Source: a virus. Taken from it: a stretch of 37,737 nt of DNA. The notes beneath the pieces were generated by a model. The model did not search any database and was not told where the DNA came from. It worked only from the letters and a program-made list of their open reading frames with translations. This document shows, one piece after another, positions 1 through 37,737 of this stretch. The position numbers were made by a program, and so were the translations under genes. The stretch covers positions 1 to 37,737 of IMG/VR virus record IMGVR_UViG_3300024520_000220. One strand, written 5' to 3'. Positions within the stretch are counted from its first letter, which is position 1, and every line of letters begins with the position of its first letter.

Positions 1-327
1 CTACATCAGGTGCACCGAGGGAAGATGGGGCAGAAGGACGGCAAGCCGTTGCAGAACGACGGGCATGTGCCACTGACCCTACAGTCAGGGAAGTACGGCG
101 GCGAAGAAGCCGCCGACTATGTGCTCGGAGCGTACCGCCCGCACCTCGACCCCGAGCTCACCTTCGATCAGATGGAGTTCCACAAGGGCGAGTTCTTTAT
201 GCAGTTCTTGAAGACCAGAGGCGGAGATCAGACACACCCTCAAGGTGTGGAACACAGAATCAACACTCGTTCAGGGCGGATCCGCCCGCTGAAACGATCC
301 GACAACTACAATCAAGAGGCATTCTGA
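1..327 (+). CDS. Replicative DNA helicase, DnaB/RecA-like ATPase, C-terminal fragment (partial)
   Basis: The reading frame is open from base 1 and ends with TGA at 325-327, so only the last 108 residues are present. They begin LHQVHRGKMGQKDGKP, which fits the strand ending in a Gln plus Arg seen in RecA/DnaB-fold ATPases (compare the LSQLNR segment of DnaB). A GGEEAADYVLGAYR segment follows, then EFFMQFLKTRGGD and a final GVEHRINTRSGRI, the order seen in C-terminal domains of phage DnaB-like helicases. Such proteins unwind DNA at the replication fork. The primase at 1271-2209 supports a replication role. The Walker A and B motifs would lie upstream of the window, so helicase versus another RecA-fold ATPase cannot be settled here. 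The GTG at position 10 is not a plausible start because the frame continues upstream. The next gene starts inside the stop (TGATG). Confidence 0.6.
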   Translation, partial: LHQVHRGKMGQKDGKPLQNDGHVPLTLQSGKYGGEEAADYVLGAYRPHLDPELTFDQMEFHKGEFFMQFLKTRGGDQTHPQGVEHRINTRSGRIRPLKRSDNYNQEAF

Positions 328-500
328 TGAGCACACCAGACCCCGAATCAAGGCACGTCTTCGTGGCGTGTGACAAGCCTAAGAAGTGGTGGCAAATAAC
401 CCGCCACGCTTGGTACTGGGAAGACACAAAACCCGGCGATGTTGACGCCGTGCACTGCTATCGGTGCACCGCTGGAGGTATCTACGGTGGCGACCGATGA
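327..500 (+). CDS. Hypothetical protein, 57 aa, aromatic-rich with CxxC
   Basis: This short gene is translationally coupled to the helicase gene: its ATG at 327 shares the A of the preceding TGA. It encodes 57 residues, unusually rich in Trp, Tyr and His (KKWWQITRHAWYWED), and ends with an HCYRCT stretch whose two cysteines could form half of a zinc site. No signal peptide or membrane segment is visible. The downstream gene begins at 497 with an ATGA overlap, which supports real translation of this frame. I do not recognise the family. The CxxC and aromatic content suggest a small nucleic-acid or protein-binding factor, but that is only inference. Confidence 0.55.
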   Translation: MSTPDPESRHVFVACDKPKKWWQITRHAWYWEDTKPGDVDAVHCYRCTAGGIYGGDR

Positions 501-727
501 GAGGCTTACTATCGGCGGCAGCCCTAGCTGCCACACTACTCGCACCCGTCGCCTACCATGTAGCGATGCGCCTATACCTCACCAGAGAAGACGAAGGCGA
601 AGCAGGCGAAGAAGCATGGGACCGCTACGTCGAAGAAGCAACAGCCTACAACGAATCTAAGCGGAGCAAGCCCCGACCCCGCACAGAGCTCGAAGATGTC
701 GAGCGATACAACTGGGGGCAGGAGTGA
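497..727 (+). CDS. Small membrane-anchored hypothetical protein, 76 aa
   Basis: The ATG at 497 overlaps the previous stop (ATGA) and is preferred over a GTG at 464 that would overlap the upstream gene more. The N-terminus MRGLLSAAALAATLLAPVAY is a hydrophobic stretch of about 20 residues after one Arg, typical of a signal anchor or an uncleaved signal peptide. The remainder (residues 25-76) is strongly charged and acidic-rich, with EDEGEAGEEAWDRYVEEA followed by a basic KRSKPRPR patch. That layout predicts one membrane helix with a soluble tail. It lies directly before an exported lipoprotein, so both may act at the cell envelope. I do not recognise the family. A signal peptide without a clear cleavage site is the alternative reading. 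Confidence 0.55.
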   Translation: MRGLLSAAALAATLLAPVAYHVAMRLYLTREDEGEAGEEAWDRYVEEATAYNESKRSKPRPRTELEDVERYNWGQE

Positions 728-733
728 ACACCA

Positions 734-1174
734 ATGAAACGAATCCTACTAACAGCGATCCTGGCTTTAGGGGTCTTCCTGACAGCGTGCACCCCCGCAG
801 AGGTGGCAGCATACCTGACCCTCACACCGGAACAACAGCAGCTAGTCAACCAGAGGCACCCCGAACTCAACGGGACGAAACCACAATGGAGCCCGAGCCG
901 GCACCCAACCCTAGTGTGCATACGTCATCACGAATCAGACCGTGGACCGTATCCTCACGGGAATGGCTACGCAGCACAGAACGGCACTTCCTCGGCCTCA
1001 GGAGCCTACCAGTTTATCGACGGTACATGGCGGACGATGAGCGCACGAGCAGGGCACCCCGGATACAGTCGAGCAAAGTACGCACCCGGCTGGGTTCAGG
1101 ACGCCGTAGCTTTGTACACCGTCAACCAGTATGGCGCTTCGAGCTCGATGACATGGGCGGGGAGCGGCTGCTGA
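734..1174 (+). CDS. Exported lipoprotein with Rpf/transglycosylase-like muralytic domain
   Basis: The 146-residue product starts with a classic lipoprotein signal: basic MKR, a hydrophobic core, then the lipobox LTAC with lipidated Cys19. A spacer follows, then a compact catalytic domain from about residue 60. CIRHHES places the presumed catalytic Glu at 67, followed by SASGAYQFIDGTWRT and a C-terminal QDAVALY...GSGC. This is the layout of actinobacterial resuscitation-promoting factor/lysozyme-like transglycosylase domains (CxRxHES, SGAYQF, QDAVA). Cys62 and Cys146 could form a disulfide. The enzyme would cleave peptidoglycan glycan strands at the outer face of the membrane. AGGAG at 720-724 lies nine bases before the ATG. 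It sits in the replication operon, far from the lysis-type genes at 5472-6480. Lysis, superinfection exclusion or waking of dormant hosts are possible roles, and none is shown by sequence. Confidence 0.75.
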   Translation: MKRILLTAILALGVFLTACTPAEVAAYLTLTPEQQQLVNQRHPELNGTKPQWSPSRHPTLVCIRHHESDRGPYPHGNGYAAQNGTSSASGAYQFIDGTWRTMSARAGHPGYSRAKYAPGWVQDAVALYTVNQYGASSSMTWAGSGC

Positions 1175-1284
1175 TGCGACTGCCCATGCTGCGTTACCTC
1201 GACTGGAAACAATTGCCGCTCTGGAAGCGTATGATGCTACGCTTCAAGGGCACAACGTGGGAGACATACGATGGAACCGACTGA
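1174..1284 (+). CDS. Possible small basic protein, 36 aa
   Basis: An ATG at 1174 shares the last base of the lipoprotein stop (TGATG), and the frame runs 36 codons to TGA at 1284, overlapping the primase start by 14 bases. The peptide MRLPMLRYLDWKQLPLWKRM and its continuation are rich in Leu, Trp, Arg and Lys and could form an amphipathic helix. The gene fills what would otherwise be a gap of nearly 100 bases in a very compact operon, which is the main argument for it. No family is recognised, and a non-coding leader for the primase gene is an equally fair reading. Confidence 0.4.
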   Translation: MRLPMLRYLDWKQLPLWKRMMLRFKGTTWETYDGTD

Positions 1285-2209
1285 CCTCGAAGACGCCAAA
1301 CGTATCCCCATCCTCGACGTGATAGAGGCCCTCGATCTCGAGCCTCTCAGCCGGGACGGTAAGACGTTCTGCTGGCAGCATGAGGAGTACACCCCCTCAG
1401 TTCAGGTGTACGAGAATGAGAACCGGTGGCGTGCATACTGTTGCGCTACCGGCGGCGACACCATCGACCTAGTTAAAACCTATTTCGGTTGCAGCTTTGG
1501 TCGGGCGGTGCGCTGGATCCTGTCGACCGGCCTCGAACCCATTGAAGGGGACGGGGTTGGTCGGCGCAAGGTCAAAGAAGCCGTCGACTTCCTGCGGCGA
1601 GTTCAGACAGAGGTCGACGAGAGACCGGAGACCTGCGACGGGTGGATCCAAGCTCGCTGGCCCGGTGTGGCTAACGGGCCCAGTGGAGACCTCTTCTCCC
1701 CCACCACCCACTTCCACCTAGGGTGGACGCTCCAACATCTGTGGATACCACACTGGTACACGGACATGGACGGCTTACACTGCAACGGTGTGAAGACAAG
1801 GTTCTGGCTCAACACCGACAAGAAAGCCCTCAAAGGGTCCACCTACCCTCGCCTCTACCGTGCGCCACACGCACGGGCAGAGATGGCAGTCCTATGCGAA
1901 GGCGAATCGGATACATGGTGCATGGCCGCACAGCTGACAGACAAGCCCGACATAGAAGCCGTGGGTCTACCCTCAGGGGCAGGCCACCACCCCGAATCGA
2001 TCATCAGCGAGCTCGGCCTATACAAGCACATCTACCTCGCACTCGACACGCAGAAAGACAACGGCGACGAGGACAAAGCCGGCGTCGAAGCAACCGAAGC
2101 CATCCTCGAAGCCCTCTGGCTTCGTGGCCCTTCAGGGGTAGAGATCCTACCCGTACCCGGCGGACGGGTAGCAGAAGCAACCGCCAACCAATGGAGACCA
2201 TTCGCATGA
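1271..2209 (+). CDS. DNA primase, CHC2-like zinc finger plus Toprim domain
   Basis: The 312-residue protein has the order of a compact phage primase. Residues 30-80 form a CHC2-type zinc-binding domain: CWQH (C34, H37), a PSVQV strand, then YCCATGGDTIDLV (C57, C58), matching the family GGDxIxxV ending. A linker follows. A Toprim core starts near residue 205 with the strand AVLCEGESD, which supplies the conserved Glu, and continues with IYLALDTQKDN, which supplies the metal-binding acids. Such enzymes make RNA primers for lagging-strand synthesis, here probably with the helicase at 1-327. The second cysteine pair is adjacent (CC) rather than CxxC, an unusual spacing. The protein is much shorter than bacterial DnaG and has no clear helicase-interaction domain. 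The next gene overlaps its stop (ATGA at 2206). Confidence 0.8.
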   Translation: MEPTDLEDAKRIPILDVIEALDLEPLSRDGKTFCWQHEEYTPSVQVYENENRWRAYCCATGGDTIDLVKTYFGCSFGRAVRWILSTGLEPIEGDGVGRRKVKEAVDFLRRVQTEVDERPETCDGWIQARWPGVANGPSGDLFSPTTHFHLGWTLQHLWIPHWYTDMDGLHCNGVKTRFWLNTDKKALKGSTYPRLYRAPHARAEMAVLCEGESDTWCMAAQLTDKPDIEAVGLPSGAGHHPESIISELGLYKHIYLALDTQKDNGDEDKAGVEATEAILEALWLRGPSGVEILPVPGGRVAEATANQWRPFA

Positions 2210-2556
2210 GCAACCCGTCCAAACGTATCGGAACAGAATGGGAGAACGAATGCCTACCCCGACTCCAACGAATCTGGGGGGAACACGTCGACCGTTCAGC
2301 CCCAACCACACCGTCCAACGACTTCCACGGACAGCCCATACCAGTCGAAGCGAAATGCCGCAAGACATGGGGCATACCCGACTGGATCCGGAAGATCCGG
2401 GCGGTAGCATCCGACCACCGATGGGTCATCCTCATCTCCCCCAGAGACATGCGAACCATTTACTCGAAACAGATCGGACAGATAGCAGTCCTCGACATCG
2501 AGTTCGCAGAAGAACTACTCCAATGCTACTACGACAACCAGGAGCCAACCGAATGA
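2206..2556 (+). CDS. PD-(D/E)xK nuclease, Holliday-junction-resolvase-like
   Basis: The ATG at 2206 overlaps the primase stop by four bases, giving 116 residues. An N-terminal helix carries KRIGTEWENE (acidic E11/E13). It is followed by SNDFHG with Asp39 and PVEAKCRK with E48-x-K50, the Glu/Asp...D...ExK layout of PD-(D/E)xK nucleases of the resolvase/VRR-NUC type. A helix and strand (IRAVASDHRWVILISPRDMR) complete the small fold. The size fits a stand-alone resolvase or a recombination nuclease acting on branched DNA, and the neighbours are replication genes, so trimming or resolving replication intermediates is a reasonable role. Substrate specificity cannot be read from sequence. A restriction-type endonuclease is the main alternative. 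Confidence 0.65.
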   Translation: MSNPSKRIGTEWENECLPRLQRIWGEHVDRSAPTTPSNDFHGQPIPVEAKCRKTWGIPDWIRKIRAVASDHRWVILISPRDMRTIYSKQIGQIAVLDIEFAEELLQCYYDNQEPTE

Positions 2557-2933
2557 GCCAGCCACACATCCTCTACATAGCGGGCCCCATGTCCGGGATC
2601 CACGAATGGAACTTCCCAGAGTTCAGACACTGCACGTCCGAGCTCCGTGAAGCAGGGTACGAGGTCATCTCCCCCGTCGAAATGGACGAGGAGCAATACC
2701 CCACACTCGACGTTCAAGACATGGACGGCACCGAAGACCTCGCCGACCTCGTAGGCTTCGACCGTAGGGCCACCCTCGCCAACGACCTCGCCGTCATCTG
2801 CACAGAGGCGTCCGGTGTGGCAACCCTCCCCGGCTGGACGAAATCCAGCGGTGCCATGGCCGAGGTAGCCGCCGCCAATGCGGTAAACATACCTGTCCTC
2901 ACCGTGAAACAGTGGATCGATGCCGCCTTCTAA
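2553..2933 (+). CDS. DUF4406-type nucleoside 2-deoxyribosyltransferase-like protein
   Basis: The ATG at 2553 overlaps the preceding stop. The 126-residue protein opens with HILYIAGPMSGI, the family signature YxAGPMS. Further on it has FDRRATLANDLAVICTEASGVATLP and WTKSSGAMAEVAAANAVNIPV, which match the D-x-V...LPGW...SxGAxxExxxA pattern of the DUF4406/nucleoside deoxyribosyltransferase superfamily. Enzymes of that fold break or exchange the N-glycosidic bond of deoxynucleosides or nucleotides. Phage members are thought to adjust nucleotide pools, which fits a neighbourhood holding a dNMP kinase-like gene. The actual substrate is unknown. No signal peptide or membrane segment is present. Confidence 0.7.
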   Translation: MSQPHILYIAGPMSGIHEWNFPEFRHCTSELREAGYEVISPVEMDEEQYPTLDVQDMDGTEDLADLVGFDRRATLANDLAVICTEASGVATLPGWTKSSGAMAEVAAANAVNIPVLTVKQWIDAAF

Positions 2934-3132
2934 AACGAAACGGAACCTACAGTTCCGGCTCACCATCGAACCGCTCGCCGGCAACGGGCAACCAGTGCCC
3001 GACGTCGAACCAGTCGTCACCCAATGGGGCCTCAACTACGCCACCAAATGGGGCGAATCACACCTCGAACTCGGGGTCCGCACACTCATCAACGACGCAC
3101 TCGCAAGAGTCGAAAGGGCAGACAATGGTTAA
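2920..3132 (+). CDS. Hypothetical protein, 70 aa
   Basis: This 70-residue protein starts at ATG 2920, overlapping the end of the DUF4406 gene by 14 bases, and ends 8 bases inside the next gene. The sequence starts with basic PPSKTKR, then alternates short strands (QFRLTIEPL, QPVPDVEPVV) with a C-terminal amphipathic helix (LGVRTLINDALARVERA). That pattern suggests a small beta-alpha fold. No cysteines, membrane segment or catalytic motif is visible. I do not recognise the family. Its position between two nucleotide/DNA metabolism genes hints at an accessory role there. Confidence 0.6.
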   Translation: MPPSKTKRNLQFRLTIEPLAGNGQPVPDVEPVVTQWGLNYATKWGESHLELGVRTLINDALARVERADNG

Positions 3133-3655
3133 AGGATACAGCAGACCCCCAGGATCACCCTCAGCAGACTTCGCAACCGCAAGAATATTCGAGGAAGAAG
3201 TAGGCGCACAGCTCGCCGAACAAGGCGTCGAACACATCCAACGGTTCAGCCACAACGACGACCTCGACATCTGGGTACCCGGCTACTACCTAGAAGTCAA
3301 AGAGAAACGGCAGCCGCTAACAGACCGCTGGCACCTACTCGAAGGTGTCGAACCGGAGAACCTGTTCGTACTCGACGAACTATCGGTTCGTCGTGGCGTC
3401 CGACACTGGCCGGCAGTCTACTTCCTCCTCCGAGACGTACCCCTCAACCGCTGCTTCCTCGCACCCATCTGGGAAGTCATCGCATGCCGGCGAGCCCGGA
3501 TCAACAGGCAAGGCAAAGGCAAATGGGTCGTAGACCTCACCGAGTTCCGCCAGCTAAACGACCTCGACGAGATCAACCCGATCATTATGCAAGAACTCCC
3601 CGAGCTCCCATGGAAATCATCCGCATGCCTAGGCAGAGGGATCGGACAGGTATGA
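3125..3655 (+). CDS. Putative PD-(D/E)xK-fold nuclease, 176 aa
   Basis: ATG 3125 overlaps the upstream gene by 8 bases. The 176-residue protein has an N-terminal helix with FATARIFEEEVGAQLAEQGVE, then NDDLDIWVPGYYLEVKEK. The Asp48...E57-x-K59 pattern on two adjacent strands is the core of PD-(D/E)xK nucleases. A following segment (QPLTDRWHLLEGVEPENLFVLDELSVRR) could be a substrate-facing helix and strand, and a late KGKWVVDLTEF may be another strand. If active it would be a metal-dependent DNase. It is not similar by eye to the resolvase-like protein at 2206-2556 beyond the motif. The late part holds two cysteines with no clear pairing. Phage recombination, host DNA breakdown or a repair role are possible; nothing in the sequence separates them. 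Confidence 0.5.
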   Translation: MVKGYSRPPGSPSADFATARIFEEEVGAQLAEQGVEHIQRFSHNDDLDIWVPGYYLEVKEKRQPLTDRWHLLEGVEPENLFVLDELSVRRGVRHWPAVYFLLRDVPLNRCFLAPIWEVIACRRARINRQGKGKWVVDLTEFRQLNDLDEINPIIMQELPELPWKSSACLGRGIGQV

Positions 3656-3819
3656 TCGTCGACTGGATCCTCTGGCTACTGAGCATAGCGATCTCATTCA
3701 GCATCCTCGTATTCGCAGGCGCAGCCATAGTCTGGCTACTCTCTCTACTAGAACTAATCTTCGATGTCAACTGGTCCCGAAAGGACGACGATGCAAGTTC
3801 CAACGAACGTACAGAATAG
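3652..3819 (+). CDS. Small hydrophobic membrane protein, 55 aa
   Basis: ATG 3652 overlaps the previous stop (ATGA). Residues 4-38 are almost entirely hydrophobic (DWILWLLSIAISFSILVFAG, then AAIVWLLSLLELIF), followed by a charged tail (SRKDDDASSNERTE). This fits one long or two short transmembrane helices, with the tail probably on the cytoplasmic side. The length and layout resemble small phage holins or antiholins. However, the gene sits in the DNA-metabolism operon rather than with the late lysis-type genes, so a superinfection-exclusion or membrane-tethering role is equally possible. The dNMP kinase-like gene starts inside its 3' end (29-base overlap). Confidence 0.6.
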   Translation: MIVDWILWLLSIAISFSILVFAGAAIVWLLSLLELIFDVNWSRKDDDASSNERTE

Positions 3820-4396
3820 GCGCCTCAAAGGGCGGCTCCTCGGTCTAGGCTGCACGCAACGTGTCGGCAAAGACACGGTAGCCGAATACCTTGTCGGCGA
3901 ACACGGCTGGGTGCAGTTCGCATTCGCCGACAACGTGAGAGCCCTCACGTCCGCCCTCTACCCGGACGTCGCCGACGCCGTGTACCACACCAACTGGGAG
4001 GAAGCCAAGGAAGACCTCGAGGTCCGCAAAGCTCTCATCGATGTCGGAGTCGAGGTGCGTAGGCACACCCACCCTGACGTGTGGATCTGGGCCATAGCGG
4101 AACAGGTCGCCAAGGTCCGCAACCAAGGGAAAGATGTCGTGATCTCAGATGTCCGTTTCCTCGACGAGGTAAGGTTCGTCCGTCAGACCGGTGGCCGCAA
4201 CATCTGCCTCACCCGGGAAGGCTCACCGCAGGCAGATCTGCGGTCCGAGTCGCTCACCGAAGCGGACTTCGATTACGTTCACCGCAACGACGGCGACATC
4301 GACGAGCTCTACGAATGGGTAGACGACTTCATCATCAACGACGGCGCCGTGTCTATACTCGATGACGTCACCCTCAAAGATGCCGGCATCCTGTGA
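3791..4396 (+). CDS. Deoxynucleoside monophosphate kinase-like P-loop protein
   Basis: I place the start at ATG 3791 because GAAAGG lies just upstream. An in-frame ATG at 3764 would add nine residues and overlap the membrane-protein gene further. The 201-residue protein has a P-loop GLGCTQRVGKDTVAEYL (Lys27), the GxxxxGKDT form typical of dNMP kinases of the T4 gp1 type. Next come FADNVRALTSALYPD, a substrate-side region, then DVVISDVRFLDEVRFVRQTGG, the conserved DVR-E segment of this family. Such enzymes phosphorylate deoxynucleoside monophosphates to diphosphates to supply viral DNA synthesis. The C-terminal YEWVDDFIINDG is typical of the family end. Base specificity cannot be read. Confidence 0.75.
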   Translation: MQVPTNVQNRRLKGRLLGLGCTQRVGKDTVAEYLVGEHGWVQFAFADNVRALTSALYPDVADAVYHTNWEEAKEDLEVRKALIDVGVEVRRHTHPDVWIWAIAEQVAKVRNQGKDVVISDVRFLDEVRFVRQTGGRNICLTREGSPQADLRSESLTEADFDYVHRNDGDIDELYEWVDDFIINDGAVSILDDVTLKDAGIL

Positions 4397-4680
4397 GCGA
4401 CAGGGAAAGGCTCCACGGTTTCACGATTGACCCGGCAGTCCTAGACGACATGGGTATGCCTGAACCGGTAGCGGCATTGAAGACGTTCGAGGAGGTCGGC
4501 GAAGCCGTCGACCGTCTCGACGAACCGTACCGTGAGCTCGTCGAAGCGTTCTACTACGAACGCCGGTCGATCAGATCCATAGCTAACACGTTCGGATGGT
4601 CGAGGCATAAGGTGAAGACAACCCTGGAAGTAGCGACCAGCCTCCTCGCTGTAGACCTAGAGGTAGACACCGATGGCTGA
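4393..4680 (+). CDS. Sigma-70 region 4-like HTH protein
   Basis: The start is a GTG at 4393 overlapping the kinase stop (GTGA), giving 95 residues. The second half reads LDEPYRELVEAFYYERRSIR, then SIANTFGWSRHKVKTTL. This resembles sigma region 4 and related HTH domains (L-x-x-xYRxLV-x-x-FY, a turn, then xSxxxVxxxL). No region 2 for -10 binding is present, so the protein cannot be a full sigma factor. It could redirect host RNA polymerase as an anti-sigma or appropriator factor, or simply bind DNA. Its place at the end of the early operon, before the late operon, fits a switch role, but this is inference. Another small HTH regulator is the alternative. Confidence 0.55.
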   Translation: MSDRERLHGFTIDPAVLDDMGMPEPVAALKTFEEVGEAVDRLDEPYRELVEAFYYERRSIRSIANTFGWSRHKVKTTLEVATSLLAVDLEVDTDG

Positions 4681-4987
4681 CGACTGCCTATACGACGGCG
4701 AATGTGTGCATCAGCCACGCATCTGCCGGTACTGCGAAGACAACACCGAAGACACCTGCAACCCCTACTACCTTGACAAGATAGCACGGGGTCTTGTAAC
4801 CCCGTTGGAGGAGACGTTCACTGATGACGAGCTGGATTGGATCGCACGTCCGAAAGATCATGGGGAAGGGCGAAGGTCGGACCAGTATGCGACGGGACTT
4901 GTGGGTACTCCTGTCCGCATTAGCCGAGACGGTCGCCCACTGGCGATTGGAGGAGACGTTCAGCGCAAACGAAGAGGCCCTCAGTGA
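4673..4987 (+). CDS. Hypothetical cysteine-rich protein, 104 aa
   Basis: ATG 4673 overlaps the previous stop by 8 bases. The first 30 residues carry five cysteines (MADDCLYDGECVHQPRICRY and onward: C5, C11, C18, C21, C29), enough for a zinc-ribbon-like site. After TPLEETFTDDELDW the sequence becomes low in hydrophobics and ends basic (RKRRGPQ). From 4824 on, this frame overlaps another good ORF by 164 bases, so the last third may not be selected coding sequence. I am more confident of the Cys-rich first half than of the end. No family is recognised. Zinc or protein binding is only inferred. Confidence 0.5.
   Translation: MADDCLYDGECVHQPRICRYCEDNTEDTCNPYYLDKIARGLVTPLEETFTDDELDWIARPKDHGEGRRSDQYATGLVGTPVRISRDGRPLAIGGDVQRKRRGPQ
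4805..4962 (+). repeat. 16-bp direct repeat flanking an overlapping-frame region
   Basis: TTGGAGGAGACGTTCA occurs exactly at 4805-4820 and again at 4947-4962, 142 bases apart. In each copy it reads LEETF, but in two different frames: the Cys-rich gene for the first copy and the coiled-coil gene for the second. The first copy also contains the GGAGGAG that could serve as ribosome-binding site for the ATG at 4824. The two flanks differ, so the repeat is short and isolated. It could be a trace of a small duplication or a shared signal. Confidence 0.55.
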
Positions 4988-5348
4988 CGAGAACGCTGAA
5001 CTGTACGCAGAGAACGTGGAGCTGAGGAATGCCGCCCAAACGTACATCCTCGGAATCAAAGCAGCGAACACCGAACTCATCAGGGCGCTCGCCCGGATAC
5101 AAGCGTCCATCGAAATTGGGAGAGAAGCCCCGGTCGGCACGCAAGCCGGCACCGACGAATGGGTCATCGAACAAACCGAAGCTGAGCTCGGTGAGCTCTA
5201 CGCTGCCGGCTGGGAGTTCAACGCCGACCTCACAGAACGAGACGACTGGGCCGGACGTCGACCCATCGCACTCCAACCATGGTGGGAAGACTCCGCCGAC
5301 GAAATCTTTGGAGGACCCAATGTCAGCGAGTCAGATACCGATGAGTGA
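4824..5348 (+). CDS. Hypothetical protein with predicted coiled coil, up to 174 aa
   Basis: Three in-frame ATGs are possible: 4824, 4860 and 4887. GGAGGAG lies about ten bases before 4824, the best ribosome-binding site, but that start overlaps the Cys-rich gene by 164 bases. Starting at 4887 (MRRDLWVLLSALAETVAHWR) would shorten the overlap. Downstream of that point the protein is a long charged helix (EEALSDENAELYAENVELRN, then more), followed by an acidic C-terminal part with several Trp (WAGRRPIALQPWWED). It is probably soluble and helical. No family is recognised, and its role is unknown. Confidence 0.55.
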   Translation: MTSWIGSHVRKIMGKGEGRTSMRRDLWVLLSALAETVAHWRLEETFSANEEALSDENAELYAENVELRNAAQTYILGIKAANTELIRALARIQASIEIGREAPVGTQAGTDEWVIEQTEAELGELYAAGWEFNADLTERDDWAGRRPIALQPWWEDSADEIFGGPNVSESDTDE

Positions 5349-5475
5349 ACGGGCCCACTTTGAACAGTGGGTCCGTCTAGGCATCGACAAGAAATGGTTG
5401 AACAGGAACGCATTAGAGCGGGCCAACCAAGGCAGCCCGCTCCGTTTGCGTCCCGAGAACATACCGAAGGTTTAG
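5320..5475 (+). CDS. Hypothetical protein, 51 aa, last gene of the plus-strand operon
   Basis: GGAGG at 5310-5314 lies six bases before ATG 5320, a clean ribosome-binding site. A second ATG at 5341 is possible but less well placed. The 51-residue product (MSASQIPMSERAHFEQWVRL and onward) is basic and helical in its middle, with LDxKWLNRNALERANQGSP-like content resembling small phage proteins of unknown role. It overlaps the upstream gene by 29 bases. Its TAG stop at 5473-5475 overlaps the stop of the minus-strand gene, so the two operons converge with no spacer. The family is unknown. Confidence 0.6.
   Translation: MSASQIPMSERAHFEQWVRLGIDKKWLNRNALERANQGSPLRLRPENIPKV
5351..5374. terminator. 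Candidate stem-loop terminator at the convergent junction
   Basis: GGGCCCACT (5351-5359) pairs with AGTGGGTCC (5366-5374) as a nine-base stem with one G-U wobble and a six-base loop. It sits about 100 bases past the end of the last minus-strand gene and inside the last plus-strand gene. No T-run follows on either strand, so this is not a textbook intrinsic terminator. U-less hairpin terminators have been proposed in actinobacteria. It could end minus-strand transcripts before they run far into the plus operon. A chance palindrome in coding DNA is possible. Confidence 0.35.
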
Positions 5476-5660
5476 TCCGGCGGGTTCAACGACGTGTTAC
5501 CAGAGGCGAGGACGCCTCCGAACACTGCGGTAGCGATACCGAGAACTTGCACGGAGACCTCTTCTGAGATCCACCCTGCTGCGAGTAGTAGTGGTACGAC
5601 GGCGACGAGTACACGGTACACTATCGCCCTGTTGCGTTCTTTGCTAAACCATTCGATCAT
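5472..5660 (-). CDS. Holin-like small membrane protein, 62 aa
   Basis: The product starts with a charged MIEWFSKERNR and then has two predicted membrane helices, about residues 13-30 (VYRVLVAVVPLLLAAGW) and 35-53 (VSVQVLGIATAVFGGVLASG), with a short polar turn ISEE between, and ends NTSLNPPD. This matches small two-helix actinophage holins or holin-partners in length and order, and it lies at the promoter-distal end of the virion operon next to two other membrane proteins. Holins form membrane lesions that time lysis. No biochemical residue can confirm this, so the call rests on topology and position. It is the last gene of the minus-strand operon. Confidence 0.55.
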   Translation of the reverse strand: MIEWFSKERNRAIVYRVLVAVVPLLLAAGWISEEVSVQVLGIATAVFGGVLASGNTSLNPPD

Positions 5661-5669
5661 GTGTTTCTC

Positions 5670-6263
5670 CTACGGTATCGGTGAGCCCGGGTCTGTCAGG
5701 TAGAACAGTCCGGTCTCCGTTTCGTTCGTGTGTGTGTGTAGAGCGTTCGCATTGTACATGTTCTCGGTACGCAGCTTGTAGTATCCGGGCACGTCGATAG
5801 GGCCGGAAATCTCCACTGTCACAGGGATGTCCTTTAGGTCTACCCTCTGGTCGATGGGGAACTTCTCGAGCCGCAACCACAGCTCTGATTGCACCGTGTC
5901 GGCGATCCCGTCAGGTTCGCCCCTTGGGGAGTACCTGTCCAACCAGCGTACCGCTGTGATGTCCACGCCGTCGTTCTGGATGGATGTCGTGTAGCGGATC
6001 TCTCCGCCGACCCGGTACACTGGTATCCCTTCGGACGTGTGCTCGGTGGAGAAGAGTGCGGACGGCTGACTGATCGACGAGTGAGGCCAGAACCAGGACA
6101 CCTGCGTCACGAAGGTGACCAGAAGTAGAACCAGAACGACGCCAGCAAGGACCCTAGCTGCAACCTCACATCGGCGGCCGCTACATGGGAGCAGATTTGT
6201 GAGCCGACCACTACGGCCAGCGGAATTCCTCGGCGAATGCGGTGACATCGGTGGAACGGCCAT
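5670..6263 (-). CDS. Single-pass membrane protein with extracytoplasmic domain, 197 aa
   Basis: The ATG at 6263 lies one base after the stop of the upstream XhlA-like gene (TGATATG). Residues 1-33 are basic and polar, residues 34-56 form one strong membrane helix (VAARVLAGVVLVLLLVTFVT), and the remaining ~140 residues alternate strands and turns (PVYRVGGEIRYTT, DIPVTVEISGPIDVPGYYKL), suggesting a beta-sandwich on the outside. The N-in/C-out layout and its position between XhlA-like and holin-like genes suggest a lysis or envelope role, possibly spanin-like or a regulator. No catalytic motif and no known family is recognised. The first ~30 residues are weakly supported, so a later start is possible. 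Confidence 0.55.
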   Translation of the reverse strand: MAVPPMSPHSPRNSAGRSGRLTNLLPCSGRRCEVAARVLAGVVLVLLLVTFVTQVSWFWPHSSISQPSALFSTEHTSEGIPVYRVGGEIRYTTSIQNDGVDITAVRWLDRYSPRGEPDGIADTVQSELWLRLEKFPIDQRVDLKDIPVTVEISGPIDVPGYYKLRTENMYNANALHTHTNETETGLFYLTDPGSPIP

Positions 6264-6264
6264 A

Positions 6265-6480
6265 TCAGGAACCCCAGATCAGTCGGATAGCCGACGTGGC
6301 TATCAGCAGTGCTATCATCCCGCCGGTGGTGGTGAGCAGCCAGAACAGGGTCTTCTCGTTGCGCTCGAACAATGCGAGCAGCGTGTACTCACGCCGCACC
6401 ATATCTTCGAGGTCGCCTATCTTGTCCTCGAGACTGTCCTCGAGTCTGTCAAGGCGATCTCTCAGTTCGTTGTCATCCAT
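6265..6480 (-). CDS. XhlA-like lysis-associated membrane protein, 71 aa
   Basis: The protein has a charged coiled-coil N-terminus (MDDNELRDRLDRLEDSLEDK), a linker with aromatic and basic residues (REYTLLALFERNEKTLFW), and one C-terminal membrane helix (about 45-65: LFWLLTTTGGMIALLIATSA). This is the layout of XhlA/haemolysin-type phage proteins that work with a holin to permeabilise the membrane. Its ATG at 6480 shares a base with the upstream tail gene stop (TGATG), so it is co-translated with late genes. The family call rests on layout, length and context rather than on a strong motif. Confidence 0.6.
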   Translation of the reverse strand: MDDNELRDRLDRLEDSLEDKIGDLEDMVRREYTLLALFERNEKTLFWLLTTTGGMIALLIATSAIRLIWGS

Positions 6481-8990
6481 CAGTTCGCCCGCCTCAATGC
6501 TAGCACGGTGACAAACCCGATACTGTTGCGCCCTTCATGGGGATCCATGAGAGACACCTTCTGTAAATCTATACCGAGGAGCTCATACAGATGCGCTTCC
6601 CCGTCAGCTGTCCAGTCGACATCCTGTATGAGTAGCAGTTCATTCACCCAGGACTCCAACAAGGCGGTAGCCCTACGGCCCGCACCCTGCTGCCCCGACT
6701 GCAACGGCAACTCCTTCTCGTTCAACCCTGCCACCCTGTCGAAGCAGGCTATCGGCATGGTGAGCACCTGATCGGATAGGCCCTTAGGGTGCATCCTGAT
6801 CTGCACGTTCTGCACCGTAGGTGCGAACAGGGTGCCCGCATTCAAGGTGATACGCATAGCGGCTTCACGGGCGGAGCCCAGGAGCCCCCAGTCGCCACCC
6901 CTCGAGCCGGCCTCAGACAGGGACGAGCCGACCGTCTCATAGGTTAGCCGCTGATCGTAAGTGATCGACGTCTCGACCGTAGCCCCAACGGGCAGCGGTG
7001 CGGTCGTCACATAGGCGGTATCCCACACCTTAGACAGGCCAGATCCGCCGCCATCATACATCGACGTCTCGATCCACCCGGTAGACACGGTGGTGTCAGA
7101 CTCCCGGACCAGTTCCGTGCCCACACCGAACACGAGTCTACCCTGCCAGCGTGTAGCACCCTGCACGGGGTCAGTCGAATCGTCATACACCCAGCGGGAC
7201 CAGCCGCCAGTCACAAGGTTCACACAGCCAAGACCGGACTCGCCGTTCGGGCCCATCGAAGGCCACCCGAACAAGACCCTGGAACCCTCAGCCACCATAC
7301 CCGAACCGCCCGGACCCAACTGGTCCGTCACAAGGAACAGGGACAGCTTACCGTCCGTAGTGATAACACCACGCCACAGCTGCACTTCACCAGTGTCGCC
7401 CTCGGCACGGACAAACAGTGTCGACTGGTACTCGAACACTTCCAACGCCCTGTCACCAGCCGGCATCTTAGCCGCCTGAATAGGTGCATCATCACCGGAA
7501 GCGTTCCACGAATAGATCGCAGACTGATCGGCGGAGCTCGCACAGAACCAGACGAAACCGGAACCGCCAGCGATAGACGTAATGTCCCAGCCGTCAGGGA
7601 GGATCAGAAGGCCAGCGATCTCAACAGGCGCACCGGTCGTGGGGTCCAACCTGTCTATCCGGTTCGTAGACGTCGACCCGTCAGGGTAAGCGACGAACAA
7701 CTGATCCGCAGCCCACTCACAAATGTCGGCCTCGTTACCCGTCGAACCATAGTCCGTCATAGTGTCCGAACCGGACTCCACCAGCTCACCCGGCTCAGAG
7801 ACAAACACGTCAGAACCATTAGACGACAGATCAGCGTTCGCACCGTAGCCGGACTCAACCAGAGTCGGCCCCAGTGGATCATCCCAAGTGCCGATACGGT
7901 ACAAGTTGCCGACATCCGTCAACCAGTACAAGAAGCTACCAGCCGTCACGATCTTCGTCACAGTACCAGAAGCAGACATCGTTTCAGTCTCAGGTAGCAA
8001 CGTCACACCGTCAAGGTCAGTGAACGGATCGATACCCCACGACTGGAAGAACGCCTGATCGTCACTGTCGTCACGCTGCGCCCAAGTCTGACCAGCACCG
8101 CCAGCCCAATCACCCTGACCGACAAACGTGTACCTGTCAAACGCCTCATTGAAAGGAGTGTCCGACGTAGAGAAACGAGGTGCATCCAAAGGCACATGCC
8201 GGCGACCCCAACGCCAATCCTGCCGGTCATCCCTGTTGTCATACAACATGAACGGGATACCCTGAATGCCGACCTCAGAAATCGTGCCCACATCGAGGAA
8301 CAAGTCGGCAACGGAACCCAAAGGTTCCGACACGTCGACAGTGAAGATCGAAGACACCTCAGGAGATGGCACACCAGAAGCGTTCCGCACCTGAGCGGCC
8401 ACCCGCCACTCGCCCGAAGGCAAAGACACCGACACAGGCACAGACGTAGCCGCACCCTCCTGCCAGCCAGAAGCCCACACCTCGACACCCTGATCGTTAC
8501 GAACCCCAACCCTCCACGACTGCTGAACTATCGTGTCATCGTAAGTCCACGAAACAACAATGAACGGTGTGGTGAAATACTGTACCGTGCCGAGCACGAT
8601 AGTCGGCCCACCCCAAGACAGCTGGAACGCTTTAGTGGCAGTCGTGATAACGGGGGCCACCAGAGAACCGGCACCCGCCTGAACCTCAACTGTTAGCGAC
8701 TGCCCCGAAGGCAAACTCGCAGCAGCGTCAGCGATAATGTATTGGGTGTCAGACCCGGAACGCAAACCCGAATCGAACAGCACCGAGTTGCCCGACAGGA
8801 CACGCACCCGGTACGTCGTCGGGGTGATACCCCAATGCTCCTCAATCGACCACTGTACCAGAAGGCTAGGCCCACCAGAAACGTCGACGCTCTCAGGTTT
8901 GAGGATCGTGACGCCGGGTGCCGGCGAACTAGAGGAACCACCAGTAGGTTCCTCATGGTTGACCGGGAGGAAGCTCCCTAGATCAGGCAT
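6480..8990 (-). CDS. Tail protein with FN3-like and beta-propeller-like regions (tail nozzle candidate)
   Basis: I start at ATG 8990; an in-frame GTG at 8996 would add two residues. The ~836-residue protein opens with a Ser/Pro-rich linker, then two FN3-like modules (about 25-125 and 130-225) with strands such as TYRVRVLSGNSVLFDSG and WRVGVRNDQGVEVW. From about 330 to 640 short repeating strand blocks with Trp and Asp (FLYWLTDVGNLYRIGTWDD, GFVWFCASSADQSAIYSW) look like blades of a beta-propeller. The end is a mixed domain (VETSITYDQRLTYETVG onward). T7-type nozzle protein gp12 is propeller-based, so this may be the distal tail tube, which would fit a short-tailed phage. A receptor-binding or baseplate protein is the alternative. 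It lies between the fibre-like gene and the lysis-type genes. Confidence 0.55.
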   Translation of the reverse strand: MPDLGSFLPVNHEEPTGGSSSSPAPGVTILKPESVDVSGGPSLLVQWSIEEHWGITPTTYRVRVLSGNSVLFDSGLRSGSDTQYIIADAAASLPSGQSLTVEVQAGAGSLVAPVITTATKAFQLSWGGPTIVLGTVQYFTTPFIVVSWTYDDTIVQQSWRVGVRNDQGVEVWASGWQEGAATSVPVSVSLPSGEWRVAAQVRNASGVPSPEVSSIFTVDVSEPLGSVADLFLDVGTISEVGIQGIPFMLYDNRDDRQDWRWGRRHVPLDAPRFSTSDTPFNEAFDRYTFVGQGDWAGGAGQTWAQRDDSDDQAFFQSWGIDPFTDLDGVTLLPETETMSASGTVTKIVTAGSFLYWLTDVGNLYRIGTWDDPLGPTLVESGYGANADLSSNGSDVFVSEPGELVESGSDTMTDYGSTGNEADICEWAADQLFVAYPDGSTSTNRIDRLDPTTGAPVEIAGLLILPDGWDITSIAGGSGFVWFCASSADQSAIYSWNASGDDAPIQAAKMPAGDRALEVFEYQSTLFVRAEGDTGEVQLWRGVITTDGKLSLFLVTDQLGPGGSGMVAEGSRVLFGWPSMGPNGESGLGCVNLVTGGWSRWVYDDSTDPVQGATRWQGRLVFGVGTELVRESDTTVSTGWIETSMYDGGGSGLSKVWDTAYVTTAPLPVGATVETSITYDQRLTYETVGSSLSEAGSRGGDWGLLGSAREAAMRITLNAGTLFAPTVQNVQIRMHPKGLSDQVLTMPIACFDRVAGLNEKELPLQSGQQGAGRRATALLESWVNELLLIQDVDWTADGEAHLYELLGIDLQKVSLMDPHEGRNSIGFVTVLALRRAN

Positions 8991-9975
8991 TTGCACGCAG
9001 GTAGGAGAACGTCAACCAGAAGTTCGACCCCACACCATCGATGCCACCTATCAAAGGGATCTCCGTGGTCGCCGTCAGATCGACAGGCCCTGTACCCGGA
9101 TTGTGTTCGTGATCGATAGTGTACATCGTCGGGTCGGTCGTGTTGGTGGTACCGACAACCGAGCCGAGCTCGATGCGGAACCTGTTGTTGAGCACCGTCT
9201 CATCGTAGGCCAGCGGCGTGTACGCAAACTTGGCGGACGACGCCGGGTTAATGAAGAAGACGTTGGCGAGCTCAGGGTAGCCCTGATCCGAACTGTACCC
9301 CAACGGGAGAGCGTTGATGTAGAAGATCGTGTTGCTCGAATGGGCCGTCGAAACCCACCCGTTCATCTTGAACTGGTAGTAGGCGCCCGTCTGCAACAAC
9401 GACATGTTGCGGATCGTGAACTCCATGCCGGCCTCTTTCGAGATCGAAACACCAGAAGTGTCCATGGGTACAATGTCGGCACCCGCCGACAGCTGAGCGT
9501 CAACATACGCCTTCGACGTCAACTCTGCATCCACCACAGGATCCACATAGCCGGAAGAGAGAATCGCCTTCGCCATCGTAGTCGTACCCGTAAAGGTTTC
9601 GTTCGACGTCGTTGCGGCAGCCTGAGCTGCCGTAACAGCACCCGCCACATCAGTTGTGATACTGTCCATCTCAGCGGCATCAATACCCATCGTCCACACT
9701 GTGCCAGCCGAATGAGACCGCACCGATGAACCCGGATCAATCGACGGATAGCCACGACCATACATGCTGACCTCGGTAGAACCCGCCGCATGCAGCCAAA
9801 CCCACAGCCGTTCAGGGTCACCCGCAGTGCCCTCAGGGTCCAAAGTGATGTAAGTGTGATCGCCAGAAACCATCTCAGGGAGATTAGCGAACGCAGCAGA
9901 CTCCGCTGTCAGCTGCGTGTTGTCGATACTCGAAGACAGGGTGCCCCGCATATAATTCCTGTGCACGAAACCCAT
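8983..9975 (-). CDS. Tail fibre-like structural protein, 330 aa
   Basis: The ATG at 9975 starts one base after the stop of the adaptor gene. The N-terminus (GFVHRNYMRGTL) is followed by a beta-rich part. A coiled-coil-like stretch follows at 103-125 (DSITTDVAGAVTAAQAAATT), then ELTSKAYVDAQL at 151-162, the K-AYVD hinge common in trimeric phage fibres. The last ~150 residues look like a beta-sandwich head (YYQFKMNGWVSTAHSSNTIF and onward). Trimeric fibres with such a head bind host receptors. The gene overlaps the nozzle candidate by 8 bases. I see no enzymatic motif. Confidence is in the fibre-type architecture, not in the receptor. Confidence 0.6.
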   Translation of the reverse strand: MGFVHRNYMRGTLSSSIDNTQLTAESAAFANLPEMVSGDHTYITLDPEGTAGDPERLWVWLHAAGSTEVSMYGRGYPSIDPGSSVRSHSAGTVWTMGIDAAEMDSITTDVAGAVTAAQAAATTSNETFTGTTTMAKAILSSGYVDPVVDAELTSKAYVDAQLSAGADIVPMDTSGVSISKEAGMEFTIRNMSLLQTGAYYQFKMNGWVSTAHSSNTIFYINALPLGYSSDQGYPELANVFFINPASSAKFAYTPLAYDETVLNNRFRIELGSVVGTTNTTDPTMYTIDHEHNPGTGPVDLTATTEIPLIGGIDGVGSNFWLTFSYLRANA

Positions 9976-9976
9976 C

Positions 9977-10909
9977 TCAGAAACTCCTCATACGTTGATA
10001 AGGCCGATGCTTCTTCACCGGCTGATGCTTGCGAACCTCGTCGACACGACGATAGAACTCGCCCCACAATTCACGGATCAGCCGGATGTTCACACCCTGA
10101 GCGATAGCCGCTTCCTGATTCCACTCCTCCACACGGTCCAACTCGCCACGGGACAGTTCACGTCCCGTAGCCATCTTCGCCGCAGCCCACAACATGGGCA
10201 GATCGTCGCCGAACACCGGCAACTTCACATAATCTTCCTCTTCGGTTGGCGCACCGCCAATACCCCGGTCGACACCCTCCTCGCTGTACCAGTGATACGG
10301 GCGGATCCCCGTACACCAGAACGTGTCGTCCTCATCCGGGCCACCCTGCACCTGAATCGCTTTACCATCCGGCACCATCGTCGCCGGCAAATGATCGAGG
10401 AAATCCCAGCGGGATAACTCGATGACACGGCCCTCAGAATCGAGGACCGCAACCCTAGTCACATCCACAATGTCAGCCGCAACCTCAAGGATCGTAGAGT
10501 CCTCCAAAGGACTCGCAGCGAACCCATGAACCTCAGGCAACGCAGCGACAAGGCCAGACGAAACCGCCTGCTCGAGGGCCCGCTTAACCTGGAAGCGAGG
10601 CCACCGAGGGTTCTTGATACCCTGAGTACCAGACAGCACAACCTCGTTGACCGGTGTGCCCATGTACCCACGGGCCACCGTCAGAATGTTCGACTGCGAC
10701 TTATCCGAAACCAACACCAGCTCCGAACCGAACTCCAACACGTCAGTCGACGCCACCTTCTCAGGGCTCGACACCTCCAAAGAGGTGGTCGAAGCGTTCG
10801 ACAGGGCGGACGTGCCGACAGTGACCTGCAACGGCCACTCCGCAGGCGAATAGAGACGACGGTACACGTCGTCCACCATCGAAGCCATAGTAACATTACG
10901 AGTCGACAT
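9977..10909 (-). CDS. Head-tail adaptor (neck) protein, 310 aa
   Basis: The protein begins with a helical part (STRNVTMASMVDDVYRRLY), then a small beta domain containing VLEFGSELVLVSDKS and NILTVARGYMGTPVNEVVLS, then IKNPRWPRFQVKRALEQAVS. The pattern of GxELVLV, TVxRGYxGT and NPRWPRxxV is one I know from actinophage and cyanophage neck/adaptor proteins, which attach to the portal and carry the tail. The later half holds strands (STILEVAADIVDVTRVAVLD) and a C-terminal helical, basic tail. It lies among tail genes. Its start overlaps the 851-aa gene end by 14 bases. A tail-tubular-A-like role is the closest description. Confidence 0.6.
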   Translation of the reverse strand: MSTRNVTMASMVDDVYRRLYSPAEWPLQVTVGTSALSNASTTSLEVSSPEKVASTDVLEFGSELVLVSDKSQSNILTVARGYMGTPVNEVVLSGTQGIKNPRWPRFQVKRALEQAVSSGLVAALPEVHGFAASPLEDSTILEVAADIVDVTRVAVLDSEGRVIELSRWDFLDHLPATMVPDGKAIQVQGGPDEDDTFWCTGIRPYHWYSEEGVDRGIGGAPTEEEDYVKLPVFGDDLPMLWAAAKMATGRELSRGELDRVEEWNQEAAIAQGVNIRLIRELWGEFYRRVDEVRKHQPVKKHRPYQRMRSF

Positions 10910-13451
10910 TCAGACCTCCAACATAAACCGGACGCATCCTGCGCCGCACCTTGCGAGCGAAGTCTGAACCGCCCGTATCCAAACGAGTGAGAGTGCCCTG
11001 CTGCCAAGGGTCATCCGTGTTAACCTGACCATGAGGCAACGGCCTCGAGAACACGATAGCTTGCCCCGAATGCTGCTCCAACGTCAACCCGGTAGGCGTA
11101 CCGTTGATGACATCCGGCTCCTGGAACACGATGTCCGGGAACGGTGTAGCCGACCCGGCAACCATCGCCTCCATCGTGATACCCTGAGGAGAGACACCGG
11201 CAATCGACGGGCCCGTACCAGCATCACCGAACACGATAGTGGGATCGTTCTCCCAAGTGTGCGTAAGGTACTGGGTGGTCTGGATGCCGGCACCGACAGC
11301 TAGAACAGGGCCATCACCGCCGTCGCCGAAGATGATCTCAGTGAATGCCGCCTCCTCAACATCGAGGACTGTCGGTTCCGTCCCAACCACATTCGGCCCC
11401 AACGTGTCATCACTGAAGACGATCGAAGAGATGTCGAGTTTCCCGAGGACATCAGCGTCCTGCCGGTTGATCTGACTTTGCAGCCACGCCACATAGCCGC
11501 CAGCGGAATCGTTCGTAATGTCGTCATGGCTCGAAGAAGCGTACCGCTCCTCCGTGTGAGGGATACTGTAATCTGCACAGCCCAACCGGAGAGCCCAGCC
11601 TTGACCGGAATCCGATTCCGAACCATTCCAGCCCGTCACCATACCAGTGCTAGCGACCGGACCGAACGAATAGTAGACAGGCGAAGAGTGACCCTCGCCC
11701 GCATAAATCGCCATGACAGGAGACACGACGCTAGGGTTCGACCCGTCCTTCGACGCTATCTCACAATGCAACGACCAAGCGTCAACAAAGTTCCCAGACC
11801 CAAGACCCGGAGCACCGATATAGGCACGGCCCGCATCCTGCGCCGCCACCACACCCGCACCAGCCTGAGCGATAGCAATATCGAAATCGACGACACCCTC
11901 AAACGCAGCCGCCGACGTAGGCACCACAGTAGTGGCACCCGGCAGCTGACCCCCAGCATAAGGGAGACCGCTGTTGAAATAGTCCGTCAACGACGGGTCA
12001 ATCGTCAGGCCAGTCTGGTCCAACCCGTTAGAGTCGAACGACACGTCAGGCAAACTCGTCACACCAGCAGTGAGCAGCGACATCAAAGCCAGATAGCCGC
12101 CAGCAGAATGACCGCACACATGGAGCTCATCGACATCGATACCATGATTGCCGGCAGTCAACGATAAGGTTTCAAGCCCCATCTTGATGTCATGGATCTG
12201 ATCCGGATGGAACACCCCATTAGGCCCGCCGCCGCCACGAGCAGAACGGTAATCCATGACGACGAACACCCAGCCCTCCGCCAACACAGCGGCCTTCAAA
12301 CTAGCTGCACCCCCGGCGCCCGCAGACGTACCCAGTATAATGTTGTGAGACTGGAAGCCGCCACCCGGAATGAACACGACAACAGGTGCCGGCGTGACCG
12401 GCACAGTGTCGTCAGGGTAGTACACTTCCATGTAGCGGCGATGAGTCAACGACTCAGGAACACCGCCACGGTAATCGTCGTAATGGTCAGATTGATTGTC
12501 GGCCTTCAACAAAGGCGGACCGTAATAGATGGCCGTATCAGCGACCACAGTCGGACCGGTGTCAGCGGCACCGAACACGTTCACAAACGTGGGCTGCGTC
12601 GTAGAGTTCAACGACGTGAGACTGACGAAACCTTCAGGGGCTACACCTGGACCTGTACCGTCATCACCGAAGAGGATCGTATCAGGATCCTCTTCCCAAT
12701 CGTGTTGGTCCATGGTGAGAGCGCCCGGGGAGGAGCCCGCCACAGTGTAGGGGCCGACAGCTGTCGCAGTATCAGTGACCCGAATCGAGTCATAGTACAT
12801 GTACTGGATCAAAGCCGCTTGAGAATGCGACCCCAACCGCATCTCATCGGCAGACGTCGCAGTCGTAGTACCAGTCCAAGTTTTAGTTGGAGTACCGTCG
12901 TCATCGTGGCCGTTGTCCGACTCCGCCCACATTTGGACGTCATAATCGGACCCGTCCTGCTGCCACTCGAACCGCAGCCAATCACCCGCACCGCCAGCAC
13001 CATAGGCGTAATCGGTACCAGCCGTTGTAGACGACTGGTTCGACACACGGATATTGTCGTTGCTCAGCAGCTGGATACGCCAAGCCAACGCACCGTTTGA
13101 ATAGAAGGCACCGATGTACGGGCTGTAGCCGCCCTGATCCGCACCACGACGCCAGTAGAACCGACCCGAAGAGGTCGTGTGATCCGTGTCGTACAGGAAC
13201 CTTATACGGGCGGTAGCAAACGTAGGCTGATAGAGGCGAAGGGTTTCCGAATCGCCGGATACCGAATCGGTATGCGCCGGATCGGCGTACTCCTCGACAA
13301 GAGCAACAGCACCAGAACCAGTCGTCCACTCCGACAGAGTAGCACTAGCATGAACAGAATCAGCTGTACCAGAAACGGACCCGTCGCCGAGCTCACCGTC
13401 CCATGCGCCAGCTGTTAGACCATCGCCGGCCCAGAGTAGTAGGTCAGCCAT
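10896..13451 (-). CDS. Virion tail protein with embedded alpha/beta-hydrolase (esterase) domain
   Basis: This 851-residue protein has three parts. Residues ~70-230 look like a concanavalin/LamG-like beta-sandwich (ATARIRFLYDTDHTTSSGRF, then WLRFEWQQDGSDYDVQMW). Residues ~335-660 form an alpha/beta-hydrolase: IPGGGF at 361-366 is the HGGG-type oxyanion segment, and CGHSAGGYLALMSLL gives the nucleophile elbow with Ser449. Possible acid and His are E586 (AIYAGEGH) and H642. Around this enzyme are repeats of the form I-x-FGD-x-GTGP at about 259, 292, 676, 706, 739 and 774. Such hydrolases cut acyl or acetyl esters, so the domain may strip O-acetyl groups from a surface polysaccharide or peptidoglycan. 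The C-terminus is basic (FARKVRRRMRPVYVGG). GGTGAG precedes the start. Fibre, spike and depolymerase-like roles all fit. Confidence 0.7.
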   Translation of the reverse strand: MADLLLWAGDGLTAGAWDGELGDGSVSGTADSVHASATLSEWTTGSGAVALVEEYADPAHTDSVSGDSETLRLYQPTFATARIRFLYDTDHTTSSGRFYWRRGADQGGYSPYIGAFYSNGALAWRIQLLSNDNIRVSNQSSTTAGTDYAYGAGGAGDWLRFEWQQDGSDYDVQMWAESDNGHDDDGTPTKTWTGTTTATSADEMRLGSHSQAALIQYMYYDSIRVTDTATAVGPYTVAGSSPGALTMDQHDWEEDPDTILFGDDGTGPGVAPEGFVSLTSLNSTTQPTFVNVFGAADTGPTVVADTAIYYGPPLLKADNQSDHYDDYRGGVPESLTHRRYMEVYYPDDTVPVTPAPVVVFIPGGGFQSHNIILGTSAGAGGAASLKAAVLAEGWVFVVMDYRSARGGGGPNGVFHPDQIHDIKMGLETLSLTAGNHGIDVDELHVCGHSAGGYLALMSLLTAGVTSLPDVSFDSNGLDQTGLTIDPSLTDYFNSGLPYAGGQLPGATTVVPTSAAAFEGVVDFDIAIAQAGAGVVAAQDAGRAYIGAPGLGSGNFVDAWSLHCEIASKDGSNPSVVSPVMAIYAGEGHSSPVYYSFGPVASTGMVTGWNGSESDSGQGWALRLGCADYSIPHTEERYASSSHDDITNDSAGGYVAWLQSQINRQDADVLGKLDISSIVFSDDTLGPNVVGTEPTVLDVEEAAFTEIIFGDGGDGPVLAVGAGIQTTQYLTHTWENDPTIVFGDAGTGPSIAGVSPQGITMEAMVAGSATPFPDIVFQEPDVINGTPTGLTLEQHSGQAIVFSRPLPHGQVNTDDPWQQGTLTRLDTGGSDFARKVRRRMRPVYVGGLNVDS

Positions 13452-13467
13452 AAAGGCTCACCATCCC

Positions 13468-13950
13468 CTACGTCGTAGGGATCTGGAATAGAGCGTTTGC
13501 TGACGGCCAAGTGATCGTGATTGCAGCACCATTCACAGGCACAGGAGACGTCGCAGCGTTCAGCAAACAGATCACAGGTGAATCCGTCTCGTCATTGATC
13601 CAGCGGAGAAGAACAACACCGTTGAATGTCTGAGAAGTCTCCGACACGTCAGGGTCATCCAGCTCCGAGGTGTCGTCACCCGAAGTGACAACGCCAGAGG
13701 CAGTGACAGAAATGCTAGTGAGCGTGTCATAAGCGATCTCGGCACCACTCACACCGTCAGTCCAGAACTGGTTGCCGCCACGGGCAATGTACGTCTCATC
13801 TATCTCGTTGACAAACTCGATGCCAGCGAAATAGCTGTCGGTAACACTGTCCCTGTCCACGAGGATGACACGGATCTTGTCATCACCCTCGTGGTCGAAC
13901 GAACCAGCCGTAAGGAGGTTGTTCAGATAGGCTTGGCTAAGGGCGCTCAT
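13468..13950 (-). CDS. Virion structural protein, 160 aa
   Basis: The protein starts with SALSQAYLNNLLTAGSFDHE and then has beta-rich blocks (DKIRVILVDRDSVTDSYFAG, TFNGVVLLRWINDETDSPVI) ending AITITWPSANALFQI. It has a DDTSELDDPDVSETSQT acidic loop in the middle. The compact size, absence of enzymatic motif and place between the 137-aa protein and the tail esterase gene suggest a small virion component such as a decoration or tail-attachment protein. The GVVLLRWxNDETDSPVI segment resembles phage structural beta-barrels, but I cannot name the family. Confidence 0.6.
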   Translation of the reverse strand: MSALSQAYLNNLLTAGSFDHEGDDKIRVILVDRDSVTDSYFAGIEFVNEIDETYIARGGNQFWTDGVSGAEIAYDTLTSISVTASGVVTSGDDTSELDDPDVSETSQTFNGVVLLRWINDETDSPVICLLNAATSPVPVNGAAITITWPSANALFQIPTT

Positions 13951-13953
13951 CTA

Positions 13954-14367
13954 TTACTCAGCTCCAGCAGCAGTAGCCGAACCGTTAGCCCCAGGATGAG
14001 GATTGATCCGACCAATGTGATCCTGCTCGAGGGTCACAGTCACGTTGCCGGCGACAGTGCCGTCAGCAGCGATACGGGCACGCACATACCGGAAGGGGGC
14101 GTAGAGCGGAAGGACGAACACGTCGTCCGCTTCGGCGCCAACCTGAAGGCTAGAGGCCGACACAACGATGAAGTTGGTGTCGTCCTCGGAACCTTCGATG
14201 ACTACCGCAGCAGCCCCGTCACCTGTGATGTCGGTTGTGACAGTGATCTCAGCAGAGGCCACGTCGAGCGGATAATTGACTTCAACTGAATCGCCGTCGT
14301 CATCCGCAGCAACGCTTTGTGCTGTGTAGAGTGTCGCAGCTTGTGCGTCACGGACTAATGTTCCCAT
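13954..14367 (-). CDS. Small structural protein downstream of the capsid gene, 137 aa
   Basis: The true start is ATG 14367 (MGTLVRDAQAATLYTAQSVA), not farther upstream where the frame runs into the capsid gene. The product is beta-rich: SVEVNYPLDVASAEITVTTD, AAAVVIEGSEDDTNFIVVSA, PFRYVRARIAADGTVAGNVT. It ends in a Gly/Ala/Asn tail with HIGRINPHPGANGSATAAG. A single beta-sandwich of this size immediately after the major capsid gene is a common place for a head decoration or cement protein, which stabilises the shell. No family is certain. It is spaced 10 bases after the capsid stop. Confidence 0.6.
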   Translation of the reverse strand: MGTLVRDAQAATLYTAQSVAADDDGDSVEVNYPLDVASAEITVTTDITGDGAAAVVIEGSEDDTNFIVVSASSLQVGAEADDVFVLPLYAPFRYVRARIAADGTVAGNVTVTLEQDHIGRINPHPGANGSATAAGAE

Positions 14368-14377
14368 GTCAGACCTC

Positions 14378-15394
14378 TTATGCCGTTGGGTCGAACGAGT
14401 GCAGGCGCACGAGTCCGTATTTGCTGAATGATGCCAAGCCCGGGTAGAGCTCGAGGCGTCCGACCGCACCGGGTGCAGTTTCGGTTTCGCCGAAGTCCTT
14501 GACGTCGAAGCTACCGCCAGCACCAAGGAGTCCGGAGACACCCTCGTCGCCGGTAGAAACGAAGTAGAGGCTTGAAGAAGTGTCGGTCGCTGCATCAGGA
14601 TCGCCACCAGTGTCGACCGAATCTTCGGTCTGGCCCAGGATGGCGTTGCCCTCATGGTCGTCTCCGACGATCTTCAGAGGAATGCCATTCCACTGTGTGA
14701 CCTGACGACCGAAGCTGTCAGTGCCAACGTCGATCAGGGAGAACCCTGTGTTCGCAAGGCGGGCAGCCTTGGTGATCGCACGGCGAGTTTGACGGTTGAG
14801 CAGAATGAAATCTGCCATCTCCTGATTGCGGAGAAGGTCGTTCGCTTCGTCGAGCTTGTCAAGGAAGGTGTTGGCGTTAGCCTCACTGTCGATGATGCCT
14901 TTGGGTGTGGCGCTCTCAGCGTGTGAGAGATCCTGGCCGAAGCCGTCTTTGATGAGCTGCTGGAAACCCTTGAAGTCCTTGTTCGCAGCCGAGCCAGTAC
15001 CGTTAACGGCAGTGACGTCGAGCTTGCGAGAAAGGCTGCGAACAACCTTGGCCCACTGCTTCGCCTTGAGGTCCGACTTGTTAGCCGTAACCTTTGTGAG
15101 GAAGTTGTCAATGAACACTTCAGCACCGAGGATGGTTACGCCCCAGATGTGCTCGGTATCTGAACCGGACACTCGGGTGTAGCCCTCGTTCACTGAACGG
15201 AACTGGGTGTCAGGAAGAGTTCCCTCTTCACTCGACTTGTATGCGTTGCCGGCGATGGTAGTCCACGGCAGCATTTCGGCGATAGGAGACTCCTGAATGA
15301 AAGTCTCAACTACACCGGTTTTGAATTGGTCATCGCCACACTTGGCGGCTTCGAGGAGGCTTACTCCTCCAGAGAAAGGATCATAGGTTGCCAT
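14378..15394 (-). CDS. Major capsid protein, HK97-fold type
   Basis: This 338-residue protein directly follows a scaffold-like gene and has the composition and order of an HK97-type coat subunit. The N-terminal arm (MATYDPFSGGVSLLEAAKCG) leads to strands EGTLPDTQFRSVNEGYTRVSG, a long helix region (DLKAKQWAKVVRSLSRKLDV), and then GFSLIDVGTDSFGRQVTQWN-type strands ahead of SSSLYFVSTGDEGVSGLLGA, which fit the peripheral and axial domains. Copies assemble into the icosahedral head. No lysine/asparagine crosslink pair can be assigned. GGAGGGGG lies six bases before ATG 15394, inside a small hairpin. I see no second copy of a capsid gene in the window. Confidence 0.75.
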   Translation of the reverse strand: MATYDPFSGGVSLLEAAKCGDDQFKTGVVETFIQESPIAEMLPWTTIAGNAYKSSEEGTLPDTQFRSVNEGYTRVSGSDTEHIWGVTILGAEVFIDNFLTKVTANKSDLKAKQWAKVVRSLSRKLDVTAVNGTGSAANKDFKGFQQLIKDGFGQDLSHAESATPKGIIDSEANANTFLDKLDEANDLLRNQEMADFILLNRQTRRAITKAARLANTGFSLIDVGTDSFGRQVTQWNGIPLKIVGDDHEGNAILGQTEDSVDTGGDPDAATDTSSSLYFVSTGDEGVSGLLGAGGSFDVKDFGETETAPGAVGRLELYPGLASFSKYGLVRLHSFDPTA

Positions 15395-15400
15395 TTGAGT

Positions 15401-15416
15401 GCCCCCTCCAAGGGGC
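15401..15416 (-). promoter_or_regulatory. Hairpin covering the capsid ribosome-binding site
   Basis: On the transcribed strand GCCCC and GGGGC pair around a short loop (TTGGAG), and the strong GGAGGG Shine-Dalgarno sequence lies in the loop and 3' arm, six bases before the capsid ATG. The stem overlaps the stop codon of the scaffold gene. Translating ribosomes finishing the scaffold would open the hairpin, which could couple capsid synthesis to scaffold synthesis. This is a structural observation only; the stem is five bases, or six with a bulge. Confidence 0.4.
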
Positions 15417-15883
15417 TACTTCTTAGATTCGAGGGCCGCACGCATGCGGTCGGGACCGACTTTGCCCTCGAATGGGCTTTCACGGGGCGGAGCCCCCTGA
15501 GTGGCACCGACTTGGCGGGTTCGACGGATCGCATCTTCATCGGCGGAACTCACTTGCGAGGTTGTACCCTCACTGGATTCTGCCGCCAATATGCGGTCTG
15601 CTTCTTCCTCTCCCACACGAGTGACAAGAACCGAACGGGTGTCTGCCAGACGACGTTCCTGCAAAGCTGATGCTCTACCTGAAATCTCGTCCAACGGAAT
15701 GTCCGTCAGATCCTCAACCTTCACGAGGTCGAGTCCACCATCTCGGATCGCAGCCTCAGCTTCCCTTGCGGTCAGCTTTGAGGTGAGCTCCTTGTTGGTC
15801 TGGATCTGCGCTTCGAGTTGACCTCTGAGTCCTGAACCCGACTCTCCGATACCGGCGTCGACTTCTTCTTCTGATCCACTCAT
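15416..15883 (-). CDS. Capsid assembly scaffold-like protein, 155 aa
   Basis: The 155-residue protein is hydrophilic and mostly helical: an acidic start (SGSEEEVDAGIGESGSGLRG), a coiled-coil-like stretch (QLEAQIQTNKELTSKLTARE), a middle part with LVKVEDLTDIPLDEISG, and a Ser/Gly/Pro tail ending with GPDRMRAALESKK. Short, charged, helix-rich proteins immediately upstream of the major capsid gene are usually internal scaffolds that guide head assembly and are later removed. No protease domain is attached. GGAG lies just before ATG 15883. Confidence 0.6.
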   Translation of the reverse strand: MSGSEEEVDAGIGESGSGLRGQLEAQIQTNKELTSKLTAREAEAAIRDGGLDLVKVEDLTDIPLDEISGRASALQERRLADTRSVLVTRVGEEEADRILAAESSEGTTSQVSSADEDAIRRTRQVGATQGAPPRESPFEGKVGPDRMRAALESKK

Positions 15884-15970
15884 TGCTGTTCTCCAGTCCG
15901 CCCGATGAAACCTACGCCCTGCTTGGCTCGGGGATGCCGTCAGGGGATCTACTTAGCCTCCCGTACCCGG

Positions 15971-17350
15971 TCAGGTCCGGAACGACTGAAACCCTGCCTG
16001 CTCCAAACCATGTTCCTCACGGCGGACAGCGATCCCGCCGCTGGCCTGCCCCATCGCCTTCTCCTGAGCCAGGATCTGGTCGAGTCGAGCCCGTTCGTCA
16101 CCGGCCCCCAACATCGAGGCCTCCTCAAAGTCTCTGACACCGAACGTGTCGCCACGACGGCCAGCTGCTGCGCTGATACGACGGCTGTCTGCACCGAAGT
16201 CGCTGTACTTCTGCAACGCCTGAGCCCTACTCACACCGGCCTGCCTCAGCTCCTGCACCCGTTCCCTACCGGGAAGGGTGAAGCCGGCAGCGGTAGCAGC
16301 ACCACCGATCATGGCCTCCTCAAAGGTTGCCATGATGTCATCGATGTTCGTCATGTAATCGCCTGCATTCGGATCGCCACCAGTGTATAGTGTCGCAATC
16401 ATCTGCTTAGCGAACTCGGGATTCACCGAACGCACACGCTCGATAGCTGTGGAGGTTATCACACCCGCACCCTCAAGTTTCTCGAGAGTGTCAACGACAC
16501 GCTGAAGGCCGACCTCTGTAGCACGATCCGCCCAAGTGTCATAATTGAGTGGGGACGATGCTACCCTAATGTTGTACTCGGACTGCAACTGCTGCATCCG
16601 TTCAGGCTGAATCAGGGCATCATACAGCTGATCGTCCGTCAACCGGATCCCAGCATAAATGTAGAACGCCTCTTTCACAGACCTACCAGAACGCTGCACG
16701 TTACTGTACGTTTCCAGCCTGTCCTTCAGTTCGTCCTGAGAGACCTCTCCGTTGAAGAAGTGACCGAACCCTTGAGGGTCGGTCGGAACCTCATGCCCGT
16801 ACTGGCGGAGAAGCACACCGTAGCCCTGCTGTGAACGCAGATACTCGGCCTCAGTCATCCTCATCGTACCGTCATCACGGCGGATCCAAGGGAAATACGC
16901 CTGATACTGTGGCAGCTGACGCAGCTTCCCCAACAGGGCGGTGCCCTCCAGGCCCTCGATCAGCCACTCACGAAGCTGAGCACCAATACCCATCTGCTCC
17001 ACCCAAGGGAACGCAGAGTAGATGTACGCCTGCCCCTGGAGGGCAACCTGCTCGTCGTACTCGGACTGATAGTTGTTGCTGCCATTGTTCGCCCAAGCGT
17101 CCGTGAAGGTAGTCTGCTCCGGAACCTCCCTGTTAGGGTTCGTGCCGGACTTCCACTGGCCGCCATACCCCGCCGAATCGGTGTTCGTCGAGGTGCCAAC
17201 CTCCCGCTCCTGCCGCCTCGCAGCAGCAGACTGATCCAACAGGTCCTGAGGGACCGGCTGCCCCATCTCATTGTACTTATCGATGTACGCCTGAACGGTT
17301 GCAGCCGACTCCCGTGGGTTAGTGAACGTAAAGTTGTCCCAGTTAGCCAT
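15971..17350 (-). CDS. Large virion (internal) protein, 459 aa
   Basis: The start (MANWDNFTFTNPRESAATVQ) overlaps the end of the 623-aa gene by three bases. The sequence is helix-rich with few hydrophobics, with blocks such as LREWLIEGLEGTALLGKLRQ, GFGHFFNGEVSQDELKDRLE and IRLTDDQLYDALIQPERM. The end is Gln/Ala-rich helical (LDQILAQEKAMGQASGG). I know this style from internal virion or tape-measure-like proteins of actinophages with no separate tail tube, but no enzyme motif is seen. Together with the four larger proteins upstream it probably forms part of the ejected contents of the head. A gap of 87 bases follows before the scaffold gene and holds nothing I can identify. Confidence 0.55.
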   Translation of the reverse strand: MANWDNFTFTNPRESAATVQAYIDKYNEMGQPVPQDLLDQSAAARRQEREVGTSTNTDSAGYGGQWKSGTNPNREVPEQTTFTDAWANNGSNNYQSEYDEQVALQGQAYIYSAFPWVEQMGIGAQLREWLIEGLEGTALLGKLRQLPQYQAYFPWIRRDDGTMRMTEAEYLRSQQGYGVLLRQYGHEVPTDPQGFGHFFNGEVSQDELKDRLETYSNVQRSGRSVKEAFYIYAGIRLTDDQLYDALIQPERMQQLQSEYNIRVASSPLNYDTWADRATEVGLQRVVDTLEKLEGAGVITSTAIERVRSVNPEFAKQMIATLYTGGDPNAGDYMTNIDDIMATFEEAMIGGAATAAGFTLPGRERVQELRQAGVSRAQALQKYSDFGADSRRISAAAGRRGDTFGVRDFEEASMLGAGDERARLDQILAQEKAMGQASGGIAVRREEHGLEQAGFQSFRT

Positions 17351-19221
17351 CAGCTAAAGCCCATCTCTTGTGATATACTGCCCAACGTCTGCTCCGCAGA
17401 CTTCTGGAAATTCTTTGTCTCCATCCAACCGTCGCCGGACTTCAACTGCTTCTCAAACTCAAACACATTCACACCCTGCTGCATCGCCTGCTGAACCTCA
17501 GGAGTGAACACAGTTCCATTCTTCTCCATCGTCGCACCATACGCCTGCAAGAACGGCTGAGCCGCCTCCTCAGTGACCTGCTCACGGTCCTTCCACTGGT
17601 ACAAGACTTGCGCCTGATCCTTCATGTACTCGAGGAGGTCATCGTCAGATCGGTTCATCGAAATGATACCCTTAGCCCACGACTCGATCACACTGGCCTG
17701 CAACTTGACACCCCACTGGTTCGCCAACGCCTGAATGTCAGCCTGCTTGTTCTCAATGTCGAACCCACGTCGACGCTGGTTCTCCGTTTCATTGCGGAGA
17801 GACCTCGACCACGGGGACTCACCATTCTTCTCAGCCTCAGGTTTGATCCAAGTAGCAACAATAGAATCGAACGACCGTTGCCCGGACGCAACCATATGGG
17901 CGTACATCTTCAAATCGTTGTCAGTCAAAGCGATCTGCGATCCGGTCTTCTCCCAGAACTCTTTAGCCAGATCGGCAGAAGCCTCATCGATCCGGAACTT
18001 CTGTTCCGCATCAGAATAGTCGTTCCACTTGGCCTGCTCCGCAGTCAGGTTGTTGAAATACTCCGTCGACATCAACAGGTTCGTCAGCTCCGACTCCGAC
18101 ATGTCAGGTCGACCGGCGAGCTGTGCAATGATCTTCAACACGCCCTTATCTTTACGGGCATCCGAATCTCTAGGGAACACCTTGTCGAGGATCCGATCCC
18201 AATACTTCTGGTACGTCAACCCGTCCTGCTGCATACCTAGCAGCTCGGTAGAGTTGCCACCATCGACGCCCTGATCCATCGTAGCTTTCAGATTGTTCAT
18301 CTGAGCTGCCGTCGTCAGAACAATTCCACCCTCGAGCGGATTCTCGGCGGACTCGTCATACCAGATGGCGATGCCGTCGACCACGAACACGATGACAGCC
18401 TTACCCATAAACCGGTAGATCGTACCACCCAGCGTGCCGCCATTGATCTTCTTACCCGGTTCCGGTTTGCCACCTGAACCGCCACCAGCGCCACCCGGAG
18501 ACCCACCACCAGGCAGGAGCTGTACGCCGGCACCAGTACCACTGCCAGGAGTGAACGGTGGCGGCATGTCATAGGTTGGGGCATCGCCGGCAGCAGCGTT
18601 CCCCATCAACCCCTGTGCGAAGTTCTCAAGGTCCTGAGGGTCGCTCGTCTTAGCGGAGTCAAAGAATTTGGCTCGCACATCGGGCGGCTGATTGCTGATC
18701 CACTGCTTGACATCCTCCGACAGTGTGGACATGACCTGCCATGCCCTGTTGTTCGCCTGATCGGCAGCGTACCGCTGCTCATCCTGAGCGATCCCAGCAT
18801 GATGCTCAGCCTGAACGACCTGACTCAGAAACTTGTTCAGATTGGCGGCATCGTTCTGCTTCGCAGACTCGAAGATTTGGGCTTTGACATGGTCCGGCTG
18901 AGCCTTGATCCACGTCTGTATCGAGGAGTGTAGCTGCGACAATTGGTGCATTGCATACTCGTTCGTGCCCCTCCTGTTCTTCGGCAACGACTGCTCGGCA
19001 CCCCGTGCCGACGTAGGTGAACTCGGCATCACATTCTGCAAGAATCTGTTCAGATCCTGGTAGGTGTTCTGCTTCGCAGATTCATATATCTGCTGGCGCA
19101 CATGATCGGGCTGATCCCGAATCCACTTCTGCACCTTCGGATGCAGCTGCGACATTTGGTGCATAGCCCAGTCGTCGGTACCCCGGACACGGAACGCATT
19201 CGTCGACCAACTCTTCGTCAT
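17350..19221 (-). CDS. Large virion (internal) protein with three N-terminal repeats, 623 aa
   Basis: The first ~210 residues consist of three related repeats (about 15-65, 85-136, 156-207) sharing a QxWIxxQPDHV motif, then ESAKQN or DSAKTS, then LNxFL or LENF. A Pro/Gly-rich linker follows (GGSPGGAGGGSGGKPEPGKK), then a hydrophobic strand block (AVIVFVVDGIAIWYDESAEN). The C-terminal ~300 residues are helical and charged (LTNLLMSTEYFNNLTAEQAK, WAKGIISMNRSDDDLLEYMK). No catalytic motif is seen. It overlaps the 742-aa gene by four bases and the 459-aa gene by three, in one operon. A role as an internal or ejected virion protein is inferred from position and composition. The N-terminal repeats suggest three copies of one small helical binding module. 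Confidence 0.6.
   Translation of the reverse strand: MTKSWSTNAFRVRGTDDWAMHQMSQLHPKVQKWIRDQPDHVRQQIYESAKQNTYQDLNRFLQNVMPSSPTSARGAEQSLPKNRRGTNEYAMHQLSQLHSSIQTWIKAQPDHVKAQIFESAKQNDAANLNKFLSQVVQAEHHAGIAQDEQRYAADQANNRAWQVMSTLSEDVKQWISNQPPDVRAKFFDSAKTSDPQDLENFAQGLMGNAAAGDAPTYDMPPPFTPGSGTGAGVQLLPGGGSPGGAGGGSGGKPEPGKKINGGTLGGTIYRFMGKAVIVFVVDGIAIWYDESAENPLEGGIVLTTAAQMNNLKATMDQGVDGGNSTELLGMQQDGLTYQKYWDRILDKVFPRDSDARKDKGVLKIIAQLAGRPDMSESELTNLLMSTEYFNNLTAEQAKWNDYSDAEQKFRIDEASADLAKEFWEKTGSQIALTDNDLKMYAHMVASGQRSFDSIVATWIKPEAEKNGESPWSRSLRNETENQRRRGFDIENKQADIQALANQWGVKLQASVIESWAKGIISMNRSDDDLLEYMKDQAQVLYQWKDREQVTEEAAQPFLQAYGATMEKNGTVFTPEVQQAMQQGVNVFEFEKQLKSGDGWMETKNFQKSAEQTLGSISQEMGFS
18601..19179 (-). repeat. 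Three tandem ~52-codon repeats within the 623-aa gene
   Basis: Copies lie at about 19027-19179, 18814-18969 and 18601-18756. All encode a helix-turn-helix-like unit: MHQxSQLH or QVMSTLSE, then QxWIxxQPDHV (QPPDV in copy 3), a basic residue, IYESAKQN, IFESAKQN or FFDSAKTS, then LNRFL, LNKFL or LENFA. The conserved core is best between copies 1 and 2, with copy 3 more divergent. The DNA identity appears lower than the protein similarity, so the duplication is old. The units resemble a repeated protein-binding module. Confidence 0.65.
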
Positions 19222-21446
19222 GTGAGCCTCGCAATAATCATCGCAGCGTTAGCCAGCGTCTCCTGATATTTGGACGAATCAGCGGCATCCGTCTTGCCGG
19301 ACAGGTACCCCAGCGTTGTCGCTGTGGTACCCTCAGCCATGCCAGCCTGAAGGCCGCCCGTATCGGCGCCAAGATCGGCGCCAAACATGTTCGTCGCAGC
19401 CTGCTTAAACTTGTTGGCGTACTGCTCCTCCGACTCCGACCCCTGCTTGTTGCCAAACAGGCGGGCATACTCTGGAAGGTTCTTCACGGTATCCATGATG
19501 AGCCCCTCCTTGTCCGAAGTCGTGTACGAACCGCCGTTAGCCTGAGCCAACGCACGGTCATTCGCCTCACGGATGATCGCCCCGTCCAACCGGGACTTGA
19601 TCGTAGAAATCTCGCTGGCCGTAGCTTCACGCTGGAACCATGAGGTGAACAGTGTGGCAACAGACTGCCTCACTTCCTCGTTAGATGGAAGCTGAGCCAC
19701 CGCCTTTATCTCAGCGCCACCACCACCGGGGCCGTTGCGTTTGGCGTTCGCCATCTGCTCGCCGTACCGGGACCACGCATTCAAATACTTCTGATAGTTC
19801 GCACGCCCCTGCTTCAAGTTTTTGTTCCGCTGCATGTCGAGCTCGATTGAGTAACGGGACCGAGCATGGATCTGATCGATCTCCATCATGTCAGCGCCAG
19901 TCTCAGTGCCATCCCGCACACGGCCCGCCATACCCTCATCCTGGAAGGCGATCAGCGCAGCGTTAGAGCTGCCGAACCTGTCGACATACCCTTTCGCCCG
20001 GGTGATAACCTGCTTCCAAAGACGAGTGGTATTCAACCTCTTATCTTTGATCCCCGCCTGCACCTTGCGTTGCTTCTCAAGAGCCTTATTGACAGCTTTG
20101 TCGACAGCGATCCTGGACTGCTTAGGGTTGACTCTACCTCGCTTGTATTCGCCGGCGATGCTCCCCATGAGCCCGCCCCGCTTCTTCCCACCGTCCTTAT
20201 ACTTCTTGCGCTTCGCCGCAACCCGCTCGTTGTAGGCAGCATAGTTCGCTTTCGCTATATCCAGTTTCGTGCCACCCTGTTTTATCGAACGCTTCCCCGA
20301 CGACGACCTCTTCACCTGAGCCAACCATCCGTCACCGGACAGGCCGAACTCTCGAGGATGCTGCTCCATAAACGCCATCTCCTCTTCGGTGTATCCGGCC
20401 CCCCAACCGTCAATCTGTTCGAGGATGGCCGCAACAAGGTATGTGTCAACACCTGCATCCATAGAGAGCTGCTTGAGTATGGGGAGATCCCTCCTACGCT
20501 GCTCGTCATGAAACCAGCCGCCCACTTCCCACTCCATCGGAGCGAAACCATCTATTTCGGTCGCATAGGACATGCCCTTCATGAACCCCCATTTACCATC
20601 CTCCTTCTCGCCGCCGAAGGCGACCAGCTGCTCGTCCATGTCGAAGTCGTGCCACTGCGAGCCGATCTTAAGACGGTCGTTCTTGAGGTAGGCGTTCGGG
20701 TTCGCCAGCTTCTCGAACGCTTCAAGCATCGCAGGCTTGAGGTTGTTGGCACCACCATCAGTTGGGGATACGTAAGCGACCAGCTGGGTCTCCAGAACAT
20801 CCAACATCTCGTCGGGATCTATAGACGACCCCACCTCGCCGGAATCAAACATGACTCCCAACAGGTTGTCGATGTCACCGTCGTCAAGATCGAAACCGAA
20901 GACCTGACGGAACATGCCCGAAAGACCCCCACCCATACCCTTGGAGACGGTAGAAAGTGGATTATCGTCGCCGTCTTCGGAAGCCGCTCCCCACTTCTCA
21001 CGGTTGGTCATATTCGCAATATCTTCCGCCGTTCGAACGCCGGCCCCTGCAAAGTCCCGTGCTTCCTCAGCGTCTTCCGCACTGATTAGCTCCTGCTCCT
21101 CCTGCTCGTCTATCAGTTTAAGCTTCGCCTCAGTATCAACGTATTTGGAGGCGGACTGCACATCGGCGACATACAGCCGCTTAGCCGCCCCGTCGGTGAA
21201 TATCTCACCTCGGTGTTCCTTGCTCCACCCCCCATCATCCTCCGACCGGTCACCCGGTCGCAGGAAGGAGTCAGCGAGAACACGAATTGTCTCGTCGGAA
21301 GAGTCGTCATCGACCTCAGATTTCCGTGCCCAGCTGCCGAACACCCTCCTCACGGTGAGCTCAATTAACTCCCTCTCTATTCCGAAGCCCTCCAACCACT
21401 CCTCGAGGTTAGCCTGCTGCTGCTCACGACGTGAGGAATCACCCAT
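19218..21446 (-). CDS. Large virion (internal) protein, 742 aa
   Basis: The protein is highly charged and mostly helical. Its N-terminus has EEWLEGFGIERELIELTVRR, then an acidic stretch and a degenerate coiled coil (YVDTEAKLKLIDEQEEQELI). The middle carries a basic, lysine-rich region (SSGKRSIKQGGTKLDIAKAN, later KRKKYKDGGKKRGGLMGS) that could touch DNA. Towards the C-terminus are LFTSWFQREATASEISTIKS and a helical end AAMIIARLT. I looked for transglycosylase residues near VDTYLVAAILEQIDGWGAGY and found only a weak resemblance, so no enzyme is claimed. The basic middle and the operon context suggest an internal virion protein that may pack against DNA. It overlaps the 623-aa gene by four bases and is separated from the giant gene upstream by 36 bases. 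Confidence 0.55.
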   Translation of the reverse strand: MGDSSRREQQQANLEEWLEGFGIERELIELTVRRVFGSWARKSEVDDDSSDETIRVLADSFLRPGDRSEDDGGWSKEHRGEIFTDGAAKRLYVADVQSASKYVDTEAKLKLIDEQEEQELISAEDAEEARDFAGAGVRTAEDIANMTNREKWGAASEDGDDNPLSTVSKGMGGGLSGMFRQVFGFDLDDGDIDNLLGVMFDSGEVGSSIDPDEMLDVLETQLVAYVSPTDGGANNLKPAMLEAFEKLANPNAYLKNDRLKIGSQWHDFDMDEQLVAFGGEKEDGKWGFMKGMSYATEIDGFAPMEWEVGGWFHDEQRRRDLPILKQLSMDAGVDTYLVAAILEQIDGWGAGYTEEEMAFMEQHPREFGLSGDGWLAQVKRSSSGKRSIKQGGTKLDIAKANYAAYNERVAAKRKKYKDGGKKRGGLMGSIAGEYKRGRVNPKQSRIAVDKAVNKALEKQRKVQAGIKDKRLNTTRLWKQVITRAKGYVDRFGSSNAALIAFQDEGMAGRVRDGTETGADMMEIDQIHARSRYSIELDMQRNKNLKQGRANYQKYLNAWSRYGEQMANAKRNGPGGGGAEIKAVAQLPSNEEVRQSVATLFTSWFQREATASEISTIKSRLDGAIIREANDRALAQANGGSYTTSDKEGLIMDTVKNLPEYARLFGNKQGSESEEQYANKFKQAATNMFGADLGADTGGLQAGMAEGTTATTLGYLSGKTDAADSSKYQETLANAAMIIARLT

Positions 21447-21482
21447 GGAGCACCTCTCTAGTCTTCTCGTTATCGAATAACA

Positions 21483-24400
21483 TCAGATGTCCCTCTCAAT
21501 TGGGCCAAACTCGGACGCCCAGTAAATGTTGTACCACGAACCGAAAGACGGTTCTTCCGCAGCCAACGCCACAGCAACTCGACGGATCTCACCAAGAAGG
21601 TCATCAGGATAGAAGTCCTCATCCCCTTCCCCCAAACCGGCCGCCTCCATATCAGAACGGAACTGCTTGACCAGCGGATCGAACGTCCAAACCGCCTGCT
21701 CAACACGGGACAACCCCGCCGGATTGGGTCTATCAACAATCTGCTTCAACTCCGAATCCCGGGCTATACGCTTAGAGACCCACTCGGACCTGGCGGCCAC
21801 CATCGCCGGATACCGCTGCGAAATTTGCCGCTCACGGTTCTTGTACTGGCGTTTGAGGATGATCCTGGATCCTTGCTGACCGGAAAAGCCCGACTCTTTG
21901 GTCCTCATCACCTGATCGAGCGTCATCCCTTGGGACTCGGCGTATCCGCTGAACTGCTCACGGAGCTCGCTGAGCTCCTCCATGCCCCTGTCGATCTCGA
22001 CAGACTTAGAAGTATGGGAAGGGGACGTAGCGACGTTACCTTGATCCTTTAGGGATTCAAGGAGACGTTGAGCCTGCCTGATTGCCGGCACAGCCCTGAA
22101 CATGAGGTCCTCCGCCTGACTGTGCTGTTCTGGTGTTTCCAGCAGCAAAGCCTGCGGTAGGAAGACGTTCGCAATGTCCCGTGCGGCGTCACCCATAGGG
22201 GTGTTGTACGCCACATCCAAGAGGGGACGGTTGATACCCCCCAATTGTCCGGGAGAGAGCCCGTAGGCCAGCGGGTTCAAAGTCCGCAACTCTTTCAGAA
22301 CAGGGAGATGGGCTTCCATCTTCCCCTGTAGATCGAAGTTCTCATCCAACGTCTCATACGCCTTCAACCCGTCATGCAGGATGATAGCCCTCGAAAGGTC
22401 ATCCGTCAAATAGGTGCCCACCTGCGTGGTGAACTTCTTCATGTAGGAGAACGGGAAGAACACGAAGTTTGCTGACAGCTCGGCAGCTGAACGGCCGGCC
22501 CTACCGTAGGAGTATAGGTCCTGAACCTTAGCGGCCGCCTCTTTGAGAGGCATCCCCTGAGAGATAAGGTGGGTAGCAGCCCACGTCTGCCACCTGTGGT
22601 TGGAGAACCCAAGGACACCCTCATCGGTGAACCGTTTCGTTGTAGCTTCCATGAGGTCCGGATTCATCCGGCCCCCGCTAGCATCGTTGAGGGCCGCACC
22701 CATCTGACTCTCGAAAGCTTTCGGGTTGTTCACGTCGATCGACTGCTCGAGAGCGTCCTCCAACACGTCAGTGTTGAACTTCCCCTGCTTCAGCATCTTG
22801 CGGGACTTGGACGGCGAGTAGTTGAACGGCAGATGGAGGGCCCTGTCACCCCAATCTTTCGTGGCCCCCATGACGATAGCCTCAGAGTACCTCTGAGCGT
22901 CGAACCAAGGGTTGATCGTAAACCGGAGAAAGTCTCTGGTCTGCAACATCGAACTCCCCAGACGGGAGTAGTCTCGGCCGCCCAGCTTCCCGCCAGTAGC
23001 TGCCAGAACGGCAGGCTGAGACAGGTCGTAGGCTTTAGCGCCAGCACGGAACATGCCGGGTGTGCCGAAGGCGCCCAAGACGGTGCCAGCGATGATCGCA
23101 CCGGATTGCTGACCGTCATCCTCGGGGGCGATGTTGTTGCCGATAGTGCCACCGACGTAGCCTGTGACACCACGGGCAAGCGTGCGAGTTGAGAACGGAT
23201 TGTAGTCGCCGTACCTCTTCAACGACGCCCCGAAATTGATAGTCTTACTCGACCCGGAAGCCATCAGCTTCTTACCAACAGCACTGCCGGCACCGGGAAT
23301 GGCGGCAGCGCCAGCACCGAACAGAGCACCCTCATACCATTCGCCGCCAAGCCGTTCGCTCATAGCGCCGCCGGCGAGAGCGCCTCCAGCCATAATCGCA
23401 GCCCGTTTAGCGCCAGCGAAATCGTCCCAACCGGTCTTGAATCTTTCGTCGCCCTTCAAGATGGCGGCCATCCGGCCACGCTCAATCGGGTCACGGCCGG
23501 CCTCCGTAGCATCAAAGGTGCGGAGGATCTTCTTTAACATCGGTTGCTCGATCAGGATGTTCTCTATATCCTGCAACCCGTTCTTCTCCCAACCCAGTTT
23601 CCTGGCCTGGATCAGAGAGCCCTTAACGGCCTGCAGGGTTTCGAAATCTAGTTCAGGAAGGAACTTGGCAATGTCCCCCTCTTTGAATCCGTAGTCGAAT
23701 GCGGTGCGAGCTGACATCGACATTTGAAGACGGCCAGTGAACCTACGGGCGATACCCTGAGCGTCCTCCGTGAGAGCCTTCTCCAAGTCATCACGGTTAG
23801 TGCGGACCGCATCGGTCAACTCCCGAAGAAGGGCGTCCGAGTCGTAGACCGTCCAGTTCGGTTTCACTTTCGCCATCTTGTCGGCCATGAGGATCCGGAA
23901 ATTCCGCTCCCTTATCTTCATCTTGTCCAGCTCGGTCATCTTGGAGAAGAACCGGCCGAGGGATCGGCGATTCATCGACGACTGGCGGATCATAGCGAAC
24001 GGCCCGTTCAAGGAACGCATGTCGTTTAAGGAAGTGAAACTGACGCCACGAGCCAGCTTGTACCCACGGGCAGCGAGGAACGCCTCAATGTCCTCAGCCC
24101 CCTTAGATCCAGCTACGAACGCCATCTCCGAAGCAGTCGTCTTTCGCAGCTGCGCCAGAGACTTCTCCAACTCTGCGATGTCTTTGGGCTCTGAGAATTT
24201 CAACTTCTTCACGAAGTCGGAGCCGAGGAGATCCTGCTCCATCTTGGCGACCCAAGCGCCGGGGTCATCCATGTCGCCGCCCGCCTCGTCGATCCAGCGG
24301 AGAGCTTTAACGAACTTGCGCTGCTCCCTATTCGTGCCGGTCAACCCTAGCTCTTTGTATCCCTTCGACGCCATAAATTTGACGACAGAATCGTCAGACC

Positions 24401-27380
24401 AATTAGCGAACCCGGCCTCGACGTCGGCCGGGGAAAGGTCGTCAAAGGTGCCCAGCTCGAAGTCCTCCGCCGCCTGACGGAGCTTCGCCGAATACTGACG
24501 GTACTGAGGGGTAAGAGTGACACGCTCATGTATGCGACGCAACTGGCCGGCAATCAAAGCGATCGCATCCAAATCCTGTTTCACAGGGGTGTCACGACGG
24601 ACAGCCGTCAACGTAGACGACTGCAAGTGAGTGATCGGCTTCCGATACCCGTCAACCATGTGTGAAGGGACGCCCATCTTCTTCGCCCACTTGGGGAGGG
24701 GTAGCTTGCGGATCTCCTCAGAGAGATCCCGCATGAGTGGCTCGGACATGGAGAACCGGCCGTCCTCGAAGGAGAGCTCCCCCATCTCCTCGAGCCTCTT
24801 CTGCATCTCGGGGGAACGCACCGACGCCTGCTGCCCGATGTTCTCAGCAACCGGACGTTGATGGATGTCGTCGAGGCTCAATTGGCCGCTCGACAGTACG
24901 TCGTCGACCTCCATGAACTCGTCCCAATGTTTGAATACGTCGGCGTCACCATCCACCAGATCATCCAGATAGGATGACAGGTGGGTGACATCGTAGTCGG
25001 CGAGGACCTGCTCGAAATGGAACTGACGTTGAGCCTCGTGGTCCTTGATGTGCTTACTCATAGACTCGATAGCGTCGTCCGCTCTCAGGGGGTCGGCGAA
25101 CTGATCGGTGATAGCTTTGATCTCTCGAGCTTTGATCTCTTTGATGTTGACGGCGTTCTGTTCACCCTCGAAGGCTGTGCTAGGTAGCGGATCTTCGCCC
25201 GCTTCCATGCGGGCACGGGAGATCTCTGCACCATCCAGGTCGTCCAGATACTTGTACCCCAAGTCCTCCTCAGCGAAGAGGCGGAACTCGGCAGCGTACT
25301 CGTCAAGTTCAGCCTCTGCCGCATGGCGGGCCTTATCCTTGGTGAGGTACTTTGACGACCCCTTCGTTATTTGCTCTTGCAGCTCCGCCAGCTTACCGTA
25401 GGTGACCCCATGCAGGATCTGTCCACGGGCCGGAGTTATCAAAGCCATCTGTGAGCGGCGCAGCTGGAGGAAGGCTTCCTGATCGTTGTGAACGCCGAGC
25501 AACATCGCCTTTCTCATAGTCGCAGCGTCCACAGCGCCGCCCCCGACCACATACAACATAAACTCGCCGGCCTTCTTCTTGGCGTCGTCAAGCGCCTTAG
25601 GGTTATCCATCTTGACAGCGAACTTCTCGATCTCGGCGGCGTCAGTCAACAGCATAGCTGCGGCCAGCCCACGCTTACCTGGCTCCAACTTGTTTAGGGC
25701 TTGCTGGGCGTCACGGTCAAGCATGCGGGCATGCCACCAGTCAGCAAATCCTCCAGTGAGCTCCTCACGGTTACCGACAGCCCTGAGGTTAGTCTGCATC
25801 GCCTGAGCCTGGTCGGAATACCCTCGAGCGTACTCGAGCCGTCCGACCTGTTTGTCGAACAGGTTCGACGCTTCACCGTATTCGACTGAACGTCGAGCTA
25901 CCCGCCCGACACCCTTGACCGAGTTGGTTATAGTACCCGGCAGGAATATGCGGGACGGCTGGAACATCACTTCCGCAGCCATAGCGATTGCCCCCTGAGG
26001 GGTCAAGGGGTCTATACGCCACTCCCGGGCCGCAGCCTGAGCCTCAGCGGTGCCAGCGCCACGCACTAAACCGTGACCACCTTTACGTTCAGGAAGGATG
26101 AAGGTCTCCACGTTACCGGCCAAACCCAACCGCATGCCGCCACGAGTGGCGAGTTTCGCCTGCTGGACGGAATGAAATTTCCTCCACCCGTCCATACCCT
26201 TGGCGGCAAGCTTGCCGCCAGGAGCACCCCAGCTACCCATCTTTGATGCGCCCATAGCCATGAGCGACTGTTCTTTCATAATGTTCAAACCGGATTGGAC
26301 TGTACCCTCTGCCATGCCCATCGCTCGAGCAACCTTACCGCCACCCGAACCAACCTTACCGAGCATGGTTGCTGAACGGCCCATCTGAGCGAACCGGCCG
26401 GCCGTCACCCCAAGACGGAAACCTACCGCAACCTGACCTACACCTGAGAACAGGAGCGCCGTGTTCAGAACCGGGAAGAGGATGTCGTCAAGGGGCCCTG
26501 TGGCCGCATCAATAAAATCACGGGCTGACGTTGGGTTATCCCACCATGTCCGCCACTTATTGCCCCACTCCTGCGACTCCCTTTGAATCGCAGTGAAGTC
26601 GGGTAGGAAGTCCATTGCCACGGCTGTAGCAATCAGCCCTGACGGTGACAGCCATTTGTCGAACAGGCCCATCATGCCCTGTTCTTCGCCATCAATGTGA
26701 GCTTGACCTACACCGGCAGAGATGGCGCCCGTGCGAGTTCCACCCATCGTCTCGGTCAACTGTTGAGACATCATCTCATAGTTGACCTGCTTATACAGGG
26801 TCGGCGACCAATGCCTAGAATTCAACTGGTCAGCAGTCAGAAGGCCACGTTCGAACGCCTCGTTCTTCCACTGCGTCGGGGCGTCTGCGGAGAACACGCC
26901 CGCTGACTGTTTGCCGCCAAGACCGGCCATCCCACGGCGGACATCGTTCAGTGCGGAGCCAGGAGGTAGGAACCTCTGGCTCTTAAAGTCGTCCGGGGCT
27001 GCTGACCTGCCCTCGGAAATGTTGGTGAGCCCACGGCCCTGATTGGCGAGCACATCGAACGATTGCCCTGGCAACTGGTATTGGAAGTTGGCGAATTGTT
27101 CCTCTTCGGGGTCCATCATCTGACTGTTAGCCAGAGCCCGAACATCGTCCTGCAACCCAAACAGGAACCCCTTTAGGTCGGCCGCCGACGAGAACGCAGG
27201 GTCGATTGCAAGATCGTACCGTACCGGGTCAGGGATAGTTGGGTAGTCCGCTGCGGAATCGACGTCCCGGGTGCCGCTCAACTTCTGATCCAGCCCACCG
27301 AAATCGATGGCGAGGTCCGGGGAGGCCAGGTCTGTGGCAGCCGTATCACCGAACGCAAGGTCAGGGGTCATGGGCATCAT
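21483..27380 (-). CDS. Giant virion protein, 1965 aa
   Basis: This is the longest gene in the window. The ATG at 27380 overlaps the upstream giant gene (ATGA). The N-terminus repeats short Asp/Ala blocks (ATDLASPDLAIDFGGLDQ). Around 245-330 weak hydrophobic stretches occur (LIATAVAMDFLPD, VLNTALLFSGVGQVAVGF). Most of 400-1250 is helical and charged, with many Lys/Glu pairs. Residues about 1325-1450 hold Gly/Ala-rich segments (IMAGGALAGGAMSERLGG, ALFGAGAAAIPGAGSAVG, IIAGTVLGAFGTPGMF) that could insert in a membrane. Further on is an aromatic motif FVFFPFSYMKKFTTQVGTYL near 1635, resembling C-terminal parts of other huge phage proteins I have seen. No catalytic motif is convincing. Giant proteins of this size next to the portal in short-tailed phages are thought to be ejected into the host and may line a DNA channel. 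That role is inference. Confidence 0.6.
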   Translation of the reverse strand: MMPMTPDLAFGDTAATDLASPDLAIDFGGLDQKLSGTRDVDSAADYPTIPDPVRYDLAIDPAFSSAADLKGFLFGLQDDVRALANSQMMDPEEEQFANFQYQLPGQSFDVLANQGRGLTNISEGRSAAPDDFKSQRFLPPGSALNDVRRGMAGLGGKQSAGVFSADAPTQWKNEAFERGLLTADQLNSRHWSPTLYKQVNYEMMSQQLTETMGGTRTGAISAGVGQAHIDGEEQGMMGLFDKWLSPSGLIATAVAMDFLPDFTAIQRESQEWGNKWRTWWDNPTSARDFIDAATGPLDDILFPVLNTALLFSGVGQVAVGFRLGVTAGRFAQMGRSATMLGKVGSGGGKVARAMGMAEGTVQSGLNIMKEQSLMAMGASKMGSWGAPGGKLAAKGMDGWRKFHSVQQAKLATRGGMRLGLAGNVETFILPERKGGHGLVRGAGTAEAQAAAREWRIDPLTPQGAIAMAAEVMFQPSRIFLPGTITNSVKGVGRVARRSVEYGEASNLFDKQVGRLEYARGYSDQAQAMQTNLRAVGNREELTGGFADWWHARMLDRDAQQALNKLEPGKRGLAAAMLLTDAAEIEKFAVKMDNPKALDDAKKKAGEFMLYVVGGGAVDAATMRKAMLLGVHNDQEAFLQLRRSQMALITPARGQILHGVTYGKLAELQEQITKGSSKYLTKDKARHAAEAELDEYAAEFRLFAEEDLGYKYLDDLDGAEISRARMEAGEDPLPSTAFEGEQNAVNIKEIKAREIKAITDQFADPLRADDAIESMSKHIKDHEAQRQFHFEQVLADYDVTHLSSYLDDLVDGDADVFKHWDEFMEVDDVLSSGQLSLDDIHQRPVAENIGQQASVRSPEMQKRLEEMGELSFEDGRFSMSEPLMRDLSEEIRKLPLPKWAKKMGVPSHMVDGYRKPITHLQSSTLTAVRRDTPVKQDLDAIALIAGQLRRIHERVTLTPQYRQYSAKLRQAAEDFELGTFDDLSPADVEAGFANWSDDSVVKFMASKGYKELGLTGTNREQRKFVKALRWIDEAGGDMDDPGAWVAKMEQDLLGSDFVKKLKFSEPKDIAELEKSLAQLRKTTASEMAFVAGSKGAEDIEAFLAARGYKLARGVSFTSLNDMRSLNGPFAMIRQSSMNRRSLGRFFSKMTELDKMKIRERNFRILMADKMAKVKPNWTVYDSDALLRELTDAVRTNRDDLEKALTEDAQGIARRFTGRLQMSMSARTAFDYGFKEGDIAKFLPELDFETLQAVKGSLIQARKLGWEKNGLQDIENILIEQPMLKKILRTFDATEAGRDPIERGRMAAILKGDERFKTGWDDFAGAKRAAIMAGGALAGGAMSERLGGEWYEGALFGAGAAAIPGAGSAVGKKLMASGSSKTINFGASLKRYGDYNPFSTRTLARGVTGYVGGTIGNNIAPEDDGQQSGAIIAGTVLGAFGTPGMFRAGAKAYDLSQPAVLAATGGKLGGRDYSRLGSSMLQTRDFLRFTINPWFDAQRYSEAIVMGATKDWGDRALHLPFNYSPSKSRKMLKQGKFNTDVLEDALEQSIDVNNPKAFESQMGAALNDASGGRMNPDLMEATTKRFTDEGVLGFSNHRWQTWAATHLISQGMPLKEAAAKVQDLYSYGRAGRSAAELSANFVFFPFSYMKKFTTQVGTYLTDDLSRAIILHDGLKAYETLDENFDLQGKMEAHLPVLKELRTLNPLAYGLSPGQLGGINRPLLDVAYNTPMGDAARDIANVFLPQALLLETPEQHSQAEDLMFRAVPAIRQAQRLLESLKDQGNVATSPSHTSKSVEIDRGMEELSELREQFSGYAESQGMTLDQVMRTKESGFSGQQGSRIILKRQYKNRERQISQRYPAMVAARSEWVSKRIARDSELKQIVDRPNPAGLSRVEQAVWTFDPLVKQFRSDMEAAGLGEGDEDFYPDDLLGEIRRVAVALAAEEPSFGSWYNIYWASEFGPIERDI

Positions 27381-30300
27381 TTGCGGGCTACCTTCATTGT
27401 GAATTCAGATCCAATGTGGTCTAGTACGGTGCGGGCTTTCTCGATCAGCCAAACGGGCTGACCTCTCCCCTTATATTTCTTGACGGTCCAAGCGCCGGCA
27501 CCGGAACGCTGCAACCAAATCTTGTCGGTGCCTTCATCGGTTTCCATCGGCAACGGTGCACGCTTCTTGTGCCCCACCTCGACAAGAGGTACACCCTCTT
27601 CCCTGTGGGTGATAATCATCTGGTTGACACGACCCTCGTCGATATCAACATTCTGCTTACTAGAGAAATGGAGGCCCGTCAAACCATGCTGCGGTTCCTT
27701 GTGGACGTGTCCGATGATGTCCTCGTCGACAGTCTTAGCGAACTGGATTTCCGCCATACCGGCCAACATTCCACCACCACCGCCATCAGGTTCGAAGACG
27801 TACCCCTTCACCCCAGGAGTTGTCAAAGGTGATTCCACGTTAGCGAAATACTTGGACAAGGACTCTTGACCGAAGTCCGATCCCACATAGACGGTGAGAC
27901 CGTTCGGGCGGGTCTCATCGATGTTGCCGGTCAACGTCGAGAACTGTTCCTCGCCGTCCCAATATATGAGCTGCTGCGCTTTCTTGAACCCTCGTGGTGC
28001 GCCCGACTCAGGGTCGCCCCACACCAGGATCTCTGGAACCTCGTCGCCGGTCAAATCTGCTAGACGTGTCGAGGCTGGCTTGGAGAACTGCAACGTGTCA
28101 TAGCGTCCCATGGTTTCCCATTCGACAGGTGTCGGTGCGACACGCTGATCGATGAACTTTCCGAGGCCCTGCGAGCTGCGCTTCGAGCCCTTCGACGAGT
28201 CAACCACCTCGACGTTCAACCCTTCCTGACGTGCACGGGCCACCCAGGAATCCATGGCGTCGGTGTTGCCGTCCAGGGGCGCCTGGACCAACAGTTTGGC
28301 GTCATGCTTCCGGGCTAGGTCGGCGGCCTGATCCAGCTTGTGGTAGGCCACCGGAGGCTGGATCCAGTCATCAGCCGTCTCGGCTGAATACTCCACGACC
28401 TTCGCAAGATCTTCCGGCTGGAGGCCACCGTGGTACTGGACCTCGTAGTACCTCTTGGCCGTCGAGTCGGCTGCGCCTGGACGGGGGGCGGAGGCGGCGG
28501 ACAGGGCGGCGTCGTCGGCGCCGGCCAGTGCGTCTACGCCGACAGGGCGCACACCGCCGGGACTTTCGGCAGCCTGGAGACTGTCACCGAAGGTGACGGT
28601 GGCCCTGCCGGCCACCTTCGGCTTCACATGCAGGACGATCTCACCGTAGCCGGCAGTGTCGTTGTGGCTGTAGGCGTCGCCGAGGTACCCGAACACCGGC
28701 CGGTCGGCTGTCGCTGGCACGCCAAGCGCTTCTTCGCCGACCGCCCGACGGGCCGGGTCGGACACGCCACGGGACTTGGCGATGTCCGGCTTGAACCCGT
28801 CGGTCAGAATGCTGTCGGCGTCCTCGAGTGGGACCCGGACACGCATCATGCCAGGGGCATCCGATCCGATCTCCGCCACCCGCTGCGCTTCAGGCTTCGG
28901 TCCAGATCCCGACCCGGTGGCCGTCAAGTCGTAGGGGGAGGCGTCTCGGGGGATCCGGTTGTCCGGTGAGAAGTTCAGGTAGGCGTTCTGCCCTCGAGCC
29001 TCTGATGTCATCGCCGACATGGCGTCGTCGGAGTACAGTTCTGCGTGGAGGGCCCAAGCGAGCTCCTCACCGTGCCGGTTGAAATCGTTCTTCGCAGCGT
29101 AGTGGCCGAAGTAGTCGTGCACCGCCCGGAACATGTCGTTGTGCATCACACCGGTAGAACCCTCGTTCACGAGGTTGTCGCCAAACAGAGAGACATCCAA
29201 CTCGTCTGCCATGAGAGGGTTCATACCTTCCTCGGTCTTGAAGACGTACATGTGGTTGTTCTCGTCGAGGTCCCTAAACAGGGCTTGCATGTTGCCGTAA
29301 GGGTCATCGTCAGTGAACGTCACCCTGACACCATTCCCTTGCACCATCTCCCGCAACTGATCCACGGTGTCTCGGATGAACGAATCGTAAGACAGGCGAA
29401 CCGACTCGTTTGTCACGAACTTGGGGAGACGGCTGTACTCGACAGCGATCTTCTCGCCGATGATCGGGTCAGCCCGGAAGTTCTCCGCAGGGTTCACCTC
29501 AGGTGCGTCAACGCCACGCATGCGGGCGAACGTCTCGTTCGCTTTCCCGCCACCCACCGCAGGTGTCATGAAGTATTCGGAGATCTTCTCGAGGTCGTCC
29601 GCATTCTTCGGGTACACATACAGGTACCGGCGCATCTCGTTGTCGGGTTTAATTTCGAAGTCGTCGATCTTGCTACCCTGCGGTACCGTCCAATGGTCCT
29701 TCCCCTTGTCGTCAACCAGTTTGGTGGACACCCCTTTGTGGGGGTCCATGATCTCCACTTGGACGTCGTACTTCTTCTCGAGGTCGTTACGGATCCGCTG
29801 GATGATCTGCATCTCATCCTGAACCTTGCCGGTGGCCTGACGCTTCAACGGAATCCCCACTTGCACCGCAAGGTTCCCGTCAAGGATCTGCTGTGGTGTG
29901 GTGTTCGGGGTGACCGATCCACCCTGACCGGCGAAGGCGCCCTCAGGGTCGGTGATGTCCCAGGACCTCTGATTCAGATGTTCTTCCACATACCGTACAG
30001 AAGGCATACCGAGTTCGACGGGTGCGGTTGGGCCGTACTGTTGAGCTCCGCCGTCGCCCTCGAAGGTTGGCATGGCGTAGGTGCCACGGGGTGGCGAACC
30101 GTAACCGGCGACGTCGTAGCCGCCATCGGGAAGCATACTGATCTTCACCTGATGCGCCTGATACCCTTTACCCTTCTTGAGGGTTGTCTTCCCGAAGTCG
30201 CCCTTCTTCAACGTCTTCCGCAGGTTGCGCCAATTACTCGCTACAGCCTGGTAGGGGACAAGGCCGGCAGGGTCATCGTTACCGTACAGGGTGTCGATGA

Positions 30301-32488
30301 TCCGCCGGTTCATCACAAGATCCATGCCCTTCTGGCCGAACCCCGCTTTGTTGCCGTGAGGTCGCAGCCAGCCCGGACGGTGGCGCCCGTCAGCGTGGAA
30401 GTTGTCGGTGAAGTTCTCTGCGGTCACCTGAGCGAGGCGACGGTACTCCATCCACGTCACAGCCTGCAACTCTTCAGGTGTGAGAGCTTGACCGCCGGGT
30501 AGCTCGTCTGCTAGTCTCGCAGAGATGCGGGCTGCCGCTACACGGAACCCTTGCGACAGGCCGTCGTAAGCGCCGATAGTGTCGAGGACTTGGTCGGGGT
30601 TCATTGAACCGCCGAACCCAACTTTGAATGCTTGCCTGTCGGAGACCACGGGGAGCCTGCGGCGAAGCTCGTCGCCCGGTACCTTCGAGTAGCCGGTGTC
30701 GCCGACCATCATCTCCGCCATCGTCAAATGGCGTTCCAGGATCTCGTCGTCGACAGAACGGTAGATTGCATCTTCGAATGACGGCTGCTTCAGCCCGGAC
30801 CATTCGTCGGACGTCTTGCGGGAATCGATGAGATCCCGCATAGACTCGCCGGCCTCCCAGCGTTGCCCGATCTCCTTCAATGTCAAACCTTTGTCGCCCG
30901 CTCCACGAGTCCAGAAGTCGGACACCTCGTCAGGGTTGAGAGCTTCGACCAGCATCACACGGACAAGGTCGTCCTCGGACAGCTTCCACCCCTTACCCTT
31001 AATCTGTTCGTGCACATACTTGATGCGGCCGCCCCGGTCAGCTACCTTCGATTTGGCGTATATGCCGGAAGCCGCCAACACGTCTTCCATCATCCTGTTG
31101 GCATCTTTGGTCATCTCGGAGACACGTTGCATCTCCTTGACAGTCTCGGAGCCTTTGGCGACGTTCGTGCGCCAATCTTCACCTGCGGACAGGATCGAAG
31201 CGATCGCCACAGACTTGTGCGGGTGGATCCCCGTCTTCGCTGAATCCTCGAGGAGCTGCTGACGGGCTTTAGGGTACCAGTTGCGCCACCAACGGATCGT
31301 ATCCATCGTCACATGGGTGTCGAAGAACTCTTCCACGTTCATCGAAGACGCCTCAGCCCACCACGACGGATCGTGACGGACAGCGGCAACCATACGTTTC
31401 TGCAATTCGGATTGGCTCATCGACTTGTGCGACATCTTCGGCATACGAAGAACGTCGAGTTCCATCGTTTCCTTGTCGAGGTCGATCTTCCCGACTCTGA
31501 CCAGAGGGGCCAAACGGAGTTCAGGGTGAACGAACGCCTGCGTGAGTTTAGCGTGAGCGACGATACCGTCAGACAGTTTCACCATGTCGTCACTAGGGAG
31601 AGTTTCTCCGCTGCGAGCCTTCTTGAACAGGCCGGCCAGTTCGTCGGCACCCTTACCGGTGAGACGGTCTTCTTTGATGGAGGAGTACATGCGTCCGAGC
31701 TCGTAGGCGAGAGCCCTATGCCCTGCATCCTCCGACCGGTTATACATTGCGGTACCCATCTTGTGTTCGTCGACCTCGTCGACCAGACGTGCCGCCAACC
31801 CCATACCCCAGATCGACATGTGGTCAACCCATTCGCCGTCGATCTCACCCTCGAGAGTGTCAAGGTTCTTGCGGGTCTTGCCCCTAGTGGATCCTACGTC
31901 ACGCCAGCCACGCATCATTTGACCGTAATGGTCTGCGTCGTTGTCGTCGACAACTTGGAGCATCCGATTCACATGGGAGCTCTGCGTGCCGAACTGGACT
32001 TCCGGATCAACCCTTGAACGGTTCAGGACGGCCAGCCGGTTCGACTTCTCGTTGACCGGCCCGTCGCTCAAAGTTGTCAGCGCACGGCGAACTTTTTGGT
32101 CGGACGTGTAGTCGGCGATCTTCCCGGCGAGCGAGCCAATCGAGCCCGGACGTTTCGCCAAAGCATTCATGTGTCGTGACTGCGACACATGGTAGGCGTT
32201 CTGTAACAGACGGTTCTGACGGGTCAACAGGTTGCCTGTTGCCATCACTCCGCCGAGCATCGGTCCACCTATACCGAGGACACGCTGCCACATGGGGACA
32301 GACTCCCCGGCGAACTCGCCAGTGATGGACGCTTGGAGGTCCATGCCCTCACCCAAAGGTGAGAACATTGCTGCCATGTCGGCGCCACGACCGGGTGCAC
32401 CTGACAGCTGTTGACCTATCCCCTGGTCACGGACTTCGTCGATGTCGCCGCCGACGATACCGCCAGCGATGTCCTCTAGGAATCCCAC
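27377..32488 (-). CDS. Giant multidomain virion protein with HDxxGH module and ART-like module, 1703 aa
   Basis: The start is a GTG at 32488 one base after the previous stop (TGACGTG). Regions, in order: a hydrophobic and glycine-rich N-terminus (MGFLEDIAGGIVGGD); long helical stretches to ~700, including GGQALTPEELQAVTWMEYRR near 680-700; a mixed region with TFTDDDPYGNMQALFRDLD; a conserved module at about 1115-1175 with NDMFRAVHDYFGH (H1124, H1129), GEELAWALH (E1141, E1142, H1148) and EARGQN (E1163-N1168); an ADP-ribosyltransferase-like part at about 1210-1400 with GYGEIVLHVKP and YYEVQYHGGL. A basic, glycine-rich C-terminal part follows. The order of accessory enzyme-like modules in one giant phage protein fits the 'polyvalent protein' idea, in which the protein is delivered with the DNA to act early in the host. 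I cannot confirm catalysis for either module. Confidence 0.65.
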   Translation of the reverse strand: MGFLEDIAGGIVGGDIDEVRDQGIGQQLSGAPGRGADMAAMFSPLGEGMDLQASITGEFAGESVPMWQRVLGIGGPMLGGVMATGNLLTRQNRLLQNAYHVSQSRHMNALAKRPGSIGSLAGKIADYTSDQKVRRALTTLSDGPVNEKSNRLAVLNRSRVDPEVQFGTQSSHVNRMLQVVDDNDADHYGQMMRGWRDVGSTRGKTRKNLDTLEGEIDGEWVDHMSIWGMGLAARLVDEVDEHKMGTAMYNRSEDAGHRALAYELGRMYSSIKEDRLTGKGADELAGLFKKARSGETLPSDDMVKLSDGIVAHAKLTQAFVHPELRLAPLVRVGKIDLDKETMELDVLRMPKMSHKSMSQSELQKRMVAAVRHDPSWWAEASSMNVEEFFDTHVTMDTIRWWRNWYPKARQQLLEDSAKTGIHPHKSVAIASILSAGEDWRTNVAKGSETVKEMQRVSEMTKDANRMMEDVLAASGIYAKSKVADRGGRIKYVHEQIKGKGWKLSEDDLVRVMLVEALNPDEVSDFWTRGAGDKGLTLKEIGQRWEAGESMRDLIDSRKTSDEWSGLKQPSFEDAIYRSVDDEILERHLTMAEMMVGDTGYSKVPGDELRRRLPVVSDRQAFKVGFGGSMNPDQVLDTIGAYDGLSQGFRVAAARISARLADELPGGQALTPEELQAVTWMEYRRLAQVTAENFTDNFHADGRHRPGWLRPHGNKAGFGQKGMDLVMNRRIIDTLYGNDDPAGLVPYQAVASNWRNLRKTLKKGDFGKTTLKKGKGYQAHQVKISMLPDGGYDVAGYGSPPRGTYAMPTFEGDGGAQQYGPTAPVELGMPSVRYVEEHLNQRSWDITDPEGAFAGQGGSVTPNTTPQQILDGNLAVQVGIPLKRQATGKVQDEMQIIQRIRNDLEKKYDVQVEIMDPHKGVSTKLVDDKGKDHWTVPQGSKIDDFEIKPDNEMRRYLYVYPKNADDLEKISEYFMTPAVGGGKANETFARMRGVDAPEVNPAENFRADPIIGEKIAVEYSRLPKFVTNESVRLSYDSFIRDTVDQLREMVQGNGVRVTFTDDDPYGNMQALFRDLDENNHMYVFKTEEGMNPLMADELDVSLFGDNLVNEGSTGVMHNDMFRAVHDYFGHYAAKNDFNRHGEELAWALHAELYSDDAMSAMTSEARGQNAYLNFSPDNRIPRDASPYDLTATGSGSGPKPEAQRVAEIGSDAPGMMRVRVPLEDADSILTDGFKPDIAKSRGVSDPARRAVGEEALGVPATADRPVFGYLGDAYSHNDTAGYGEIVLHVKPKVAGRATVTFGDSLQAAESPGGVRPVGVDALAGADDAALSAASAPRPGAADSTAKRYYEVQYHGGLQPEDLAKVVEYSAETADDWIQPPVAYHKLDQAADLARKHDAKLLVQAPLDGNTDAMDSWVARARQEGLNVEVVDSSKGSKRSSQGLGKFIDQRVAPTPVEWETMGRYDTLQFSKPASTRLADLTGDEVPEILVWGDPESGAPRGFKKAQQLIYWDGEEQFSTLTGNIDETRPNGLTVYVGSDFGQESLSKYFANVESPLTTPGVKGYVFEPDGGGGGMLAGMAEIQFAKTVDEDIIGHVHKEPQHGLTGLHFSSKQNVDIDEGRVNQMIITHREEGVPLVEVGHKKRAPLPMETDEGTDKIWLQRSGAGAWTVKKYKGRGQPVWLIEKARTVLDHIGSEFTMKVARK

Positions 32489-32489
32489 G

Positions 32490-32939
32490 TCAGACCTGTG
32501 CTTCTGTTAGGGTCTTCACCCACAGCTGCGCCCACTCCCGGGTCTCATCTGAGACTTGAGGGCTGGTAGCCAGGGCGATCAAAGTTTCTAGCCGCTGCTG
32601 CTGAGCAGACATCTGTGGCTGCTCGAACGACATCGGAGAAGACGCCTGCGTGTTCGCAAGGATGCCCTCTTGGGGGCGTTCCGTTGGGGCCAGCAGCCCT
32701 TCCGGCACACCGGACGGGGCCATAGGTCCGCCGCCACCCAGATTTGGGGGAGGCAACGGTACCTGAGGGCTCCCGCCACCGGGACCGGGAGGCGGTCCAA
32801 CCGGTGCGGGACCCCCGGGGCCCTCAGCCATGGGAGGCAAAGAACCCTTCAGCCTGTCTAAGGCTGCGCCCTCACCATAAGTCCCGGACTCCGGCTTGTT
32901 GACCGGATTCGGGATCTTCTCTATCTCATCTGTGGGCAT
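32490..32939 (-). CDS. Pro/Gly-rich hypothetical protein, 149 aa
   Basis: ATG 32939 overlaps the portal stop (TGATG). The middle is proline- and glycine-rich (GPGGPAPVGPPPGPGGGSP, then VPLPPPNLGGGGPMAPSG), bounded by an N-terminal charged stretch (PTDEIEKIPNPVNKPESG) and a C-terminal helix (MSAQQQRLETLIALATSPQV). It is likely disordered in the centre and helical at the end. The portal C-terminus has a similar Met/Gly/Pro composition, so the two may share an assembly role at the vertex. No family is recognised. A structural or assembly-chaperone function is inferred from position. Confidence 0.55.
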   Translation of the reverse strand: MPTDEIEKIPNPVNKPESGTYGEGAALDRLKGSLPPMAEGPGGPAPVGPPPGPGGGSPQVPLPPPNLGGGGPMAPSGVPEGLLAPTERPQEGILANTQASSPMSFEQPQMSAQQQRLETLIALATSPQVSDETREWAQLWVKTLTEAQV

Positions 32940-34882
32940 CAAGCCGCTCCGTTAGCGGGACCCATAATCTGGGTTCCGATCTTTCCACCGGGACCAGCGT
33001 CGGAACCGAGGCGTGCGAGAATGTCAGGTGCAGGAGGTGCAGGAGGCATAGGCATACCGCCACCCTCAGGGCCACCCATACCGGGAGGTCCACCCATACC
33101 ACCGGGAGGCATAGGCATACCGTCAGGGCCCACCTCCATCGGCATACCCTCCGGACCCATACCGGGCATCAAAGGAGGACCACCGAGGCCAGGATCCATA
33201 GACCCGGCCATCGTCTCTTCCTTCGGCAACACGATGTACTCTTCGTACAGGTCGAACAGGTCGCCGCCATTGCGGCGGGCCTTAGCGATCTCGATGAGAG
33301 CACGTTCAGGGATCGTTGCGGCCTGCAAACCTTCCAACATCTTGGCGAGAGCCATATCCCGGAACTGTTCCACGTCAATCCGTTCACGTTCAGTAGTCAC
33401 ATCGGAGACACCTTCGATGTTCTCCTGGACGAACGACCTTGAAATGAGACCGGCGCCCTGATACTGTAAGTGTAACACGGCGGACTGTGCGGCATCCCTA
33501 CCCAACCCGAGACCGTAATCTGCGTGGATGCGGTGGTTCATGTCGATAGCTTTCGTCGAATACTCTTCAACGAACTGCTGGTTGCGGAGAACACCTGTGA
33601 TCTGCCGGTTACCCGGGTACAGGGCCTTGTCCGTCATAAAGCAGATGCGGAGCGACTGCTCGAGCATGTACTTCATCGTCAGATGGTACTGTTTGATCGC
33701 CGTGTTCATCACGCCGGCTGTGGCTTCAACGAACTTTGCTGAAGCGATAGCCTGATCCACGTCACCGGGACGACTCTTAGGCCAACGCCCACCCATATGC
33801 ACTGCTTCCTGCAATGCTTGGAGGTCTCGCTGCACGTCGAGGCTGGACACTGCGGGCGGTACACGCCCGATCTGGCCGGCAGGGCCGAGCTCAATGTAGG
33901 CGCCACCACCCCAAGGCATAGTTCCGATCAGGTCTTTCACCCAAATATCGGAATACACTGCCTGATCTGCGTAGTCGAGCACGACGCCCATGAGGCGGAC
34001 GTGCGCTGCGAACGGGCCGATCACCTGATCGAACTGTCCACGAGCCTCACCGTCGAAACTGTTACGCTGCCCGATGACAACAGGGCAAACATCCGAAGGG
34101 TTCGTTATCCGCTCAAACTCGACAGCATGCTTCGACACCCCGGAAGTGCGGCCAAGGCCACCAACCTGCCCGGAAGCGCCGGTAGAGGAGAACACGCCCG
34201 CTGTGACCCAGGCTTCCTCATCGAAATACTCGATGAGGGTGACGGTGATGTTGTGATCCCCGGCGATACCCTCTTCAACGTGTAGGCCGTTGCCGTAAAT
34301 GTAGTCACGGAGCAGCATCGACCACTCGACAGGCAGCTGAGATTCGTACAGCTCACGGGCAAAGATGCAGCGGCGAACGACATCACCCTGACGCCATCCT
34401 GGCTCAGGGTAACAGGTCCTCATGTCCCGACGTTCGATCAGAGGAAGTTTCTGATCCGGGTCCGGGAGCACCACCCAAGCTGCGAACCCGCCACCAGCGA
34501 GGTCGAACATCGTTTGGGGGACCATAAGGTCGATCTTCGAGGCGGTCAGGTATCCGGCTGCGATGCGTTCCATCTTGTCAGCGGACTCACGGGCCTTCTT
34601 CGTACCGCCGGCAGGGTCTACACGGACAGAAGGTACCAGAGCGGCAGCCTCAGCGGTGTCCTCGAGGGCCACCTGCACGAGGTTAGGGGAAACAGAATCG
34701 ATACCCTCATCGTCAGGGTCGAACACGGACAGGTCGCCACGCACCACCTTGTCCAAAGTGTCGATACGGTCATCACGGTCGGAGTGTCGGGAGCGGAACG
34801 ACTGCCAGATCTCTACAAGTTCGTCACAATTGATGCCCGGGACCTCATATACGTCGCCGTACTCGTCGACCTTAGCGTGCAT
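32939..34882 (-). CDS. Portal protein, 647 aa
   Basis: The protein lies two genes after TerL, the normal portal position. Its body contains ITxVSPNLVQVALEDTAEAAALVPSV-like content early, then AAWVVLPDPDQKLPLIERRD with the MRTCYPEPGW motif seen in actinophage portals, and helical segments such as LRICFMTDKALYPGNRQITG near the end. The last ~110 residues are very rich in Met, Pro and Gly with repeats of GPEGMPM/GPDGMPM type, an unusual tail for a portal. Twelve copies would form the ring through which DNA enters and leaves the head and on which the adaptor docks. The start overlaps the preceding gene by 11 bases. GAGG lies upstream of ATG 34882. Confidence 0.75.
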   Translation of the reverse strand: MHAKVDEYGDVYEVPGINCDELVEIWQSFRSRHSDRDDRIDTLDKVVRGDLSVFDPDDEGIDSVSPNLVQVALEDTAEAAALVPSVRVDPAGGTKKARESADKMERIAAGYLTASKIDLMVPQTMFDLAGGGFAAWVVLPDPDQKLPLIERRDMRTCYPEPGWRQGDVVRRCIFARELYESQLPVEWSMLLRDYIYGNGLHVEEGIAGDHNITVTLIEYFDEEAWVTAGVFSSTGASGQVGGLGRTSGVSKHAVEFERITNPSDVCPVVIGQRNSFDGEARGQFDQVIGPFAAHVRLMGVVLDYADQAVYSDIWVKDLIGTMPWGGGAYIELGPAGQIGRVPPAVSSLDVQRDLQALQEAVHMGGRWPKSRPGDVDQAIASAKFVEATAGVMNTAIKQYHLTMKYMLEQSLRICFMTDKALYPGNRQITGVLRNQQFVEEYSTKAIDMNHRIHADYGLGLGRDAAQSAVLHLQYQGAGLISRSFVQENIEGVSDVTTERERIDVEQFRDMALAKMLEGLQAATIPERALIEIAKARRNGGDLFDLYEEYIVLPKEETMAGSMDPGLGGPPLMPGMGPEGMPMEVGPDGMPMPPGGMGGPPGMGGPEGGGMPMPPAPPAPDILARLGSDAGPGGKIGTQIMGPANGAA

Positions 34883-35126
34883 CTTCGGCCTCTATGACAA
34901 CCTGTTTCTCGTACTCGTTCATTTCACGGCCCTCTCGGAGTCGAAACCCTGCTGCTCTCACGTCTTCTTCGCCGGCATCCTTAGGCGCATGAAAGTAGAC
35001 TGGTCTGCCGGTCTTGGTGATTACACCACAGACCATCTGCCCCTCAGGACAGTTCGCTTTAGCCGACAGATAGTCGGCCTCGTTAGCGGCTTTCTCAGCT
35101 TCGGTGGGTTCAGGCGCTTCGGACAT
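34872..35126 (-). CDS. Hypothetical protein between TerL and portal, 84 aa
   Basis: I use ATG 35126 rather than the adjacent TTG at 35129, with AGAGG just upstream. The protein is acidic with an N-terminal helix (SEAPEPTEAEKAANEADYLS), a cysteine pair (CPEGQMVCGVITKTGRPVYF) and an end rich in Glu (EMNEYEKQVVIEAEDAR). The CPEGQxVCG part could be a tiny zinc-binding or disulfide-bonded hairpin. No family is recognised. Position between TerL and portal suggests a packaging or portal-assembly accessory. Confidence 0.6.
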   Translation of the reverse strand: MSEAPEPTEAEKAANEADYLSAKANCPEGQMVCGVITKTGRPVYFHAPKDAGEEDVRAAGFRLREGREMNEYEKQVVIEAEDAR

Positions 35127-35132
35127 CAACCT

Positions 35133-37031
35133 CTACCCCGCATCCGGCTGTTCACCCCACACATTGGGGGGTACGTTCACTGGTCGGGGGGCGTTCTTGT
35201 CCGATCCTGTCGCTTCCATCATCGGTTCGCCCGGACGGCCGACCATAGCTCTGGCAAGGGATCCAGAGCGTGCCTGCTTGCCCCTATGCTGGTTGCCGAG
35301 ACCCGGTTGAGAGATCATGTCTTCAGCGAAAGAAACCAGTGACCGTCTACGCCTGATACGGGCCGGATATTTGTCCGCCCTGTCATCAAACATGGGCAGA
35401 TGGGGCCGCTCGAGCGCCTCCTTCATAGCGATATGGGTGAACCAGAACGACATCACCCTGTCCGAGGTGACCGCCATAGGGAACCCGAGGAGCTCCTCCA
35501 CGAACGGCTGAAACGCCCGCTGCGTAGGAGCGTTACCCCACGGAATGGAGATCAGCTGCGCCTCGAACAGCGGTGCGATAGATTCGACACCGAACTGAGG
35601 GTCCCACTTGTTCCTATGAGTCGTATGAGGCACAACACGCACCCCATGCTGGGCCAGTTCCTTCACGATCTCCGGGGTTTGCACGATCTGCGCCTGAACG
35701 CCGTTCACCTCGACCCTGAACTCCGACAACGGGTACTCCTGCGCCCAATCGAGCATCTGCTGCTTCATACGGGGCGCCTTCATCTGCCGCTCCGCCACCT
35801 GATCGATCAGATACCGGATACCCGTCTGAAGGTCCACACCCACAAGGGTGAGGGCCGTGAAACCGCTGTTCTTCCCCGTACCAGCCGGATCCAAGCCCGC
35901 AATCAGCTTCCAATTCGGATTGTACTGGCCCAACACCCGCTGAGTGTCCTTACACAGATCGATAGACTCCTCAGTGAACGACGCCCCCTCACCCGGCGAG
36001 TCGACATTCTGGAAGACCAGCTGGAAGTCGGCGTTCTTCATTTCGGTGCGGTGAGTCAAAGCCTGAGTGTACGGGAAATGCTCAGGCCACAACACCTTCT
36101 CCTCCACGTCATCCAAGATCAACGACTTGCGTATCACCCGATACCCCTGCCGCTTCTGCAACGTCGCATAAATGTCACCGGGCATCACACGGGTCCCAAC
36201 CCACACAGCTTTGCCCCTCTTACCGATACGGGTCAAGGCCTCCTTATCGAACCACTCCATCATCCCCGCCACACGGTCCGGGTTCTTCTGATTGTCGATA
36301 GTAGCGACGTCATCGAAGATGATCCAGTCAGCACGGGCACCATACACCTGCTCGCCCACACCCAAAGCCCTCACAGAAGGGTCCTTCTCCATCGTCGTCC
36401 GCTTCGCCACGTTGAACTGGGTCGCAGACCAAATCTGATCCTTACCACCCGAACGGAACGGACCGAAATCGTCGATCAGGTTCCCCTCAGCCCCGACATA
36501 CAGATCCTCGTTCGTCATCAACTCCTGAATGGCACGGGAGAACGCCCGGGCCATAGTCGCAGACTTCGACACGATCAGAAAACGCAGATTCGGGTCATAA
36601 CACAACTGATACAACGTCCACTTCACCGTAATCAAAGTCGACTTCGCATGATACGGCGGCAAGTTCACCAGAATCCTGGCAAGACCCTCCTCCAAGGCAT
36701 CCACAATCTCCTCATGGAACGGAGGCGCCGCATGGCGCTCCTGACAATCCGGACACAACACATGCCCGAAATACCTTCGCTCCCACTCCCAAAACGGCAT
36801 ACGGGTTTCACCCGTCACCCCCTCCGCCGGCGCCTTAGAACGGATCCCCTCAACCCGAACAGCCTCAGCCTCCCGGAACAACTTCACCTTCCCCGACAAA
36901 TGCTGCCGAGACACCCCCACCCTCTTCGCCACCTCAGACTGCGTAAACCCCTCATGCACCACAAGACGACACGCCTCATCAAACCTACGAGTCTTCGACC
37001 ACTTCTCAAATTTACGATCCATACTACCCAT
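35133..37031 (-). CDS. Terminase large subunit (TerL) with N-terminal HTH
   Basis: I place the start at ATG 37031 (MGSMDRKFEKWSKTRR); ATG 37022 is also possible, and the longer frame to 37115 is less likely. Residues ~10-55 look like a helix-turn-helix (EGFTQSEVAKRVGVSRQHLS), a type usual in separate small subunits. The ATPase follows: Walker A LPPYHAKST (Lys130) and Walker B WIIFDDV (D239, D240). The nuclease starts at about 378 with IAGLDPAGTGK (Asp381) and continues with FRVEVNGVQAQ and DDRADKYPAR. TerL packages and cuts viral DNA at the portal. No separate small-terminase gene is seen in the window, so the N-terminal HTH may take its DNA-recognition role, or the small subunit lies outside. 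It is the first gene of the minus-strand operon. Confidence 0.85.
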   Translation of the reverse strand: MGSMDRKFEKWSKTRRFDEACRLVVHEGFTQSEVAKRVGVSRQHLSGKVKLFREAEAVRVEGIRSKAPAEGVTGETRMPFWEWERRYFGHVLCPDCQERHAAPPFHEEIVDALEEGLARILVNLPPYHAKSTLITVKWTLYQLCYDPNLRFLIVSKSATMARAFSRAIQELMTNEDLYVGAEGNLIDDFGPFRSGGKDQIWSATQFNVAKRTTMEKDPSVRALGVGEQVYGARADWIIFDDVATIDNQKNPDRVAGMMEWFDKEALTRIGKRGKAVWVGTRVMPGDIYATLQKRQGYRVIRKSLILDDVEEKVLWPEHFPYTQALTHRTEMKNADFQLVFQNVDSPGEGASFTEESIDLCKDTQRVLGQYNPNWKLIAGLDPAGTGKNSGFTALTLVGVDLQTGIRYLIDQVAERQMKAPRMKQQMLDWAQEYPLSEFRVEVNGVQAQIVQTPEIVKELAQHGVRVVPHTTHRNKWDPQFGVESIAPLFEAQLISIPWGNAPTQRAFQPFVEELLGFPMAVTSDRVMSFWFTHIAMKEALERPHLPMFDDRADKYPARIRRRRSLVSFAEDMISQPGLGNQHRGKQARSGSLARAMVGRPGEPMMEATGSDKNAPRPVNVPPNVWGEQPDAG

Positions 37032-37167
37032 AACCCCACATGCGGTCGAGAAACTTCTAGCACTCCCGCAGGTGTGGCGGCTATCCTCAGGGTAGGCTGT
37101 TCCCGTCACGACCACTATTGGGGTAGTAGATAGGACCTGTTCCTCGCCGGCTTGCGACCGGTTGCTG

Positions 37168-37219
37168 CCCGTCAGAGGGGTCGTCTTCTGCTACCACCGA
37201 TCAGGTAGCCCCGTCAGAG
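37168..37219. repeat. Short direct repeat CCCGTCAGAG and a GCTACC/GGTAGC inverted repeat
   Basis: CCCGTCAGAG occurs at 37168-37177 and at 37210-37219. Between them GCTACC and GGTAGC form a six-base inverted repeat with an eight-base loop (near 37190-37209). An operator or leader structure upstream of TerL is a possibility, but the elements are short. Confidence 0.4.
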
Positions 37220-37308
37220 CCATCGGGGGAGCGTAGCACGAGATCCCGAGCGATACAGGGGGGCGGTACCCGGGCTTCCTGTCTACAGACATCCAACGTC
37301 CGCCAGCT

Positions 37309-37329
37309 GGAGCCCCACCAGGGGGCTCC
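37309..37329. repeat. Inverted repeat, perfect 8-bp stem GGAGCCCC/GGGGCTCC
   Basis: GGAGCCCC at 37309-37316 and GGGGCTCC at 37322-37329 pair perfectly around a five-base loop. No T-run follows on either strand. It could be a leader hairpin for the minus-strand operon or a U-less terminator for transcripts from the right. Confidence 0.6.
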
Positions 37330-37355
37330 GAGCTAGGGACAGCCCAAACGTATGG

Positions 37356-37370
37356 CCCACCTACGGTGGG
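37356..37370. repeat. Inverted repeat CCCACC/GGTGGG, flanked by CTAGG/CCTAG
   Basis: CCCACC (37356-37361) and GGTGGG (37365-37370) form a six-base stem with a TAC loop. Outside it, CTAGG at 37333-37337 and CCTAG at 37373-37377 can pair, making a larger structure of about 45 bases. Operator-like or RNA-structure roles fit. Confidence 0.5.
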
Positions 37371-37529
37371 AACCTAGACAAACCGGGTTTAAGACGGAAA
37401 CCGACAAGCCAACAAGACAGCAACCCGACAGACGTCCAGGAACACCCATGTCACAATGTCACCCACACCCTAAGCTACCCCTCCGTATAGCAGCATGACT
37501 GCGTTTTATGGACCCCCCCTTCGGAGAGT

Positions 37530-37547
37530 GTGCATGCAGGCATGCAC
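37530..37547. repeat. Near-perfect palindrome GTGCATGC/GCATGCAC
   Basis: GTGCATGC (37530-37537) and GCATGCAC (37540-37547) are 8-base arms separated by two bases. It is followed directly by C-then-G runs that are themselves palindromic. It lies at the beginning of the compositionally distinct end region. Confidence 0.6.
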
Positions 37548-37576
37548 CCCCCCGGGGGGCCCTGCTGCGGCCAGCT

Positions 37577-37603
37577 TGCTCGACGAGCTGGCGCCGTCGA
37601 GCA
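37577..37603. repeat. Inverted repeat, perfect 9-bp stem TGCTCGACG/CGTCGAGCA
   Basis: TGCTCGACG (37577-37585) pairs perfectly with CGTCGAGCA (37595-37603) around a nine-base loop. The strong stem lies inside the terminal region with unusual composition. Confidence 0.6.
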
Positions 37604-37737
37604 GTCCGGGTGGCAGGGGTCCAGCAGCTGGCCCCCGCCCGCTGCCAGCCATGCCATGGGGGTACCAGCATGCTTGCAGCAGGCAGCACACATACATATA
37701 TAGGCAGCGATCAGCCTTCGGTGTGTGTCGGGTGGTG

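Follow-up and report, generated by a model that had tools for sequence, protein, structure and literature searches.

A conserved N-terminal helix-turn-helix domain on a T7-related terminase large subunit and its possible part in DNA recognition

It is unsettled how a packaging motor selects its own DNA; a 2022 review (PMC9611059) calls DNA binding by the small terminase subunit (TerS) elusive and counts no TerS-DNA structure at that date. If the motor itself carried the recognition domain, the system would be simpler, and the locus analyzed here raises the question of whether such a motor exists. It belongs to a stretch of viral DNA of 37,737 nucleotides (IMG/VR record IMGVR_UViG_3300024520_000220), called the window throughout. 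A sequence-only reading of this stretch had noticed a helix-turn-helix (HTH) at the N-terminus of the terminase large subunit (TerL), described it as being of the TerS kind, seen no TerS gene beside it, and suggested a fusion through which the motor could recognize the packaging site.

The terL gene product and its N-terminal domain

terL is encoded on the minus strand, with its stop at 35133, ATG starts at 37031 or 37022, and a frame open from GTG 37115 (660 codons). The plus-strand reading of 35133-37031 as a gene was discarded, being interrupted by a stop. The protein and its parts map as follows.

35133-37022, minus strand: TerL (terminase large subunit), 629 aa from ATG 37022 (632 aa from ATG 37031)
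36834-36995, minus strand: N-terminal HTH domain, spanning residues 10-63, its third helix beginning at residue 39, seen in Pfam HTH matches, AlphaFold models and 70 of 71 members
36804-36833, minus strand: linker, probably flexible, residues 64-73, with pLDDT values below 50 at residues 64-71
36123-36737, minus strand: ATPase motor, about residues 96-300, with PPYHAKST and IIFDD, which we take to be the Walker A and Walker B regions
35409-35909, minus strand: RNase-H-like nuclease, about residues 372-538, Terminase_6C match at an E-value of 0.0032, below the cut-off

Profile and structure searches relate the protein to the T7 motor. In a PHROG scan it gives a T7-type profile match, to phrog_38, over residues 66-548 (E-value 6.6e-80). 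Against NCBIfam NF033889 it scores 108 bits (E-value 5.2e-31) and does not reach the equivalog cut-off of 150 bits; by this sequence score it is a relative of that equivalog, not a member. Searching the PDB with a profile of 36 relatives recovered T7 gp19 (4bij, E-value 2.9e-12) and also the PhiV-1 terminase, which is the best Foldseek match for the predicted model (8dgc_E, E-value 1.7e-21). The ATPase region aligns to T7 gp19 in hhalign (E-value 2e-13), and N120, H125, K127, S128, D237 and D238 are invariant in the 36 aligned sequences. For the nuclease region, Foldseek returned fold matches to the nuclease domains of P22 and RB49.

The HTH that had been read from the N-terminal peptide EGFTQSEVAKRVGVSRQHLS (residues 24-43 of the 629-aa form, about 36953-36894, minus strand) is present. 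Pfam HTH matches of TerL all fall below the curated cut-offs, the domain alone matching HTH_3 with an E-value of 0.00026 among the best 25 of 45 families listed. The structure prediction that had been proposed for this region was made with AlphaFold from 36 sequences, and it places the HTH in helices 10-24, 28-35 and 39-63. Mean pLDDT values over 10-residue segments are 91-93 for residues 11-50 and 80 for residues 51-60, and the model of the isolated N-terminal domain agrees with that of full-length TerL.

Conservation was assessed in a set of 71 members, comprising 66 viral loci with an intact N-terminus (from 84 loci), the window, three Streptomyces phages and ct2KA10. For each member, a profile was built solely from members less than 60% identical to it, and recovery was scored at E < 1e-3. 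The domain was recovered in 70 of the 71 full-length members, the exception being L033 at an E-value of 0.0014. In this comparison, E-values were 190 for T7 gp19 and 160 for Sf6 gp2, neither of which shows the domain, and a weak 0.014 for P2 gpP. With such conservation, a chance origin of the HTH is untenable, and TerL is confirmed to carry a genuine, conserved N-terminal domain predicted to be of the DNA-binding type.

Resemblance to TerS and to other HTH proteins

The description of the HTH as being of the TerS kind stands for the distant relatives and does not extend to the window's own domain. When 45 N-termini were compared with PHROGs at E-values up to 0.1, the three families matched most often, among the best 25 of 75 listed, were all TerS: phrog_4044 (30/45, best E-value 2.8e-9), phrog_1482 (24/45) and phrog_4102 (22/45). 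Pfam Sf6_terminase matched 10 of the 45 (best 25 of 45 families listed), and phrog_1482 includes Sf6 gp1 (E-value 1.8e-68). Sf6 gp1 is itself among the PDB profile matches, at an E-value of 0.025, behind a designed repeat protein, a Tet repressor and a DNA invertase. In hhalign, the distant-clade N-terminal profile aligns to Sf6 gp1 with an E-value of 1.1e-4, while the window-clade HTH gives 0.44, which is no usable similarity. At the level of sequence profiles, a likeness of the TerL N-terminal domain to TerS DNA-binding domains is supported for the distant half of the clade.

The window HTH is less distinctive. Among the best 25 of 75 PHROG families listed, a sigma factor family comes first (E-value 0.0012) and the TerS family phrog_7344 third (0.0029). 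Structural comparison gave no Foldseek match at E-values up to 0.001 and Z-scores of at most 5.8, the weak fold matches including DeoR, ArdK, KorA, sigma region 4 and homeodomains. No terminase appears by name among the structural matches listed; 2ao9 (phage protein phBC6A51), which is presumably TerS-like, stands in row 44 with an E-value of 0.61. Matching of the predicted model therefore neither backs nor rules out a relation to TerS. Direct tblastn searches of phage records with the window HTH returned 14 records at E-values up to 1 (best 0.09), which where annotated are immunity repressors or a transcriptional regulator, and the HTH of a distant member had no match at E-values up to 0.1.

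Comparison of the two halves of the clade with each other is sensitive to the linker. With untrimmed profiles, hhalign relates the window-clade and distant-clade HTHs at 92.5% (E-value 4.9e-7). Once linker columns were removed, the E-value was 7.3e-5, compared with 1.8e-5 against a sigma-region-4 control and 1.7e-6 against an HTH protein of the relative G009. Proven homology of the two HTHs was rejected, as the trimmed score falls to the level of the sigma-factor control, and for the same reason we claim a shared architecture and not a shared descent of the HTH. By sequence, the window's own HTH is generic, and a TerS ancestry for it is hypothetical.

This generic character bears on whether the HTH serves packaging at all. 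The domain could instead act in transcription or autoregulation at the interval that separates terL from the divergent early genes, or be a protein-interaction module; the window-clade HTH is nearest to repressor and sigma domains in both sequence and fold, and a gene-poor stretch does lie between terL and early genes that run the other way. However, the attachment of the domain to the packaging motor is fixed in 70 of 71 members and its identity in the distant clade is TerS-like, and we regard such a function outside packaging as very improbable.

The suggested TerS-TerL fusion survives in part. A DNA-binding-type domain does sit on TerL and no TerS was found beside it or, with the families tried, in relatives, but no TerS oligomerization core is seen in the window TerL, which is probably not a whole-TerS fusion. 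TerS profile matches to TerL frames stop at positions 59-84 of profiles 106-180 long, and beyond the HTH the AlphaFold monomer model has a single long helix (39-63) and then the linker.

Search for a separate small subunit

That no TerS adjoins TerL holds within the range covered. Downstream lies a gene of 84-85 aa, and upstream no gene is called up to the window's end. Inspection of the flank just outside, as had been proposed, was possible through L001, a second record of this virus, identical to the window at 8280 of 8294 overlapping bases, that reaches 3397 bp further. Of 24 chosen ORFs (8 from L001, 16 from the window), which gave 10 PHROG families, none was assigned to TerS, so no stand-alone gene was found in the extra 3.4 kb. 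The likely genes of the extension, taken from the ORF list, are divergent from terL, and the gene caller named one weak same-strand frame of 67 aa, 1.5 kb off. An early protein of 165 aa in this record (L001 472-969, minus strand) has a C-terminal HTH-like stretch, KKDIAAELGVHPSRVSQH, and no PHROG match at 0.01.

Relatives were searched in the same spirit. In G006 (47,143 bp, with an end overlap of about 98 bp), 30 of 45 called genes fell into 19 Pfam families at E-values up to 0.01, and in Manuel 36 of 63 coding sequences fell into 11, with no TerS in either. PF11123, PF05944 and PF20901 found no stand-alone gene in 19 clade records, while the controls T7 gp18, P2 gpM and Sf6 gp1 were recovered. 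For PF11123, the gp18-type TerS, the count is 0 of 19, one of them being the incomplete window record, against 5.4e-16 for the T7 control. Within the clade records, PF20901 matches only the three Streptomyces phages and ct2KA10, in each case inside the TerL frame. Matches to phrog_4044 occur in 11 of the 19 records, always inside the TerL frame alone, and are absent from the window, L001, three close relatives and the three Streptomyces phages. With phrog_1482, the profile scan hit the TerL frame of nine clade records; one further, weak match in the window at 14330-14449 (plus strand, E-value 0.009) was taken as chance, the frame having an internal stop and lying opposite the head-gene region. 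The HTH domain profile found the TerL frame in all 19 records and made two extra matches, one to a plausible gene of about 99 aa in G009 (E-value 2.7e-6) and one, weak and with an internal stop, in G013. Terminase_2 (PF03592) had no match in the window and none in 28 records at E-values up to 1, and Manuel, RosePharie and Immanuel3 carry no TerS annotation.

TerS is poorly conserved and easily missed, and an ordinary TerS might lie elsewhere, either in the unseen part of the genome or as an unrecognized early protein, such as one with a sigma-region-4-like HTH, leaving the TerL HTH as an accessory. The window and L001 together cover about 41.1 kb; near-complete records of the clade span about 39-47 kb and those of close relatives 44-47 kb, so about 4 kb of the window virus is perhaps, indeed probably, unseen. 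The early-region candidate is the only other HTH-family match among the scanned window proteins.

4393-4680, plus strand: sigma-70 region-4-like HTH protein, 95 aa, early region, rival TerS candidate, Sigma70_r4_2 match at 7e-06

Its G006 relative touches the TerS family phrog_7344 at 6e-05, behind five better families of which three are for transcription (best 25 of 36 families listed), and the sigma-like protein thus scores higher to transcription families. The G009 gene recovered above, a second HTH gene in that genome (L103 about 4360-4660, G009 about 44,360-44,660), is the sole plausible stand-alone gene found with the TerL N-terminal profile. Against a TerS elsewhere, the families tried found no stand-alone gene in the complete-looking G006, G024, Manuel, RosePharie and Immanuel3, and we consider this explanation unlikely.

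The genes beside terL include another candidate.

34872-35126, minus strand: small gene of 84-85 aa that comes right after terL, candidate packaging partner, window clade only
32939-34882, minus strand: probable portal, next large late-operon gene, placed by position, with a weak match to phrog_332 'head-tail adaptor' (E-value 0.0005)

The small gene, between terL and the probable portal, encodes 76-89 aa across relatives, and tblastn found it in 30 loci (27 distinct records), all of the window clade. It has no PHROG or NCBIfam match. Its pattern is CG..GxPVYF...GRxMS, and the G006 copy weakly matches DUF1757 (E-value 0.00065). The probable portal has no Pfam match; Manuel also has a portal near terL. 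A 150-aa gene, coiled-coil-like by eye at its C-terminus, overlaps the terL start in three loci only, by tblastn (L016 1230-1682, L015 9549-9995 and L021 5268-5717). A simple caller applied to 51 loci called an upstream gene in 30 and none in 21; a same-strand gene lies less than 400 bp upstream in three of them (L016, L028 and L042) and at 413 bp in L043. The absence of a called gene is weak evidence, because in L015 and L021 the caller overlooked the 150-aa gene that tblastn later found.

Other late-region genes of the clade deserve mention in their own right. Two adjacent late proteins of 1965 and 1703 aa (window 21483-27380 and 27377-32488, minus strand) have counterparts by size and position in G004 and G006 and are probably internal virion or ejection proteins. 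A virion-region protein of 851 aa (window 10896-13451, minus strand), possibly a surface-polysaccharide-modifying tail protein, contains FIPGGGFQSHN ... CGHSAGGYLALM, which we take to be an alpha/beta-hydrolase (esterase-like) motif. The structural operon of G006 includes a protein of 80 aa (L097 6370-6612), adjacent to the capsid gene when the contig ends are joined, that is taken as a Fer4_15 ferredoxin match (E-value 4.5e-16).

The main rival to recognition by TerL itself is a division of labor like that in phage P2, where TerL would keep its HTH and a separate, HTH-less small subunit, for instance the 76-89 aa downstream gene or the 150-aa overlapping gene, would form the TerS ring and select DNA jointly with it. 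An HTH on TerL does not imply loss of TerS, because P2 gpP has an HTH (Terminase_5 at residues 12-69) and P2 also has the TerS gpM. A TerS without an HTH is reported for RcGTA (PMC6854486). The spread of the small gene through the window-clade loci and the overlapping gene in L015, L016 and L021 provide partners of this kind. On the other side, tblastn at E-values up to 0.001 finds nothing that matches the small gene among distant-clade loci or in the phage records searched, its product has no similarity to T7 gp18, Sf6 gp1 or P2 gpM (hhalign E-values of 0.08 or worse), and the 150-aa gene was matched in no more than its three loci. We find this arrangement rather doubtful.

Genome ends, proposed mechanism and known systems

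If the HTH of TerL recognizes DNA for packaging, the sequence just upstream of its own gene is the plausible place.

37023-37737, no strand: region without a called gene upstream of terL, putative packaging-recognition site and genome ends, proposed from the contig-end excess and the relatives' repeats

The gene-free region extends about 270 bp more in L001. It does contain mechanical ORFs of up to 175 aa, and the one at the window's end has no Pfam or PHROG match. Exact direct terminal repeats are found in Manuel (276 bp), RosePharie (266 bp) and Immanuel3 (275 bp), where terL starts 384-403 bp inside the left repeat, and end repeats are also present in G006 and G024; the window record, which is incomplete, has no direct end repeats. 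Of the 27 contigs at least 20 kb long, 12 have an end in the 2.5 kb upstream of terL, compared with 2.2 expected (P about 3e-7 if the contigs were independent; they are partly related, and the threshold was set after inspection). Genome termini would be a natural cause of this excess, and a hypervariable region or an assembly problem an alternative one. The window runs for 715 bp upstream of terL before it ends, and L001 reads through. Upstream of terL in the window virus, no direct or inverted repeat of at least 14 nt was found (L001 3080-4112), nor any sigma-70-like promoter or terminator. On this analysis, the region is a plausible, putative binding region for the HTH.

We propose, with a probability of roughly one half, that the window encodes a T7-related TerL with a built-in HTH on a short, probably flexible linker, an architecture constant throughout a broad phage clade, and that this HTH does the DNA-recognition part of the TerS job, likely just upstream of terL. 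One or several TerL subunits would bind the concatemer junction through their HTH, most likely within the gene-poor stretch that immediately precedes terL, and this contact would bring the motor and nuclease to where the cut yields direct terminal repeats. DNA binding by the HTH, the site and independence from another subunit are the steps that we infer. The computed elements are the domain, its conservation and predicted fold, the result that no TerS was found in relatives by the families tried, and the terminal repeats beside terL in the Streptomyces relatives. Recognition by TerL would also explain why TerS annotation is absent from such genomes.

A broader version would apply to the whole clade. 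The TerS ring would have been lost and its DNA-binding domain joined to TerL, so that a single-protein terminase recognizes the terminal-repeat junction beside its own gene, with the HTH later diverged or swapped in the window branch. We put this forward tentatively, as possible and short of probable.

Open-access text returned no papers for the phrase 'TerS-TerL fusion', and none of the titles and abstract openings listed from an open-access library describes a clade with an HTH-bearing TerL and no detectable TerS. A TerL with an HTH is already known from P2; its combination with the lack of a detectable TerS in a clade was not met in the open-access literature surveyed.

Among characterized phages, the closest solved motor relatives of the window TerL are T7 gp19 and the PhiV-1 terminase. 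Unlike it, gp19 shows no N-terminal HTH, and T7 has the TerS gp18, a family not found in the 19 clade records. T7 has terminal repeats. P2 gpP shares an N-terminal HTH on TerL (Pfam Terminase_5, PF06056, E-value 2.3e-27) and differs in several respects: P2 has the separate TerS gpM and a cohesive end, gpP matches Terminase_6N/6C above the cut-off, and the window TerL has no PF06056 match at E-values up to 1. The DNA-binding region of the TerS Sf6 gp1 (Sf6_terminase, phrog_1482) resembles the distant-clade TerL N-terminus; Sf6 gp1 is a separate protein with an oligomerization core.

The nearest parallel is the TerL of the Beephvirinae, represented by the Streptomyces phages Manuel, RosePharie and Immanuel3, which is 28-29% identical overall to the window TerL. 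It likewise has an HTH before the ATPase, with comparable spacing between the two, and in these phages too TerS annotation is lacking and a portal gene lies close by. The Beephvirinae differ in that their HTH is TerS-like (phrog_1482 4.9e-5 to 1.7e-4; PF20901 9.4e-4 to 0.004), whereas that of the window is generic, and in an endolysin gene between TerL and portal. The sole clade relative for which a description of morphology was found, Abafar, is presented as a podovirus (PMC11536984). Relatives with the same architecture exist as cultured Streptomyces phages.
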